A DNA stretch of 60,660 nt from a virus. The stretch covers positions 1 through 60,660 of IMG/VR virus record IMGVR_UViG_3300025310_000006; one strand, 5' to 3'. Shown piece after piece: positions 1-60,660 of this stretch. The notes below the pieces were generated by a model. That model saw only the letters and a list, made by a program, of their open reading frames with translations, had not been told where the DNA came from and did no database searches. Within the stretch, counting starts at the first letter, position 1, and the number at the start of each line of letters is the position of its first letter. Both the position numbers and the translations under genes were made by a program.

Positions 1-2
1 AA

Positions 3-257
3 GTAAGTCCGACTTACACAAGTCAAAGATGTTCACGTTGTGGTTGGGTTCGCAAGGGAAACAGGAAGGCGAAGTGGTTTAAGTGTGATAAATGCTCATT
101 TGAGTGTGATGCGGATTTAAATGCTTCGACTAACTTATCCCTTCCGTTGATGCCTATCGGCAAGCAACAGCGATTGAGTAAAATCAATAGAACTGGTTTT
201 TATTGGTTATGCTCAGGTCAGGAGTCTATAGTCCCTGATACCCATAAAACTGGTTAA
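3..257 (+). CDS. tnpB: TnpB (IS607/IS605 OrfB), C-terminal part cut by window edge
   Basis: The plus-strand frame open from the window edge reads VSPTYTSQRCSRCG, then CDKC and FECDADLNAS. This is the C-terminal zinc ribbon of TnpB with the last RuvC aspartate (DAD). TnpB is the RNA-guided nuclease of IS607 and IS605 elements, and its 3' end overlaps its guide RNA. The stop is followed by a right end that recurs at 7621-7760. The rest of the gene lies outside the window, so intactness cannot be judged. The same 3' end is fused to an IS607 TnpA start at 7730-7852, so the IS607 family is likely. The element abuts and truncates the nuclease gene at 279-482. Confidence 0.85.
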   Translation, partial: VSPTYTSQRCSRCGWVRKGNRKAKWFKCDKCSFECDADLNASTNLSLPLMPIGKQQRLSKINRTGFYWLCSGQESIVPDTHKTG

Positions 258-280
258 GTGGAATGATTTTCCATAAAATT
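130..280 (+). mobile_element. Right end of the TnpB element, probable guide-RNA (reRNA) region
   Basis: About 150 bases covering the tnpB 3' end and the non-coding tail are nearly identical, apart from a few substitutions and one 3-4 base indel, to the reverse complement of 7621-7760. Both copies end in AATTAGTAACTAT. In TnpB systems this segment encodes the scaffold of the guide RNA, and the guide is the DNA just outside the element. Here that DNA would be the 3' part of the nuclease gene at 279-482. The RNA role is inference from the family. Confidence 0.6.
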
Positions 281-482
281 AGTAACTATCAATTCCACCA
301 AGGCGAACCTCAACCTTGTAAAAGATATTGAATCCCAAGTCCAATGTCATTTCAACCGTGTCACCATCAACAACCCTGTCAAGGGCTGCTACATTGTAGA
401 TAAATGTTCGCTTCGTTGATTCGACAGCGGTTGCTTTAGCCATGAACGCCCCTAATAGTAAAATGATAAGAATGAATTTCAT
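279..482 (-). pseudogene. Secreted thermonuclease (SNase family), truncated by the TnpB element
   Basis: Only the first 67 residues remain. They are a signal peptide (MKFILIILLLGAFMAKATA) followed by a Staphylococcal-nuclease-like start containing VVDGDTVEM, LDLGF and VRLGGID. In the family this continues into the catalytic Arg and Glu segment, which is missing here: the frame reads SY-stop exactly where the shared element end (ATAGTTACTAA) begins. The start is the ATG at 482, which overlaps the upstream stop as ATGA. Micrococcal-type nucleases cut DNA or RNA with calcium. This fragment cannot be active unless the remainder is supplied elsewhere. The signal peptide suggests export to the periplasm or beyond. 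Confidence 0.7.
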
Positions 483-949
483 AGACGGTATTTCTCCGCT
501 ACCTTGTCCCACGGATCACCCATAGCCTTGCAGAGCATGCCGAAGAATTCCGCCAGGGCGGTGTTCTTCTTGAGACGAGCCATCTGCTCATCACACTTGC
601 CGTCGAGGATGTCGTTTGGAAAGCCGACAACGATTCCCATAATTCCGTGAATGTGGAGAACCTTGTCAATCATCTGTTGACGCCACTCTGCGGACGCTAC
701 ATTGGTGACTGCATGCATCTTCTTCTCAAGAACCTTGGTAGCCAGAGCCTTGAAGTCGTTGGGGAATGTGTCAGTCCCCTTGAAACGCTCATTGAAGTCG
801 GTTGTTGAGTCTGCGGGTGTGGCTGTTGCCGAATACTTGGTGAGCGGGATAAGCTGAATCTTATCATCAATCTTCACCTTCTTGCAGAGTTCTCCACGCT
901 CATTGATGAAGACATCAAGCAGAGTTTCGTTTCCTTGGGTAGCAGTCAT
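479..949 (-). CDS. Hypothetical protein, 156 aa
   Basis: I do not recognise a family. The protein is soluble and mixed alpha/beta, with no signal or membrane segment. Its middle contains a stretch with MHAVTNVASAEWRQQMIDKVLHI that looks helical. The ATG at 949 has an AAGGAAAC ribosome-binding site. It lies behind a leader that shares a 15-mer and a promoter-like layout with the leader of the GMP reductase gene (17647). Its stop overlaps the start of the nuclease fragment (ATGA), so the two were probably co-translated. Confidence 0.7.
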   Translation of the reverse strand: MTATQGNETLLDVFINERGELCKKVKIDDKIQLIPLTKYSATATPADSTTDFNERFKGTDTFPNDFKALATKVLEKKMHAVTNVASAEWRQQMIDKVLHIHGIMGIVVGFPNDILDGKCDEQMARLKKNTALAEFFGMLCKAMGDPWDKVAEKYRL

Positions 950-965
950 ATAGTTTCCTTTTTCA

Positions 966-1005
966 CTAAGGAGTAATATAAGGCTTCTTAGCAGTTATTC
1001 AATAC
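966..1005 (-). promoter_or_regulatory. Sigma70-like promoter and leader sharing a 15-mer with the guaC leader
   Basis: On the minus strand GTATTGAATAACTGC is followed by TATATT, giving a TTGAAT box and a TATATT box 16 bases apart. ACTCCTTAG and then an AAGGA ribosome site follow. The same 15-mer, spacing and CTCCTTAG element occur at 17650-17697. The repeated arrangement is seen directly; promoter activity is inferred. Confidence 0.5.
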
Positions 1006-1008
1006 TTA

Positions 1009-2262
1009 TCATATTTCTATAATACCTGGGAACCTGTCACCATCTTTAAGACATACCAACCACGCTGATACAACAGGTATATTCATATCTTTCCACCATT
1101 GGGAGGGGAAGTGCGTCTCACATCTAAACTTCATAAATCTAACAGATGTATTTCGTATGTAGCGAGCCTGCTCTTTCTTATAATAGTATAAGAAGCTGTT
1201 CTCATTCCAATAAGAGACATGTGTTGGATCTTGGAAAGCCCCTCTACCATCAGTTGAAGGAACTTCTATAAAAGCCCACCCACCATGATGTAATACTCTA
1301 TGTATCTCACTTATAGACTTGAGAGGATCTTTCAAATGTTCCAGAACATGTGAGGCGTTTATAACACCAACGGAATTATCGGGTAAAGGTATTCCTTGAT
1401 TTAGATCATGTTTTATATCCCCACCCTCTATATCAATACTCGTATATCCTGGGCGCTTATTTATTCCGCCTCCAATATCAATAAGCAGCTTACCATTGAG
1501 GATGGCGTCTCTTTCAGCCAGTTTTTGAGCATTTTTATAGCCCATTCTTACAGTCTCAGTCTGTATCTTCTGATTACGCTCCAACCAAGTATTATCACCA
1601 GTTATACGGTAAATGTAAAGAGGTTTATCAATATGAAACATCTTAGTAAACAAATAGGTTCTCTGAATCAAATCTTGATCATCCAATACATCAAGATTTA
1701 TATCATGCCCCCCAAGCGACTTATAAACACTCGTTCTCCAACATCTCACATGATCGGGCATAAACCAAATATAAGTCATTGAATGGCTTGTAGGTTTGAA
1801 AGTTATTGGAGAGGCGAGTAGCTTCCTTTCTTCACCAATTTTAATATCTAAATAATTATGTCTCCACCCGTAGTTTTCGTTATATGGTGTAAACTTTCCG
1901 TCCATTGGTAACTTCATATTGTCGCTATAAACAAACCCAACATCAATGTCGGAAAATGCTTTTACAACTTCTGTAAGACACTCATTAATTAAAATATCAT
2001 CATGATCCGCCTCAAGAAGAATATCACCAACTCCAGCGTTAAAAGCGTGATGTTTATGATATCCTACATTTGGACTTCTAGAAGAATCTGTAAGTATTCT
2101 AACCCTATCATCTTTTATGAAAGAAAGATGATCCAGCGTAGCATTCCCATTAACCCAAATAACCCATTCCCAATTCTCGTAAGTTTGATTGAGTATAGAT
2201 TGATATAGCTCCTTTATGTAAGGAGTATTCTTATGGGTTGGCGTTATTATGGATACTTTCAT
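1009..2262 (-). CDS. Glycosyltransferase family 2 fused to a SAM methyltransferase
   Basis: The 417-residue protein has two domains. Residues 1-245 are a GT-A glycosyltransferase: the start is MKVSIITPTHKN, ILNQTYENWEWVIW is typical of family 2, and EADHDD (85-89) is the metal-binding DxD. Residues 255-417 are a class I methyltransferase with IDIGGG (261-266) for SAM binding and HVLEHL (305-310), as in Methyltransf_11 proteins. A likely role is to add and methylate a sugar on a virion or host glycan; the acceptor is unknown. The start overlaps the thyA stop (ATGA). RmlA at 6758-7567 could supply an activated sugar. Confidence 0.85.
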   Translation of the reverse strand: MKVSIITPTHKNTPYIKELYQSILNQTYENWEWVIWVNGNATLDHLSFIKDDRVRILTDSSRSPNVGYHKHHAFNAGVGDILLEADHDDILINECLTEVVKAFSDIDVGFVYSDNMKLPMDGKFTPYNENYGWRHNYLDIKIGEERKLLASPITFKPTSHSMTYIWFMPDHVRCWRTSVYKSLGGHDINLDVLDDQDLIQRTYLFTKMFHIDKPLYIYRITGDNTWLERNQKIQTETVRMGYKNAQKLAERDAILNGKLLIDIGGGINKRPGYTSIDIEGGDIKHDLNQGIPLPDNSVGVINASHVLEHLKDPLKSISEIHRVLHHGGWAFIEVPSTDGRGAFQDPTHVSYWNENSFLYYYKKEQARYIRNTSVRFMKFRCETHFPSQWWKDMNIPVVSAWLVCLKDGDRFPGIIEI

Positions 2263-3218
2263 ATAGCCATGTCAGCCTTAATAGTGGCATGACTCTTATA
2301 GTTTATAAGCTCCAAGTCCTCAAGCGAAAGATTCTCTATGTCTTCAAGAGTCTTTATATCTTTCTTTATGTTGAGAGTTGGGAAGGCGTGAGGTATTCTT
2401 GAAATCTGCTCTTTACACTGTTCTATATGGTTGAGGTATATATGTGTGTCACCACCTGAAAAAGTCAGCTTTCCGGGGGTTAGTCCAGTTATCTTAGCCA
2501 ACAGGCATGTCAAGAGAGCATAGCTTGAGATGTTGAAAGGCAATCCAAGGAAAGAGTCTACGCTGCGCTGATACCACTGGCAGTTCAGTTTCCCATCAGT
2601 GACATCAAATTGATAGAGAAGGTGGCACGGTGGTAGCGCCATCTTGTCAATCTCAGCCACATTCCAAGCAGACACAATCATACGACGATCATTTGGATTC
2701 GTCTTGAGAGTGTTGATGACATTGGCGAGTTGATCCACACCAGTATTTTTATATATCTCTAAATGTTTTTTATTTTCAATAGTATATTGATTATATTCAG
2801 CACCCCAACTTCTCCATTGCACACCATAGCCCAATCCAATTGACTTCTCTGGAAACGCAGTCATACCTTTTTTATCAAGAAACTCCCTTGTAGTATTCCC
2901 AACCCAAATCTTGACACCCTTTTCTTCAAGTTTAGATGAATCATGTTCACCACGAATAAACCACAACAGTTCCTCCACAACACCTTTCCAAAATACCTTC
3001 TTGGTTGTCAGAATGGGAAATGAGTTTGAAAGATCAAATGAAAGTTGCGTTCCAAATATGCTTTTAGTCCCCGTACCAGTCCTATCGCCTTTGACAACAC
3101 CTTCATCTAAAATCCTTTCGAGTAAGTGGAGATACTTGTATTCCTCATGAGACTTCTCCAATCGAAAGCGTGTAATCAGCTTCTCTTCTTCTTCGTTTTT
3201 TGTCACGCTGTTATTCAT
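2259..3218 (-). CDS. thyA: Thymidylate synthase
   Basis: This folate-dependent enzyme converts dUMP to dTMP. The 319 residues contain DRTGTGTKSIFG (45-56), the active-site ALPPCH with Cys198, QRSVDSFLGLPFN and the C-terminal IKADMAI, all diagnostic of ThyA. The start is the ATG at 3218, which follows AGGAG and lies inside the end of the preceding gene. An earlier in-frame start at 3266 would only add residues inside that gene. T4-like phages carry thymidylate synthase (gene td) to supply DNA synthesis. The gene is intact with no intron. Confidence 0.95.
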   Translation of the reverse strand: MNNSVTKNEEEEKLITRFRLEKSHEEYKYLHLLERILDEGVVKGDRTGTGTKSIFGTQLSFDLSNSFPILTTKKVFWKGVVEELLWFIRGEHDSSKLEEKGVKIWVGNTTREFLDKKGMTAFPEKSIGLGYGVQWRSWGAEYNQYTIENKKHLEIYKNTGVDQLANVINTLKTNPNDRRMIVSAWNVAEIDKMALPPCHLLYQFDVTDGKLNCQWYQRSVDSFLGLPFNISSYALLTCLLAKITGLTPGKLTFSGGDTHIYLNHIEQCKEQISRIPHAFPTLNIKKDIKTLEDIENLSLEDLELINYKSHATIKADMAI

Positions 3219-3588
3219 TTTCGTTTCTCCTGCTCTGTTCAAGAGCATATCGTCTTTCAGCCTCAAGAGCGTATGCTACTGATGTGTATGCTGCTTCAAG
3301 CCCCTGCCTGTTTCCTGTAATAGTAGTATAAGGAATATTGTTGTTATTCAATAGACGGACTACTTTCTTATCTATTTCAATAGCTTCGTCCTCTGTTTGA
3401 TTCCGTCCAGATGGATTGTATTCCTTGGTTCTGTCTATGAAGTATGTCAGGTTGTTTTGAGCCTTGAACGACTCAACGATATAGTCGTGGAAAGCTTTAT
3501 GTATTTTGATATTCGGCTCGTTGTAATACAGCAAGCCAATAAGAATTGGTGAGTCGGTGATGATGGCTTCCACTTGTCCAAGCAGCAT
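3211..3588 (-). pseudogene. C-terminal remnant of a phage P-loop kinase/ATPase-like protein
   Basis: The 125-residue frame starts with MLLGQVEAIITDSPILIGLLYY and contains LTYFIDRTKEYNPSGRNQTEDEA. This resembles the second half of small P-loop kinases or AAA_28-like phage proteins, with a Walker-B-like ITDSP and a lid rich in Arg and Asn. No P-loop is present. The coding-like sequence can be read upstream as SNYTQN and then runs straight into the palindrome at 3597-3629. The N-terminal half therefore looks lost at that breakpoint. Its stop overlaps the thyA start region, so a short product could still be made from the ATG at 3588. The family assignment is tentative. Confidence 0.5.
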
Positions 3589-3596
3589 ATTCTGTG

Positions 3597-3629
3597 TATA
3601 GTTACTAATTTTTAAAATTAGTAACTATA
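3597..3629. repeat. Perfect AT-rich palindrome, 16-base arms
   Basis: TATAGTTACTAATTTT, one T, then the exact reverse complement. The arm matches the end of the TnpB remnants (262-280 and 7621-7635) and the palindrome at 48370-48392. It separates a headless minus-strand gene from a headless plus-strand frame. There is no GC stem or T-run, so it does not look like an ordinary terminator. Confidence 0.85.
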
Positions 3630-3827
3630 TGTGGTTCTTATGATCAAGGCTGGAGTATTTTGGAAAATATATTCAAGGATAACGATGTTGATTATAAGAT
3701 ACAAAGAAGAAAACACAAGACTGGAATGTTTTCCACAATAAGAGTTTGGAATAAGAAGTCTTTATTGAATATATCAAAAATCCTATATCATCGTCGATGG
3801 TATAGGATTGAAGAGAAAATACGATAA
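3609..3827 (+). pseudogene. Plus-strand remnant frame, possibly a homing-endonuclease C-terminus
   Basis: A 72-codon frame with no start of its own opens inside the palindrome. It reads CGSYDQGWSILENIF, then DYKIQRRKHKTG, then FSTIRVWNKKSLLNISKILY, and ends at 3827. The alternation (helix, Arg-rich strand, a strand before SLLNISKILY) resembles the second half of a LAGLIDADG endonuclease, but no LAGLIDADG motif is visible, so this is a guess. It is opposite in orientation to all neighbouring genes, which supports a foreign origin. Confidence 0.4.
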
Positions 3828-3838
3828 GTGCCAAGAAA

Positions 3839-4600
3839 TTACAAATCAACTATCAAAGTAGACTTGAATTCCTTGTTCTCATCTTTGTAGCCGCGGGGGT
3901 TACATACACATCTCGTGGTGTTTACCATGAAATCACAGCTAGAATGTGTATGTCCGAAAATCCAGAGCGGAACATCCTCAGTCATCAGATTCTCGCAGTT
4001 GCAAGTGAAGTACGGGTTGAGCGCACTCCCCTTATACTGCTCATGAATCGACTTCTCCGAAGGGCAGAAGTGAGTGACAACGATGTTTTTCTTTCCAGGC
4101 TTGACAGAGTTCTTGATAAATCCCCGTGCAGCGAGGTTCTTACCAATCATCTTGTCAACCGTGAAAGGCTTCACAATCCCGTTATCATCCTTTTCCATGA
4201 TAAGCTTGAAGTCGTTGATGCCCCACTCGACAATAGACTTTATCCGAAGTTCGTCCTTCGTAGGAGTAATGTCGAGGTTGCTCCACAGGGTTGAGCCGAT
4301 GAACCGATACTCGCCTGTGTCATACACCTGATCATCAAGGAAGTGAAAGTGCTTGTAAGTAGCCTCAAGGCTCCGTAGCTCATTATCAACATCCTGCATG
4401 ATAGCCAGATATGATTCGTGGTTCCCCTTGATGTAAACGATTGGCTTGTCAATCGACTCAATGAGCCGAACGAACCGTCCAAAATACCGTGGCTCACAGG
4501 GAACAATATCTCCCGCAAGAATCAAAATGTCCTCGTCACTCTTCTTATAGGTGAAGGGAGCGACATCAAGGTGAAGATCTGATAGGATGCGTATTTTCAT
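3839..4600 (-). CDS. Calcineurin-like metallophosphoesterase
   Basis: The protein has 253 residues from the ATG at 4600, preceded by AGAGGC. It carries the ordered metal-binding motifs of the family: SDLHLD (7-12), LAGDIV (28-33), KGNHES (58-63), VTHFCPS and FGHTHSS near residue 216. Members hydrolyse phosphate mono- or diesters with two metals. Phage relatives of this size are often annotated as serine/threonine phosphatase-like or nucleotide phosphoesterases, and the substrate cannot be read from sequence. A longer in-frame start at 4633 has no better ribosome site. Confidence 0.85.
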   Translation of the reverse strand: MKIRILSDLHLDVAPFTYKKSDEDILILAGDIVPCEPRYFGRFVRLIESIDKPIVYIKGNHESYLAIMQDVDNELRSLEATYKHFHFLDDQVYDTGEYRFIGSTLWSNLDITPTKDELRIKSIVEWGINDFKLIMEKDDNGIVKPFTVDKMIGKNLAARGFIKNSVKPGKKNIVVTHFCPSEKSIHEQYKGSALNPYFTCNCENLMTEDVPLWIFGHTHSSCDFMVNTTRCVCNPRGYKDENKEFKSTLIVDL

Positions 4601-4644
4601 GCCTCTATTGTAGAGGCTGGCTATAAAAGCCAATACTTATATTT

Positions 4645-4857
4645 TTAGACGCAGGCTTCAAGTGCTTGAAGCTGTAATGCCTCTTTACGATATTCAAAGC
4701 ACAGGTAGTAGTCGCTACGAGGGGTAAATCGGTGGGCAAGAGTCGCTTCTACAACGCCTTGCCAGCCTTCCTTTTCTTCAACAACAAACTCGCATAAGCT
4801 TGGTGTCTTGAAGTAGGATTCGTCTTGCTTGTAGACATTGACAACAACTGTTCCCAT
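4645..4857 (-). CDS. Small hypothetical protein, 70 aa
   Basis: This is a soluble 70-residue protein beginning MGTVVVNVYKQDES, with no recognised family. A purine-rich AAAGGGGGC ribosome site precedes the ATG at 4857. A late-promoter-like GATAAATA (plus-strand positions 4884-4891) lies about 30 bases upstream. Its end is 45 bases before the phosphoesterase start. Confidence 0.6.
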   Translation of the reverse strand: MGTVVVNVYKQDESYFKTPSLCEFVVEEKEGWQGVVEATLAHRFTPRSDYYLCFEYRKEALQLQALEACV

Positions 4858-4967
4858 CGCTGCCCCCTTTGGATATGTATGTCTATTTATCTTCCTCTAG
4901 TTTACCAGTCCACACAAGTATTTCAACCTGTTTCTTGAGAAGAAATATGTTGACTTTATCATTGAAT

Positions 4968-5087
4968 TCAGAGGTAATGAGAATGAATCTCTTTTAGAGT
5001 CTCCCCATTTTCGTTTGTTATTACGGCTAGGTAAGCCCCATTCTTCATGCGGCTTACTTTTACGCGGTAGTTTATTCCGCTTCCCAT
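4968..5087 (-). CDS. Small ORF, 39 aa
   Basis: The frame starts with MGSGINYRVKVSRMKNGAYL and ends KEIHSHYL. It begins inside the last codons of the phosphoribosyltransferase gene in another frame, consistent with translational coupling. The composition looks protein-like (alternating strand pattern, then NENGETLKEI). No homology is recognised, and a competing longer frame over the same DNA looks unlike a protein. Translation is inferred. Confidence 0.4.
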   Translation of the reverse strand: MGSGINYRVKVSRMKNGAYLAVITNENGETLKEIHSHYL

Positions 5088-5524
5088 GGGAAAACCAACC
5101 ACCCTTCCGGCTTATCTTCACAATAGAAGTCTGGTACAAGTCCAGCTTCATTGTCTTTCTTGTTGAATAGAACGGCTATGTAGAAGTCTTCGCCTTGCTT
5201 GAGGTTATACTTCTCTATAAGATACTTTATAGTCCCACCACTGTCAATCAAGTCATCAGTAAGCAGGAAAGGCTTCTCGGTTATGTCAAAATCAAACAAG
5301 TCAACGAGAGGTTCTTTTCTTTTCTTATCCCCATCGTAGCAGGATACTTTGATGCTGCGGTGTTTGACTTTCAGGTTGTCAGCCAATGGAAGCGACAGAT
5401 TCAATCCGCCGCGCTGAATACCAACAACTGACTTGAACGATATTCCACTTGAATAAGCTCTATTACAGATATCCAAAATCATACTATCTAACTTGCTATG
5501 AGTTAGGATTATCTTTTCCGTCAT
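5072..5524 (-). CDS. Purine-type phosphoribosyltransferase
   Basis: The 150-residue protein has VVGIQRGGLNLSLPLAD (33-49) and the PRPP-binding loop LLTDDLIDSGGT (87-98), followed by a hood strand ending in PEGWLVFPWE. This layout matches xanthine/guanine/hypoxanthine phosphoribosyltransferases, which join a base to PRPP to make the nucleotide. The base specificity is not certain. With the GMP reductase at 16694-17647 it suggests purine salvage during infection. The start at 5524 overlaps the previous stop (ATGA). Confidence 0.85.
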   Translation of the reverse strand: MTEKIILTHSKLDSMILDICNRAYSSGISFKSVVGIQRGGLNLSLPLADNLKVKHRSIKVSCYDGDKKRKEPLVDLFDFDITEKPFLLTDDLIDSGGTIKYLIEKYNLKQGEDFYIAVLFNKKDNEAGLVPDFYCEDKPEGWLVFPWEAE

Positions 5525-5967
5525 GGAAGCGGCTCCGTGTAGATATACTTGAGGTTGTATTCAGTGACTAGATTCTTTTCGTCAACTGCTCCCTCACCGC
5601 ATGGAGCGAATCGCAAGCCACCGGCGTCAGCGAGTTGAGCTACAGCGTTTCCCCTGCCGCCATCTTGAGTTCCCACCTGTGGATACTTTTGAGCGTCAAA
5701 TGGTTGTGCAAGGGCAAACTGACGCATGAAGAAGGATACTTCTGCCGTAAGCTCTCCTGTCTCTTCTATTTGAGCGGTGCCTTTGACGAGCATCCCGACT
5801 GCTCTTGACATATCAACATCTGGTGTCACCCCAACCCTGTTTACAATAAACACGGGTTCTGTATTACTGTTTATTCGAAAGAGTATTTCTTCACATATTG
5901 CCCGTGGAAACACTCTTCCGGATTCTTTACTTGGCTTATCAGCGACAATCTTTAAGCTGATTCTCAT
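5521..5967 (-). CDS. Hypothetical protein, 148 aa
   Basis: No family is recognised. It is a soluble protein with alternating strands (MRISLKIVAD, EPVFIVNRVGV, GELTAEVSFFMRQF), suggesting a beta-rich fold. It overlaps the upstream membrane protein by 29 bases and the downstream phosphoribosyltransferase by ATGA, so it belongs to the same translation unit. Confidence 0.65.
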   Translation of the reverse strand: MRISLKIVADKPSKESGRVFPRAICEEILFRINSNTEPVFIVNRVGVTPDVDMSRAVGMLVKGTAQIEETGELTAEVSFFMRQFALAQPFDAQKYPQVGTQDGGRGNAVAQLADAGGLRFAPCGEGAVDEKNLVTEYNLKYIYTEPLP

Positions 5968-6190
5968 CGTCTTCCTTTTTTTCTTTGGTTGCTTTAGCGG
6001 CTATTTCATCAAGAGCGTTGATAGCCGAAGAATCAACTTTTACGACTGGAGGAATACCACGGATACACCAAATAGTATTGTTGTATGATTCCTTGATAGC
6101 TGTAATCGCATGTGCAGTCAGTCCAGTCAATAAAAGCAGAACGAAGAAGGATAGCCACGGGTTGGCAGCCATAAAAGTGAGAAGTTCCAT
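5939..6190 (-). CDS. Small membrane protein, 83 aa
   Basis: One hydrophobic segment (WLSFFVLLLLTGLTAHAITAI, about residues 12-32) is followed by a charged C-terminal tail rich in Lys and Glu. AAAGGGACC precedes the ATG at 6190. It probably sits in the inner membrane with a cytoplasmic tail. Function is unknown; small membrane proteins of this shape are common in T4-like phages. Confidence 0.65.
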   Translation of the reverse strand: MELLTFMAANPWLSFFVLLLLTGLTAHAITAIKESYNNTIWCIRGIPPVVKVDSSAINALDEIAAKATKEKKEDDENQLKDCR

Positions 6191-6290
6191 ATTTTGGTCC
6201 CTTTGGGATTGAGTATACGGATAAAGGTAAGTTATACAATATGATAATCAAACCATATCGTCGTCGTCTAACACTACAATGAAATTATTA

Positions 6291-6761
6291 CTATTGTTTA
6301 GCCACTTCGGGACGAAAGTTGGGATCATTCGACGCTCCCTCCACAGGACGCCCAGCTTCATCAAACTGAATACCATATACATCTTCTTGAAGTGTCATGA
6401 CTGCTGACTTGAGCATGCCCATGCGCTTCTCAGATTGTTCTTTGATGGCGTTTATAGCCTCAAGAGCATCGTTTAGCTGCTCTTTGAGGGTGGTAATCTG
6501 ATCTTGAAGGGCTTGGACTTCACTGGAGGAAACTTTCAATTCCCGGGCTTCTGTTTGAATCTTTTCAAGCTTGTGTTGAAGCTGGAATAACGACGATACG
6601 GCTCCACCTTTAGCGGTTACGGGCGTCTTGTCATCAACTCTTTCTAAGAATACATACTTGAGTTCTCTATCAGACTCAATAACATCTCCCGGGACGAGCA
6701 TAATGCGCTTGCCCCCAACCATGAGTGATTGTCTGAAGTCTGAATTATTCTTATACTTCAT
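6291..6761 (-). CDS. Coiled-coil hypothetical protein, 156 aa
   Basis: The N-terminus (residues 1-50) looks like a small beta domain (MVGGKRIMLVPGDVIES). Residues 60-130 form a long predicted coiled coil (LQHKLEKIQTEARELK, ALQDQITTLKEQLNDAL). The start overlaps the rmlA stop (ATGA). The pattern of a small beta domain plus coil suits a structural or scaffold protein, but no family is recognised. Confidence 0.6.
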   Translation of the reverse strand: MKYKNNSDFRQSLMVGGKRIMLVPGDVIESDRELKYVFLERVDDKTPVTAKGGAVSSLFQLQHKLEKIQTEARELKVSSSEVQALQDQITTLKEQLNDALEAINAIKEQSEKRMGMLKSAVMTLQEDVYGIQFDEAGRPVEGASNDPNFRPEVAKQ

Positions 6762-7567
6762 TTGAGCGGTATCCTGTAGTTATTAGTATTTATCCATTCC
6801 TGTGTTCGAGCCATTGACGATGGAATACCCATGTCGCTCCAATAGCCGTCTATAATGGTTGATGTCATTGACTGATTCTGAACATAGAATTCGTTGACAT
6901 CCGATACCTCTAACTCGCCTCTACCAGATGGTTTCAGCCCACGAATAATGCTGAACACATGCGGAGTGTAAAGATACAATCCAGTGACAGCGTAGTTGCT
7001 TTCGGGGTTCTTCGGCTTCTCCACAATACCAGTTACGATTCCGTCTTTCAATGAAGCTACTCCGAATCTTTCAGGATCGCCAACTGGCTTGAGGAATATG
7101 TGGGCGAAGGAATCGGTTCCTTCATTTAGCCTTTGCGAAACTGGACAATCAATAGCTTTTCTAAACTTATTTTCAAACTCTTTGAAAGCTTCCTTGAAGG
7201 AGTCTTGATAAAAGTTATCGCCAAGTATAACTGCAAAAGATTCATCGCCAACCCAGCCTTCTATAAGCTTCATGGCGGAAGCGATTCCAACTGGGCGGGA
7301 TGCATCGTTATGATCCTGAATCTTATATGTCAAGTCAACGCCAAAGCGATGTCCGTCACCAAGAAACTCTATGATGTCACCACAATGCTCTTGCGATGAT
7401 ATGATGAGTATTTCTTTGGAGCCTGACTGAATAAGCGTATTGAGCGGATACCAAATCATCGGTATGGCTCCTTGCAGTGTATACACCGGAAGCAAATGCT
7501 TATTTGTTACCTCGGTTTGAGGTAACATTCTCGTTCCCCGTCCACCACATAAGCATACCGATTTCAT
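6758..7567 (-). CDS. rmlA: Glucose-1-phosphate thymidylyltransferase-like sugar nucleotidyltransferase
   Basis: The protein has 269 residues, slightly short of the usual 290. It has the signature loop GGRGTRMLPQT (8-18), NKHLLPV, the metal-binding LGDNFYQD, EKPKNPESNYAVTGLYLY, GELEVSDVNEFYV and GYWSDMG. RmlA-type enzymes join a sugar-1-phosphate to a nucleotide, typically dTTP, to make an activated sugar. It could feed the glycosyltransferases at 1009-2262 and 23207-24178 for virion or host glycan modification. The ATG at 7567 follows GAGAGG. Confidence 0.85.
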   Translation of the reverse strand: MKSVCLCGGRGTRMLPQTEVTNKHLLPVYTLQGAIPMIWYPLNTLIQSGSKEILIISSQEHCGDIIEFLGDGHRFGVDLTYKIQDHNDASRPVGIASAMKLIEGWVGDESFAVILGDNFYQDSFKEAFKEFENKFRKAIDCPVSQRLNEGTDSFAHIFLKPVGDPERFGVASLKDGIVTGIVEKPKNPESNYAVTGLYLYTPHVFSIIRGLKPSGRGELEVSDVNEFYVQNQSMTSTIIDGYWSDMGIPSSMARTQEWINTNNYRIPLK

Positions 7568-7620
7568 ATTATACCTCTCAGAGATTTGTATAGAAGTTGT
7601 TTTATAGACTCTTTATCATT

Positions 7621-7970
7621 ATAGTTACTAATTTTGAAAATCATTCCACTTAACCAGTTTTATGGGTATCGGGGACTATAGACTCCTGACCTGAGCATAA
7701 CCAATAAAGACCAGTTCTATTGACTTTACTCAATCGCAGTTGCTTGCCGATAGGTAATGCCGATAGGCATTTGGTAATTTACCAGATTTATACCAATTCC
7801 ATGCCGTTCTATAAGTTACACCAACTTGATTAGCATATTCGGATAATTTCATAAAGTTATACCTTTACTACATTATACCATACTTTTATTATTACTATGT
7901 TATACTATAACCTACTACTAAAAATGAATTAGTATTCAATACTCCTAAATAGTATTTTTATCCACCTTAC
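7621..7970 (-). mobile_element. Internally deleted IS607-type element (miniature IS)
   Basis: Reading the minus strand, the element holds a promoter-like TATAAT region, the start of an IS607 TnpA (ATG at 7852), a junction, and then the tnpB 3' end with the right end found at 130-280. Most of tnpA and tnpB is missing. The junction carries two close copies of CCTATCGGCA, consistent with deletion between short repeats. The right boundary is the shared AATTAGTAACTAT end at 7621. The left boundary is uncertain within about 7870-7985. Such a relic could move only with a recombinase supplied elsewhere. Confidence 0.7.
7730..7852 (-). pseudogene. tnpA: IS607 TnpA N-terminal helix-turn-helix, fused to out-of-frame tnpB tail
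   Basis: The 40-residue frame begins MKLSEYANQVGVTYRTAWNW and continues YKSGKLPNAYR. This is the MerR-like DNA-binding start of IS607-family serine recombinases. After PNAYR it enters the tnpB 3' region out of frame and stops. The serine recombinase catalytic domain is absent. The small DNA-binding domain might still be made, but this is not shown. Confidence 0.75.
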
Positions 7971-7987
7971 AGGATTACAACATTTAT

Positions 7988-8191
7988 TTACAGTTGACTC
8001 TTGAGGTTATTCAAATACTCAACATGCCAGCGCATGTAGTCATCGGACTTGCTCACAGAATATGAAGTTGTAGTACGAGCATTCGCTATACGAACTCGCC
8101 CATTAGTCCTACCATAGCTTTTCACTATGTTACCCTCAATTCTCATAATCTCATCCATCAACTGATCAATACCACTACGAGCGGTAGGCAT
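7988..8191 (-). CDS. Small hypothetical protein, 67 aa
   Basis: The frame starts MPTARSGIDQLMDEIMRIEG at the ATG at 8191, which follows an AAAGGATATG ribosome site; an upstream in-frame start at 8224 lacks one. It is a helical, basic, Arg- and Asn-rich protein with no recognised family. It is the last gene before the IS607 relic. Confidence 0.6.
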   Translation of the reverse strand: MPTARSGIDQLMDEIMRIEGNIVKSYGRTNGRVRIANARTTTSYSVSKSDDYMRWHVEYLNNLKSQL

Positions 8192-8238
8192 ATCATATCC
8201 TTTCATATTTTCTTTATTATACAAACTTCAAATAATAA

Positions 8239-8562
8239 TCAAGGGGTATCAGTACCACGCAACATGTCAGTTGGTTGTGGGTTGAATATCTGATTCACTA
8301 GCTCAAAGCCATACTTACCCATAATATCGGTAACGGCTTGGGCGTGTTCTTTTGGAGTTACTACAACGGTTCTTGAGGACATTGGATCAGCGTCTATCCA
8401 GCGGACACCAATCTTGAGACATTCTTCTTTAGCAGCGGCGAGCTTATGATTGAACAAAGCGGTGTCGGTATCTCTACCCCAACTGAATTCCAATACACCA
8501 CGGGTAAAGTCTTCTCCATAGAGCTTTGCTTCAATTCGTTCTCTTATAGTGTCAATATTCAT
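8239..8562 (-). CDS. Hypothetical protein, 107 aa
   Basis: No family is recognised. The sequence suggests a small alpha/beta domain: NHKLAAAKEECLKIGVRWIDAD, then TVVVTPKEHAQAVTDIMGKYGFEL, a strand-helix pattern. The ATG at 8562 lies 11 bases inside the end of the upstream membrane-protein gene and follows AGAGAAGAG. Confidence 0.6.
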   Translation of the reverse strand: MNIDTIRERIEAKLYGEDFTRGVLEFSWGRDTDTALFNHKLAAAKEECLKIGVRWIDADPMSSRTVVVTPKEHAQAVTDIMGKYGFELVNQIFNPQPTDMLRGTDTP

Positions 8563-8896
8563 GGTTCTCTTCTCTTATTCTAATTGGATCCGATGTAACT
8601 ATATTTATGGTTCTTGAGGGATCATAGCCCGCGCCAAGGAATTGTATGGCGCAATGTATTATCCATGTGGTTGCCGAATAAAATGCTCCGTTGAGTGGAT
8701 TCCACCAAGGGAAAGGACCATACGCCAATCCAAGCCCCAAGCCTATCCAGAAGCCTATACACATTGGACATGTGATAAGCTTATAGAAGAAGTCGGTGTT
8801 CAACTCTAGCCAATCGCGCAGCCATTGAAATATAGAGCCTTTACCAAGTATGTTGGCTATTCCAAAGGCTGCTACGATTGCTATGAGAGTTTCCAT
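8552..8896 (-). CDS. Membrane protein with CPMC motif (DUF1360-like)
   Basis: The 114-residue protein starts with a hydrophobic segment (METLIAIVAAFGIANIL). A second segment contains CPMCIGFWIGLGLGLAYG, and a third hydrophobic region follows. The CxxC followed by FWIG resembles DUF1360 membrane proteins, which are known from phages and spores. The start ATG overlaps the stop of the fibre gene (TAATG). Function is unknown; a membrane or lysis-related role is possible but not shown. Confidence 0.6.
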   Translation of the reverse strand: METLIAIVAAFGIANILGKGSIFQWLRDWLELNTDFFYKLITCPMCIGFWIGLGLGLAYGPFPWWNPLNGAFYSATTWIIHCAIQFLGAGYDPSRTINIVTSDPIRIREENHEY

Positions 8897-10752
8897 TATC
8901 CGACTCTTCTCCAACTGTTCGCTACTGAATAAAATTGCAGTAAAATTGGTATCGGATGATTACCAGCGGTTGTCACCATGAGCGGAACCACGTAAAATGG
9001 ATTACCTAATATAGAATACCCATTACCATCGACTACATATCCACTTGTGAGAGATGTGGCTTCAACATATACAAATAACATTTGCCCATTATAAGGTGCC
9101 GATGGTAAATAAATGGTTAAATTATTTACAGAGACGCCACACACTAATGTAACAGTTGATATGTCATTAGGAATGTTGTAAGTCGAGGTAACTGCTGATA
9201 CCGATCCATATACAGTGTTTCTGATGCTGAATCTGTCACAAGACAAAGCTCCCAATGCTCTTACATAACCGGTGTCAAACTCACCATATATAAGGGCTTG
9301 ATCACTGGTACCATCATCATTGGCTATATACAGCTTATTAGATCCAGTCTCGCTATAACCGGCTTTGAATCCTATAGCCACATTGTTTGATCCGACATTA
9401 TTGTAAAGAGCCTGTGAACCGACAGCAGTATTATTATCACCATCTAAGCTTACAAACAGAGAGGCATATCCAACCGCTACATTGTTATCTCCACTGACAC
9501 ACTGATTCATTGCTGAATATCCTGCGCCAGTGTTGAAGTTTCCTATCTTATTGTTTCTTACCGAGTTTCCACCAACTCCAGTGTTGAAGTTTCCGGTAGT
9601 ATTTTCATACATGCATGTTATTCCAACCGCTGTATTACCATTACCATCTATATTGTTGTATAGTGAATAAGCTCCGATACCAGTATTTTCAACACCATTA
9701 TCGTTATTGTAAAGTCCGTAGTAACCAACAGAGACATTTAAACTACCACCGATATTGAAACGCATTGCATTTCTACCGACAGCGACATTATTATATCCAG
9801 TGGTGTTGCTATATAAAGCTGCTCTACCAACCGCAACATTTTCATATCCAGATACATTTTCATTGAGGGCGTTTACACCGACTGCCGTATTACTGGAACC
9901 GTCAATGTTATTGGTGAGTGCGTTTACTCCAATAGCAATATTATCGTCACCGGATATGTTTTGTGTGAGAGCGTTTAATCCGACAGCGACATTGTTATTT
10001 CCTATAGTATTATATTTCAACGCAAAATTTCCGAGGGAAATGTTATTATTTCCAATCTCGTTGCTATAAAGCGAGTCATATCCAATAGCAACATTTGAAT
10101 GACCTGTTGTAGTGGAAGCCAAAGTGTTTACACCGACTGCTGTATTTCTGTAGCCAGTTGTAACAGAAGTCAAAGAATTCTTACCGAACGCTTCGTTGTT
10201 TTGAGTGCTGTAGCTATCTCCCTTTGGACTTGTCAATTCACCAGTTACTATTTCGCTTCCATAAACTTGGACGGTGTGCCCATCATCATCCTTACTTTCA
10301 ACAGTATTACCAAACAAAACATGTCCACCCTTTCTCCAAGAAACATGGGTTACTTGTGAAGCATTATCAAACAATCTCATCTGGTTTAGACCGTTATCAA
10401 CACCTGAAATAGAATATACATCCATCTGCCAGTCAGCCAATTCAGGATTGGAGTTAGCCATGTTACCACTCAAAGCGGAAATCTCATCAACATCGAATCT
10501 GAATACGAGGTTGTTTCCATCTATGATAGTATCTGTTAGAACATGCTGTCCTATTATAAGGCATTGTCCTGATATCTGAACATCGGCAGCATACACATCG
10601 TTTATTTGAAAGTCTGCTAAACAACCAGTATCGTCAATTATGTAAACTCGGTTGTTCTTGAGGCTGTACATGGCGAGATGATCAGCAGTTGCAACCGGAT
10701 AGCTTGTTTCTCTTCTACGAATCTCATGTGCAAATTCTTTGAATCCTGCCAT
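8896..10752 (-). CDS. Tail fibre with YadA-head-like (Hep/Hag) repeats
   Basis: The 618-residue protein has a beta-rich N-terminal part (1-180). About a dozen degenerate repeats of roughly 22-24 residues follow (around 185-470), with core NNVAVGxxAL, NTAVGVNAL or NVAIG. These match the left-handed beta-roll repeats of YadA/Hia-type trimeric adhesin heads. The C-terminal 140 residues (KLYIANDDGT onward) form a separate beta domain. In phages such repeats form trimeric fibre shafts or knobs that bind host surfaces. The ATG at 10752 follows TTTAGGAG. Repeat copies differ by drift, so the array is old. Confidence 0.8.
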   Translation of the reverse strand: MAGFKEFAHEIRRRETSYPVATADHLAMYSLKNNRVYIIDDTGCLADFQINDVYAADVQISGQCLIIGQHVLTDTIIDGNNLVFRFDVDEISALSGNMANSNPELADWQMDVYSISGVDNGLNQMRLFDNASQVTHVSWRKGGHVLFGNTVESKDDDGHTVQVYGSEIVTGELTSPKGDSYSTQNNEAFGKNSLTSVTTGYRNTAVGVNTLASTTTGHSNVAIGYDSLYSNEIGNNNISLGNFALKYNTIGNNNVAVGLNALTQNISGDDNIAIGVNALTNNIDGSSNTAVGVNALNENVSGYENVAVGRAALYSNTTGYNNVAVGRNAMRFNIGGSLNVSVGYYGLYNNDNGVENTGIGAYSLYNNIDGNGNTAVGITCMYENTTGNFNTGVGGNSVRNNKIGNFNTGAGYSAMNQCVSGDNNVAVGYASLFVSLDGDNNTAVGSQALYNNVGSNNVAIGFKAGYSETGSNKLYIANDDGTSDQALIYGEFDTGYVRALGALSCDRFSIRNTVYGSVSAVTSTYNIPNDISTVTLVCGVSVNNLTIYLPSAPYNGQMLFVYVEATSLTSGYVVDGNGYSILGNPFYVVPLMVTTAGNHPIPILLQFYSVANSWRRVG

Positions 10753-10792
10753 AGTATACTCCTAAAGTTATATTATATCGTCTGTAATCAAA

Positions 10793-11194
10793 TTATTGGT
10801 TGTTTATCAAATAATCAGAAACATCTGGAACCTCCCAGCCTTCGGGGCGCATAGGGACATTTACAGTCAAAAATATATCCGTAAACGAAACCGGGGGTGC
10901 ACCATGCATATCATATGCTAATGATACTGTGTTACCTGAAAGTATGGCTGGCTTCTTTATCATAAGATACTCAAACATTATCTTCGACTTCCATATCTCA
11001 ACCGACAATATAAGAGGTATGGATTCCTCAAGTCCAGTTATTCCAAGGTTCCTATCAACACTACGCTGCGCCTGTACCTTCCAATCAAGTAGCTGAGTGA
11101 AGGCTGGGGGGTCAAAATACCTATTAACGTAAACCCAAGCGGCGGCGAGGGCTTCATCAACTCTCTGCTGTTTATAATCTATTTCTCTTGACAT
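10793..11194 (-). CDS. Hypothetical protein between two fibre genes, 133 aa
   Basis: The protein has a helical N-terminal half (KQQRVDEALAAAWVYVNRYF) and a beta-rich second half (FTDIFLTVNVPM). No family is recognised. Its position between the 1320-residue fibre and the repeat fibre suggests an adaptor, connector or chaperone for fibre assembly; that is inference from context only. It starts 11 bases downstream of the large fibre stop. Confidence 0.6.
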   Translation of the reverse strand: MSREIDYKQQRVDEALAAAWVYVNRYFDPPAFTQLLDWKVQAQRSVDRNLGITGLEESIPLILSVEIWKSKIMFEYLMIKKPAILSGNTVSLAYDMHGAPPVSFTDIFLTVNVPMRPEGWEVPDVSDYLINNQ

Positions 11195-11204
11195 ATGTTG
11201 TTCC

Positions 11205-14200
11205 TTACCATGGTCTTCTGAAGACGAAGTTTTGTGTGTTGCCTATATCTTTGTTTCTAACGATGTTTAGACGCTCCCCACCGTTTGCGTTTACATCCTG
11301 GATAATGTGGTTAGGTCTAAATACATATCTTCCGTAAACCTTGACATTCAAATCATTTGTAAGATTAGGTATGTCTGTATTATTTAGATATGTTCCAGAT
11401 ATCTCCACAACGTTGATATATGTAATGGAGCTATCAACCTTTATATCCATGTTTTTCTGTATGTAGAGATTGTTGAGCTTCAGAGCGTCAAGGTATCCAG
11501 AACCTTGCCACCATGCGCTACCATAATCCCATATTCCTCCATTAAACTCAAGAGTGTCTATGGTTGGCGCTCTGTCGTATGTGTATGGATTAGTTATAGT
11601 GCAGTAACCAGTAACATCAGCATCCTTGACATACTTGACTTCCATGAATGCGCCCGGAGCGGAAACATAGGTGTAGTTGAAGTAGGAAGAGTATGTTCCT
11701 ATACCTACCCAATAGGTTCTTGTTTCAGGAAATATAAACTTTGATGTGGATTCTGTGTAGCTACCGTTATAGTAATCATCGTAATCCGATATCAAATGCT
11801 GGAAATTCTTATCGTCATATATTTGGATATATGAATCAACAGAACCAGATATAATAGCAGTTACAATAGCATCACCAGCAACAGCATCAACTTGATAGTA
11901 ACGAAATCCGTCTCCCTGTGGAGTATTTGCGCCAAGAGGGAATGATTCTACATATTCTCCAGTTATTACTTTTGGTATTGCCTTTGTCCAGATTCCTGTT
12001 GGCGAAACCTTACTTGCGTAAGGATATGCCTTCTCATGGAGAGGAACGCCAAACCCTATATGGTTATATGTTACGGGACTGCTTCCGTTGTTATATGCTG
12101 AGTTTTCACCATGTCTTAGTTTATACTCAACATTTCCACCGTATGCGAATGTTTGGAGGTTATTAGACGGAACCGTGTCAAAGAGTGTAAAACCATTCTG
12201 AATATCAGCACCGGAATTATATGAATATATTCTTGAATCCCCAGAAGCGTGAAGGTTCCACTTGTTGTTTCTTGCTCCGCTGTAGAAAGCGTCGAAACTT
12301 CCAGTCTGAATCGTGGAGTTATTCAATGTAAGATTATGTTGTGTGTTTGATTTGTTTTCTCCGATTACACTGAAGTTATAATCACCACAACCAAATGTAG
12401 AGTTTTCCAAAATAACATTTAGAGCACCGGATGTTGGTGATACTGATAAATAGTTTGGATTGATGTTCATACCATGACATGAAAAGCTACCAAGGAACGT
12501 GACTGTGAGATTATCTCTGTTGTTTCTTATGTAAACTGGACCATCGTTCATCTGTCCGTCAGGTATGGTGTATGCTGATGAACCCGTTATGGAGTTTATC
12601 ATCGTGTTGTTATAGGCATCCCTACCATATAAGAACAATCCACCCCTAAGCCCAAATCGCACCGTCTCTGCGGCTGGAAGTCCACCACTACGACCGAACC
12701 ATGAGCAGGTTCCAGATCCGTATATCCATGAGTTTCCAGTTATACTATTGGTTATAACCGGACTATCCGCCATGAATCCCATTGGATGAGTAGTTCTTAG
12801 ACTCTTGCCATTCATCTCCATCGAATTGAAATACAACTGAGAGTTACCACTACCGGAGCCAGTATGAGCAACTGTTAAGTTTCTGTTGAGGAATATAGGA
12901 GAGTTTACAGAAGAGAGAGCGAACTTTCCGTTTCCGTTTATTCCCATGGTATTACAGTCGAGGAAGATTGAATCCGCGCTTATTTGCTGCGTCAGTGTGC
13001 TTCCTGAGTTCGGAAACATATAGAAAGTAGATCCACCTGTTACTGTAAACGATGAAAATAGAATGCTGTCGTCGCCGGGATATCCGAATGTAAGAGAGGG
13101 AGTCTTCACACCATCAGTTGAAATAAATCTTATATTACCATACTTGAAACTTCCGGAAATATCTGGTATTGGAGATGAAGCAATTCTGAAGTCACAATTT
13201 ATAACATCTATATCATTTGGAATAATATTGTTAGAGAAGTAAGAGAATCTTCTATTTCCAAAGTCCGACGATAATATCCACTTATGTAATGGATATCCCG
13301 ATATAGGAGGCGGTGGTAATGAAATATAGGCATTTAGTCCATTGAAATCACAATTATTTGTTATTTCTATAGTGTCAACGCCTTCGTCCGGATATATTAT
13401 TCCATCAATCCAGAAGTGACCACCATTTGCACCACCAGTTCTTATTATCTTATTTGGAACTGGTGGATCACTTCTGAGACGAATACGGTATTTGTTAGGA
13501 ATATTATAATTTACACATAACATGGACTGTAAGAAACCAGAATCAGCATTTATTGTTAATTTTCCGGAAATATTTACATTTCCCATTTGAGCCATTCTAG
13601 CAACTGTTCTAACTCCGGTATTATATCCAGATATGTCAATTGGAGCGAACATTATGATACTGTCTCTAAAATTTGAACCACCAGATATATTAAGTGCGGA
13701 AAAATCAAATGACGCGTCGTTATAAATATGTATGTAGCCTGTATCAGGACTATCACCGCCGGATATTACGGCGTAGATATATCTATCGGCGTTATTACTG
13801 CCAAAATTGGGGCTGAAATTATACTTTCCACCGTAGACATATATGTTCTTAGCGTTCCAATGTTCTTTGAAATTGAACTGAGAATTAGAAGCCGTAAATG
13901 TGTGATTTACAGTTCCCCTACTTCCATCTTTATTGACATGGAAATCTTTTCCACTCCACTGAGTCGGAGCAAAGTTCCATGTAAGAGTTGCACCAGTTCC
14001 AACATCGACATAGAATGGATCTTCGAAGAACAATCTAGATGCAGAAGATACTGATATATCTCTTCCAACACGCAACCTTCCCCCAGGCTGAGGGAATACC
14101 AATGTTCCCATATTGGAAAGTAATGTTTCTTCACCAAATACGACAGCATTTGCTGTTATAGACTGAGTTCCGAATGACACATTAGAAGCAAAGTTGTATC

Positions 14201-15167
14201 CGCTTATACTATCAACATGAGTTGGTTGTGTGAATGTAGCTGGGCGAATACCTTGATCAAAGAGTCCTATAGAAGCATTTGCATGCCTCTTGACTGTATT
14301 ATCAGTCAATGGAATGTTGTAAATAGTCAACTCATCAACTCTACCATTGAAATAGCTACCATTTGAAATGAATCCAAGTGGGACTCTTGTTGTACCGGCT
14401 ACTGCTCCAACTCCACCGCTTGCGGGGGTTGCTAAAAGATTAGTAACGGACGCTGGAATATCTGAGAGATTGGTTTGCTGCTTTGCAACATCTCCATTTA
14501 CAAAGAGCTTGTGAACTGCGCCTTGTCCATCATAGACGGTGGAAACATAATATGTTGAACCAGTTATAATATCTTCATCGGTGTGTATGTAAGAATACTT
14601 GGAAGTGTTTCCGTCCCAAATTCCGCTGCATAGCTTTCCACCACTTATATACATTGAAAAACCAGAGAAGAAGTCACCCTGCTCGTAAAGGTAATTCTTT
14701 CCAGAGTAGTTCAAGCTATCAGCGTTGAACATCATCTCTATAGTTTTTGCTCTAAACTCACCATAATTTATCAGATTGTTATTTGGTACGAGTATTCTTC
14801 CAGTTGTTCCATTCAACTTGACACTTGTTCCGTTATTGAAACCACCTGAGATAAGTGCGGGTTGACTATAGGTTATTCCACTGGTACTGTAGTTTCCATT
14901 AGCATCGGGACCAGCCGAACCGAAGTTTGTGCAGATTGTTCCACCTGTTTCATTGAATCTATACCACAAGACAGGAGCATCGAGACTGATAACATCTTCG
15001 AATATACCGGAAGGAGAGAATGTATCCGATGGTGTGAATACAAGACTGTCATCCGGTAACAAAGATGAACCAGTTGCCGCTTCAGTACCACTCTGAGAAG
15101 TAGTATAGTTACTTCTCTCATTGGCGTTCTGATTGTTATTTAAGTTTCTCCAATAAATGATTGGCAT
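11205..15167 (-). CDS. Giant tail fibre/adhesin with LamG-like domain and beta-helix
   Basis: The 1320-residue protein has a short N-terminus, then a concanavalin/LamG-like jelly-roll (about residues 60-300). That domain contains VLWYRFNETGG, SVKLNGTTGRI, FSMYISGGKLCSGIWDG, HKLFVNGD and GRVDELTIYN. A long Gly/Asn/Ser-rich region follows (330-1000), with the irregular short-strand pattern of a parallel beta-helix. Near residue 1090 is a PPC-like beta domain (YYQVDAVAGDAIVTAIISG, SYIQIYDD). The features fit a carbohydrate-binding receptor-recognition fibre. The second half ends NFVFRRPW. No chaperone self-cleavage motif is seen. Confidence 0.75.
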   Translation of the reverse strand: MPIIYWRNLNNNQNANERSNYTTSQSGTEAATGSSLLPDDSLVFTPSDTFSPSGIFEDVISLDAPVLWYRFNETGGTICTNFGSAGPDANGNYSTSGITYSQPALISGGFNNGTSVKLNGTTGRILVPNNNLINYGEFRAKTIEMMFNADSLNYSGKNYLYEQGDFFSGFSMYISGGKLCSGIWDGNTSKYSYIHTDEDIITGSTYYVSTVYDGQGAVHKLFVNGDVAKQQTNLSDIPASVTNLLATPASGGVGAVAGTTRVPLGFISNGSYFNGRVDELTIYNIPLTDNTVKRHANASIGLFDQGIRPATFTQPTHVDSISGYNFASNVSFGTQSITANAVVFGEETLLSNMGTLVFPQPGGRLRVGRDISVSSASRLFFEDPFYVDVGTGATLTWNFAPTQWSGKDFHVNKDGSRGTVNHTFTASNSQFNFKEHWNAKNIYVYGGKYNFSPNFGSNNADRYIYAVISGGDSPDTGYIHIYNDASFDFSALNISGGSNFRDSIIMFAPIDISGYNTGVRTVARMAQMGNVNISGKLTINADSGFLQSMLCVNYNIPNKYRIRLRSDPPVPNKIIRTGGANGGHFWIDGIIYPDEGVDTIEITNNCDFNGLNAYISLPPPPISGYPLHKWILSSDFGNRRFSYFSNNIIPNDIDVINCDFRIASSPIPDISGSFKYGNIRFISTDGVKTPSLTFGYPGDDSILFSSFTVTGGSTFYMFPNSGSTLTQQISADSIFLDCNTMGINGNGKFALSSVNSPIFLNRNLTVAHTGSGSGNSQLYFNSMEMNGKSLRTTHPMGFMADSPVITNSITGNSWIYGSGTCSWFGRSGGLPAAETVRFGLRGGLFLYGRDAYNNTMINSITGSSAYTIPDGQMNDGPVYIRNNRDNLTVTFLGSFSCHGMNINPNYLSVSPTSGALNVILENSTFGCGDYNFSVIGENKSNTQHNLTLNNSTIQTGSFDAFYSGARNNKWNLHASGDSRIYSYNSGADIQNGFTLFDTVPSNNLQTFAYGGNVEYKLRHGENSAYNNGSSPVTYNHIGFGVPLHEKAYPYASKVSPTGIWTKAIPKVITGEYVESFPLGANTPQGDGFRYYQVDAVAGDAIVTAIISGSVDSYIQIYDDKNFQHLISDYDDYYNGSYTESTSKFIFPETRTYWVGIGTYSSYFNYTYVSAPGAFMEVKYVKDADVTGYCTITNPYTYDRAPTIDTLEFNGGIWDYGSAWWQGSGYLDALKLNNLYIQKNMDIKVDSSITYINVVEISGTYLNNTDIPNLTNDLNVKVYGRYVFRPNHIIQDVNANGGERLNIVRNKDIGNTQNFVFRRPW

Positions 15168-15181
15168 TTATCTTTTCCTAG

Positions 15182-16249
15182 TTACCATGTCAGTTTGAGT
15201 GATATTATTGAAGCGTCTCCGAGGAGAGAACCACCCACTCTTCTTATACTTATTATCACCAAATCACCCTGCTTTATATCGTGATGGGTTGGACTTAGTA
15301 AAGTTACAACTTCATCATCGACAACATTTGCAGAAGTAAATGTATGTGTAAACGATATTGTATTGTGTCCAGAAGAGGTTGTCCAGTTATCAGTATCAGA
15401 CAAGTCTTCAACTGTTAGCTGGAAATCAGCGGTTCCAGTCAATGGGGCTGTCATCTTCATCTTGACATAGACGGTGCTTCCGAAGTTGAAGTTTTCAGAC
15501 ATCGGGAAGTTGAAGTATGCTACTTCAGAGCTTGATGCGAAGTCAACCGAGTCGAATATCATTCCACTAGCAGTTATCTTGCTGGACAAATCTGCACCCG
15601 AAATGGCTGGAAGAAGAGCCGATGCTATAGGAATAAGTTTTTCCGTAACATCCGGTCCAGCGCCTATATCAGCCGATATAGAAACTGTGAACGTATTCAT
15701 AGGCGATTCAACGACAGTTATCAAACCGACACCTGTTACATTTATAGAATCTATTTTAGAATCAAGTCCACCCGAAATAGCAGCTACTTCAGCCCAGGTT
15801 ATATCACCGATACCGCTGCCGCTTCCAGAGGTTTCCATGAGATAGTTTACATCAGATACTAAGTCGGAAAGAACTACTCCTGAATACTTTATCTTCTGAG
15901 CCTGTGACGAAGCATTAGGATCGACAATGATTATCTCACCCTCATGCGAGTCAACGATATTGACCGGCTTTGGTGTATCTAGAAGCTCTGCAAAGGTATC
16001 AACGGCGCCGGAGATGCTATTGACAGCAGTTAAAAGATAGTTGACATCGCCAACAAGCTGCGAGCCACCGGAAGTCTGTGATATGTCTATATAGGGGGCT
16101 GGATTGGTGAATACAACATCTCCACCCACAACCATCAATCCATCGCCTTCACCGCCTATCGCGGTTGGGAACGAATACTGTGAGCCGCTGACAGCAGCAC
16201 CAACGGTAAGAATACCATAGACATCAAGATTTCCGTTGTGTTTAGACAT
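15182..16249 (-). CDS. Tail fibre/structural protein, 355 aa
   Basis: The protein is Gly/Ser-rich. Its N-terminal region (MSKHNGNLDVYGILTVGAAVSG) resembles phage fibre starts. The middle is a low-complexity helix-poor region, and the C-terminal beta domain of about 130 residues (VDFASSSEVAYFNFPM to IISLKLTW) looks like a jelly-roll. It lies directly upstream of the giant fibre, 14 bases apart, and overlaps the upstream gene by 8 bases. It is probably a fibre segment or trimeric attachment protein. Confidence 0.65.
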   Translation of the reverse strand: MSKHNGNLDVYGILTVGAAVSGSQYSFPTAIGGEGDGLMVVGGDVVFTNPAPYIDISQTSGGSQLVGDVNYLLTAVNSISGAVDTFAELLDTPKPVNIVDSHEGEIIIVDPNASSQAQKIKYSGVVLSDLVSDVNYLMETSGSGSGIGDITWAEVAAISGGLDSKIDSINVTGVGLITVVESPMNTFTVSISADIGAGPDVTEKLIPIASALLPAISGADLSSKITASGMIFDSVDFASSSEVAYFNFPMSENFNFGSTVYVKMKMTAPLTGTADFQLTVEDLSDTDNWTTSSGHNTISFTHTFTSANVVDDEVVTLLSPTHHDIKQGDLVIISIRRVGGSLLGDASIISLKLTW

Positions 16250-16613
16250 TTCTGTTTTCCTTATTATACATTATTATAATATCACTTGTTATCTTCCTAA
16301 CAAGTTCTTCCCTTGCAGTCATGTCCGTGCCGAAGAATCCGGCATCAACATCGGTATTTGGATTATTAGGTTTAGAAGGATCCTCACCATATTTATCAAT
16401 AAGTAGGCGTCTGAAAGCCTTCATCGCATACTGCCCTTCTGGAGAAGCTACGAAATCGTTGATATTCTTATTTTCATGGTATCCGAAGTGTCTTGCAAGT
16501 TTCTGTAGGACTTCAGCTTGCACATGCATGTAGTTCTTCATAACGAAAAGCTCATATAGCTTCGCCACTGAGCGCATTTTCTTCCGTAGTGTCTCTTGCA
16601 ATGGTACAGGCAT
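16242..16613 (-). CDS. Hypothetical protein, 123 aa
   Basis: A mostly helical protein (MPVPLQETLRKKMRSVAKLYELFVMKNY) with an internal segment GEDPSKPNNPNTDVDAGFFG. No family is recognised. It is the first gene after the GMP reductase terminator and has its own late promoter (16630-16637), so it heads a late fibre operon. Confidence 0.65.
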   Translation of the reverse strand: MPVPLQETLRKKMRSVAKLYELFVMKNYMHVQAEVLQKLARHFGYHENKNINDFVASPEGQYAMKAFRRLLIDKYGEDPSKPNNPNTDVDAGFFGTDMTAREELVRKITSDIIIMYNKENRNV

Positions 16614-16629
16614 ATCAAATCCTCTACCA

Positions 16630-16637
16630 TATTTATA
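16630..16637 (-). promoter_or_regulatory. T4-type late promoter core TATAAATA
   Basis: A perfect TATAAATA on the minus strand, 17 bases upstream of the ATG at 16613 and just after the guaC terminator. It would start the fibre operon. In T4 this single box is read by the gp55/gp33 sigma-like proteins with the sliding clamp. Confidence 0.65.
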
Positions 16638-16638
16638 T

Positions 16639-16669
16639 AAAATAACAAATCCCAGGTTTTTAGCCTGGG
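16639..16669 (-). terminator. Rho-independent terminator after guaC
   Basis: On the minus strand CCCAGG, loop CTAAAAA, CCTGGG is followed by ATTTGTTATTTT. It lies 25 bases after the GMP reductase stop and separates that gene from the late fibre operon. Confidence 0.65.
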
Positions 16670-16693
16670 GTGGTTTTCAACTATTTATTCGTA

Positions 16694-17647
16694 TCAGTTT
16701 ATTGCTATCAACTCACATGATAGGAGAGCGGATAAATCCTTTCCTCCAGCATATGATATACTCGAACGCAAATCTTCCTGTAGCTCGACAAGCAGATTGC
16801 TCATATCACCCTTGTAGTCTTGGAACAGCTTCTTACCCTCGACATGGGTATACTTGCCCTTATTATGCTCAGAAGCGGAGCCGTAGTATATACTCTTCTT
16901 ATGTCCGTCAATTTCTATTATTTCACCACCGCTCTGATCGTATCCATTGAAGAGACTTCCAGCCATAACCATAGTAGCCCCACATGCAATGGCTTTGGCT
17001 ATATCACCATGCTCACGAACGCCACCATCGGCTATAACAGGCTTCTTTGCAGCCGCTACACACTCTTGGAGGCAGGATATGGTTGGGCGGGTAAAGCCCG
17101 TCTTGAGCTTCGTAGTGCAGGCTAATCCAGGTCCAATGAAGAGCTTGCAGCAGTCAGCGCCCCACGATTCAATTTCTTCGACAGCTTCGGCTACAGCCAT
17201 GTTTCCAACGATGAGGAACGAGTCGGGAAGTTTGTCCTTGATATACTTTATCATCTTCTCAGCCTTTGGTGCCCAGGCTGAAGCTATATCAAGTGTTATG
17301 TAGTCGGGCTTGAGTCTGGAGGCTACAATCGAATCAATCTGCTTGTAGGATTCGTCGTTGACTCCCATGCTTATTGATGTGAAGTATCCGTATGACTCCA
17401 TATCCAAAATAAACTTGACGGGATCGACACCGAAACGATGCATGACGTAGAACCAGCCCTTAGAAGCCAAGAACTTACAAGTGTCAACACTAACTACGGA
17501 CTTCATATTAGCTGGACACACAGGCATCTTGAAGCGTCTACGCCCGAATTCTACAGAGGTATCACATTGACTTCGACTTCCAACTACCGCCTTCTTTCTT
17601 GAAAGAAGGAAGACATCTCCGTAGTTATATTCTCTGCGTGGTTGCAT
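16694..17647 (-). CDS. guaC: GMP reductase (IMPDH/GMPR family)
   Basis: The 317-residue protein carries the TIM-barrel motifs of the family: MPVCPANMKSVV near 41-52, GPGLACTTKLKTG with the catalytic Cys177, VIADGGVREHGDIAKA (204-219), ATMVMAGSLF, YYGSASE and EGKKLFQDYKG. The pattern (GPG-x2-CTT-x2-KTGF, GDIAK, SSISYAGG near the end) is that of the Bacillus-type GMP reductase rather than IMP dehydrogenase. It makes IMP from GMP with NADPH. There is no CBS domain. The start is the ATG at 17647, seven bases after AAGGAG. That ribosome site lies within a hairpin (17650-17682). Confidence 0.85.
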   Translation of the reverse strand: MQPRREYNYGDVFLLSRKKAVVGSRSQCDTSVEFGRRRFKMPVCPANMKSVVSVDTCKFLASKGWFYVMHRFGVDPVKFILDMESYGYFTSISMGVNDESYKQIDSIVASRLKPDYITLDIASAWAPKAEKMIKYIKDKLPDSFLIVGNMAVAEAVEEIESWGADCCKLFIGPGLACTTKLKTGFTRPTISCLQECVAAAKKPVIADGGVREHGDIAKAIACGATMVMAGSLFNGYDQSGGEIIEIDGHKKSIYYGSASEHNKGKYTHVEGKKLFQDYKGDMSNLLVELQEDLRSSISYAGGKDLSALLSCELIAIN

Positions 17648-17649
17648 AT

Positions 17650-17697
17650 CCAAACTCCTTTTCCTTATTCTAAGGAGTTTGGGCAGTTATTCAATAC
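17650..17697 (-). promoter_or_regulatory. guaC leader: sigma70-like promoter and hairpin covering the ribosome site
   Basis: On the minus strand GTATTGAATAACTGC leads to TAGAAT with 16 bases between TTGAAT and TAGAAT. CCAAACTCCTT (17672-17682) can pair base for base with AAGGAGTTTGG (17650-17660) across an 11-base loop, hiding the AAGGAG ribosome site. A transcript starting upstream would contain the whole hairpin. A transcript starting from TAGAAT would begin within it and could leave the site free. The structure is seen; the regulation is inferred from similar T4 genes. Confidence 0.55.
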
Positions 17698-18437
17698 ACT
17701 CGTATTTCGTCTACGAATGAAGATCCGTCAGTATCTTGAGGGTTGCCGTAACAGGTTTTAGCCGCCCCATTACCACCAATTATCATAAATCCAATAGCGT
17801 CAATACTCCCAGCCGGACCAGTTATAGAATATTGTGTTGTTGTCTCCACCAATCCACCGCTCCAGAATCTTTCCGAGCGGAAGTTACCTATTCTAGAATA
17901 TGTGCCACCGACAGCGGTTGCTTGTTCCGCTACAGAATACCATTTGTTATTAGCATGTGCAGATGCAAATATGTTTGCAAATGTTATGGTTGAAACAGAT
18001 GTTGTACCACCTTGTATTTGTGCGGTTTCAAGCATATACCAACCATTGGTTACACCTGAAACACCGGAAACCTTGACAACCACGGTTATCGGCATTGTTG
18101 GTGACAACGCACACGCATTGTTAATAGCTTCTTGCTGCAACTCTGTCTTATATAAAAGAGATACGCTTGTCACACCGCTCAAAGAATATGATCCGGTTGG
18201 ATCGGTATCCCCCGACTTCTGTATATCATATGCAAATACAATTTCGTGTTTACGGGGGGACCAGAATATTACACTGTCCGAACCCTGGGAACCAAAACCT
18301 CCACCGGAAATACACTGAACTAAACACCCCGCATCACCAATGTAAGCAGGTGGAGAGCCATTTGCGGCACCAAGCCATCTTTGTTTACTTGACTGTAATA
18401 CTCTAATATACTGGTTTCCCGTTCCGCCTCTACTCAT
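17691..18437 (-). CDS. Beta-rich structural protein, 248 aa
   Basis: The start is the ATG at 18437, preceded by GGAGG. The sequence begins MSRGGTGNQYIRVLQSSKQRW and is Gly/Ser/Thr-rich with alternating strands. VIFWSPRKHEIVFAYDI and SSFVDEIRVY (last residues) resemble jelly-roll or fibre-tip lectin folds. No family is recognised. It has its own perfect late promoter (18454-18461), so it is probably a virion component. Its last codons overlap the guaC leader. Confidence 0.65.
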   Translation of the reverse strand: MSRGGTGNQYIRVLQSSKQRWLGAANGSPPAYIGDAGCLVQCISGGGFGSQGSDSVIFWSPRKHEIVFAYDIQKSGDTDPTGSYSLSGVTSVSLLYKTELQQEAINNACALSPTMPITVVVKVSGVSGVTNGWYMLETAQIQGGTTSVSTITFANIFASAHANNKWYSVAEQATAVGGTYSRIGNFRSERFWSGGLVETTTQYSITGPAGSIDAIGFMIIGGNGAAKTCYGNPQDTDGSSFVDEIRVY

Positions 18438-18452
18438 ATAAACCTCCAAACC

Positions 18453-19145
18453 TTATTTATAAATTTGGAGTTTAGTCCAGCCCCTTCTATCCTGCTCATT
18501 CTTGGTGACGGGGTGTAGCGACGAAACAAACCTATTCTTACCGCCATCCACATTATGAATTATCTGTATTATCATCTTATCCATTGGAATAGTTGCGATA
18601 CTAAAAGGTATCTCTACGGATACAACATTTTCGTTTATACTCACATCTATTTCTTCTACGCCATTCCATTTGACTTCCCACTGTGAATCTTTCTTTATGA
18701 CGGTATATCCTTCTGAATTCTTGTCTGTCCAATTACCACCCTCATACTTGAGATATGTGACATTACCACTGAAAGGAATGATTATCTGATAAAATGTATT
18801 TGGACTGTCGGCATTTGAAATGTATACTTCAACACTATCACGCTCCCATGGGCGAACACCAACCGCCTTAGTGTCGAACATTCCACTTTGGAATACAAAC
18901 TTTATGTATTCGTCATTGTGGACTGACCATGCGTATAAGTCGCTCTCACCGACACTCTTTCCCAAAGGTTGTAGCTTGGGGAAAGAGTAGCAGTCACCGA
19001 CATTCAAAAATCTACTATACTGTGAGGTAGCCACGGTTCTCCTTTCGCTCTTACCCGTTGTAGGTGATAGTATCCAGGCTACTGTTAGCGATAGTAGAGC
19101 TAAAGCTATAAGAATAACAGCAGAGAATTTTGTCTTGAAATTCAT
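18453..19145 (-). CDS. Membrane-anchored or secreted protein with CBM9-like domain
   Basis: The N-terminal hydrophobic segment (FSAVILIALALLSLTVAWIL, residues 8-27) is a signal anchor or signal peptide. The remainder is one beta domain: YAWSVHNDEYIKFVFQ, then RDSVEVYISNADSPNTFYQIIIPFSG and SVEIPFSIATIPM. DxVEVYIS with later strands is typical of family 9 carbohydrate-binding modules (DOMON-like). It likely faces the periplasm or cell exterior and may bind sugars. It lies directly after a second membrane-anchored protein. Confidence 0.6.
   Translation of the reverse strand: MNFKTKFSAVILIALALLSLTVAWILSPTTGKSERRTVATSQYSRFLNVGDCYSFPKLQPLGKSVGESDLYAWSVHNDEYIKFVFQSGMFDTKAVGVRPWERDSVEVYISNADSPNTFYQIIIPFSGNVTYLKYEGGNWTDKNSEGYTVIKKDSQWEVKWNGVEEIDVSINENVVSVEIPFSIATIPMDKMIIQIIHNVDGGKNRFVSSLHPVTKNEQDRRGWTKLQIYK
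18454..18461 (-). promoter_or_regulatory. T4-type late promoter core TATAAATA
   Basis: A perfect core on the minus strand (TTTATAAATAAGG), 17 bases upstream of the ATG at 18437. It overlaps the stop of the upstream CBM9-like gene. Confidence 0.65.
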
Positions 19146-19147
19146 TG

Positions 19148-20227
19148 TTATTCCTTCGGAAGAGACTGAATTTTCTTATGGATTTCTTCGCACTTCTTTT
19201 TTATCTCATCGTTCAGGGAGTTCACCTTCTCAGCAGTCTTTATATAAGTCTTATCTTGGGACATAGGCTTCAAAGCGCCCATAATGGACTTTCTTGCATT
19301 CCATAGAACCTTTCCTGGCACTCCCTTCTCTTCACCGACACGTGCGCGCTCGTTTCTAACTACCTGAACTCCATCCGGTCCCTCCCATGCCACTAACACA
19401 GCCTGCTCGGCATCTGCAAGTTGAATCTTCAATTCGGTGTTATTACTATCCGCTTTGAGTAATTCCAATATTTCCTTCACTTTCACTTTAGCCTTGTTAT
19501 AGACACCCCAACGGCGAGCCTCAAGCGCACCCAATTCCTTCAAGCGAGCGTCATATTTCTCGGACTGCCGTTTATCCACAGCAGCCATCCTCGAATTTAT
19601 CTGACTTTCTATTTCCCTTATAGTAGAATTTAAATCTCTAGTATTTCCTTCAATAAAGGCAGAATGCGATATACCTCTTCTCTTTTCCGATAGTGTCTTG
19701 AGGGAAGATAATTCAGCCAATAGCAATTCATATTCACGGCGAGTCTTCAAGCCCTCTTCTTTCTTCTTGAGAGTATTGAATTGGACAACCGTATCAAGGT
19801 ATTGCTTTTCAACTGCAACGAGTATAGGAGCATATATGGCTTCGTCAAGCTGCCTCACCCTTCCTATAAGGAGTGCCTGCCCAACTTCCGTTCCAAGCTC
19901 TTCATCGCTAGTATTATCTAATATTTCTTTCACTTTTTGAACCAGTGTAGCAGGAGTTATAAGCGAAATGTTGTCGAGATTGAAATCACCGTTTATAAAA
20001 GCTGGAGCCTGCTCTTCGGAAACCTTTGCAGGTTCCTGCGGTGGTGTTATAGTAGGAGTCGCGGTAGGAGTCGGTTGGACGGCTACTGGAGTGTCCACCT
20101 TTTGTGGGACTGGCTGCGTTGCTGTTGGTAATGGATTCTTATCACCGCTTGTGATGTAGTATCCATATCCACCGACACCTACGGCAGAAACGAGTAGTAG
20201 AGTAGCCACAACATTCTTGAACTTCAT
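19148..20227 (-). CDS. Membrane-anchored protein with Pro/Thr stalk and coiled coil
   Basis: There are 359 residues from the ATG at 20227, which follows AAAGGAGAC, an ideal ribosome site. A hydrophobic segment (VVATLLLVSAVGVGGYGYYI) is followed by a Pro/Thr-rich stalk (about 30-70, with PTPTATPTITPP). A Lys/Glu-rich region of about 250 residues predicted as coiled coil follows (VVQFNTLKKKEEGLKTRREYELLLAELSSL and more, in segments). It probably spans the inner membrane and extends into the periplasm. No family is recognised; a spanin-like or envelope-linking role is possible but unproven. Confidence 0.65.
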   Translation of the reverse strand: MKFKNVVATLLLVSAVGVGGYGYYITSGDKNPLPTATQPVPQKVDTPVAVQPTPTATPTITPPQEPAKVSEEQAPAFINGDFNLDNISLITPATLVQKVKEILDNTSDEELGTEVGQALLIGRVRQLDEAIYAPILVAVEKQYLDTVVQFNTLKKKEEGLKTRREYELLLAELSSLKTLSEKRRGISHSAFIEGNTRDLNSTIREIESQINSRMAAVDKRQSEKYDARLKELGALEARRWGVYNKAKVKVKEILELLKADSNNTELKIQLADAEQAVLVAWEGPDGVQVVRNERARVGEEKGVPGKVLWNARKSIMGALKPMSQDKTYIKTAEKVNSLNDEIKKKCEEIHKKIQSLPKE

Positions 20228-20276
20228 AAAGTCTCCTTTGGATGACTTTATTCTACTCAACCCTAAAATTTGTCAA

Positions 20277-20840
20277 TCACAGAAGTATTATTATAAGCAG
20301 TACTTGAAGTATACCAATAATTAGCCCAAGATAGAATCCCATGTTTATTATGGATTTCATCTCCTTCTTAGCCACATCATTTACCATCTTCTCAAGCTTT
20401 ATCACATCAAAGTTTTCAATCTTCTCCCTAACCATATTATAAATGAAGTCGTTTGTCGAGGCTTTCATTTCAGAATCATCGGCAAGCCCATCTTTCAGAG
20501 TTTCAGAAACCATCTCTGTTAGAAACTCACCTATGATGCCTCCAATAAAAGATTTCTTATTACCAAGCATTGAATTGACTGTATTACCTATGACACCATT
20601 CAATCCACTAGAGCCACCTATCTTATCCTTTATGGAGTCAAAATTGACTAGCTCTTTAGATACTACTTCTGCTATCTTATGAGCCAACTCCTTTTGCTTC
20701 TTAGGTATCAACCCCTGAAATCCTAGAATTGGTTTCCTGGGATAGAAAAGCATCTTGACAGCCAGCCAGTTAGTAGCCCAGCTATGAAAAGCAGCTACAA
20801 GAGCGATAGAGGCGTACTTGAGATAGAGAATGTCTATCAT
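20277..20840 (-). CDS. DUF445 family membrane protein
   Basis: The 187-residue protein opens ALVAAFHSWATNWLAVKMLF then YPRKPILGFQGLIPKKQ, the defining DUF445 signature (GWxTNWLAxxMLF, P-x4-G-x-QGxxPK). A helical middle follows, and the C-terminal hydrophobic segment is GFYLGLIIGILQVLLIIILL. Bacterial DUF445 proteins are inner-membrane proteins of uncertain function. It ends a four-gene cluster of overlapping membrane and coiled-coil genes. The start overlaps the upstream stop (ATGA). Confidence 0.75.
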   Translation of the reverse strand: MIDILYLKYASIALVAAFHSWATNWLAVKMLFYPRKPILGFQGLIPKKQKELAHKIAEVVSKELVNFDSIKDKIGGSSGLNGVIGNTVNSMLGNKKSFIGGIIGEFLTEMVSETLKDGLADDSEMKASTNDFIYNMVREKIENFDVIKLEKMVNDVAKKEMKSIINMGFYLGLIIGILQVLLIIILL

Positions 20841-21322
20841 ATAGTCATCTGCTCTCTGATAGTATTCCTATGAAGGTTGGTTGAGTTTATGTCTTCAATG
20901 ATTTGCTTATACAGATACTCTTCGAATGTATTGAGCAAGTCTTCAAAGTCTTTTATGTAAGCCGTGGCACGGATGCGTGTCTCTGAAGACTTAGACTTGG
21001 TGAGTATCAATAGACTCTCAACGAATCTCACAAAGGCTCCATCCATGAAGATGAAGTTGTTTATTGGCTTGTCATCTTTCTTGTTGTCTTGCATAGCAGC
21101 CGAAATAACCATCTTATATCTTTCGATAATGAAAAACCATCTTTCAACTGTTGGCTTATGCTCCCCCGGTATTGGACATCCTATAAATATCTCTACAGAT
21201 GCTATGTCTTTGAATCTGGTATCGTCATGCACTTTCTGTGCATCGCTGCTGAAGGCAGTCTTGAAAGCGTCTTCAAGATAACCCGACCATCTTACAAGGG
21301 GATTGCGCTCTTCAGTCGTCAT
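20837..21322 (-). CDS. Hypothetical helical protein, 161 aa
   Basis: No family is recognised. A soluble helical protein with a core EIFIGCPIPGEHKPTVERWF and a C-terminal helix bundle (LNTFEEYLYKQIIEDINS). Overlaps by 11 bases with the upstream coiled-coil gene and by ATGA with the DUF445 gene, so it probably works with these membrane proteins. Confidence 0.6.
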   Translation of the reverse strand: MTTEERNPLVRWSGYLEDAFKTAFSSDAQKVHDDTRFKDIASVEIFIGCPIPGEHKPTVERWFFIIERYKMVISAAMQDNKKDDKPINNFIFMDGAFVRFVESLLILTKSKSSETRIRATAYIKDFEDLLNTFEEYLYKQIIEDINSTNLHRNTIREQMTI

Positions 21323-21845
21323 GCTTCTTTTCCTTCAGCGTATCAATATATGTCTTCATAGCAAGATAGCGAGCATCGCTTTTATTGCTCAACGGCAAGT
21401 TAGCATGTTCTATATCGGCTGAAGTCTCCAGTATCATGATACGAAGCTGTCTAAGCTGTTCTTTCTGCTCTTCCAACTTTATCTTGGCTACATTGTAGTC
21501 TTCTTCTATCTTGCTCTTTGTAGCATCGAGGAATTTTATGTCTTCCTCTTTTATACCATTCCTCGAAAGTCTTTCCTTTTCGACATCACACTCAACCATC
21601 ATGGCTTTGTATGAAGATATGACTTTTATAAGTTTCTCTACAGAGCGTTCTGTCTTCACCTTTTCAAATTCTAATTCAGCCTTTGAGTTTGATGTCCCGA
21701 TATACTTCTTGCTACGCAAAAACTTCTCTCTAACCCAAAATAAACCATCGTCTATTTTCTCCTTGTTATTCTTGTATAGCTTCTGTGGTATACCAAGAAC
21801 GACACCAGCCAAACCCAAAAGTGTAACGGATATGAGGGTGAACAT
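21312..21845 (-). CDS. Membrane-anchored coiled-coil protein, 177 aa
   Basis: The N-terminal hydrophobic segment (LISVTLLGLAGVVLGI) is followed by a basic stretch and a long coiled coil (about residues 55-150, Lys/Glu-rich). It has the same layout as the adjacent 222-residue protein (21845-22513), though the sequences differ. The two may form a hetero-oligomeric membrane structure. Function unknown. Confidence 0.6.
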   Translation of the reverse strand: MFTLISVTLLGLAGVVLGIPQKLYKNNKEKIDDGLFWVREKFLRSKKYIGTSNSKAELEFEKVKTERSVEKLIKVISSYKAMMVECDVEKERLSRNGIKEEDIKFLDATKSKIEEDYNVAKIKLEEQKEQLRQLRIMILETSADIEHANLPLSNKSDARYLAMKTYIDTLKEKKHDD

Positions 21846-22513
21846 TACTTTCCTTTTTGCTCCTTGAACTTACGATACTTTTCCTTCATCTCAAATCTCT
21901 TGACGATGTTATCGTTGACGGAGTATTCGCTATGTCCAGTGTAACGGGATATGACTTCATTTGTCATGGTGCCGTATCCCATAACGGCAACCTTATCCAA
22001 TCTTTTTTGCGATTCTTCTATTTCGTTCTTGTGCTTGAAGACAACTTGGGCTATCTGAGCTTGAGCCAGTCTTTCCTTTAGAACAGTTTTCTCATACGCC
22101 TTCAAAGATTCTTCACGGCTCTTTATGAGGGCTTCCTTCTGAGATATACCCTGAAGGGTTACATCTCTCTGTGTCTTCTTGACACCGAATTCATGCTTAT
22201 AAGAATCTCTCTCATCCTGTGACAAGTCAGCATCATCTTTAGCGAATTCAAGAAACTCAATTTCTTCTTCAAGCCTCTTGAGTAGAGACTTGTCAACCGC
22301 AAGCTCGGCTTTATCGTTTCTGAGGGATTCCTTCTCAGCCTCATACTCAAGCTTTATATTTTCTTCAGCGTTTCCAAGTATCATACCCTGTCCAAACTTG
22401 GTGCGCATGAAACGCTTCTTCACAACACCGACAACGGCTCTAGCGGGGGCAGTATTTCGAGCAAACCAAGCAGCCAAAGCACCGCCTCCAACTATCAATG
22501 ACTCAAATAACAT
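21845..22513 (-). CDS. Membrane-anchored coiled-coil protein, 222 aa
   Basis: The short Gly/Ala-rich hydrophobic N-terminus (LIVGGGALAAWFA) is followed by basic residues and a long coiled coil (55-165). A C-terminal segment contains GYGTMTNEVISRYTGH. It shares the layout of the next gene. The start lies 11 bases inside the end of the GluRS-like gene, suggesting coupled translation. No family is recognised. Confidence 0.6.
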   Translation of the reverse strand: MLFESLIVGGGALAAWFARNTAPARAVVGVVKKRFMRTKFGQGMILGNAEENIKLEYEAEKESLRNDKAELAVDKSLLKRLEEEIEFLEFAKDDADLSQDERDSYKHEFGVKKTQRDVTLQGISQKEALIKSREESLKAYEKTVLKERLAQAQIAQVVFKHKNEIEESQKRLDKVAVMGYGTMTNEVISRYTGHSEYSVNDNIVKRFEMKEKYRKFKEQKGK

Positions 22514-23210
22514 TGTGTATCTCCTTGTCTATGTCTTTGCTGTATGTATCTATAATAGTTTGCAATTCCATGTCAGACATATCTTTTATATTATAGCATG
22601 AATGATATGAATTACTTTTACTTATTTTCTCACCGTCAATCTTTATATTCTTGAAATTTGTAACTGTATAGTTAGAATTCAAGGAATTGAGAATAAGTAT
22701 TTGCATTTTACTCATTTCTCTATATTCACCACTATCAATATTCCATTCATCTCCCCTAAGTATATGAGAATGATTCCAGAATGCGTCTTCTACAAGGAAT
22801 AGAGGCATATGTGAATAAAATGAATTTCCAAAAAGCTTATCTATAGCGTCTTTCTTGTCCGACAAACGATATACATCATCGACATCCAATCCGGTTCTCA
22901 TAATCTGCTCAACCGTTTTACGCATAAATTCATCGGTTAGAGATTTGGGTCTTGTTATCTCGTAAAGTCCCTTTCCGGGTAAATGAGCGGTTGAATCCGC
23001 CTCCCATCTCGGATCCTTCTTCGGATAGTCATTGAATGTTGAGGCAAACTTTACATAGGAATCATCAAATCGTATATGAAACTTGGTTTTATTCTTCTTA
23101 GCATAGGCATGTGAATAAACTAAACCATACAGGTGTCCAATATGCATCTCACCCACAGGATTCACCGATATGGCGAATCTGGTTCTATTATGTTCAAACA
23201 ATATAGTCAT
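22503..23210 (-). CDS. Stand-alone glutamyl-tRNA synthetase-like catalytic domain
   Basis: The 235-residue protein starts at the ATG overlapping the upstream stop (ATGA at 23210). It carries the class I synthetase signatures in order. RFAISVNPVGEMHIGHL holds HIGH (23-26), FHIRFDDS resembles the GluRS RIEDTD strand, SHILRGDEW (148-156) matches HVLRGDD, and GEKISKS (193-199) is the KMSKS loop. The anticodon-binding half of GluRS is absent and no zinc Cys cluster is seen, so it is nearer in size to GluQRS. Such domains activate an amino acid, usually glutamate, with ATP. The acceptor here is unknown: a tRNA, a modified base, a protein or a sugar are all open. Confidence 0.8.
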   Translation of the reverse strand: MTILFEHNRTRFAISVNPVGEMHIGHLYGLVYSHAYAKKNKTKFHIRFDDSYVKFASTFNDYPKKDPRWEADSTAHLPGKGLYEITRPKSLTDEFMRKTVEQIMRTGLDVDDVYRLSDKKDAIDKLFGNSFYSHMPLFLVEDAFWNHSHILRGDEWNIDSGEYREMSKMQILILNSLNSNYTVTNFKNIKIDGEKISKSNSYHSCYNIKDMSDMELQTIIDTYSKDIDKEIHNVI

Positions 23211-24178
23211 GCTTCTTTCTTTGGTAATATGTTTGTCCACATTTTAGATATCATTTCCTCAGACACCAACCAATCAAGTCCGTTGAATCTTTCAATATAC
23301 TGACGATCATTGCGAAACTTTGTTACCACATCGGCTAAGAAAGAATACTGCTTATAACATATAGCATTGAAGAAGCTAGGAGTCTTGGAGTTTTTTATGA
23401 ACCAACCAATGGAATCTTTGAAGAATACTATGTCATTGAATATGGAGTAGTGTTCGACTGTTATAACATGGCTCTTCATGGATGCACCACGGTGTAAGAG
23501 TCTTCCGTCAAAGTCAATACTCAGGACATTGGTTGGATTAAGAACTGCCCAATGGGCAAAGTTTCCCAAGCCGCTGTCTACCTTGTGAACTCCATCTTTT
23601 GCTTTAGCGTCCATCTCTTCATCAACCAGTCTTCCACCTGTGAAGGTTTCTTTATCTTTTATATTATAGATGTAGTTGCATAGGAATAGATTCATGAGGA
23701 ATAGGTGGTTGTTTCCACTGTAGAAATCATAAGAGGTTTCAGCATCACCGTCAACGCGCTTTTTCCAAGCATTCACTACCATGTAAGCAGATGGATTACT
23801 GTCCATTGTAGTAAGCATATCATCTAATATGTTACTCTCAACGAAGCAGTCCGTATGGAGATAGAAAGCTTTATAAGTGGTATTATCCAAAAGCTTTCCG
23901 AATACATATGCCTGCTGGGATGCTTCGTCTGGTTCTTTACTTCCAATGACATACAAATCAAACTTATCACTAACCATTTCCGCGAGTGATGTAAAAAATT
24001 CATCTTCTTTGAAGTCGTATTTTAGAACATCGTTTACCGATACTATGACACATTGTATATTGTTGTTGTTCTTGTATAGGTTATGAATACATCTTAGTAA
24101 AAATAGCTGAGTACCCTCAACATAATTTATTAGAACGGCGTTGTCATAACCTTTTTTCAGTATAAGATCAGTTTGCAT
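23207..24178 (-). CDS. Glycosyltransferase-like protein, 323 aa
   Basis: The sequence suggests a GT-A fold. NNNIQCVIVSVNDV and YDLYVIG-type strands are followed by KAFYLHTDCFVESNILDD, which has the place and shape of the DxD metal-binding motif. NFAHWAVLNPTNVLSIDFDG and LLHRGAS could form the acceptor side. The match is by pattern, not strong motif identity. It overlaps the upstream gene by 11 bases and the GluRS-like gene by ATGA, so all three form one translational unit. Confidence 0.5.
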   Translation of the reverse strand: MQTDLILKKGYDNAVLINYVEGTQLFLLRCIHNLYKNNNNIQCVIVSVNDVLKYDFKEDEFFTSLAEMVSDKFDLYVIGSKEPDEASQQAYVFGKLLDNTTYKAFYLHTDCFVESNILDDMLTTMDSNPSAYMVVNAWKKRVDGDAETSYDFYSGNNHLFLMNLFLCNYIYNIKDKETFTGGRLVDEEMDAKAKDGVHKVDSGLGNFAHWAVLNPTNVLSIDFDGRLLHRGASMKSHVITVEHYSIFNDIVFFKDSIGWFIKNSKTPSFFNAICYKQYSFLADVVTKFRNDRQYIERFNGLDWLVSEEMISKMWTNILPKKEA

Positions 24179-25094
24179 GTTTCACCATTCCTTTTATTAT
24201 ATCAATTTCTTCTTTTAGTTGCTTCCATGTTGGGTGGCGATTATTCATGAAATGATGTTCATCGGAAACCAGTCCGTCATATCCACGGTTTAGTAGTTTT
24301 CTCCCATTCTTATTGAGAATACCAACCGCACCTTCTGTTCCACCTAAAACCGGAATGCCGTATTTCTTCATACCTATAAACCAGTTATCAGTATCGTACA
24401 TAGCATTCATAGATATCAAGCCAACCTTATATCTTTCAACCATTTTCTCAATATAAGGTATCATTCCCCTATTGGCTATATCGAAAGTATCGTTTCTTCT
24501 AAATGTTATTGGTAATAGGCATTTGTTCGGAACGCTTTCAAGTATATGATTGAATCGTTTAAGATAGTTTCCGATTATGAAAGGTTTGGCGATTTTCCAA
24601 GACTCCTTATCTTTATCATTTTTGAAGTCAATATATTTGTTTATTGATATGTTATTATCTTTCAACAACGATTGACTATGCTCATCACAAAAAGGAGATG
24701 GGTGCATAACCGAGTCAACCATACATGTTTCATGGTGTATCATGAGATACCAGGGCATATCCGTCACAACCCATTTATCTATCAATGTATTAGCTGCAAT
24801 TTCTTCAGCCGCTTTCTTAGCCCACTCATCAGCAGCTTGAAAATTGTTTTGTTTCAAAGCAATTCCACTTGCACTTACGAATGGTGATATTGGCTTTTCC
24901 TTCCTCAATACACTTGGAAGTAAAGATATGATAGTGAAACCTTTATCTTTAGCCTTGTTTATAAATTCTATGTCAACTGATTCCCATATTGATATGGTGT
25001 CTATACCAAGAAACTTCAGCTTTTCTAAAAAGTCATCAGACTTTTCTTTATAGTATTCCTTGGATAGTTTCTTCCAGATGTGAACACATAGCAT
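24168..25094 (-). CDS. Hypothetical TIM-barrel-like protein, 308 aa
   Basis: No family is recognised. The spacing of short strands and helices (FLGIDTISIWESVD, KGFTIISLLPSVL, DKWVVTDMPWYLM, YKVGLISMNAMYD, YGIPVLGGTEGAVG, GYDGLVSDEHHFM) resembles an alpha/beta barrel such as a glycoside hydrolase or phosphodiesterase. Catalytic residues cannot be assigned. It is the first gene of the unit with the glycosyltransferase-like and GluRS-like genes and starts only 3 bases after the poly-serine protein stop. Confidence 0.5.
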   Translation of the reverse strand: MLCVHIWKKLSKEYYKEKSDDFLEKLKFLGIDTISIWESVDIEFINKAKDKGFTIISLLPSVLRKEKPISPFVSASGIALKQNNFQAADEWAKKAAEEIAANTLIDKWVVTDMPWYLMIHHETCMVDSVMHPSPFCDEHSQSLLKDNNISINKYIDFKNDKDKESWKIAKPFIIGNYLKRFNHILESVPNKCLLPITFRRNDTFDIANRGMIPYIEKMVERYKVGLISMNAMYDTDNWFIGMKKYGIPVLGGTEGAVGILNKNGRKLLNRGYDGLVSDEHHFMNNRHPTWKQLKEEIDIIKGMVKHAN

Positions 25095-25097
25095 ATA

Positions 25098-27110
25098 TCA
25101 GCATGGTCCTGGCGTCGATGACCAAGTAGAGATGCCCGAATTGCATCCACTCTCAGTCCAACAGGTATTATAAACGGAATTGTATATTGAGTATGGAGTT
25201 CCAGATTGTGGTCCTATACAGTTCAATCCGGTGCCAGATGGAGCGCCCCACCCAATATTGGAAGCTCCCGCAACAAAGAACAATGCTCCGTCAACCGGAT
25301 CACATGGGTTTGGACCCGGATCAGAGCTACTGGAGCTTGAGCTTGAGCTAGATGAGCTAGAGGATGAGCTTGAGCTAGAGCTAGATGAGCTAGAAGAGCT
25401 AGAGGATGAGCTTGAGCTAGATGAGCTACTGGAGCTTGAGCTTGAGCTAGATGAGCTAGAGGATGAGCTTGAGCTAGAGCTAGATGAGCTACTGGAGCTT
25501 GAGCTTGAGCTAGATGAGCTAGAGGATGAGCTTGAGCTAGAGCTAGATGAGCTAGAAGAGCTAGAGGATGAGCTTGAGCTAGATGAGCTACTGGAGCTTG
25601 AGCTTGAGCTAGATGAGCTAGAGGATGAGCTTGAGCTAGAGCTAGATGAGCTACTGGAGCTTGAGCTTGAGCTAGATGAGCTACTGGAGCTAGAGGATGA
25701 GCTTGAGCTAGATGAGCTACTGGAGCTTGAGCTTGAGCTTGAGCTTGAGCTAGATGAGCTACTGGAGCTAGAAGAACTTGATGATGGGAAGCAGCATATA
25801 CAACAATCGTCAAGATTATCGAATACTATGTTTCCAGAAGTGTTTACATATATGTCGAAACACTTTCCAGGCTCAATATTTTTTATGAAATGAGTATAGA
25901 GAGCTTTTCCGTATACCTTATTGTAGTAATTTGTAGTTGTCCTCGAATACCATCCAATATCCTTGAAGTCTGGATGATCGACGAAGTAGCTTGTATTCTT
26001 ATAATAATCGTTATACAAAGCTCCACTTATCTCACCGACATAAGCGGCGCCGGATGTGTATTCACTCAAAACATCAGTTGGTAAGTGGACTTTCCATTTC
26101 TCGTCGCCAACTGGAATAATCTCAGTTTCCCATGTTAGGATGTTGTCGGGATTGTAGATGTCAAGTGGATCCCTGATATTGTCGATCGGAAACTTCCACG
26201 CTATCAGTTTGATATCTTCGGTATACTCAGCCTTTATCTCTTTACCTTCTTTGACATCATCCGGAATACTGGCTTGAGGATAGTAAAGGTTTCCATCTAT
26301 AGAGTGGCTTCGAACATTACAATTCTTGTATGTTCCGTCCAAGTTTCTATCAATTCTCGTTGACAGGTTGTATGAGAACCAAATGGTTCCGAAAGACCAT
26401 GTATAACGCTCGCCCAAATCCCAGGTTTGCTTTGTGTCGTTTAGATATCCTACACCTACATTGTTTCCAATGTTGTAGTTGTTGAACTTTCCGTTATACC
26501 ATGTATCAATCTTCAAGTCCTCGGAGTGAAGAACTGGAACCCCGTTCCCGGCAGTCTTCATCATAAGGTTCAATCCGTTTATCGTAACAAACTTATCGTC
26601 AAGATAATCTTGATCTACGAATACGATTTGATATTTGCTATTTGTATCGTTTGGTAGTTTTGGCGGATTTGGACCATACGGAACTCTTTCCGCTATTGGA
26701 GATTTAGTCTTGAATCCTGAAGCTTCTCTACGCTTGGTTACAATGTTTGCAAAAAGAAATACCTTAGCACAATCTTTTATCTCTTCAGGATAAAAGTCCT
26801 TATTATCAAATATGTAAGGATTCGAATATATGAACTCTTGTGTTGGATTGCCTGGATTACCAAGAAATAGGGGAATGATAACCCCCGTAGCCATCGTTGG
26901 ATGGTCGGATACAGGGAGTGGGCTAAGAGTCGCTTCATCAATTCCAGAAGCTATTACAGGAGTGTCACTGGTATTGGCTATAGCGTTTTTAAACTCTAGC
27001 TCTTTTTCAGGATACGGAGAAGTAGTACGAATGGGAACGCTGTTCGCTCCATTCTTACCGAAGTTGCCTACTATTACCGGCTTTCGAGATCCTCTACTTC
27101 TCAGTGACAT
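25098..27110 (-). CDS. Structural/adhesin protein with 154-residue poly-serine linker
   Basis: The 670-residue protein has three parts. Residues 1-440 are a beta-rich domain with no recognised family (FGTIWFSYNLSTRID, YTWSFGT). Then comes CCICCFP followed by an uninterrupted run of 154 serines (25323-25784). A Cys-rich C-terminal domain of about 70 residues follows (DPGPNPCDPVDGALFF to TPGPC). The serines are encoded by mixed AGC, AGT, TCA, TCC and TCT codons in six-base combinations. The layout suggests a flexible linker holding a small disulphide-type tip, as in adhesins. Two long frames on the other strands of this repeat are shadows. Confidence 0.75.
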   Translation of the reverse strand: MSLRSRGSRKPVIVGNFGKNGANSVPIRTTSPYPEKELEFKNAIANTSDTPVIASGIDEATLSPLPVSDHPTMATGVIIPLFLGNPGNPTQEFIYSNPYIFDNKDFYPEEIKDCAKVFLFANIVTKRREASGFKTKSPIAERVPYGPNPPKLPNDTNSKYQIVFVDQDYLDDKFVTINGLNLMMKTAGNGVPVLHSEDLKIDTWYNGKFNNYNIGNNVGVGYLNDTKQTWDLGERYTWSFGTIWFSYNLSTRIDRNLDGTYKNCNVRSHSIDGNLYYPQASIPDDVKEGKEIKAEYTEDIKLIAWKFPIDNIRDPLDIYNPDNILTWETEIIPVGDEKWKVHLPTDVLSEYTSGAAYVGEISGALYNDYYKNTSYFVDHPDFKDIGWYSRTTTNYYNKVYGKALYTHFIKNIEPGKCFDIYVNTSGNIVFDNLDDCCICCFPSSSSSSSSSSSSSSSSSSSSSSSSSSSSSSSSSSSSSSSSSSSSSSSSSSSSSSSSSSSSSSSSSSSSSSSSSSSSSSSSSSSSSSSSSSSSSSSSSSSSSSSSSSSSSSSSSSSSSSSSSSSSSSSSSSSSSSSSSSSSSSSSSSSSSSSSSSDPGPNPCDPVDGALFFVAGASNIGWGAPSGTGLNCIGPQSGTPYSIYNSVYNTCWTESGCNSGISTWSSTPGPC
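25323..25784 (-). repeat. Low-complexity repeat encoding poly-serine
   Basis: 462 bases built from variants of AGCTCA, TCTAGC, AGCTCC and AGTAGC, with larger duplicated blocks of about 90-130 bases. Read in the gene frame, every codon is serine; in the other frames it is Glu/Leu or Ala/Gln repeats. The reading frame is kept throughout. Confidence 0.95.
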
Positions 27111-27118
27111 TTAGTTCC

Positions 27119-27478
27119 TCATTGTGGCGGCGGCTCCGCGGGCGCAGCAGTCCGCCGTAATAGGTGTTCCTCCGCCTTTTCCTTTGGTATATTTATCTTG
27201 AAGAAGAAGGGAATTTCTTCGAGGTTCGACAAGTCAAGTCCCAAGTCAACGCTAACGATTTCATCGTCACCGAGACGCTGCTTGACAAGATCGGTAACCT
27301 TCACACGAAGATAGTGCATGGAATCGGCTGTAAACTGCTTGGTTTGCTGAACATACTCAGTCAACACTTCCTGAATGCAGCGTTCGACTATCTTCTTTGT
27401 AACGGGATTGAGAGCCGTAGCTGGGGTTGGTGCCATCTGTCCCTGACTGATGGTTGGTGGTGTTTGATTTTCACTCAT
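27119..27478 (-). CDS. Hypothetical protein, 119 aa
   Basis: A Pro/Thr-rich N-terminus (1-25) is followed by a helical/beta domain with KKIVERCIQEVLTEYVQQT, VKVTDLVKQRLGDDEIVSVDLGL and EEIPFFFKINIP. The tail is Pro-rich (EPPPQ). No family is recognised. It sits between the baseplate region and the poly-serine adhesin. Confidence 0.6.
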   Translation of the reverse strand: MSENQTPPTISQGQMAPTPATALNPVTKKIVERCIQEVLTEYVQQTKQFTADSMHYLRVKVTDLVKQRLGDDEIVSVDLGLDLSNLEEIPFFFKINIPKEKAEEHLLRRTAAPAEPPPQ

Positions 27479-27517
27479 TGTAGATTCTCCTGTGGACTAT
27501 ATTATACTTTGTTTTTA

Positions 27518-28678
27518 TTATAGTCCACCGCCCAAGTCCATCTCTTCTCCACCAGCATCGCCGCCTTCAGCACCGGCATCTGCTCCAGCATCTCCTTCAG
27601 TCCCAGCGTCACCGCCTTCATCTCCACCTTCATCTCCCACATCACCGTCAGCGCCAGCTTCATCTTCAAAAGCGGCTTCTATATCCGTGATGACAGGATA
27701 AACAGATATTCTGGACGAGCCTTCTCCCTGCTTGCCAGTGTAATCGTTTATGAACGTGCGGAACAATGGACTCTTCTTATATTCTTGAGATTTGATATTG
27801 TCCTTGATAAACTTATCAATTGACGGAGGTATGTCAGCATATAGCTTATTAAATGCTATAACGCCACGCTCGCCTTGTGGTTGGAAGTATGATATTGGTA
27901 TCAAATTTGGACGAATCTTCTTCTCTTCTGAGAAGTTTATCTTGACTCCGAGAAGGAATTTGATAGCCTTCTTATTATCTACCCAATCCTCGCCAAAGGA
28001 CTTATTCATAAACTTCTCTATCTTTTCTATAGCACTTGCTAAATCCTTCTTATGAGATATAACTCTTGGAACACCATTTTCATCGTTATAGAATATAGGT
28101 ATATTTGAGTTATAGATGATTACTCGACGCTCACGCTCTGCTATCTGAGGGAATTCCTTACGAAGCTCCTTATTCTTCTGCATGTAAAGTTGATACTGAT
28201 CTGGAGTCAATCTGGACTCTAATTCGTCCGCTCTAACGCCAACTCTCTTTTCATCGTCGGACATAAGCGACATTGGATCAATGCCTGCATACTTGAACTT
28301 GAAGCGAGCGAGACGAATGTTAGCATCTGAGGTTAGTGCATAGTCAACTTTTGGATCACCAGAGTCAGTGAATAGCTCCTGTATCTTGGCTTGATCGGAC
28401 TGCGTTGCTCCAGCGCCCTCTGCGCCCGTTTCCTGCCCTTCTGGCGGGGTTTCTTCCCCGGCGGTGTCTCCACCCCCATCACCGCCCGTTTCGCCCGCCA
28501 TGCTCTCTGCGGCAGCATCTACATCGTCTTGGCTAAACAAGTCTTCCCCACCGGCAGCTTCGGCATCTCCACCAGCATCGGCTTCAGCGTCATCAGCACC
28601 TTCATCTTCAGGAGCTTCAGTAAGAAGTCCGAGACGGTACTTGAGGCTAGTTTCAATATACTTAGTTATTTCATCCAT
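27518..28678 (-). CDS. Structural protein with acidic Gly/Asp-rich ends, 386 aa
   Basis: The N-terminal 25-110 and C-terminal 335-386 regions are low-complexity Asp/Glu/Gly/Ala sequence. The middle (about 110-330) is a folded helical domain with RLARFKFKYAGIDPM and LLGVKINFSEEKKI. The C-terminus ends EEMDLGGGL, similar to the Gly/Asp tail of the portal (GGMDLGGGDMGG). No family is recognised. It has its own late promoter (28709-28716). Confidence 0.6.
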   Translation of the reverse strand: MDEITKYIETSLKYRLGLLTEAPEDEGADDAEADAGGDAEAAGGEDLFSQDDVDAAAESMAGETGGDGGGDTAGEETPPEGQETGAEGAGATQSDQAKIQELFTDSGDPKVDYALTSDANIRLARFKFKYAGIDPMSLMSDDEKRVGVRADELESRLTPDQYQLYMQKNKELRKEFPQIAERERRVIIYNSNIPIFYNDENGVPRVISHKKDLASAIEKIEKFMNKSFGEDWVDNKKAIKFLLGVKINFSEEKKIRPNLIPISYFQPQGERGVIAFNKLYADIPPSIDKFIKDNIKSQEYKKSPLFRTFINDYTGKQGEGSSRISVYPVITDIEAAFEDEAGADGDVGDEGGDEGGDAGTEGDAGADAGAEGGDAGGEEMDLGGGL

Positions 28679-28708
28679 ATTGCTTTCCCAAGATAAAGGT
28701 TTCCCCTT

Positions 28709-28716
28709 TATTTATA
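28709..28716 (-). promoter_or_regulatory. T4-type late promoter core TATAAATA
   Basis: A perfect core on the minus strand (CTTATAAATAAAGG), 31 bases upstream of the ATG at 28678. Confidence 0.65.
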
Positions 28717-28723
28717 AGAAAGC

Positions 28724-29368
28724 TTAGATGCGCTTTATTACCTTATAATCGTCGCTTGGAGTATATGTTGAATATATCCAAGTAACAGGAATAATAACCT
28801 TTTGGGCATCTTGGTAGTTCAAATCAACCTGTCCCATGTTTTGTGGATGCAAGTCTCTAAACTCAAACTCAAGAACCTTCTCATGGTGATTGTTGAGAAG
28901 TATCAACTTACCAGAGATATAGAAATTCTTGTAGTAGTCCATTGTGGTGAGCTTGTTGAACTCTTCGGGGTTGCTTGCAGCGTAGAACCAATAGAGCAGC
29001 ATGCGGTATATGAACCAATGTTCGTCACCCATGACATTCGTATTGAGAGTTCCAAACTCAAGCTTACCTGTAATAGCCTTGAGGGCTGCGAAAGTAGTGT
29101 CGATAGTTGATGTGAAGAGATTCAAGTCAGGTAAAGTAACCGACTGAAGGAAGAGAGCGAAGTTCTGAGTGTCTTGGTTAGACTCACGAATGTAGTCTAT
29201 ACCGCTCTTGCTTATAGAGCCGATGGTTCCGTCCAGCTTGAAGCTTTTATCATTTCCAAACTTAGACATGAGAAACGACGAAGGTATTCTCTCAAGAACA
29301 AATATGAAGTTGTTGTTGTGAGCTTCGTTGAGTAATATCTCGTTGTTATTAACAAGCTGACAGGACAT
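28724..29368 (-). CDS. Tail-tube-fold protein, third gp19-like paralog (baseplate tube or tube initiator)
   Basis: The 214-residue protein has the tube-fold ending FRDLHPQNMGQVDLNYQD then VIIPVTWIYSTYTP. This matches the pattern at the end of the two tail-tube proteins (GLFPKTVGEITLDHG, FSVTFSYDYF). The N-terminal NNNFIFVLERIPSSFLM resembles the first tube strand. Its position after gp27-like and gp53-like genes suggests a baseplate tube protein such as T4 gp54, or a hub ring, rather than the main tube. Confidence 0.55.
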   Translation of the reverse strand: MSCQLVNNNEILLNEAHNNNFIFVLERIPSSFLMSKFGNDKSFKLDGTIGSISKSGIDYIRESNQDTQNFALFLQSVTLPDLNLFTSTIDTTFAALKAITGKLEFGTLNTNVMGDEHWFIYRMLLYWFYAASNPEEFNKLTTMDYYKNFYISGKLILLNNHHEKVLEFEFRDLHPQNMGQVDLNYQDAQKVIIPVTWIYSTYTPSDDYKVIKRI

Positions 29369-29369
29369 G

Positions 29370-29804
29370 TTATCTCCTTGGGTTCACACGGAAGTAATAA
29401 ACAGCGACATCGGTGCAGTCCATGGTTCCACCCGGAGCGCCGGATGTTCCGGATGTTCCGGAAGTTCCCGAAGTGCCAGGATCGCCCGACGCTCCTGTTG
29501 TAGCTGGTGACGAACAATCATCAACTGAAGTTGTCATGGTAATCTCCGTGCGGAAGACTCCCGTTCCACAATCGCAAGAAGTCTTATAGCGATATGAATA
29601 CCAGCCAACCTTGTCGGCTATTGGACACATAGCAGCATCAACCTGAAGCTCATTCTTCTCGTTGTATATCTTGATGTTAGTTGTGTCAGCCCAGCGGTAA
29701 TCGTTTACCTGGGATTGAACCGTCATATCTGTATAGGGACGATTGGAGGCTATAATAGTTGCTACATCCCCACAATAAAAATCTATTGGTGCTACGGCTG
29801 CCAT
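29370..29804 (-). CDS. Small protein with short Gly-X-Y (collagen-like) stretch, 144 aa
   Basis: The start is the ATG at 29804, after AAAGGGATAAT; the longer frame from 29828 overlaps the upstream gene. The N-terminal part resembles a small beta domain (MTVQSQVNDYRWADTTNIKIYN, as in phage BppU-like or Ig-like modules). The second half has TGASGDPGTSGTSGTSGTSGAPGG, several Gly-X-Y triplets typical of phage collagen-like linkers. It is probably a minor virion protein. Confidence 0.55.
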   Translation of the reverse strand: MAAVAPIDFYCGDVATIIASNRPYTDMTVQSQVNDYRWADTTNIKIYNEKNELQVDAAMCPIADKVGWYSYRYKTSCDCGTGVFRTEITMTTSVDDCSSPATTGASGDPGTSGTSGTSGTSGAPGGTMDCTDVAVYYFRVNPRR

Positions 29805-29805
29805 A

Positions 29806-30036
29806 TTATCCCTTTCTGAAAAAAACATCTATGGAAGTACATTTTGCAAACATCACTTCTTGTATATGAGGACAATACTTCGTCAAGTCAGGAGTTCCCG
29901 TTGGAGGAGGAGTTGGGCTTCCAGTTATCTCGACACACTCACCCCTATCATACTTGTTTCGCCAGTGATCAATGCGCTTGTATGCTTCCTCGTTCCAACC
30001 GTCCCAATCAAATATCTTACCGCTTGAATGTGCCAT
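29806..30036 (-). CDS. Small hypothetical protein, 76 aa
   Basis: The sequence is MAHSSGKIFDWDGWNEEAYKRI with a Pro/Thr turn (SPTPPPTGTP) and two cysteines near the end (YCPHI, AKCTS). No family is recognised. The ATG at 30036 follows a weak AGGAATC ribosome site; the stop is one base before the next start. Confidence 0.55.
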   Translation of the reverse strand: MAHSSGKIFDWDGWNEEAYKRIDHWRNKYDRGECVEITGSPTPPPTGTPDLTKYCPHIQEVMFAKCTSIDVFFRKG

Positions 30037-30057
30037 AATAGTGATTCCTATATATAT

Positions 30058-31479
30058 TTAGCGTTTCTTAGGTGGTTGAAGGTGTGTCATAGTTGTCAAA
30101 TCTGGATTAGTTGCAAGACTTTCGAAACCATCCTTTATGCAAACCACATAAGAACCGGCGGCTGCACCTATGGCTCCAAGCGAATCTATTTGTCCCCAAA
30201 TGAGCCACTTACCCGACATCATTCTATCAACAGATGTATCTATGTTAGCCGACTTGAATACAATATCTGCAAGCTGTCCTGGCTTTCTCAATTCATTCAT
30301 AGTCATGTCCAACATGCATGACATACTTGAATGAATAGTATTATACGCATGCTCATTTTGTTTCATAGTCAACAATCTTTTCGGATCGTTGAATGAATGA
30401 TGTCTAAACTGCGACCATTGGTTTCCATAATTGGAAGCATGCAATGAATACTGCCCCAAACCACTATAGCTTTTCCGGAATGTATTGTAATCAGATGCTA
30501 CATATTTGTTATCTCTAATATAATCAAATGTCGCAAAAGTTTCGCCGGATAGCTGTCCGAAAGAAGATTTCATTCTACTAAAGTAATTGAATCTGCGATT
30601 CTGTATAGTGTTTGAAATATCATACTTGTCTGTCTGTCCTTCATTTATGTCTCTAACAGGTTCCTTTTCACCCTGAGCGGCGCGATTTGTATGTTGAGCA
30701 AAATGGCTTGAGAATATGTGATAGTCTTTTTGCTTCATAAGAGTGTATATAGACTTACACCTAAGTATAGGCTTATTACCAAACTTAGCCGGTGGTTCCA
30801 CGTAACAAACATAATAAGGCATGCCGTCTTTGTTTACAGCAAACTTTCTAAGATAGTTGAGAGTTTTCATCGGGGTCCAATTTGGAATGAAGAAGTTTAT
30901 CTTATCATCATCCGTATCCGCTGTCTGTTCAATATCTATCTCGTACCAATTCCTTATATTTGGAATAGTGTTGATAGTATCATTCATTATGTCATATATT
31001 GTCTTAGCACGCTTAGGGTAAGATGATTTACTTCCACCATCCCAGCTATAAGATTTGTAAACAGAGTTACATGTTAGAAAAGAATGTATTGGTGCTTCTA
31101 TCAAAGAGAATTCCAATAGATTACTTCCTCTGTCCCAATCCTGCGGATTCTGTATCTCTCTAACATCATTGATAAAGAAATGTATTATCTTCTCGGGAAC
31201 CCCATCTGGATGTATTGAGTTTTTATACCTTATTGATACAACTTCATTTCCAGTTAGAGGCATATACTCTCTGGAAGCGAATCTATCATGACATATCATT
31301 TTAGCAGTTCTAAAATACATATCTAAGGAATCATGTATCTGGAAGTTTATTACATCTTCACCTTTTGTAGTTTTGAAAAAGTCAATACTCTCATAGCTCT
31401 GAGAAAAATCCGTAAGACGGATTATGCCCACCGCATATCCGCTATTATTGACTGCTTCAAAAGGAGAGACATTAGACAT
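30058..31479 (-). CDS. Baseplate hub protein, T4 gp27-like
   Basis: The 473-residue protein starts at the ATG overlapping the upstream stop region (31479). It follows the gp53-like gene and comes before the third tube-fold protein. The N-terminal strands (GIIRLTDFSQSYESIDFF, VINFQIHDSLDMYF) and GKWLIWGQIDS near the end resemble tube-like hub domains. T4 gp27 (391 residues) forms the trimeric hub that adapts the sixfold tube to the threefold spike. Assignment rests on order and fold impression, not on a strong motif. Confidence 0.45.
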   Translation of the reverse strand: MSNVSPFEAVNNSGYAVGIIRLTDFSQSYESIDFFKTTKGEDVINFQIHDSLDMYFRTAKMICHDRFASREYMPLTGNEVVSIRYKNSIHPDGVPEKIIHFFINDVREIQNPQDWDRGSNLLEFSLIEAPIHSFLTCNSVYKSYSWDGGSKSSYPKRAKTIYDIMNDTINTIPNIRNWYEIDIEQTADTDDDKINFFIPNWTPMKTLNYLRKFAVNKDGMPYYVCYVEPPAKFGNKPILRCKSIYTLMKQKDYHIFSSHFAQHTNRAAQGEKEPVRDINEGQTDKYDISNTIQNRRFNYFSRMKSSFGQLSGETFATFDYIRDNKYVASDYNTFRKSYSGLGQYSLHASNYGNQWSQFRHHSFNDPKRLLTMKQNEHAYNTIHSSMSCMLDMTMNELRKPGQLADIVFKSANIDTSVDRMMSGKWLIWGQIDSLGAIGAAAGSYVVCIKDGFESLATNPDLTTMTHLQPPKKR

Positions 31480-31909
31480 TATCACTCTCACTAAGTTTCA
31501 AATTCCTCTTATCATATACAGACTTATAGAACAACATGTCTTTCTTTATCTGAGGAAGGTACGAATCTTTTATTATCTTGATAGTTCTGTTTTTATCCGG
31601 ACCCGGAGTAAAATCACCAGCCAAAACATCTTCTAAAAAAGTAAACGGATTTGTGTAATCATTTACCAGTGGCACTAACCACCATAACTCAATTGTCTTA
31701 TAATAAGTGTTTGATATGGAATAAAGTGTATCTTTAGGAGTTACTATATGATACCTGTAGATGTTATTGACAGCATCTTCTGGAAATACAAATGCTCTGT
31801 AGTTATTCCAAATATCGAGTATTGGAGTTGATATCTCGTTCTTATCATAATATATCTTAGGAAAGAGATTTGTAAAGCTATTTGCTGATAGTATCTGTTC
31901 TTGTGGCAT
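31472..31909 (-). CDS. Baseplate wedge protein, T4 gp53-like with LysM-like domain
   Basis: The 145-residue protein contains YRYHIVTPKDTLYSISNTYY then KTIELWWLVPLVNDYTNPF. This is the LysM-like motif (DTLxxIAxxxY, LWWLI) found in T4 gp53. gp53 binds the wedge together at the inner baseplate. It is shorter than T4 gp53 (196 residues). Its end overlaps the gp27-like gene. Confidence 0.7.
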   Translation of the reverse strand: MPQEQILSANSFTNLFPKIYYDKNEISTPILDIWNNYRAFVFPEDAVNNIYRYHIVTPKDTLYSISNTYYKTIELWWLVPLVNDYTNPFTFLEDVLAGDFTPGPDKNRTIKIIKDSYLPQIKKDMLFYKSVYDKRNLKLSESDNV

Positions 31910-31920
31910 ATTTTATTCCA

Positions 31921-33159
31921 TTACTGAGTTGAAGGGTAATTTTCTTTCTCAGCTTTTTTTCTTGCAGCTACTTTATTAGCATTACCGCCGCCTTTTAGAA
32001 CACTGACAATACCATTCTGCTTAACAGTTCCATTTGACGTTGTGTTTAGTAGTGGCGAGTTTTCAAACATAGATATCCAGTCATCAGCGTACATCTTTTC
32101 TATAACCTTTATCTCTAATTCACACTTGGCTACCATTGGAATCGTAACATCCAAAAGTTGCTTCTGCTGTTTAGTTATACTATCCTGATTGACAAGAGTA
32201 TAAGCCTTGACCCACGGACCCTCAAACGAATAACTAAAATTTGTTATAGCGCATACATTGTATTGAAAGAATCCAGATGAGTGCGTTACTCTCACATAGC
32301 TTGGCGGCTCAGATATGGCTACTCTCATCCCCGGATATGATGAAAGGAATGACAAAGCGGGAGCCTCAATTCCACCACCCGTATCATTCTCCTTAGCTTG
32401 TTCGGCGGCTTTAGCATCAATATTAGCGCCGATAGAGTCTTCAACAGGCTTACCATCACTTCCCGTAATACCTGTTACTCTTTTTGGATGCGACCAAGCG
32501 GTTATAGTCAATAGTGGAGCATATACATCTCTCACCCAATTGTCTATTGGATTCTCACCGGCAGCGGCACCACCAGCACTAAAAAGTATGAATGGTATCT
32601 TGAAAGAAACTTTATCAGTTTTCTGGTAAGTATCCTGCTTGTCGAGAGTTACCTTTCTTCTAGGTTGCGGAGCATTGTTACCGGCTCCCGCTCCAACATT
32701 CTGAGCAGTATTAACTATACCACTTGCAGCGTCTACCAATCCAGATATAGTATCTAATATTCTAGACATTATACCGTCACCCTCACCCCATTCGTGTGAG
32801 AAGTTAAACTTTAGCCAATCGGTTGTTGATGGAGCTATTCTCATAGTGAACAATTCGTTCTCTATCTCTTTCTGCTCTATTTCCATCTTAACTATACCGT
32901 CAGCGCCCGGCTTTGGCTTTATAGAAACTGGTTTATTCCCTATAAATTCTAGAATAACTTCATCCATCGCATTTCTACTCTCACCACTCTCCGGATTCAT
33001 GATAGCCACATTTTTAAATTGTGGACCCTTCATAAAAGAAAGTTTATCGTTTATTTTTTGTGATCCCGCTCTTTGGATTCCAAAGGCGGAACATGCTTCG
33101 ACACTTGGAACGTATAAATCTACAGATTTACTCTTAGCCGCACTAAATGGATCAGCCAT
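31921..33159 (-). CDS. Baseplate tail-tube cap protein, T4 gp48/gp54-like candidate
   Basis: The 412-residue protein lies directly after the tape measure. It has tube-like strands (GMRVAISEPPSYVRVTHSSG, FSYSFEGPWVKAYTLVNQD) and ends with a charged tail. The motif PSYVRV followed by NFSYSFEGPW resembles baseplate tube caps. T4 gp48 (364) and gp54 (320) cap the baseplate and start the tube. I infer one of these roles from order and pattern; which one is unclear. Confidence 0.45.
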   Translation of the reverse strand: MADPFSAAKSKSVDLYVPSVEACSAFGIQRAGSQKINDKLSFMKGPQFKNVAIMNPESGESRNAMDEVILEFIGNKPVSIKPKPGADGIVKMEIEQKEIENELFTMRIAPSTTDWLKFNFSHEWGEGDGIMSRILDTISGLVDAASGIVNTAQNVGAGAGNNAPQPRRKVTLDKQDTYQKTDKVSFKIPFILFSAGGAAAGENPIDNWVRDVYAPLLTITAWSHPKRVTGITGSDGKPVEDSIGANIDAKAAEQAKENDTGGGIEAPALSFLSSYPGMRVAISEPPSYVRVTHSSGFFQYNVCAITNFSYSFEGPWVKAYTLVNQDSITKQQKQLLDVTIPMVAKCELEIKVIEKMYADDWISMFENSPLLNTTSNGTVKQNGIVSVLKGGGNANKVAARKKAEKENYPSTQ

Positions 33160-35807
33160 TATACTTTACCCCCATTGAAAGAGTTTCTACTCATGAGCTT
33201 AGATAACTCAAATTGAGTATCTTGTTGAGTTGTTTTCCAACCTTGTCCAACTGCCCCAACAATATTCTTTTCCATCTTTTCCAACTTTCCTGCGAGGGAG
33301 TCTATTCCTTCACCTATACTATCAATACCCTTTTGAATATTCTGAGCATATTTAGGAACTTCCATTGAATCCGATGCTCCAGTTATGAAGCTGTTTATCT
33401 TCATCATAGTATCCATACCCATTGGACGCTTCGAAGAATCAAATGTTGTTATCTCGGATTCATTTTTACCGATAAGTCCTAATACTGGTTTGTCTTCCAC
33501 ATCCCCACTTATTATACTCAATAGGAGCTTAGTATCTTCCAACTTTCCACCGACGCCGCCACCACTTTTAGGAGAAGCCATTCCAGAGAGCATATCAGCG
33601 AAGATTTCACCGCCAAGCCAGCCTGGAAGGTTAGCCAATCCAGATATTATGGAATATACTACTGAATATATAGCGTCAAGGACAGCCTGAAGAATAGGCA
33701 TGTATGGCTTGAAGTTATCCCAAAGAAAATTTACCAACGGTTTGAAGAACGGGAGGAATGTGTCAAAGAAGTCGTTTAGTATTTTGAAGAAGCTGTTACC
33801 ACTTGAGCCGCTAAGTGGAATGACTGCTTCCGGACCGGCTTCACCTATAACAGCTTTAGTAGGTCCGGTTACTATACCACCTTCAGCAAACCAGTTGAAA
33901 GGATTGAGGGCGTCACCTATTGAACCTATTATGCCCTTTACACCGTCCAGCATCTTACCGGGTAAGTCTGTTACGAATCCCCATATCTTTTGAATACTTC
34001 CCCATATCCAATCAATTACAGACTTTACACCTTCCCACGCCGACTTGAATACTCCTATTATCCAACCAGAAACGATATCCCAGACCTTCTTAAAGGTATT
34101 CCAAACCCATGAAAATGTCTTCTTTATAAAGCCCCAAATCTCTTTACGGAAATACCATACGAATCCAACAATAACAGCAACGGCAAGTGCTATAGCTGTA
34201 AGAGGAAGTAATGCTATTAGAACGGGAGCCATCGCGATAGAAAGTGCTATAACTCTCTGACTGGCGTTTAAGATCCACATACCCAAATCCCACGCCATTT
34301 TAGCCGCTTTCCAAGCCCAATCCTTTGCAGACATTATTCTTTGCCAAGCTTCAAACGCAGCCGCTCTAACCCAACCGGCTTTATTTATTTTTCCATCTAT
34401 AGTCGTTTGAACTCTAAAAGCCGAATCCCACAAATCCTTAGCCCTCTGCCACACAGCCATAGCAGTCATCTTCATTCCCAAATAAGTCAACACACCAACT
34501 ATAGTTCCCAATATAGGATGCTTGAATATGAATTCGCCAAACTTCATCAACATATTCCAAACTGAAGATGCGATATCAGCTACAATCTGTCCAATAGCTG
34601 CCCAATCACCATTGAATAGGGAGTCAATGAGCTTGAATGCACCGGATACTATATTCCAAACTACTTTTACCGCCGCCCAAACGACAGGAAGATAGTCCCA
34701 TATAAATCCAGCAACGGTTTTAACTATCTCCCAAATAGTTGTTACAAGTCCCCATAAAACCTTCTTTATGAAGTTACCAGCAAACTTCCAAATCGAATAT
34801 ATTGCAAGTAGCGATAGAATGACAACAGCAAGAATCATCAAAGCCACTGGTAATACTACAGTGAATAGAGATATAGCTATCGACGCCATCGTTGGTATTA
34901 TAGTTTTCCACATCAAACTAATAATATTTCCAACGGTACTGAATATTGGCTTTATGAAGCTGAGTGGACCTTTTATAGAGGATATCCACTTATCCCACTT
35001 CTTATTAATTTTATCAATAGACCATTCCATCTGTAGAATCTTACCGCCAAAAGGATAATCTTTTAGCTTTCTTCTTTTTTCCTCTATTTTTACAGCATCA
35101 ACAACATGTGAAGGTAACTCTTCCATCCCCGTCAACATCTGCAATTCTTTATCATCAATACCAGCCAATCTATCGGCTAGTATGTAAGAATTATGCTCGT
35201 TATCTTTTGTTATGTTGATAAGATGATTGTTTAGATTCTTATTCATCGAAATGACTTCCGATATAGAATCTTTTGTTACAAACATATCAGTCTTCATAGA
35301 CTTGAGGTAGTTTATAACATCCTTTATATCTTTGCTATTAGAAATTCCAGACTTACTGAGAGTAGCCGTCATAGCCAAGATAAGAGACTCTTCCATCCCC
35401 TTATCAAGCTCTTTATCATCCTCAACAGACTTACCAGTTTGCATCATCTTGACAAGAGCGGCAACGGTATCATCCGTCAACTCACCCATGTCATTCTTGA
35501 TTTCAGCAATCAACTCGTCACTTAGATATTTCTTTAGTTCTTCAGAGCCACCCTCTTCGAAGAATTTATCGGATACGCCTTTTTCCGACATGTCCTTCTT
35601 AATAGACTCTATTGAATCCTGAATAGCTTTTATTTTAGCGTCATCTTTAGCTTCGGTGGCTTTATTCAGTTCTATTTGGAGACTCTTCAACTCTTTTAGA
35701 CTCGACAACACTTCCTTAGCTAGAGGATCCTTTTCAGCCTCTACCTTCTTAGCATTGCTGCTATGAATCAACTTCATAGCTGTCGATATGTCTATTCCGT
35801 CCGGCAT
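33159..35807 (-). CDS. Tail tape measure protein
   Basis: The 882-residue protein has a charged helical N-terminus (1-270). A hydrophobic block follows (about 290-350, PTMASIAISLFTVVLPVAL and MILAVVILSLLAIYSIW). After that are Trp-rich amphipathic repeats (IWGSIQKIWGFV, VWNTFKKVWDIV). Then comes the diagnostic tape-measure segment FAEGGIVTGPT and IGEAGPEAVIPLS. Tape measures fix tail length and enter the host membrane with the DNA. T4 gp29 is shorter (590). It directly follows the frameshift-type chaperone pair, the classic order. Start overlap with the downstream gene is one base. Confidence 0.85.
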   Translation of the reverse strand: MPDGIDISTAMKLIHSSNAKKVEAEKDPLAKEVLSSLKELKSLQIELNKATEAKDDAKIKAIQDSIESIKKDMSEKGVSDKFFEEGGSEELKKYLSDELIAEIKNDMGELTDDTVAALVKMMQTGKSVEDDKELDKGMEESLILAMTATLSKSGISNSKDIKDVINYLKSMKTDMFVTKDSISEVISMNKNLNNHLINITKDNEHNSYILADRLAGIDDKELQMLTGMEELPSHVVDAVKIEEKRRKLKDYPFGGKILQMEWSIDKINKKWDKWISSIKGPLSFIKPIFSTVGNIISLMWKTIIPTMASIAISLFTVVLPVALMILAVVILSLLAIYSIWKFAGNFIKKVLWGLVTTIWEIVKTVAGFIWDYLPVVWAAVKVVWNIVSGAFKLIDSLFNGDWAAIGQIVADIASSVWNMLMKFGEFIFKHPILGTIVGVLTYLGMKMTAMAVWQRAKDLWDSAFRVQTTIDGKINKAGWVRAAAFEAWQRIMSAKDWAWKAAKMAWDLGMWILNASQRVIALSIAMAPVLIALLPLTAIALAVAVIVGFVWYFRKEIWGFIKKTFSWVWNTFKKVWDIVSGWIIGVFKSAWEGVKSVIDWIWGSIQKIWGFVTDLPGKMLDGVKGIIGSIGDALNPFNWFAEGGIVTGPTKAVIGEAGPEAVIPLSGSSGNSFFKILNDFFDTFLPFFKPLVNFLWDNFKPYMPILQAVLDAIYSVVYSIISGLANLPGWLGGEIFADMLSGMASPKSGGGVGGKLEDTKLLLSIISGDVEDKPVLGLIGKNESEITTFDSSKRPMGMDTMMKINSFITGASDSMEVPKYAQNIQKGIDSIGEGIDSLAGKLEKMEKNIVGAVGQGWKTTQQDTQFELSKLMSRNSFNGGKV

Positions 35808-35813
35808 TCTTTT

Positions 35814-36104
35814 TTACTTCTTGCTATTGCTTGGTGAATTCAGTCCGCTCATACTCCCACCCCATACATTTGCTATTGTCTTGCAGATAATCTCTACTGC
35901 CTTCTTAGCAAACTCAAAGGTATTCTTGATGAACTCATTCTTGTTTTCAAGCTCTTTCTCAAACTTCTTTTTAAAGATGTCTTTGTAATACTCGAACTCA
36001 ACACAAGATAGTTCCTCCGCCTCCCATATATTTATAGAAGGAGAGGAATATATCAATAGCTCGGCTATATCATTAAGCACCTGTTGATAGGCGCTCATCT
36101 GCAT
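35814..36104 (-). CDS. Tail assembly chaperone second frame (gp51/T-like), possibly made by -1 frameshift
   Basis: The 96-residue frame starts at the ATG overlapping the gp26-like stop (TGATG), or is entered by a -1 shift from that gene. It is helical and Lys/Glu-rich (YYKDIFKKKFEKELENKNEF). The frame is open upstream through the T8 tract (36113-36120), with a TAA just before it. T4 gp51 is a baseplate hub assembly factor in a similar place. See the frameshift finding. Confidence 0.55.
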   Translation of the reverse strand: MQMSAYQQVLNDIAELLIYSSPSINIWEAEELSCVEFEYYKDIFKKKFEKELENKNEFIKNTFEFAKKAVEIICKTIANVWGGSMSGLNSPSNSKK

Positions 36105-36892
36105 CAACTGATAAAAAAAACGGCTATATTAGCCTCTTCTTCTGAGGCATGCCCACACTTTTCACACTTGAAGGAGAATGGCAGCTTGACACCGAAATCG
36201 GTTCTCTTGATGTAGTCAGTAATCTTATCAAGATCACTAGCTCTAAGGTTTTCGAAGAATTCTATACGCTCTTCTATCTTCATAGGGACTTCGGCGGTTA
36301 TATCATTCTGAGACATGATTATCTTATGGATATAACCAGTCATCATGACAAACTGACGCTCGGAAGTTAGTGTGATCTTCTTGTCAAAGATAATCTTTTC
36401 AAGCTTCTTCTCATCCTCACGGCGGATTGGACCTAGAATGAGCTTAATAGCGCCCCCAGCCACATCTATACTGCTTCCGCTCTTAGGTTCCTCGTAATTT
36501 GTGGTTACGATACTGTCCATATTGAATGGTATATCTTTGTTGATATGCTCACACTTAGGACATTGGTGTGCTAGTTTAGCAGTATCACCGGCTGCGGCTC
36601 TACGAATAGCTACGAGAACCTGATATCTTTCCTGAATAGTCAAGTCATCAGTGCTTCTGTTATCTTCAAGAGTGACATACTTTTCTATAATGTCATCGAA
36701 GTTCTTTTGGATGAGCTTTTCATCCTTAGATTCGATAGCCTTGAGGATGTCCTTCTTATCACGGACTTTCATAGGCTTTATAAAAGCCTTTCTACCACTA
36801 AAGCATAAATCAATGGCTAGTTCATCACCACTTGGAGTTGCGTAAAGCTTCTTCAAGTCTGTCACATTGAACGACGGCTTATCATCGGACAT
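36104..36892 (-). CDS. Tail assembly chaperone/baseplate hub assembly protein, T4 gp26-like
   Basis: The 262-residue protein has DLCFSGRKAFIKPMKVRDK near the start. It carries two CxxC zinc motifs, HQCPKCEHIN (about 149-158) and FKCEKCGHAS near the C-terminus. This matches the T4_baseplate family (PF12322), which includes gp26. Its position before the tape measure is that of a tail assembly chaperone. It ends AVFFIS-stop, with eight Ts at codons V-F-F. The ATG at 36892 follows AGGAGAC. Confidence 0.65.
   Translation of the reverse strand: MSDDKPSFNVTDLKKLYATPSGDELAIDLCFSGRKAFIKPMKVRDKKDILKAIESKDEKLIQKNFDDIIEKYVTLEDNRSTDDLTIQERYQVLVAIRRAAAGDTAKLAHQCPKCEHINKDIPFNMDSIVTTNYEEPKSGSSIDVAGGAIKLILGPIRREDEKKLEKIIFDKKITLTSERQFVMMTGYIHKIIMSQNDITAEVPMKIEERIEFFENLRASDLDKITDYIKRTDFGVKLPFSFKCEKCGHASEEEANIAVFFIS
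36111..36122 (-). other. Candidate -1 ribosomal frameshift site
   Basis: In the gp26-like frame the codons GTT TTT TTT ATC contain the slippery heptamer T_TTT_TTT. A shift of -1 continues TAT CAG TTG ATG into the 35814-36104 frame and would give a fusion of about 359 residues. The zero frame stops two codons later. Confidence 0.55.
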
Positions 36893-36937
36893 ATTGTGTC
36901 TCCTATATATTGTTATTATAATATAAACTTAGTTTAT

Positions 36938-38188
36938 TCACTTAGGCTTCTGTAAGCCTGTCCACGCATACGGATTTATATTAGGAACTCTAACAGAATC
37001 TATAGCTTTATTAATACCAGATGGTAAAAACTTTCTTATACGGAATCCCAACGGTGGGGAATATCTTAAAGGCATCCAGTTTGCATAATCAAGGAAAGTG
37101 GCAGGATCCGGTGTGTTTATATCACCTTTCCTTCCGAACGGATTGATGTTTTGGAGGAATGAAACCAATGCACCTTCTTTACTTCTTTTCTCACCCTTTG
37201 AATTATAATCAACTTCTTGGTTCCCACCGGCGTCAATGAGAAGTTGCTTATCATCAGAGGTATTGCTGATAGTTGCTTTATTAATTTTGAAATCAGATAA
37301 CTTAGTATCCCAATCAGAGTTACCGTTAGCGGCTTGTTTAGCTACACCAGTATCGACGGTGATGTGAGCTTTATTAATTTTGAAATCAGATAACTTAGTA
37401 TCCCAATCAGAGTTACCGTTAGCGGCTTGTTTAGCTACACCAGTATCGACGGTGATGTGAGCTTTATCTTTCTTTAGATGTGAAAAAGATTGACTATCAT
37501 CAAACGGCTCATTGTTATGCTGTTTAATAGCATAATTTGGATCACTTATTCCGAAATTACTTGGAAGTGTATCATTATCTCCAACATTAGTATTTATTAT
37601 ATAATAATCATACGAGAATGTCACCGAAAAAGTTGATATTTCTCTGCTGGATTGATCTAAATTTACTTCACCGACTCTTGATGGATATAAACCAAAAAAC
37701 TCATATCCAGAAACAACATCACCGTCTTTTGATAGCTGAAAAACTTTGACACCGCTTTTCTTATACGAACCTGCTGTAAAAGGTATCTGTCTTATAGGAT
37801 CATATATTAGCGATTGCCACGCTAGGAAATTATGTCTTAGCTTTTGATACTCGTCACAAATGAAAGTCACAGTCCAATCATCAAATGTCATATGACCAGC
37901 CATCTTATATTTAGAACCTTGGAATTCAAAACCTTTATCTTCCAACGAACACGGCGGAAGTATAGTAGATTTAGCCAACATAGTCAATTGTTGAGAACTA
38001 TCACTTACAGGCGGTATATCTATTTGAAAGAAGTAAGACCTAGCAGCATCACCTACGAGCGTGCGAAAGGTGTGCAGATTTATACTAGCCGCACCGGGCT
38101 TACCTCCAGTTGTACTAGACGGTGGAGAGTTATCCCCACCGCCAGTATATACCGCCTTAGATGTGCTTCCCAAGGCTAATAAAGGCAT
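36938..38188 (-). CDS. Tail tube paralog with C-terminal extension, gp19-like
   Basis: The 416-residue protein has a gp19-like half (about 35-210: HTFRTLVGDAARSYFFQIDI, FFGLYPSRVGEVNLDQSS, FSVTFSYDYY). The C-terminal extension has two exact copies of a 31-residue block (KAHITVDTGVAKQA and on) and ends near NINPYAWTGLQKPK. The normal tube protein is next door (38198-38824). The longer one may cap or decorate the tube, or be a hub protein. The perfect DNA duplication implies a recent event. Confidence 0.7.
   Translation of the reverse strand: MPLLALGSTSKAVYTGGGDNSPPSSTTGGKPGAASINLHTFRTLVGDAARSYFFQIDIPPVSDSSQQLTMLAKSTILPPCSLEDKGFEFQGSKYKMAGHMTFDDWTVTFICDEYQKLRHNFLAWQSLIYDPIRQIPFTAGSYKKSGVKVFQLSKDGDVVSGYEFFGLYPSRVGEVNLDQSSREISTFSVTFSYDYYIINTNVGDNDTLPSNFGISDPNYAIKQHNNEPFDDSQSFSHLKKDKAHITVDTGVAKQAANGNSDWDTKLSDFKINKAHITVDTGVAKQAANGNSDWDTKLSDFKINKATISNTSDDKQLLIDAGGNQEVDYNSKGEKRSKEGALVSFLQNINPFGRKGDINTPDPATFLDYANWMPLRYSPPLGFRIRKFLPSGINKAIDSVRVPNINPYAWTGLQKPK
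37277..37462 (-). repeat. 93-bp perfect tandem duplication inside the gp19 paralog
   Basis: Two identical 93-base copies (37277-37369 and 37370-37462), in frame, encode two identical 31-residue blocks. There is no silent difference between copies. Confidence 0.95.
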
Positions 38189-38197
38189 TATTTATCC

Positions 38198-38824
38198 TTA
38201 TAATGGTCCACTCGTTGTAACACCAACAATAGCATTCGAACCCATGAATGGGATATCTGGACTGAATGCATCGGCTGGGAATGTTCCGGCAGCGACATCT
38301 GCTCCACCGCGGACGGCGAAGTAATCATACGAGAAAGTTACAGAGAACTTCTCCGGATCCTGAGCGCCGTGATCCAAGGTTATTTCTCCAACTGTCTTTG
38401 GGAATAAACCAACAAACTTATATATGAAGGTTCCCTGTCCTATACGATTCAACTGAGTAACAGTTACGTTGTCAGCCTTATAAAATAGTGGTGAACCTGC
38501 AACCTGACGCTCTGGATCGTATATTGATCCCATCCACTGTAAGAAGCGGAGGCGAATTTCGTGAGCATCGTCAACGAGGAATTCACAGTCCCAATCTCCA
38601 CCCATTTCAGCGGAGGTTGCTACCTTATACTTCATTCCCTGGAAGTCGATATCGGCAGTTCCAATTGTATAGGCTGGGAGCTTTGTTGTTCTTGCGAACG
38701 CTGTCATTTCTATATCATCAGAACCAATTGCTGGAATACTGACCTGAAACAAGTGTGGTCTTGAGTGATCGCCAATAATGGTTCTGAAGTTATAAAGATT
38801 TCTATTTCCTGCTGGGAATGGCAT
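38198..38824 (-). CDS. 19: Tail tube protein, gp19
   Basis: The 208-residue protein has the typical gp19 pattern. These are a start with NLYNFRTIIGDHSRPHLFQV, WDCEFLVDDAHEIRLRFLQW, YKFVGLFPKTVGEITLDHG and the end strand KFSVTFSYDYF. It is longer than T4 gp19 (163). gp19 polymerises into the inner tail tube. It follows the sheath gene, as in T4. AGGAGG precedes the ATG and a near-late promoter (AATAAATA, 38847-38854) lies upstream. Confidence 0.85.
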   Translation of the reverse strand: MPFPAGNRNLYNFRTIIGDHSRPHLFQVSIPAIGSDDIEMTAFARTTKLPAYTIGTADIDFQGMKYKVATSAEMGGDWDCEFLVDDAHEIRLRFLQWMGSIYDPERQVAGSPLFYKADNVTVTQLNRIGQGTFIYKFVGLFPKTVGEITLDHGAQDPEKFSVTFSYDYFAVRGGADVAAGTFPADAFSPDIPFMGSNAIVGVTTSGPL

Positions 38825-38852
38825 ATCTGCCTCCTGTTTCTCTTATTATTTA

Positions 38853-40862
38853 TTAGACTCCCGATGATTTGCCGACAACCTCGGAGAAGCTTACGCCAGT
38901 CGATACTGCGGTGAATATCAACTTGATAAACTCTATTACACGATTTGGCTTGACGAGTATTTCAGCAATAAACTCGTTTCTATCAATCACTTCTGGTGTG
39001 TTGTTAGAGCTATCAGCCACAACGAGATAATCAGTTACGCCACGACGAGCCTTGATTTCGGCTAAGAATCCGTTGACGAGACTTGAGAATCTTGCTCTTG
39101 TAACATCGTCATTGAACTCGAAGAGGAAGTAGCGAGCCAACTTCTCAATCGAACGCTCCATGTGGAGGAAGAGTCTACGGACATTGATACGATCGAATGC
39201 CGAAGGCTTTGCCTGGAGTGTCTTCTGTCCCCATATAACGATTCCCTGTCCAACGAAGTTAGGAATTGGGTTGATACGGTTGTAGTAGAGAACATCTCTC
39301 TGAGCTTTGTTAGGATTGAGGGCTACTCTGTTGATACCAGAGATGATACCACGATTCAATCCTGCTGGTGCCCACCATGGGTCGTACTGGAAGTCTACGC
39401 GGGCGATGACTGCACCGACATAGCCGGTAACAGGAACCCAGCGGAACTTCTCATTGTAGAAATCGAATATCTCAAAGTATTGTCCGTATATAGCGGAGTA
39501 GGACGAATTGATATTCAACTCAGTGTTGACATAGGTTTCCATGTTTGTGTAAACTCTTGCAACTGGCTTTGCAGTTGAAGTGTTTATCATCTTTCCAACT
39601 GGCACATTGAGAAGTGCCATGCAATCCTTACGGACATTCTTGCAGATATCGTCAAGCGAACGCTTGAGGATAGTTGGATAGTCTGGATCAAGAAGGATGT
39701 CTACTTCGAGTTCTTCCTTGTTGCAGAAGTAGGTTCTCCATCCGAGTTCAATCTCACCAACGAGGTCGAAGAGATTGTCGGTAAGAGCATCTGCTCCACC
39801 AAGCGAGCGAAGTCCAGTCGAGAAGATATCATATCCAGCAGCCGAGTCTTCACTTGTTCCGATGAAGAAGTAGATGAAGTTCGAGTTGCCGTTGACAAGC
39901 TCTGGACCAAACATCTTGTTTCCAAGAGCGTCACGCTTTTCCTTCAACTTCGAGCAGAGGTACTTCTCCTGCAAGGTTCCAGCCGAGTATACCATGAGGA
40001 CGAATTCATCCTGTTCAGCGGTAATCTCTGGACCGTATTCGAATGAAGTCCACTCTTCAAGCAATCCACCGACAACTTCCCATTCACCAGTCGATGTCTG
40101 AGAAGGAGTGAGGATAAGCTCATCACGGAGAATGCTGTTCGAGAGGTAATCTCCAGAATCTTCGAAGATTGGGCTTGAAGTTGATGGTGGTGTCAAACCG
40201 CCCCATACTTCATATCCAGGGTCGCCAGAAGTGGTGCCCGGAGCCGAGCCGTAGTAATACTTGTAGAGGATTGCCTGAGTTTCCTGAGAAGTAGCTGCCT
40301 GGGCAAGCTCATTCTTCAACTCGACAAGAACTGCATAGTCTTCAGCGTTAACGATGCTGACTTGAACGCCTTCGTAGAAGGGTCCAGCACCAACTGCCCA
40401 AAAGTGGAACGATTCGTTTGCGAGAGCATCGTTGTTGGTTGCTCCGAAGACAGGGTTTCCACCGTCGAATGCGAGTGGGGTAGTGTCTGGAACGTTGTCA
40501 TAGGTTGCTGGGAAATACTTGGCTTCAAGTGGGGTTGCCCACTCACCAACAGTAGATCCAGACAAGCCAATTGTCAAACCAGCACAAAGGGTATCTTCAT
40601 TCTCAACACGAAGAACCTGAAGCTGATTAGAACCTTCAAGGAATGCCTTAGCGGTGAAGAAGTGAGGATAGTTGACGTTATCGGGTTCGCCAAATGTATC
40701 AACATAGTCCTTTTCGGTGTTTATTAGAGTTCTTACGTTCAAGGGTCCACGACTAGATGCAACAACTATAGCACCGACAGAGGAAGTAACCGTAGGAATA
40801 CGGAGCGATACATCGCGTTCGATAATGTCAACACTTGGAGAGAGATTTGCAGATCCAGCCAT
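38853..40862 (-). CDS. 18: Contractile tail sheath protein, gp18
   Basis: The 669-residue protein begins NLSPSVDIIERDVSLRIP then GAIVVASSRGPLNVRTLINT, typical of T4 sheaths. The C-terminal part has NRVALNPNKAQRDVLYYNRI, FVGQGIVIWGQKTL, NVRRLFLHMERSIEKLARYF and FLAEIKARRGVTDYLVV, which matches the conserved inner sheath domain that forms the extended mesh. Length is close to T4 gp18 (659). A strong late promoter (40889-40896) and AAGGAG lie upstream. Confidence 0.92.
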   Translation of the reverse strand: MAGSANLSPSVDIIERDVSLRIPTVTSSVGAIVVASSRGPLNVRTLINTEKDYVDTFGEPDNVNYPHFFTAKAFLEGSNQLQVLRVENEDTLCAGLTIGLSGSTVGEWATPLEAKYFPATYDNVPDTTPLAFDGGNPVFGATNNDALANESFHFWAVGAGPFYEGVQVSIVNAEDYAVLVELKNELAQAATSQETQAILYKYYYGSAPGTTSGDPGYEVWGGLTPPSTSSPIFEDSGDYLSNSILRDELILTPSQTSTGEWEVVGGLLEEWTSFEYGPEITAEQDEFVLMVYSAGTLQEKYLCSKLKEKRDALGNKMFGPELVNGNSNFIYFFIGTSEDSAAGYDIFSTGLRSLGGADALTDNLFDLVGEIELGWRTYFCNKEELEVDILLDPDYPTILKRSLDDICKNVRKDCMALLNVPVGKMINTSTAKPVARVYTNMETYVNTELNINSSYSAIYGQYFEIFDFYNEKFRWVPVTGYVGAVIARVDFQYDPWWAPAGLNRGIISGINRVALNPNKAQRDVLYYNRINPIPNFVGQGIVIWGQKTLQAKPSAFDRINVRRLFLHMERSIEKLARYFLFEFNDDVTRARFSSLVNGFLAEIKARRGVTDYLVVADSSNNTPEVIDRNEFIAEILVKPNRVIEFIKLIFTAVSTGVSFSEVVGKSSGV

Positions 40863-40888
40863 ATTTTGCTCCTTAGTCTGTTCTATAG

Positions 40889-40896
40889 TATTTATA
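40889..40896 (-). promoter_or_regulatory. T4-type late promoter core TATAAATA before gp18
   Basis: A perfect core on the minus strand (TTATAAATACTATAG), 26 bases upstream of the gp18 ATG, in a 116-base gap after the terminase gene. Confidence 0.7.
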
Positions 40897-40978
40897 AAGG
40901 TTTACTCTTGCCTTCAAATCTATTTATTAGTTCCTAGTCAATGTTATTTATATAACTTCGAACGAGGACTTCAAGATA

Positions 40979-42583
40979 TTACCCAATACCAAGCTGGTTT
41001 CGGAACCCCTCTAATTCTGGATCAAAATCAAAGTTTCTAGCACCCCCGGTTGCCTTCATAAAACTCTGCATAACCTCTTCATCACTCTGCTGTTCATCAT
41101 TCATAGGAGCGGACTGGACATTCTTACTGAGCATAGAGTGTAAATGATCTTCCCAATATTTAGAACGGAGAGCGTATGCAGCCCAATATCCACTAGCTAC
41201 AATATCATCATGGAAGCTTCTACCCTGGCGAGCCTGGAATACACCAGTCTTTACCTCTTCGAAATATGAAAGCTCAGTAACCATGTCGGAAGAGTTGATT
41301 ATCATCTTCTTTTGCTCGACATCTTCCTTGAAATATGAGAGGGCTAGTGGCTTAGTCTTTACGGAAGCATTTACCCCATACTCACCCTTATCATAGTCAT
41401 ACCATGTATTATCGTAACCATCTTCAAAATACATGTTGTGGACTACAGTGTGTCCAAGGTGGTTGTTTTCGACTATGGCTACAGCGTTGTTATATTTCTT
41501 ACATATCTCGATTATCTTGTCTTTGAAGTCAAATACAGATATATCATTACGACGGAACATGGCTACTTGTTCGTATGTTCCTTTTGTGTGCCAGTCCGTA
41601 GCATCAAATACATTAGCTACATGGAAGTCGGTGTTGGCTCCTTTAGCCACATCGCATGAAACAAGATATAGCCTATTATGGACTGGCTTCTTCCACATAT
41701 AGAAACCTTCCTCTGGATAGAAAGGAGGTTCGACAGTCTTGAGCGATTCCAGCACTTCACCATCTATGAGAGTATAAGAAGAACCAGTAAAGGAGACATT
41801 GTATTCTTGTTGAAATTTAACTTTACCAATTGCCTGTATCTGAATTTCTTTCCATTTTTCATCCCTGTCAGGATGGGCGTGCCAAGGAATCTTCATGGTT
41901 TTCCACGCCGTATTTTTTGCGGATGTTGCACTCTTCCACAATTCATAGAATTTACCAGCGGTTCCGTTTGGAGTAGATACCACTATGATATTACCACCAG
42001 TGGAAAGAGTAGGATAGTTAGCAACCCAAAATTGCTCAGCTATGTTTTCAGCGACGAACGCAAACTCGTCGAGAAACAGTAATGATACCGAATCACCACG
42101 AATAGCGTCTTGTGAAGTGGCTCTTGCGAATATTCTACTTTCGTTTTCAAACTTCATTTCCAACTGATCATACTTTTTTACCCCAGGTTTCAACCACGCC
42201 GGAAGCATCTCATAGCCCTTTTTTATATCATCAACTATACCAATAGCTGTGGATTGTTTGTTAGCAAGTATTGCAATATTTTTTGATGGGTTGAAAATAG
42301 AAAACCAAAGAAGATAAATGGAGGCGCAAGTTGTCTTACCAAGCTGACGGGCTGCCATTATGAGATTCTGGCGATTATTACGCATGTTTTCCAGCATTTC
42401 ACGCTGAAATGGAAATAGCTTGATAATTTCTTCTCCGCGTACAGGATGTATAATAGTATAATATTTCTCTGCGAAATACGTTATATCGCTTGCACATCTG
42501 GCAAGTTCTTGAAGCATATGAGCAGTAAACTCAATTTGCCTACCCGGTTTTACAATGTATCTATCATCATATTGAATTGGCAT
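40979..42583 (-). CDS. 17: Large terminase subunit, gp17
   Basis: The 534-residue protein has an N-terminal ATPase with Walker A AARQLGKT (77-84) and Walker B LLFLDEFAF (168-176). The motif VVSTPNG (SAT-like) follows. The C-terminal RNase H-like nuclease has SCDVAKGANTDFH, AIVENNHLG and FHDDIVASGYWAAYA with the three acidic residues. It packages DNA into the prohead through the portal. T4 gp17 is 610 residues, so termini are shorter. It is followed by the sheath gene, as in T4. Confidence 0.95.
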   Translation of the reverse strand: MPIQYDDRYIVKPGRQIEFTAHMLQELARCASDITYFAEKYYTIIHPVRGEEIIKLFPFQREMLENMRNNRQNLIMAARQLGKTTCASIYLLWFSIFNPSKNIAILANKQSTAIGIVDDIKKGYEMLPAWLKPGVKKYDQLEMKFENESRIFARATSQDAIRGDSVSLLFLDEFAFVAENIAEQFWVANYPTLSTGGNIIVVSTPNGTAGKFYELWKSATSAKNTAWKTMKIPWHAHPDRDEKWKEIQIQAIGKVKFQQEYNVSFTGSSYTLIDGEVLESLKTVEPPFYPEEGFYMWKKPVHNRLYLVSCDVAKGANTDFHVANVFDATDWHTKGTYEQVAMFRRNDISVFDFKDKIIEICKKYNNAVAIVENNHLGHTVVHNMYFEDGYDNTWYDYDKGEYGVNASVKTKPLALSYFKEDVEQKKMIINSSDMVTELSYFEEVKTGVFQARQGRSFHDDIVASGYWAAYALRSKYWEDHLHSMLSKNVQSAPMNDEQQSDEEVMQSFMKATGGARNFDFDPELEGFRNQLGIG

Positions 42584-44330
42584 TTGGTTTCTCCCATATG
42601 TATCTTATTTTACCACAATCATATATTTTATAGTATTTCCCACATCTAAAAATGGCTTCTTCTTCTGTTTCGCCTTCATTTATCATATTCTTTTTTTGTA
42701 GCTCGGATTTACGGAAAGCAAAACGATGCCTCCGCATCAGATTGCATTTTTCAACATAAAAGTAACTCGGAGAAGAAATTCCATCATTTCTAAATCCTAA
42801 TACCTCATACATATTACCGTTTGAAAAAGAGTTGTCCGCATAAGAGACGATGTTTGTAGGCAATTTATCCTTTATAAAATTACTGAGAAGTCTTGATGCT
42901 CCACCCACAACAACACTATTTAAAATAGTAGCATATCTGACCAATTCCCACTCGTATTTTTTACTTTTTGTTGCCTTTGAAAAAGACATCAAGGCAACCA
43001 GTGTTTTATTATAAAAAAGACCGTAAGAGATACTTGATGAACACCACCCTTGAATGTGGTTTTTATTATAAAATTGTTTTTGTAAATAAACGTCTCCAAC
43101 TTCACCTATATCACATTTACGGGCAAATATTTTATTATCAGTTTTACCTAATATATTTTTTATTTTATCTTTTATAATGTCTTGTTTATGTATCCACTCA
43201 TCTTCAAATATATGAAGGAGGCGTATACCATTTTCTTTGCATAAATTTGTTTTATTATAATGATATTTAGCGTTTTTATACTCTGATGAATGCCAGAATA
43301 CTCCGTTAAATTCTATTGCTAACTTTTTATCCGGTAAGAATATATCTATTTCCCCATCTATAATATCTCTGTTATTTCTAATAACATCAGAATCATATAT
43401 ACTTCTAATGAAATTATATATTTCGGTTTCTTGTGAAGAAAACGGAGCCATTTTAGGTTTACAAATACTACACGGGCTACTATTTACAGCAAATCTACTG
43501 TATATGAATTTAGTAGATTGCCATTCTTGATTGCCACAAATATTACAAATGTAATTAGTTCCGCAATTTTTATGTTCAATAACTTTTAATTTATGTTTAG
43601 AAAACTCGTCTTTTATATATGCCGAGTATCTTTCTATTTGGGAATCTGATATTTTTTCAGAGTTAACATAATTAATATTGCCGTATTTAGAAAATTTTGT
43701 ATTTCTGGATTTATCCAGTATTGCTAATTTCTCTTCCTTGGGTTTTTCACTCCAAGTCTTTTTGAATTTTTCTCTATTAGTAAAATTAGAGTCGCCATAT
43801 TTTTCAATCTTTGTAAGTTTTGCTTTTTCTATATTTACAAAATTTTCATTTCCATATTTTTGTAATTTTGTTTCTTTTATAGTGTTTTTTATGCTTTCAT
43901 CATTCATTCTACAGAATAGATTGTTGCAATACTTGTGATAACCTTTAGTTATGCTAATAAATCCTTTTTCATTTCCGCACTTCTTACATATGTTTTCTTT
44001 ATTAACCATTAAGTAATTATCGTAATATTCTTTACCACTAATATTATGTATTTTTACCAAGTGGTTTGAAACAAAAACTTTATATCCAGTATATTTTGTC
44101 TTCTCACCACAGTGCTTACAAACTATACCCTTTTCTAAATGTTCCCTCTTCTTGTCCAAAAATTCATTATTTTTCTTAACTATTTCGTCAACGTCGGCAG
44201 AATTGAATAAAAACATTCTTCCTTTTTTTGTAAAAGGTAATTTTCCCACTTTTCTCCAATAGTCAACTGTCTGTGGTTTGACTTTGCATATTTTTGCAAC
44301 ATCACCTGTTGTAATAAGTTGTTTATCCAT
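42567..44330 (-). CDS. Free-standing homing endonuclease with MerR-like N-terminus (Vsr-like EDxHD type)
   Basis: The 587-residue protein starts at the ATG at 44330. A MerR-like helix-turn-helix (TTGDVAKICKVKPQTVDYW) is followed by CxxC zinc pairs and a repeated YGxxNF linker (residues 135-220). A Vsr/PD-(D/E)XK-like nuclease has EIDIFLPDKKLAIEFNG, VFWHS and LLHIFEDEW. The C-terminal 200-residue module contains YNKNHIQGW and ends KIYDCGKIRYI. It sits between gp16 and gp17 genes and shares its second half with the protein at 50465-52267. Low GC and Asn/Lys richness mark it as transferred. A late promoter lies directly before the ATG. Confidence 0.75.
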   Translation of the reverse strand: MDKQLITTGDVAKICKVKPQTVDYWRKVGKLPFTKKGRMFLFNSADVDEIVKKNNEFLDKKREHLEKGIVCKHCGEKTKYTGYKVFVSNHLVKIHNISGKEYYDNYLMVNKENICKKCGNEKGFISITKGYHKYCNNLFCRMNDESIKNTIKETKLQKYGNENFVNIEKAKLTKIEKYGDSNFTNREKFKKTWSEKPKEEKLAILDKSRNTKFSKYGNINYVNSEKISDSQIERYSAYIKDEFSKHKLKVIEHKNCGTNYICNICGNQEWQSTKFIYSRFAVNSSPCSICKPKMAPFSSQETEIYNFIRSIYDSDVIRNNRDIIDGEIDIFLPDKKLAIEFNGVFWHSSEYKNAKYHYNKTNLCKENGIRLLHIFEDEWIHKQDIIKDKIKNILGKTDNKIFARKCDIGEVGDVYLQKQFYNKNHIQGWCSSSISYGLFYNKTLVALMSFSKATKSKKYEWELVRYATILNSVVVGGASRLLSNFIKDKLPTNIVSYADNSFSNGNMYEVLGFRNDGISSPSYFYVEKCNLMRRHRFAFRKSELQKKNMINEGETEEEAIFRCGKYYKIYDCGKIRYIWEKPNANSI

Positions 44331-44335
44331 ATACT

Positions 44336-44343
44336 TATTTATA
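44336..44343 (-). promoter_or_regulatory. T4-type late promoter core TATAAATA before the endonuclease gene
   Basis: A perfect core only 5 bases upstream of the ATG at 44330. Taken with the normal start offset of such promoters, the message would begin at or inside the gene, so either it is leaderless or a later start is used. Confidence 0.5.
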
Positions 44344-44378
44344 TCACAAACCAAAATTTTTCAATGATATTTTTTGGA

Positions 44379-44984
44379 TTACTCAGTATCCTCTGAAAAT
44401 GGTGTTCCTGGCGACTCTCTGTTCTTCTTTTCCTCTTCTACAATAGCGTCTACTTCTTTAGCATTGTCAAAGCCTTGATTTCTAATAGCCTTGAGAGCGT
44501 CTGTCATAGAACCTATAACCAATATATTACCACTACCATTTGCATTAGGAAGATTTGCAGTAGCCGACTTTTCCTTGATGTCTACTTTACGCTTTTCAAG
44601 CCCGAGTTTTATCTTATCATTCTCAACATCACCAAGCTGCTTGACGGCTGCCGTTACTGCGTTAGCCATAGCTGACATACATTCAACCGCTCTACCACTT
44701 GGATCTTGATTCATCTCATCCTGCATGGTTCTCAGCGCAGTCAATCCTATGGTTGTCAACTCCTTAAGAGTTTCCTTTATGAATTTCTCGTCGCCACCCT
44801 CTTTCAACTTCTCCAATCTGGCTACTATTTTGTCAGCCTCTTGCTTACGCTCCAGATAACGCTTGCGATTCTCTTCATCCTGCATACCCTTTTGCGTCTT
44901 GGGGGAAGGACCGGAATCAAAGTCTTTCATCTGATCAGAGATGTCGAGAATCTTATCTATTTTGTCTTTTGATATTTTACTCAT
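44379..44984 (-). CDS. 16: Small terminase subunit, gp16
   Basis: The 201-residue protein starts at the ATG at 44984, a few bases after the gp15 stop. It is helical with a central coiled coil (AVTAAVKQLGDVENDKIKLGL, LTTIGLTALRTMQDEM). T4 gp16 (164) is a helical ring-forming DNA-recognition subunit that regulates gp17. Assignment comes mainly from its place between gp15 and gp17 and its helical character. Confidence 0.7.
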   Translation of the reverse strand: MSKISKDKIDKILDISDQMKDFDSGPSPKTQKGMQDEENRKRYLERKQEADKIVARLEKLKEGGDEKFIKETLKELTTIGLTALRTMQDEMNQDPSGRAVECMSAMANAVTAAVKQLGDVENDKIKLGLEKRKVDIKEKSATANLPNANGSGNILVIGSMTDALKAIRNQGFDNAKEVDAIVEEEKKNRESPGTPFSEDTE

Positions 44985-44989
44985 AGGTG

Positions 44990-45892
44990 TCAACTATTAT
45001 TATACTGATTATCTAAACCGTCCTGCACATCTTTATCTGGAACATTGTAAAGATAACCGTTTTGTGGTGTTTCATTTGGATTTGGTGGATTTGGATTGGT
45101 GCCAGTGAGAGGATTATCTGGATCCAATCCATCGTGATATGTCCAACCCATATAATCTTCCATGTTCTCGTCAAACTGAACTTTATAACTCCATATCTTC
45201 TTATCCATGTCGAGATAGTTGGGGGAACCCGAAACTTCTGGAATTGTGAATGCGGATATTTCCGTACCATCGACATTTGGATCGACTGGATTTCTTCTGG
45301 ACATATCTGCACCGATACGAGTGGTGATGCGCTTGATTGGTTTACTAATTGGAAGCTGCGGCTTGTAGAAATTACACTCCATCTTGAATGTGAGGTTACA
45401 CTGGAGAACTCGTCTGTCAGGATCGGCTAGTTCAACAACGAAGTTTGGGGCTACGGATTCAAGAACAACTTTTACCTGTCTTTCATTACCTATACCACGC
45501 TCATAGAGAGATACGGGAGCTTCAGGATTGAAGAATGGAAGTATGTTCTCAAGTATCTGAGCCATATCGTCCATATACTTAGTCCACACAGTTAGCTCAA
45601 AATTCAAGTCATATGGAACCGTCTGCATATCCATGATAGCTTGTGGATTTTCTTGATCCTCGTAATCTACAATTATTCTTCTTTTCTCTAACTGCCCACG
45701 CTGTCTTTCAGTGTTTCTTGACAATCCATTCCAAGCAATAGAGATGCGGGGAAGAAAGTTTGGTGGTGTCTTATCTGGAGTTGACGGATCGGCTATAAGT
45801 TCTGCTACGACTTTTTCTTTAGGAGCGAGTGTTACTGGAACAGGCTTCCAGCCAATAGCTTTACCATCTTTGTCGTAGTTTATTATAGACAT
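44990..45892 (-). CDS. 15: Tail terminator/sheath stabiliser, gp15
   Basis: The 300-residue protein has FLPRISIAWNGLSRNTERQRG, NFELTVWTKYMDDMAQILENIL and PFFNPEAPVSL, the conserved core of T4 gp15, and LECKMECNFY-like strands after that (NLTFKMECNFYKPQ). gp15 caps the finished tail so that the neck can attach. It is slightly longer than T4 gp15 (272) because of an Asn/Pro-rich tail. It is followed by gp16 with a two-base gap. Confidence 0.85.
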   Translation of the reverse strand: MSIINYDKDGKAIGWKPVPVTLAPKEKVVAELIADPSTPDKTPPNFLPRISIAWNGLSRNTERQRGQLEKRRIIVDYEDQENPQAIMDMQTVPYDLNFELTVWTKYMDDMAQILENILPFFNPEAPVSLYERGIGNERQVKVVLESVAPNFVVELADPDRRVLQCNLTFKMECNFYKPQLPISKPIKRITTRIGADMSRRNPVDPNVDGTEISAFTIPEVSGSPNYLDMDKKIWSYKVQFDENMEDYMGWTYHDGLDPDNPLTGTNPNPPNPNETPQNGYLYNVPDKDVQDGLDNQYNNS

Positions 45893-45969
45893 CTCATTGA
45901 ATATGTCGGAGAATGCACTAATATGCGTCCAGAGAACTTTATTGTAGAAAGTAATTGTACATAAAGTAC

Positions 45970-46851
45970 TTACCCGCCTTTCAGAACATTATTAATTACG
46001 CTCTGTATTCTGTCCCACGAATACGAGTATGGTATTTCTACCAAGTTAATACCTACATCATTGCAATATTTTCTTAAAGAGTTGTCACGCTCAACTTGTT
46101 TTTCAAATCTAGTTTGTCCACCAAAATATTCAACTGGATGGTAGTGCTGCTTACCGTTATATTCTATGACGGTATTTTTTGTTACTAAATAAAAATCAAC
46201 TATAAACTTTCTATTATTGGTTTTTATTTCTTTGTGGTACTCAAAATTTTCATTGTTTTTTTTTAATAAATTTAATATATCTTTCTCTCGTTTATATGTC
46301 TTTAGATTTGGATTTCCGTAACCTCTAAATATGTTGTTTGGTAGACATTTCCAAATATCTCCAGTTTCCAGACACACCCACTCTATCGGAGTATCTTTAT
46401 CTATGTAATTACCTATTCTTTTTATTTTTCTATTTTTCATTCTCTCATCAATTACTTCATTTGTTATTTTAATATGATTATGTTTCCCGTTCTTTTTATA
46501 ATTGGAAACCACATTTGCGGGAGTGTCCATCCAAACATACCCATTAGCGTCCATCCATTCAATTGAATGGTTGGCTGTAACATAATCTCCTATTCTAGTT
46601 ATTCCGCTATTTTTCAATCTGCTATCAATTATACGATTGTCTAATCTTCTTTTTCTATTATTACACATTGGACAGATTTGTTTACTATTCTTTATTCTTT
46701 CAGTAATACTACATAGATATGTATAAAATTCCTCTTTACATTTATTACAATAGAATTTTATCTTACTAGCATTATTAGTATAATCACCAATTCTAACAAC
46801 ATCAAAATCCGATGTCAACATATCTATATATTCATTATCTCTTTTATTCAT
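45970..46851 (-). CDS. Free-standing homing endonuclease (PD-(D/E)XK type)
   Basis: The 293-residue protein from the ATG at 46851 has a Cys pair (FYCNKC, CPMCNNRKRR). Two or three copies of an approximately 40-residue repeat follow (RIGDY-x-IEW...W, RIGNYIDKDTPIEW). The C-terminal nuclease has NRKFIVDFYL, TVIEYNGKQHYHP and QVERDNSLRKYCN then INLVEIPYSY. The IVDF/EYNGKQH pattern matches known phage homing endonucleases. The GTG frame start at 46881 lies in the IS hairpin and is unlikely. It lies between gp14 and gp15. Confidence 0.75.
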   Translation of the reverse strand: MNKRDNEYIDMLTSDFDVVRIGDYTNNASKIKFYCNKCKEEFYTYLCSITERIKNSKQICPMCNNRKRRLDNRIIDSRLKNSGITRIGDYVTANHSIEWMDANGYVWMDTPANVVSNYKKNGKHNHIKITNEVIDERMKNRKIKRIGNYIDKDTPIEWVCLETGDIWKCLPNNIFRGYGNPNLKTYKREKDILNLLKKNNENFEYHKEIKTNNRKFIVDFYLVTKNTVIEYNGKQHYHPVEYFGGQTRFEKQVERDNSLRKYCNDVGINLVEIPYSYSWDRIQSVINNVLKGG

Positions 46852-46859
46852 ATATGTAT

Positions 46860-46867
46860 TATTTATA
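46860..46867 (-). promoter_or_regulatory. T4-type late promoter core TATAAATA before the endonuclease gene
   Basis: A perfect core (CTATAAATAATAC) 9 bases upstream of the ATG at 46851, directly at the boundary of the miniature IS. Insertion of the element has separated it from anything upstream. Confidence 0.55.
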
Positions 46868-47303
46868 GTGAATACTCCCACTCCCCTAAAGGGAGTGGGC
46901 TTCTAGGTGGAGTTTCAACCACCAAAGATTATATACCTAATCTTACCTGATTTGTTTTTGTTAAGTTTCTTTCTACATAAGTAGTTGTATATTATAGAGT
47001 TATAACTCATCTTACTTAAAGAAATATACAATATATTTTTTGTTCAACTGTATATAGTTTTACGAGTAGGACAGTCACTTCCTAACCGACGAGTAGGACA
47101 GTCACTTCCTAACCAGTTGTTGGACTTATTGACTTTGCCACTAACCTGTAGTATTGTTTCCTACTCAACCTGTCTATATTGCTTTTTTCAAAGAACTAAA
47201 TATATTATATCACTTATTTTAGAAAGTTAAGTACCGAGTTACCCACCATTCATCCCATCGGCTAAAGCCAATGGGTTTTCTGGTGGAACGTTGATAAAGT
47301 TAT
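46868..47303 (-). mobile_element. Miniature IS200/IS605-like element without transposase
   Basis: The 430-base gap between gp14 and the endonuclease has hairpins at both ends. CCCATTGGC-TTTA-GCCGATGGG (about 47258-47279) is near the left end and CCCACTCCC-TTTA-GGGGAGTGGG (46878-46900) is at the right end. The 127 bases at 47172-47298 match the reverse complement of 60534-60660 with two differences, including a flanking TTTATCAAC. There is no tnpA or tnpB. Inside are a 27-base tandem repeat and a possible 31-codon frame from about 47000 to 46915. Subterminal hairpins are the hallmark of IS200/IS605 single-strand transposition. Confidence 0.7.
47062..47114. repeat. 27-base tandem repeat inside the miniature IS
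   Basis: Two adjacent copies of a unit starting ACGAGTAGGACAGTCACTTC (47062-47088 and 47089-47114), identical across the 26 bases they share. Confidence 0.9.
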
Positions 47304-47308
47304 TTGTC

Positions 47309-48088
47309 TTACCATTGTCCCCAATCTGGTTTATCTTTTCCACTCCTACTTATTATACCACGTCCTCCAGGCATAACTGGATTTCCATTCTCGTCAACAC
47401 CATCGGCTATTTCTTGAATAGCTTTGTTGTCACCGTGATATGCACCACTCTTATTATCCTGAGTAAGCCCTGGAACCTTATACTTCTCTTTTATTTCACC
47501 ATCAACATTTACCAAGTCTGCTGGAGCATTAGGCAAGATATTACCCTCACTATCTGTATGCCCGTAGCGTTCACCGTCACCAATTTCAGCAGGAGATATC
47601 TCACGCTCCTTGCAGATGACAGTATAAGTTGTTCTGTGTCCGAATATGTTTCCCTGAACACCGAGAGTTGATTCAGTCACATGCATAATCTCAAATACTT
47701 GAGTTGTCAAATCTTTGACGAATGTAAACTGATCAGAAGGTAATGGCTTTCTCCCAACAGTGTCTCTAAATGACTGTTGATGAAGATGCATAGTAAATTC
47801 AACCTTATTCATCATACCATACTGGTTGAATAATACATTTTCTTGGACGGTTCCACCTTCGATAATAGCAGTAATCATAACTTTGCGTGGATACTTCTTA
47901 TTAGGGTCTTCGCCAAATATCCTATCCCTATTAGGGTCAACTTCGGCTGGGAAATACTCAACAGGTATACCATAGATATTGAATATCTCGGTTGCTATGT
48001 TATCATAGAACTCAAACTCAGCGGCGTTTGCCATCGCCCCTTTGTATTGATCCCAAAATTGTTTCTGGTCTAATCCATTAGTAGCCAT
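47309..48088 (-). CDS. 14: Neck protein, gp14
   Basis: The 259-residue protein begins with a helix (LDQKQFWDQYKGAMANA). It contains NIYGIPVEYFPAEVDPNRDRIFGED, VQENVLFNQYGMMNKVEFTMHLH and TFVKDLTTQVFEIMHV, the gp14 pattern. T4 gp14 is 256 residues and forms a hexameric neck ring with gp13 between head and tail. Its stop is 6 bases from the miniature IS end. Late promoter at 48105-48112. Confidence 0.85.
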   Translation of the reverse strand: MATNGLDQKQFWDQYKGAMANAAEFEFYDNIATEIFNIYGIPVEYFPAEVDPNRDRIFGEDPNKKYPRKVMITAIIEGGTVQENVLFNQYGMMNKVEFTMHLHQQSFRDTVGRKPLPSDQFTFVKDLTTQVFEIMHVTESTLGVQGNIFGHRTTYTVICKEREISPAEIGDGERYGHTDSEGNILPNAPADLVNVDGEIKEKYKVPGLTQDNKSGAYHGDNKAIQEIADGVDENGNPVMPGGRGIISRSGKDKPDWGQW

Positions 48089-48104
48089 TTCATTTCCTCA
48101 ACCT

Positions 48105-48112
48105 TATTTATA
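48105..48112 (-). promoter_or_regulatory. T4-type late promoter core TATAAATA before gp14
   Basis: A perfect core on the minus strand (TTATAAATAAGGTTGAGG) 17 bases upstream of the gp14 ATG. It lies inside the end of the broken endonuclease frame. Confidence 0.65.
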
Positions 48113-48369
48113 ATTTCAGAGTCATTTAGCCAATATGGTAATTCTACTAATAGTATTTGATTTTCCTCGCAATATTTTTTCACAGCACAGTCTCTAACCT
48201 TCTGCAACTCAAAACATTTTTCCGCTCTATCATAACTCATGCCACCAAACCTTACAGGTTCGTAGTGCTGTTTACCATTATACTCAATTATTATCTTCTT
48301 TTTACCTTCTATGAAGAAATCTACTATATATCTCTTTCCATTGTAAAAGATTGCCTTTCGATAATCAAT

Positions 48370-48392
48370 AGTTACTAAATTAGTAACTATAA
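48370..48392. repeat. Perfect AT-rich palindrome, 11-base arms
   Basis: ATAGTTACTAA, one A, TTAGTAACTAT. The arm ends are the same as those of 3597-3629 and the IS607/TnpB right ends. It interrupts the endonuclease frame and changes its phase. Confidence 0.85.
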
Positions 48393-48435
48393 GCTGTGCG
48401 TGGCATAAATATCCTCCACACACTATTCACATAAA

Positions 48436-49401
48436 CTATGCAAACCAGAAGGGTCTAGCCGGATAATTGTATTTGTTATCCTCAATCTCCTTTTCCAGCT
48501 TCTCCTTCTCTTCCTTTCCTTCTCTGATATAGAACTCACCATTGACGGTTGCTCCACCTGGGAATGTTATGCCGCTATACTTCGATACATTGTAACCACA
48601 CTGAATCTTGCAGAGAGCGGCTATATATCTTCTTATCCAGATGTTGTCAAACAAAACAGCATCTTCTACTCTTGTCCAAACTGGAAGAATAACTACACCA
48701 GTAGCTTTAGGAGCGGGTGATAAGCGAACCTTTCGACTTTCTTCCATGAATTGAACATCCATCTTGACAGTATAACGCTGCTTTATCATCTCAAGGTATT
48801 GTAGCCCCAATTCGTAGCCTACTAAGTCAGCACCGCCACCCGCTCCACGGGTTCCTTCACCACCTCTGGAGCCAAATGAGTTGAACTGTCCGAAGGAGCC
48901 AGGAGTCCACATAGAAGTGCCTACAGAGCCAAATCCAGCCCCTTGTAAGCCACCGATGCCCGAAGACATAATACCGAGTCCAGTAAGGGCGAAACCTCTT
49001 TCTAGGAGGGGTTCTGTAGAATACTGTTGACTCTGTGTTGTTCTTGATGCAGCCATAACATCACCAACGGCTAATACATTTCTCGGAAGCTGATACTCTT
49101 GCTTATATACTAAGAAAGGTTCGGCTGATATACCTAAGCATAATCCCGACTGATCTTCGTATTGCCTTGTTTCAAACTGATAACTACCATCCTCATTTAG
49201 CTTAGTATATTCAACTGGCTTAGTCTCAATAATAATGTAATTCTCTTCATGTCCAGTTCCACCAGCATGAAAAGTATAGTAGTCAATAGCCTCGTCCATG
49301 AGGTTATCAATCTGAGCCGGATCAATCGGCGGCTTGATAGCTGGCGCTCCAAGAATCTTATAAATCCAGTCAGTTAGCGATGCTCTTGTATTGACTTTCA
49401 T
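48436..49401 (-). CDS. 13: Neck (head completion) protein, gp13
   Basis: The 321-residue protein has SLTDWIYKILGAPAIKPPI then DPAQIDNLMDEAIDYYTFHAG, and YKQEYQLPRNVLAVGDV, LQYLEMIKQRYTVKMDVQF, and DNIWIRRYIAALCKIQCGYN. These are the conserved blocks of T4 gp13 (309 residues). A Gly/Ser/Phe-rich loop at about 130-190 is a local insertion. gp13 binds the portal vertex and gp14. Near-late promoter GATAAATA at 49419-49426. Confidence 0.85.
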   Translation of the reverse strand: MKVNTRASLTDWIYKILGAPAIKPPIDPAQIDNLMDEAIDYYTFHAGGTGHEENYIIIETKPVEYTKLNEDGSYQFETRQYEDQSGLCLGISAEPFLVYKQEYQLPRNVLAVGDVMAASRTTQSQQYSTEPLLERGFALTGLGIMSSGIGGLQGAGFGSVGTSMWTPGSFGQFNSFGSRGGEGTRGAGGGADLVGYELGLQYLEMIKQRYTVKMDVQFMEESRKVRLSPAPKATGVVILPVWTRVEDAVLFDNIWIRRYIAALCKIQCGYNVSKYSGITFPGGATVNGEFYIREGKEEKEKLEKEIEDNKYNYPARPFWFA

Positions 49402-49451
49402 ATGTGTCCCTCAACCCTTATTTATCAATCATATGAATGTCTAAAACATTA

Positions 49452-50066
49452 TTATAAATCTTTTATTATTGAAAAGAGGAATTTATAGAGAGCCATTCTA
49501 TCGTCTTCTACCTGAGAATAGTCTATTCCAGCGGTATCCATTATCTTTTTCAACTCATGTTTCTTGACAAGCATCCACTCTCTAGGAGTCTTGGCTTTGA
49601 GAGCCTTTAGTGTCTCAGGATCGAATCCATGTATGGTAGATGGCTTAGGTGGCGGTTCTTTCTTGAACATGATGCATTCACAAACTGACCAATGAACAGG
49701 ACTACCATACGAGCCACCGAAATGATACTTTCCACGCCCATGACACTTCGGACAATTCTTATCAGCGTGAGGACTATCAGGTGGCTCTTCCGCGTCTGGA
49801 AGTAAAAATCCATCTGGCTTTATACTCTTGATGACTTCTTCAGTTGGAGTATTTACTATATTAAATACATTTCCAGTTTGTTCTATGGTGAAATCAACTT
49901 TATTCAGAGTATCACCAAAGGATTCAAATTGTAAGCCGGGTAGTCCGTCAAACATCTCATAATAACCAACTATACGCTCACCCTTTTTCAAGAAAATAAT
50001 TTGATTGTGTATATCCTTGAGCTTTATAACACCATCTGTTACTTTTCTGAATATTGCTGGGCGCAT
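49452..50066 (-). CDS. Protein with DnaJ-like zinc motif, 204 aa
   Basis: The N-terminal half is beta-rich (KVTDGVIKLKDIHNQIIFLKKGERIVGYYE). Around residues 105-130 is CPKCHGRGKYHFGG followed by CEC, close to the CxxCxGxG repeat of DnaJ proteins, probably binding one zinc. The C-terminal part is helical. No family is recognised; proteins with such a motif beside neck genes are seen in T4-like cyanophages, but the role is unknown. Confidence 0.6.
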   Translation of the reverse strand: MRPAIFRKVTDGVIKLKDIHNQIIFLKKGERIVGYYEMFDGLPGLQFESFGDTLNKVDFTIEQTGNVFNIVNTPTEEVIKSIKPDGFLLPDAEEPPDSPHADKNCPKCHGRGKYHFGGSYGSPVHWSVCECIMFKKEPPPKPSTIHGFDPETLKALKAKTPREWMLVKKHELKKIMDTAGIDYSQVEDDRMALYKFLFSIIKDL

Positions 50067-50068
50067 AT

Positions 50069-50440
50069 TTATCCCTTCAGAGGTCCGAGCTTATCATTGA
50101 ATTCATTGACACCATTACCAATTTTTTTCTGTCTCTCTTTAGCTTCTTCTTGGAATCTTATGAGGTTTTCTTTAGCTCTCTGGACGGCATCTTTCTTCTT
50201 CTCTTCAGGTAGCTCTCCAGCATTGAGCTTACTAATCTCTATCTTTAGACGCTCATATTCTTCCTCAAGCTCTTCACGGCGCTTTCTAAACACTCCAGAT
50301 AGACGGACATCCATGTTAGGTCCTGACATGGCTTCTAGCTTCATAGTAGCTATAACTATGCCCTTCTCAATTTCTTCCATTTCCGACTGTCTTGTTTCAA
50401 GCATGAACTTTATGAGTTTGTCTTTTTCGTCTCTTGTCAT
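50069..50440 (-). CDS. Coiled-coil hypothetical protein, 123 aa
   Basis: The whole protein is highly charged helix (EMEEIEKGIVIATMKLEAM, RKRREELEEEYERLKIEI). Its stop is 2 bases from the next start, so both are translated together. Location between capsid and neck genes suggests a virion assembly part; no family recognised. Confidence 0.6.
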   Translation of the reverse strand: MTRDEKDKLIKFMLETRQSEMEEIEKGIVIATMKLEAMSGPNMDVRLSGVFRKRREELEEEYERLKIEISKLNAGELPEEKKKDAVQRAKENLIRFQEEAKERQKKIGNGVNEFNDKLGPLKG

Positions 50441-50464
50441 ATAAGAATCCTTTGAGGTATTATA

Positions 50465-52267
50465 TCATTTATTTTCTATTATATATCTTTTATGCCCACA
50501 ATCATAAACCCTATATAAACCCAATTTTTCAGACAAGACAGCCTCAGTGTCATATTCGGTAAAATCTATATTAAGGGACAAACACTTCTTTATCAACTTC
50601 TTTTTATCAAATCCAAACTTATGTTTTCTACACCATTTCGTATTAGAACCACAATACATATAGTCAACTCCGAGTATTTTATCCTCCAAAAATCCTATCT
50701 TTTTATAAAATTCACTATCCCCCCACCTATTATCAGAAAAAGTCACTATTTGTGTCATTGGGTGTAATTTTATAAAATTATTCAAAAGCTTCCCGGCTCC
50801 ACCCGGGACGTTTAATTCTCTAATAGTTGAATATCTTTGAAGTTCCCATTGATTTTCTACTCTTTTTAATTTACCATGGCGCAATCCAAATGACATCATA
50901 CATACTATACTTCCATTATGTTCCAACCCATAACAGTTTCCAATCTTGGATGGAGCGCCTTGTATATGATTATTGTTGAAAAAATCCCTAGCTGTAAAAT
51001 CATCTACTTCAATTATTTTACATTTACGAGCGTATATTTTATTTTCATTCTTTCCGAGTATACTTATAATTCTTGATTTACAAATATCTTTTTTGTTGCA
51101 CCACTCATCATCGAATATAGTTATTAACCTATATCCATTTTCTTTGCACATCTCGTATTTTCTTTTGTGATAGTTTTTGTCATTTTTAAATTTAGTCGAG
51201 TGCCATATAACACCGCAAAACTCAAAAGCTACTTTTTTATCATGACATACAATGTCTAACTCATAAGGAGCAATTATTGTTTTATTATTTTCCTCAACAT
51301 CTAAAACCAATGATTTTATAAATTCACAAAATTCTGTTTGACTCTTTCTTTTTGTGGATGCGTAACATTTTTCACAACTCATTTTATAATAGTTTCCAGT
51401 TAAATTAGCCCACGTTTTCACATATAAACCCCCGCAGTTATTGCAAACAAACTCTATAGGAGTATTTACATCTTTATATTCCAATTTAGTTTTTGGATAA
51501 AAATTATATTCCAAACACATATTCTTTATTTTTTCACACACCCTATCAGCATCTATATTTTTCTTACATCCCAAACACCCATTACCATTACCAGTAAACA
51601 AGTTATATGGTAAACATTCTTTTATTTCTCCACAGTCATTACACTGATATACACATTTTGTTTTCGTATTTGTATACTGAACTATACGCCACTTATCTTG
51701 TGTTAAAATTTTGTTTTTGAGATTTTGTGGTAATGTGTCATATGTTATTGTTTCACGTAGTATAACCCCATTTGATAAATTATCACGCGTATTTAACTTT
51801 TCTTTGATTACATCTGCCGAAATTGGGTGATATTTTCCATTACATTCTGGACATTGTAAGGTAGTATTATCAAGATTTTTTTCAAGATGTGATATGGATT
51901 TTATTTCTTTTATATAATCATGAACATTGCATTTAACAAATATACTATCATTAAACCTATTGTAATACTGCTTTTCATTCATAATCTTAAAATTATATTT
52001 AGTTGCCCAGGAAAAAATAACTTCATATTTAACACCCATTTGTTCGTACTTTGCTCGTAACGAACAATGTGGGCATTCTTTTGGATTTTTATGTAAGGAT
52101 TTTACTTTGGTGACAGATGAACAGTATGTATGTTTATTATCACATTCAATTATAACTTTGGTATTTACATTAAATTTATTATCTTCCATTAGATCTTTTT
52201 CATTTATAACTTTTACGCCATTAAATAAATGACTATGGTGTAGATAAGTAGTCTTTGGGCGGGGCAT
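50465..52267 (-). CDS. Free-standing homing endonuclease (Vsr-like EDxHD type), 600 aa
   Basis: The ATG at 52267 follows GGAG. The N-terminal half has several CxxC zinc pairs (CPHCSLR, CPECNGK, CNDCGEI, CNNCGGL), probably DNA-reading repeats. The nuclease has YELDIVCHDKKVAFEFCG, VIWHS and LITIFDDEW. The C-terminal module has NNNHIQGAPSKIG, MMSFGLRHGK and ends RVYDCGHKRYI. The second half matches the 42567-44330 protein in order and motifs. It sits downstream of the capsid terminator and is AT-rich compared with its neighbours, indicating invasion. Confidence 0.75.
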   Translation of the reverse strand: MPRPKTTYLHHSHLFNGVKVINEKDLMEDNKFNVNTKVIIECDNKHTYCSSVTKVKSLHKNPKECPHCSLRAKYEQMGVKYEVIFSWATKYNFKIMNEKQYYNRFNDSIFVKCNVHDYIKEIKSISHLEKNLDNTTLQCPECNGKYHPISADVIKEKLNTRDNLSNGVILRETITYDTLPQNLKNKILTQDKWRIVQYTNTKTKCVYQCNDCGEIKECLPYNLFTGNGNGCLGCKKNIDADRVCEKIKNMCLEYNFYPKTKLEYKDVNTPIEFVCNNCGGLYVKTWANLTGNYYKMSCEKCYASTKRKSQTEFCEFIKSLVLDVEENNKTIIAPYELDIVCHDKKVAFEFCGVIWHSTKFKNDKNYHKRKYEMCKENGYRLITIFDDEWCNKKDICKSRIISILGKNENKIYARKCKIIEVDDFTARDFFNNNHIQGAPSKIGNCYGLEHNGSIVCMMSFGLRHGKLKRVENQWELQRYSTIRELNVPGGAGKLLNNFIKLHPMTQIVTFSDNRWGDSEFYKKIGFLEDKILGVDYMYCGSNTKWCRKHKFGFDKKKLIKKCLSLNIDFTEYDTEAVLSEKLGLYRVYDCGHKRYIIENK

Positions 52268-52317
52268 AATAGTTTTCTCCACTCTATAGTTTTATTATAT
52301 GCCGTGTTTATAATAAA

Positions 52318-52355
52318 TCAAAAAAATAACCCCCGCCGAAGCGAGGGTTATTTTT
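52318..52355 (-). terminator. Strong rho-independent terminator after the major capsid gene
   Basis: On the minus strand AAAAATAACCC with CGC TTCG GCG loop pairs with GGGTTATTTTTTT. The stem is GC-rich, with a UUCG-type loop and a T-run, 24 bases after the gp23 stop. Capsid genes often need such a terminator for a high-level message. Confidence 0.85.
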
Positions 52356-52378
52356 CACCTTTTAAGGATTTAGCTAAC

Positions 52379-53749
52379 TTAGCCTACTGAGCCAGAGAGC
52401 GACGAAGTGGACAAGCCACGGACGTCAATGTAGCGATAGTAGTTTTCAGCACCGAAGAGGTTATTGCACATGCCGTAGCGTGTCATAACACCGATTCTTG
52501 GGTTGAAGGAATCCTGACCAACAGCTTCGAGGAACTGGAGTGGGACATATGGGAGGTAAACGATGCCAGAGTCAGCATCATCGCGTCCCTTGTATCCAAC
52601 AACAGCGTAATCACGGGTTGCAAACATGTCACGGTAGACAGTGAAGCGACCGATGGTTCCGACCTTAGCAACGCCCGAAACTTCAGTTGCGAGGTTGGTT
52701 GCTACAGAGCTAAGAGCGAACTGCTCAAGAGCTTCGATTGCAGCGCAGACGGTTGGCGAAGCGAGAACGAAGTTACCAGCACCACGACGGGTAGCAACTG
52801 CGATATCACTTGAAGCCTTGAGAAGAACGGTGTAAAGTGTTCTAAACTTTTCCTGTTCCCAGCGTCCATCAGCACCACCGAAAGCAGCCGAGCGGTAATC
52901 CCATACGAGAACGCCACCGACCTGAGCGAGAGCAATGATGTTAGCCTTAACTTCTGCGTCGATTTCTGCGGCTACTTCGTAGGCAAGTAAGTCGCTCAAC
53001 TGAGCAGCGAGGTCAACATTGTGCATGTTCTTCAAGTCCTGCTGTGCTTCATGCGACCAACGAGCAGCGAGCTTGCGGGTCTTAGCTTCAACAGTCTGCT
53101 TCTCAACGGAGAGTCCCATGTAACGGATACGATCCATTTCAGCGATTCCCTGCCAGTGAGTTTCGCCAAGACCTTCAGCATCGGCAGTATTGTATCCACC
53201 GCGTGGTGACAATCCTGCGTCAACATCTCCACCCTTTACCTTACCATTGTCAACTGTTATATTCCAAGCGGCGTTGAAATCAGCGGAGGTTGGAAGGGTT
53301 GTTGCGGTTGTTGGATATCCACCCGAGTAGAGAGCTTCTACGGTGTTGAATCCAGCTTCCTGCCCTGGGAATCCAGCCTTCGAATTGAAGTCGCTCTGGT
53401 AGCGATAGCGGAGGGCATATGCCAATCCGACTGGTGTAAACATTGGCTGCACGCCAACGAGTTCATTAGTGACGAGTTCAGGGAATACACGGGCAACTAA
53501 AGGCATTGCGATTGCCTGGAAGCGTGCGATACCTGTTGAACCACCAACGTTTGATGCGTTTGGTCCGACATACGATGTTACTGCTCCACCCGCGGACGAA
53601 GCGGCTTCGCTAAGAACGTCCTTGAAGTAGCGGTTCTCTTGTTCGAGAAGCTGTGAGGTGATTTCTGCCTTACGATCGTCACGAATATGCTCGATCATTG
53701 GCTTCCACTTCTTAAGAAGTGCGTCTCTAATTTGTGCGTCTAATGCCAT
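52379..53749 (-). CDS. 23: Major capsid protein, gp23
   Basis: The 456-residue protein has an N-terminal helical propeptide. The likely gp21 cleavage is within LLEQENRYFKDVLSEA-type sequence (around residues 27-45). It contains RFQAIAMPLVARVFPELVTNELVGVQPM, SHEAQQDLKNMHNVDLAAQLSDLLA, AAEIDAEVKANIIA and IDVRGLSTSSLSG near the end. These are the conserved HK97-fold blocks of T4 gp23 (521 residues). Codons are GC-richer than its neighbours, fitting high expression. Confidence 0.93.
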   Translation of the reverse strand: MALDAQIRDALLKKWKPMIEHIRDDRKAEITSQLLEQENRYFKDVLSEAASSAGGAVTSYVGPNASNVGGSTGIARFQAIAMPLVARVFPELVTNELVGVQPMFTPVGLAYALRYRYQSDFNSKAGFPGQEAGFNTVEALYSGGYPTTATTLPTSADFNAAWNITVDNGKVKGGDVDAGLSPRGGYNTADAEGLGETHWQGIAEMDRIRYMGLSVEKQTVEAKTRKLAARWSHEAQQDLKNMHNVDLAAQLSDLLAYEVAAEIDAEVKANIIALAQVGGVLVWDYRSAAFGGADGRWEQEKFRTLYTVLLKASSDIAVATRRGAGNFVLASPTVCAAIEALEQFALSSVATNLATEVSGVAKVGTIGRFTVYRDMFATRDYAVVGYKGRDDADSGIVYLPYVPLQFLEAVGQDSFNPRIGVMTRYGMCNNLFGAENYYRYIDVRGLSTSSLSGSVG

Positions 53750-53767
53750 GGTAATACCTTTCTTGAG

Positions 53768-53775
53768 TATTTATT
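53768..53775 (-). promoter_or_regulatory. Late-promoter-like AATAAATA before gp23
   Basis: AATAAATACTC on the minus strand, one base off TATAAATA, 19 bases upstream of the gp23 ATG with AAAGGTATTACC between. Similar one-off cores precede gp19 (38847-38854), gp13 (49419-49426) and the 70-aa gene (4884-4891). Confidence 0.5.
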
Positions 53776-53785
53776 GGTTAGTGAT

Positions 53786-54871
53786 TTATATACGACGATT
53801 CATGCGGTCGAGTGACTTTTTCCATGAATCCATCGGTAGGTTGCTAGAAGTTGTTGATGAAGAGGAAACCATTTCCTCTATTTTTTCCATCTGCTTCTTA
53901 GCGGATTCAGTTATAACTGGCTTTGCTGGTGCCTTTGGAGCAACACTTTGAGTTGTAGGCTTTGCTGGAGCCTTGACGCTTTCACTGATTATGTAATCCT
54001 TGACAGCATCGAACTTCTTCTCTATATCGGAGGCAGTTGCACTCTCAAGGAGCTTGGCTGCGCGAGCCTTCTGAGTCTGTGTCATTCCCTCGGTCAACGA
54101 GGCGAGCTTAACCTTCTTTTCCAAATCTCTAACCTGGGCAGTCAATGAGACTACTTCTTTCACTTTTGCGTTGTATTGCTCGGCAATAGACTCAGATTCC
54201 TTCTTCGCAGCCTTGAGAGCTTCGTATCCGGTTGAGTCCAGCTTGATGTAGTTCTTGGAGAAGGTATTTAACATACCATCAACAAGTCCTTCATAAGCCT
54301 TTGCTTTCGCGGCTGCTTCCATGATGCCCTCTGGAATATGCTTAGGAATTTCGGATTCGAGATATTGATCCAACTTCTCAAGCAAGTCCTTACGGTACTT
54401 ATTAACATCTTCAGCAAGAGCAGCCTCTTGCTTTATTCTGAAATTCTTTGCTTCTTCGACCATCACTCTCTCAAGGACGGTGCGATATTCGGCAGCAGTT
54501 TCCTCAACCATCTTCTCAACCTGAGTGCGGTATTCAGAGGAAGTCTGCTCAACAACCTGAATAGTTTGCTCCTTGAAGTTATTCAACTCTTCAAAGAGGA
54601 TTTCTTCTTTCTTAGCGAATGCTTCTGCTAATTCAGCAGCGAACAACTCGGCTTCCTTCTGGAAGGTTTCCTGCTGTTCTTCGAGCTTCTTCTTAGCTTC
54701 AGCAGCTTCCTTCTTAGCAGCGTCGAGCTGTTCCTGAAGTGATAGAGTTGAAGCCTTTGCTCTGTCGGTAACGAGCGAGTCAAGATAGGTTGAAATTTCT
54801 GAAGCGGCTTCGTTAGAGAGTGATTCTCCAAGTGCCTTCTTCAATGTCTCCATAATTGCCTGTTTGCTCAT
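53786..54871 (-). CDS. 22: Prohead scaffold protein, gp22
   Basis: The 361-residue protein is nearly all helical with long Glu/Lys/Ala coiled coils (EQLDAAKKEAAEAKKKLEEQ and similar, residues 40-120). The position between protease and capsid gene is that of T4 gp22 (269). The N-terminal KQAIMETLKKALGESLSNEAA fits scaffold proteins. gp22 forms the core around which gp23 assembles and is cleaved by gp21 later. Confidence 0.85.
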   Translation of the reverse strand: MSKQAIMETLKKALGESLSNEAASEISTYLDSLVTDRAKASTLSLQEQLDAAKKEAAEAKKKLEEQQETFQKEAELFAAELAEAFAKKEEILFEELNNFKEQTIQVVEQTSSEYRTQVEKMVEETAAEYRTVLERVMVEEAKNFRIKQEAALAEDVNKYRKDLLEKLDQYLESEIPKHIPEGIMEAAAKAKAYEGLVDGMLNTFSKNYIKLDSTGYEALKAAKKESESIAEQYNAKVKEVVSLTAQVRDLEKKVKLASLTEGMTQTQKARAAKLLESATASDIEKKFDAVKDYIISESVKAPAKPTTQSVAPKAPAKPVITESAKKQMEKIEEMVSSSSTTSSNLPMDSWKKSLDRMNRRI

Positions 54872-54894
54872 GTTGTCTCCTGAGATGCTATAAG

Positions 54895-54902
54895 TATTTA
54901 TA
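54895..54902 (-). promoter_or_regulatory. T4-type late promoter core TATAAATA before gp22
   Basis: A perfect core on the minus strand (TTATAAATACTTATAGC) 24 bases upstream of the gp22 ATG, followed by AGGAGAC. Confidence 0.7.
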
Positions 54903-54910
54903 AGGGTTTG

Positions 54911-55615
54911 TTAGATTGTCTTGAAAAAATCTTTCAGACATGAAACGAGATACAAATCTCTATCATGTTTTGGCAATGAAGATAATGCTTTATTCAGATT
55001 ATCGTATGCTTTTCCACTACGAGCAAACGATTCCGGAGTATATCTACCACCGCTTCTGATATAGTTGACGCTTTCAAGAATTCCATCAACGAAACCGTCT
55101 GGTGCTGAAGGATCGGCTACGATATCAACAGTAATAAGCTCGTATTCAGTAACAAGGGCAGCATCTTGTCCATGGGCTTCCTGAACATTTCCAAGTCCAC
55201 GGGATGAAACGCCAAGCTGCCCGTCTGCCTTGAGAATGGATTCGGCTATTCTGCCATATTCTGTGTCAAGTATCTTAGCCTTACCGATAACATCGTTTCC
55301 ATTCCACTTCATATCGGTAATTATGTGGGAAACGCGGTGAAGGTTTATTTCAACGCCTTCTGGATGCCCAAGCTCACCGAATGTGCGCCACTTCTTTGTC
55401 TTCTCATTGGGGAAGCGATCAGCTACATAAGCCTGAACGCATTTCTCCATGAGAGAGCGTGGGTAAACTCGTCCATTACGGTTCTTCTTCTCTGTTTGAA
55501 TGAATATACCTTCAATGGTTGGTGACTTTACTTTGACACCAGTATCATTGGTATATTCTTCATAAAGAAATTTACCTATGGATTCGAAATTTGATTCGGT
55601 AATAAGTTTGAACAT
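54911..55615 (-). CDS. 21: Prohead maturation protease, gp21
   Basis: The 234-residue protein has SPTIEGIFIQTEKKNRNGRVYP then the catalytic GELGHP (80-85, His) and GVSSRG (135-140, Ser), as in T4 gp21 and herpes-type assemblin folds. Length is close to T4 gp21 (212). It cuts scaffold and capsid propeptide during maturation. Late part ends in a helical segment likely removed by self-cleavage. Confidence 0.92.
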   Translation of the reverse strand: MFKLITESNFESIGKFLYEEYTNDTGVKVKSPTIEGIFIQTEKKNRNGRVYPRSLMEKCVQAYVADRFPNEKTKKWRTFGELGHPEGVEINLHRVSHIITDMKWNGNDVIGKAKILDTEYGRIAESILKADGQLGVSSRGLGNVQEAHGQDAALVTEYELITVDIVADPSAPDGFVDGILESVNYIRSGGRYTPESFARSGKAYDNLNKALSSLPKHDRDLYLVSCLKDFFKTI

Positions 55616-55616
55616 T

Positions 55617-56033
55617 TTATCCCTCTTTTTGCTTGTTTACCTTATCTGACATTTGCTTCAAATATTTTTCTTTACCGTTATTTATCATTATGTCGAGCTT
55701 CGACCTCATAATTTCTGGAAATGTCTTTTCAGCAGCAGCGTAATCGCCGCTCTGAAGCTGATCAAGCCACTGTGAAGTTGACTGAGTGTATCTTTCTCTT
55801 GAGTCCATAATTGCCTTCGCCTCCTGTATTTCTAGGTTATCAATGAGTTTTTTGAAATTAGAGCGAACACCTTTCCAGAACTTAGGGCTGGACTTGTCCT
55901 TCTCTTCTTTCGTCTTAGCATTTTTCTCTTGCTTGGAAACTGCCTGCGTCCAAAGCTCTTCGAGAACAGTGACGCTTATCTTGTGTTTGTGAGCCAATGA
56001 CATTATCAATTCGTTTGATTCTTTTAGGTTCAT
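55617..56033 (-). CDS. Small prohead core protein candidate (gp68-like)
   Basis: The 138-residue helical basic protein has ELIMSLAHKHKISVTVLEELW and FWKGVRSNFKKLIDNLEIQEA. Its place between portal and protease genes is where T4 has gp67 and gp68. No strong motif is visible, so the role is inferred from position and charge. AAAGGAAAAA precedes the ATG. Confidence 0.5.
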   Translation of the reverse strand: MNLKESNELIMSLAHKHKISVTVLEELWTQAVSKQEKNAKTKEEKDKSSPKFWKGVRSNFKKLIDNLEIQEAKAIMDSRERYTQSTSQWLDQLQSGDYAAAEKTFPEIMRSKLDIMINNGKEKYLKQMSDKVNKQKEG

Positions 56034-56045
56034 ATTATTTTTCCT

Positions 56046-59000
56046 TTATAGAGCAGGTTCTTCGCCACCTGCATCGCCCCCAACATCCCCACCTTCATCT
56101 CCGCCAGCGTCACCGCCAGCATCGCCGCCACCCATATCTCCGCCCATATCACCGCCGCCTAAGTCCATACCGCCGCCGCCTCCACCACCGCCGCCGCCAT
56201 CCTCACCCTCTTCTTCAAGTGAATCCTTTTCAGCGGCAAGAAGCTCTTGATTCTGCTTCCACTCTTCTTCATCAACTTCAAGATACTTCTGGACAATCCA
56301 CTTACGGGCGAATACAGGCTTCTCGGTGTCGATGAGATCCTTGAAGTTACTGAAGTTCTGGAAACGAAGCTCAAGGACTTTAGCTTCCATGAACTTCTCA
56401 AAGAGGTTATTAGCGAACATCTGAATTTTGATGTCCTGCTCAGTAATACCATATTCTTCAGCTATACCCTTGAGGGTAAGATGAGTAATGAATATATCCT
56501 TGAATACTTCAGCGAATCTATCAGTGTAACGCTTGACTTCCTTGACGAACTTGACTTCTTCACGGGTAATATCTGAAGTGTCACCGATGGAGAACTTGTT
56601 ATCTTCACCAAAGCGGCTCTTAGGAATCTTCAAGCCACGGTAGAGCTTATTCAAGAAGTAATCAATGTCACCGATTTCCCCAAGTCCACTATTATGACAG
56701 AATACGCCAGATTCCAGAGCATATGTGTGATAATTATGTATTATATGGTTATTATCTATCTGCAAATCACCAACATCTTCTCTGTCAGACAAATATTCAA
56801 TCGAGACAACTCTATGATTGATATTTTTACAGTCTTTCTTGAAGTGCTTCCAGTTTCTAAACCCATTCTTTTTTATAATCTTTATTATATTAGAAGTAGT
56901 TATGTTGTTGAAATTTGAATGAGAATCATTATTCTCCTGTTTGAGTCGCGATGTAAATGAATTGTTGCTTCTCAAATATTCAACAACGTCCCGGCACTTT
57001 CCACATGTATTACCAACGGCATCTACAATCATCTTGAAAGTTTCAAATGAACATTTTATAGACTGCTTTTTAGCGGAGGATTCCATTTTAGCGATATATC
57101 CTTTATCGCTCCATAAACGCTTGGAATTATTTGAATAAATAATCTTTTTCTCAAGAGACGATTTTACTGCCTTTATAGATATACCACGTTTCAATAATAC
57201 ATTTTTACGGAAACTATCATCATTCAACATTTTATATTGAAGCTTCTCGTTAGCACCTACGAGATTGGAAATAGCCATAGAAACTAACTTCTCTCGCTCC
57301 TCAACAGTAAGAGTATTCAAATACTTCTTTATTCCCTTCGAAACTCTCTTACCAAATCTCTCTTTTTCAGTCGGTGTAGCGGTAGCCCAATATTCTCTCA
57401 ACGATTTTTCATTTCCATTTTTATTCTTTATAGCATTTAATCCTATTTGTGATAATTTCTCAGAATGGAAGGCAAAATGATCCCTAAATCCCATATGAAA
57501 TAGGTTTTCTGGGTTATTATTGAATCTATTTACATCTGAATGATGTATAACCTTCTTTTCTTCATCCAATTTATATTTAATCTCATTATAAAACGGGGTT
57601 CCGGTTATAGAATTCGAAACCATTTTATGGGTTGGTATCCATTCTTTTCTATGAGTATCATAAACAAAGTTATATTCTTTATCACCTCTATAAACTTTAT
57701 TCTCTTGTCTAAATGGTATAATAGAATCATTTTCTTTTATATCTTTAGCTTCAAGCATACCCTTACCCAATACTGGAAATTTATGTTCTGGAGTGCATTT
57801 TATTTCTTTACCGTTATCAAGTATTAGCTTCATCATCTGGGCATTACGTTTTGTGATACCGGCGGCGTCGATCTTTCCAGGCTTTATCTCCCCAGATTCA
57901 GGATCACAGCTAAATACCCAATTCTGCTTTCCAGCAGCATGTTCGTCTATTATTTGCTGAAGAGTTAGCTTTCTTCCATCTAACAAAGGTATAATAGTAT
58001 CCAGAGCCAAGCATCCGCCAGCCAGAGTTGTAACATCTGAAGAGCGTCCGCCCTGGAATACAGGGAACCAGAAGTCCTCAGTCATAGCCATCATATCCAA
58101 ACCCTCAGATATGTCGCCGGTTGCAGGATCGAAGAACTTACGTTGACGATACTTGCGAATCATTTCCTGCATGAATTGATCGGCTCTGCCCTTTGGAAGC
58201 GAACCAACATCAATCTTGAATACACGGCGCTCTGGCGCACGGACTATACGATAGATAACGAGAGCGTCTTCAAGAAGCTTGAGACGCTTATAGGTTGTCT
58301 TGGATTCTTCAAGGAATGAAAGAACAACCTTCATATCCTCGTCCTTACTCCAGTCAAACTTACCGCTATTAGCGTAAGCTATCATTTCCTTTGGAAGATT
58401 CTTGACGCCTGCATCTTCGCCTTGGTAAGCATAGAAGAGAACATCGTCGGATTCAATATCCTTATAGACAGGATAAATCTTGGTTGTCATCAGCTTCTTG
58501 ACTTTGCAAATACCCTTGGATTCGTCTTCGATATCAAATATCTTTTCAAAGTATATCTCACCATCAACCATATATTCACGGAAATACTGGTGAATATACT
58601 TATCAATTCTTATAATCTGATTCATCAAATGATCAAACTCTGCGATGATTGTCTTACGCATGTTGTCATTCTCGTTGAGAGCCTTATTACGGATGATAAG
58701 CTTCATACACTTACCATCTGGACCCTCGTTGACGGCTTCATCAACATACTCATCAACAGCGAATGCTATTTCTGGATACTTAGCCATTTCGCGATATATG
58801 GCGAGGCGGGTTCTCTTATCACGCTCAATAGCGTAGATATACTTTGAGAATACATTGACTACTTGGCTATACTCACCATTGACAATACCGACATCTTGTA
58901 AGTCGGTGACTGGAGCCTGGGTAATAGCCTTCTCACGGGCTTTGTCATTACCAGGGTTCAGATTGTTGAATATGGTGTTTCTTGTCTTGATGAGAAGCTG

Positions 59001-59078
59001 CTTCTCCTGCGGAGACATGTCAGCAGGAGTTTCCGGCTTTCGGCTTCTATTGAAAGAAAAAAAGTTTCTCATTGCCAT
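56046..59078 (-). CDS. 20: Portal protein, gp20, with in-frame HNH intein
   Basis: The 1010-residue frame is a portal with a 441-residue intein. N-extein 1-355 has VFSKYIYAIERDKRTRLAIY and YPEIAFAVDEYVDEAV. C-extein (from Ser797) has SGLGEIGDIDYFLNKLYRGL then IPKSRFGED, the conserved portal stem and wing blocks. Joined exteins would be about 569 residues, close to T4 gp20 (524). The C-terminus is a Gly/Asp-rich tail (GGGMDLGGGDMGGDMGGG). The portal starts the prohead and is the DNA entry ring. Start ATG at 59078 follows GGAGTAATATG. Confidence 0.93.
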   Translation of the reverse strand: MAMRNFFSFNRSRKPETPADMSPQEKQLLIKTRNTIFNNLNPGNDKAREKAITQAPVTDLQDVGIVNGEYSQVVNVFSKYIYAIERDKRTRLAIYREMAKYPEIAFAVDEYVDEAVNEGPDGKCMKLIIRNKALNENDNMRKTIIAEFDHLMNQIIRIDKYIHQYFREYMVDGEIYFEKIFDIEDESKGICKVKKLMTTKIYPVYKDIESDDVLFYAYQGEDAGVKNLPKEMIAYANSGKFDWSKDEDMKVVLSFLEESKTTYKRLKLLEDALVIYRIVRAPERRVFKIDVGSLPKGRADQFMQEMIRKYRQRKFFDPATGDISEGLDMMAMTEDFWFPVFQGGRSSDVTTLAGGCLALDTIIPLLDGRKLTLQQIIDEHAAGKQNWVFSCDPESGEIKPGKIDAAGITKRNAQMMKLILDNGKEIKCTPEHKFPVLGKGMLEAKDIKENDSIIPFRQENKVYRGDKEYNFVYDTHRKEWIPTHKMVSNSITGTPFYNEIKYKLDEEKKVIHHSDVNRFNNNPENLFHMGFRDHFAFHSEKLSQIGLNAIKNKNGNEKSLREYWATATPTEKERFGKRVSKGIKKYLNTLTVEEREKLVSMAISNLVGANEKLQYKMLNDDSFRKNVLLKRGISIKAVKSSLEKKIIYSNNSKRLWSDKGYIAKMESSAKKQSIKCSFETFKMIVDAVGNTCGKCRDVVEYLRSNNSFTSRLKQENNDSHSNFNNITTSNIIKIIKKNGFRNWKHFKKDCKNINHRVVSIEYLSDREDVGDLQIDNNHIIHNYHTYALESGVFCHNSGLGEIGDIDYFLNKLYRGLKIPKSRFGEDNKFSIGDTSDITREEVKFVKEVKRYTDRFAEVFKDIFITHLTLKGIAEEYGITEQDIKIQMFANNLFEKFMEAKVLELRFQNFSNFKDLIDTEKPVFARKWIVQKYLEVDEEEWKQNQELLAAEKDSLEEEGEDGGGGGGGGGGMDLGGGDMGGDMGGGDAGGDAGGDEGGDVGGDAGGEEPAL
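56691..58013 (-). other. Intein with HNH homing endonuclease domain inside gp20
   Basis: The intein starts at Cys356 (CLALDTIIPLLDG) and ends with the VFCHN splice motif before Ser797. Splicing blocks are visible: block A at the start, block B CTPEHKFPVLG, and block F/G with VVSIEYLSDREDV and the final HN. The middle is an HNH nuclease with IHHSDVNRFNNNPENL and FHMGFRDHFAFHS. The insertion point sits in the most conserved portal motif (TLAGG / SGLGE), as expected for a homing element. Confidence 0.9.
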
Positions 59079-59084
59079 GTCATA

Positions 59085-59726
59085 TTACTCCGGTAGTATT
59101 CCTGGGACTGCTTTTACTGTCTGGTTAGCGATGTCTTCTGCCTGTTCTATATTTATAAGAAGAGCGTTTCTCATTCTTTTTGGGCTGTAAGAACGGTAGT
59201 ATTTTTTGAGGGCTGGGGCTACTGGACTATATAATCCGTTGTCGAAGTTTTCGTATCTAAAAGCAAACTTAGAGTTATATGGAATCTCAGCGTTGCTCTT
59301 CTTTCTCAATATCTCATTACCCCTGTCATCAAACTGAGAGTTGTAATAATACTTCTTGAGAGCGTATATGACTTTTGTTGTTACTATACTAAGTTTAGCC
59401 AATCGGAATCTTCTGAAGTCAACACCAACAATGTTTCCAGTTTGTAAGTCGAATCCAGCAAACACCACCATGGGGTTGAGAACCATCTTCTCGTCGGCTG
59501 GTATGGTATTACCTTCAGACATATCGGGAATATCTCTACCGATATAATTGAATACCATGATGTCACCAAGTTCTATGTTATTACTTTTTATGTTTCTACC
59601 AACTTCGTCCTTGGTTTGCCCCTCCATGTTATTTGGCGGAACAATGCCACTGACTATAGATGCTACTCCACCGGGAATAGCAGCCTTGCGAATGAATGGA
59701 GCGATAACAATCTTTTTTACAGCCAT
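59085..59726 (-). CDS. Unassigned head/neck-region protein, 213 aa (possibly DNA end protector-like)
   Basis: The start is the ATG at 59726 (MAVKKIVIAPFIRKAAIP). The sequence has MVVFAGFDLQTGNIVGVDFRRFRL and FDNGLYSPVAPALKKYYRSY. The layout recalls phage proteins with an FxGxNxHYLP motif that are annotated as DNA end protectors, but the match is weak. It lies between the divergent gp4-like gene and gp20. The two starts are 42 bases apart, so their promoters share one short AT-rich region. Confidence 0.45.
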   Translation of the reverse strand: MAVKKIVIAPFIRKAAIPGGVASIVSGIVPPNNMEGQTKDEVGRNIKSNNIELGDIMVFNYIGRDIPDMSEGNTIPADEKMVLNPMVVFAGFDLQTGNIVGVDFRRFRLAKLSIVTTKVIYALKKYYYNSQFDDRGNEILRKKSNAEIPYNSKFAFRYENFDNGLYSPVAPALKKYYRSYSPKRMRNALLINIEQAEDIANQTVKAVPGILPE

Positions 59727-59768
59727 GTTATTATTATATCTATTATAATATATATTTAGGAGAATTAT

Positions 59769-60374
59769 ATGGCTAAAAACAGGAAAAAGTGGTGGGGAGT
59801 ATTTAGTCCAAATGGGGAAGTTGTCAAGAAGATAGAGGAAACCGAAGAAAAAGCCCGTGAAATACACGATATGGTAAAAGCCAACGGGTTTTATGTCAAG
59901 GCGCTTCCAAAGGCTCCGAGTAAATTTCCAGGGCTGAAGACATACACCCCGAAGAATAAGAAAAAGTATATGGGTAAAGAATTACCTATAGCTCGTTCAT
60001 CGTGGGAATATGAGTTTATGAAGTATCTGGATAAAAATGAAAATGTCATTCAGTGGGCTTCAGAGCAGCCTGAGATTCCTTACCAGCATCCTGTAAGAAC
60101 TATGCAGGAGGGTAGGAGTATTGTATGGAATTACCATCCTGACTTCTTTGTGAAGTTTCAGGTAGGTGATAAAGAATGGGTTGAGCTTATTGAGATAAAG
60201 CCATTCAAACAAACACAACAACCATTACCGCCCGGTAATGGAAGGACTCAGAAGCTCTTTGAGAGTGAGATGGAAACTTATATGGTGAACAAGGAGAAAT
60301 GGAAAGCCGCTCAGGAGTATTGTAAACTGCGCGGCTGGAAGTTCCGTGTTATGACAGAGAAGGATTTATTTTAG
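59769..60374 (+). CDS. Head completion nuclease-like protein, gp4-like
   Basis: The only intact plus-strand gene has 201 residues. A TnsA/PD-(D/E)XK-like core reads ARSSWEYEFMKYLDKNENVIQWASEQPEIPY, here in segments RSSWEYEF, VIQWASEQ, then YHPDFFV and ELIEIKPF. This is the pattern of T4 gp4, a head completion protein with a predicted nuclease fold. It is longer than T4 gp4 (150) by a basic N-terminus. AGGAGAATTAT precedes the ATG at 59769. Confidence 0.7.
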   Translation: MAKNRKKWWGVFSPNGEVVKKIEETEEKAREIHDMVKANGFYVKALPKAPSKFPGLKTYTPKNKKKYMGKELPIARSSWEYEFMKYLDKNENVIQWASEQPEIPYQHPVRTMQEGRSIVWNYHPDFFVKFQVGDKEWVELIEIKPFKQTQQPLPPGNGRTQKLFESEMETYMVNKEKWKAAQEYCKLRGWKFRVMTEKDLF

Positions 60375-60397
60375 TGTATTAATTATATTATGTCACA

Positions 60398-60447
60398 TAG
60401 TATTCAATACATCTTCGTTATCTTGAAACTTCGTATTGAATACTATC
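60398..60447. repeat. Inverted repeat with 14-base perfect arms after the gp4-like gene
   Basis: ATAGTATTCAATAC (60398-60411) and GTATTGAATACTAT (60434-60447) form a perfect 14-bp stem with a 22-base loop, 24 bases after the stop. There is no T-run. The core GTATTGAATA is also part of the leaders at 991-1005 and 17683-17697. Confidence 0.7.
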
Positions 60448-60533
60448 ATCAAGAGATAATGGACTGAAACCATACCATAACTCTTCTTCTTTTTCAATCC
60501 GATATGTTAACTTCTGTTCCTCGTTACCTATAT

Positions 60534-60660
60534 TTTATCAACGTTCCACCAGAAAACCCATTGGCTTTAGCCGATGGGATGAATGGTGGGTAACTTGGTA
60601 CTTGACTTTCTAAAATAAGTGATATAATATATTTAGTTCTTTGAAAAAAGCAATATAGAC
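60534..60660 (+). mobile_element. Left end of an IS200/IS605-like element, inverted relative to 47172-47298
   Basis: 127 bases match the reverse complement of 47172-47298 with two mismatches. They contain the hairpin CCCATTGGC-TTTA-GCCGATGGG and then a TATAAT-like box. The element continues beyond the window, where tnpA/tnpB would be expected. Apart from this and the repeat before it, the stretch 60375-60533 shows no gene. Confidence 0.7.

Follow-up and report, generated by a model that had tools for sequence, protein, structure and literature searches.

The window analysed here is the whole of a linear IMG/VR fragment of 60,660 bases, whose source is a T4-like myovirus; a T4-type setting had been proposed from the letters of the DNA alone, and MCP, portal, sheath, tube and terminase are all matched by PHROGs. 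On the minus strand, three overlapping open reading frames encode a barrel-like, a glycosyltransferase (GT)-like and a GluRS-like protein, exactly at the coordinates given in the original prediction (Table 1). The barrel-like and GT-like frames overlap by 11 nt, and the GT-like and GluRS-like frames by 4 nt in the form of ATGA. The gene unit is longer than was described at that time. A gene with a long polyserine run, located after the tail genes, ends a few nucleotides ahead of the barrel-like gene, and a further gene follows the trio. Neither the polyserine gene directly upstream nor the loss of the CP1 insert from the GluRS-like protein, described below, had been noted before.

Table 1. Positions of the gene unit and of two sugar-related genes in the window
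Feature	Position	Strand	Basis
GluRS-like bare catalytic core, 235 aa	22503..23210	(-)	PF00749, AF2 model, L041 homologue
GT-A-like putative glycosyltransferase, 323 aa	23207..24178	(-)	ORF; L041 homologue; predicted label
(beta/alpha)8-like protein of 308 aa, perhaps a glycosidase or another enzyme acting on sugars	24168..25094	(-)	ORF; L041 homologue; fold predicted from sequence pattern
Polyserine protein, conserved in phage clade, likely surface-exposed substrate	25098..27110	(-)	homologues; after tail genes
154-serine run, aa 443-596 of polyserine protein	25323..25784	(-)	coordinates computed from the polyserine ORF
Next gene, mostly charged, probably coiled-coil protein	21845..22513	(-)	11-nt overlap with GluRS-like ORF; 73% identical in L041, position kept
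RmlA-like sugar-1-phosphate nucleotidylyltransferase	6758..7567	(-)	PF00483 1.2e-44; NCBIfam RmlA 3e-54, under cut-off
GT2 glycosyltransferase fused to methyltransferase	1009..2262	(-)	PF00535 2e-13, PF08241 1.2e-9

The trio is kept together in a related phage. In a record of 51,944 bases (L041), the polyserine, barrel-like, GT-like and GluRS-like genes follow one another as in the window, and so do the genes downstream of them. Identity between the window and L041 is 63% for the polyserine protein, 36-37% for the barrel-like, 34-37% for the GT-like and 48% for the GluRS-like protein, and 73, 68 and 65%, respectively, for the three genes downstream. In the cassette pN is 0.36-0.44 and pS 0.74-0.84, the latter near saturation, and pN is far lower throughout. 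Another record, L042, ends inside the cassette, and the known independent genotypes of the trio are two, both metagenomic.

Homologues of the GluRS-like protein are limited to these two phage lineages in the searches made, with none from bacteria or other phages. A tblastn search of the trio against 50,697 phage records gave no relative, the L041 versions yielding only noise at E~0.5, and when 84,980 species genomes were scanned twice with the GluRS-like protein, three chance matches but no relative came up. Searches for related loci with single trio proteins found none; with alignments, the GluRS-like protein led to the L041 record only and the barrel-like protein to L041 and L042. Scanning viral contigs for RGDEW returned one ordinary bacterial-type GluRS (L049), the rest being noise.

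Several other genes of the window were recorded. A membrane-type DUF445 protein (20277-20840, minus strand; PF04286, 4.6e-20) is encoded in the same late block, and a phage-encoded GMP reductase (16694-17653, minus strand) scores above the cut-off of NCBIfam NF003966 and is 86% identical in L041. The portal gene (56046-59078, minus strand) encodes 1010 residues, and the stretch 469-544 has an HNH endonuclease-like match, suggestive of an intein or insertion. Two homing/HNH endonuclease genes (42567-44354 and 50465-52282, minus strand) lie between the head and terminase genes, and similar matches occur in two relatives, G004 and G013.

Family and fold of the GluRS-like protein

The 235-residue protein belongs to the catalytic domain superfamily of the class Ic (Glu/Gln) synthetases. 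Residues 9-51 match PF00749 with E=1e-10 and 41.5 bits against a gathering score of 23.4, and the L041 homologue also lies above the cut-off (1e-5, 25 bits). The signatures from which a class I synthetase core had been predicted are all present, namely HIGH (H23-H26), HILRGDEW (149-156) and KISKS (195-199), together with RFDD at residues 47-50; HIGH, R(F/Y)DD, RGxEW and KISKS are kept in L041. Three further motifs, YPxKDxRWE, HxPGxGxYExxRP and xIxSGEYR, are common to both phage proteins and unseen in GluRS. The NCBIfam models of GluRS and GluQRS match with E values from 1e-4 to 1e-7, all far under their cut-offs (28.5 bits vs 289.95 for the canonical gltX equivalog, and 23 bits vs 276.7 for the GluQRS equivalog), as does likewise the GlnRS equivalog. 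The protein therefore lies inside the superfamily and outside every named member. Compared by profile with four GluRS/GluQRS/GlnRS sequences, the phage protein agreed over residues 7-52 only (93%).

The competing identity named in the original prediction, an ordinary cytidylyltransferase, finds no place in these results. No Pfam family of that kind matched up to E=1, and the cytidylyltransferase-like viral matches in BFVD were weaker than the GluRS matches. A RhoGAP match was also seen, which was weak and taken as chance.

With an alignment of two rows, AF2 gave a model with a pLDDT of 36.6. After two short fragments of the L049 GluRS, covering residues ~1-50 and ~131-205, had been added to the alignment, the pLDDT was 73.5 and the pTM 0.74. 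Foldseek matched this model to 22 PDB entries at E<=0.001, nearly all of them GluRS. VIA-align superposed it on M. tuberculosis GluRS with a Z of 14.1 and an rmsd of 3.6 for 182 aligned residues within model positions 6-234, and on GluQRS with a Z of 13.0 (E. coli YadB, 1nzj) and 12.5 (GluQRS with Glu); the agreement is partly built in, since GluRS rows guided two segments, and the aligned range also covers the unguided ones. The phage protein is, as modelled, the Rossmann catalytic fold of GluRS. Structure prediction and profile search, the two checks first proposed for this gene, thus both point to the GluRS family, and with an L041 homologue carrying the same motifs they mark the protein as a genuine class I GluRS-type catalytic core.

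Lost parts and the glutamate pocket

In an alignment with E. coli GltX, GluQ and the L049 GluRS, the anticodon-binding half is absent from the phage protein, in agreement with the original prediction. Also missing is the CP1 insert of about 55-60 residues, the acceptor/zinc-binding part present in both GluRS and GluQRS, and the Zn motif is gone with it. The C-terminus extends ~37 residues past KISKS and is shorter than that of GluQRS. As far as the alignment can tell, the protein looks stripped of its tRNA-binding parts.

The glutamate contacts of GluQRS are Arg9, Ala11, Ser13, Glu45, Tyr172 and Arg190 (PMC12736043), which map to R11, A13, S15, D49, H134 (Phe in L041) and R152 of the phage protein. 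Four contacts are identical and the glutamate is changed to aspartate, so the pocket survives at five of six positions, whereas its tyrosine has become His or Phe; the full identity at six contacts expected of a GluQRS was not found. Both phages retain the pair of arginines that serves the side-chain carboxylate, as well as an acidic residue that serves the amino group. The retention of the two arginines and the aspartate would make Glu the most likely amino acid; the lost tyrosine, however, is a contact of the Glu side chain, so that a different amino acid may be used. We regard Glu as probably the activated amino acid, a best guess from the pocket residues that leaves another acid possible.

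It is improbable, in our estimate, that the protein is a GluQRS-like tRNA modifier which glutamylates the queuosine of host or phage tRNA, the polyserine neighbour being incidental. Among characterised relatives that lack an anticodon half, GluQRS enzymes are the closest, as judged from the two Z values above, and five of the six Glu contacts are kept or conservative. However, the GluQRS equivalog score is a small fraction of its cut-off, the CP1 insert and Zn motif are absent, the C-terminus is shorter, and the gene sits inside a tail-gene unit that is kept in L041. Moreover, no tRNA genes were found in the window or in the scanned stretches of L041 and G013. A tRNA base, which the original prediction had left open as the acceptor, has become less likely for two of these reasons: the CP1 insert is gone, and the examined sequence has no tRNA genes.

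Other changes point in a different direction. The equivalent of Asn191 is Phe, and two insertions, the conserved seven-residue NIDSGEY after RGxEW and a two-residue one ahead of HIGH, are absent from GluRS and GluQRS. Together with the substituted tyrosine, these changes would suit a paralogue of altered catalysis: for glycan synthesis it would activate some carboxylic acid (an amino or sugar acid) in place of Glu, or else it would have re-evolved from a synthetase core into a nucleotidyl transferase. We consider this unlikely, if less so than a tRNA modifier, given that the Glu-reading Arg pair and the acidic residue are kept in both phages and that the cytidylyltransferase families of Pfam are unmatched.

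The shortness of the protein and its partly changed pocket could also be those of an inactive synthetase relic, which would regulate the glycosyltransferase or support it structurally as a subunit, for which HisZ, the partner of HisG, is a precedent (PMC9437257). This is the least probable of the readings considered, as both phages have preserved the adenylation motifs HIGH and KISKS at an overall identity of 48%, and pN is well under pS.

The polyserine neighbour and a proposed virion decoration

The serine run of the window is uninterrupted over its 154 residues and uses five codons (AGC 56, TCA 43, TCT 31, TCC 15 and AGT 9). Since both TCN and AGY codons occur in it, the run seems to reflect selection for the amino acid and not a simple DNA repeat. 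Homologues of the polyserine protein were found in G002, G004, G006, G013 and L041; the serine runs measure 58 and 221 residues in L041 and 26 in G013, and the G004 and G006 proteins have serine-rich stretches with shorter runs. Throughout the clade, the protein is conserved over its N-terminal 440 residues. Presumably, the protein is part of the particle. A literature search, which covered few subscription papers, found no paper on polyserine phage proteins and none on a phage synthetase of this bare-core kind.

The labels GT-A-like and TIM-barrel-like, given to the two other members of the trio in the original prediction, come from the secondary-structure pattern, and profile and PDB-sequence searches gave them no support. 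The GT-like protein and its L041 homologue had zero Pfam matches at E<=10, the barrel-like protein matched no barrel-enzyme profile (only a weak, unrelated Carbam_trans_N at 0.09), and neither protein matched a PDB sequence. The GT-like protein has a Rossmann-like start and a strand reading YLHTDC in the window and ILHSDC in L041, with HTDC/HSDC at a DxD-like place. In the barrel-like protein, eight strand-like and helix-like segments alternate, with conserved residues at the strand ends; D112 in a TD(M/I)PW motif, E254 and EHHF(M/F)NNRHPT are conserved. From these sequence patterns, the middle gene may encode a glycosyltransferase and the first gene a (beta/alpha)8 sugar enzyme, possibly a glycosidase.

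The relatives place other genes beside the polyserine protein. In G004, its homologue occurs without the trio and is followed by genes on the opposite strand; with no glycosyltransferase-like gene adjacent to this serine-rich homologue, the polyserine protein can do without the trio. In G013, a 214-kb relative, there are five GT25 matches near the polyserine gene, with GT25 tail-to-tail with it, and a weak GT8 match; this cluster, which includes a tandem GT25 protein, lies at L018 10787-15227 and L019 67-1884, and no PF00749 match was found in G013. The L041 record carries a GT25 gene elsewhere. Since different sugar enzymes adjoin the same serine-rich protein, glycosylation is favoured as the common theme. 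We still infer the coupling of the synthetase-like gene to glycosylation, as did the original prediction, and it is strengthened by the polyserine gene, by the GT25/GT8 genes of G013 and by two genes of the window, the GT2 gene and the RmlA-like gene, the latter of which possibly supplies nucleotide sugars.

The RmlA-like and GT2 genes might also belong to a decoration by amino acids of phage DNA or of a host surface glycan in place of a virion protein, and DNA is an often reported target of phage glycosyltransferases (PMC12619734). We judge this very unlikely, on a par with the tRNA modifier. The thymidylate synthase of the window passes ordinary TS cut-offs and thus gives no hint of a base hydroxymethylase or hypermodification, in a fragment whose early genes lie outside it, and in both phages the trio stands in the late tail block, with the polyserine gene directly before it.

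Our best explanation, which we hold with somewhat less than even confidence, is that the polyserine gene and the trio form a virion-decoration cassette in which the synthetase-like enzyme adds an amino acid, most likely Glu. The GT-like enzyme would glycosylate the tail-region protein at its serine run, and the barrel enzyme would be its partner, perhaps as a trimming or transglycosylating glycosidase. The GluRS-like protein, with its HIGH/KISKS core, would convert ATP and the amino acid into aminoacyl-AMP without a tRNA, and the amino acid would then be passed to the glycan, on a hydroxyl or an amino group, to its sugar precursor, or to the serine hydroxyls, the product being an amino-acid-bearing coat. 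The more specific proposal, that the tRNA-free core glutamylates the glycans or serines of a mucin-like polyserine virion protein and so makes the first aminoacylated glycoprotein virus coat, is doubtful. Gene adjacency is no proof of substrate. The locus suggests a self-made decoration of the phage particle, with sugars that bear an amino acid. The conserved, tRNA-stripped GluRS-type core is real, and the cassette it sits in is probably one of virion decoration.

Comparison with known systems

Synthetase paralogues that act away from tRNA are few, and GluQRS, PoxA and MshC have each opened a pathway. GluQRS and PoxA aminoacylate acceptors other than the tRNA 3' end, and the CysRS-like MshC joins Cys to an aminosugar (PMC9437257). 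If the preferred reading is true, a GluRS core devoid of tRNA-binding parts, conserved in a late viral operon beside a serine run of 154-221 residues, would represent a new acceptor class and a new viral-surface chemistry. The cassette makes a small test set, with one enzyme, one obvious substrate and two helpers, and the GluRS-like protein bears on how small a class I synthetase for amino acid activation may be.

With bacterial GluRS (GltX), the phage protein shares the catalytic fold, HIGH, RGDEW, the KMSKS-type loop and the Arg pair, and gives its highest Z (14.1); unlike GltX, it has no CP1 acceptor-binding, stem-contact or anticodon-binding domains, and measures 235 residues vs ~470. GluQRS (YadB; 1nzj, Z 13.0) likewise is a GluRS core without the anticodon half and has the same Arg/Ala/Ser/acidic/Arg glutamate contacts. 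In contrast to it, the phage protein lacks the CP1 insert, the zinc motif and the pocket Tyr, has a shorter C-terminus and a seven-residue insertion after RGxEW, and is encoded in a tail-gene unit. The resemblance to MshC, the mycothiol ligase, is one of working only, in that a class I core joins an amino acid to a sugar; MshC is of the CysRS family, and its comparison with the phage protein is limited to the class I fold. Mycobacteriophages such as Che8, Corndog and Myrna glycosylate their virion proteins with phage-encoded glycosyltransferases, according to work cited in PMC12363180; the portion of that source available to us mentions no synthetase-like enzyme in those phages. Here the likely target is a pure serine run.
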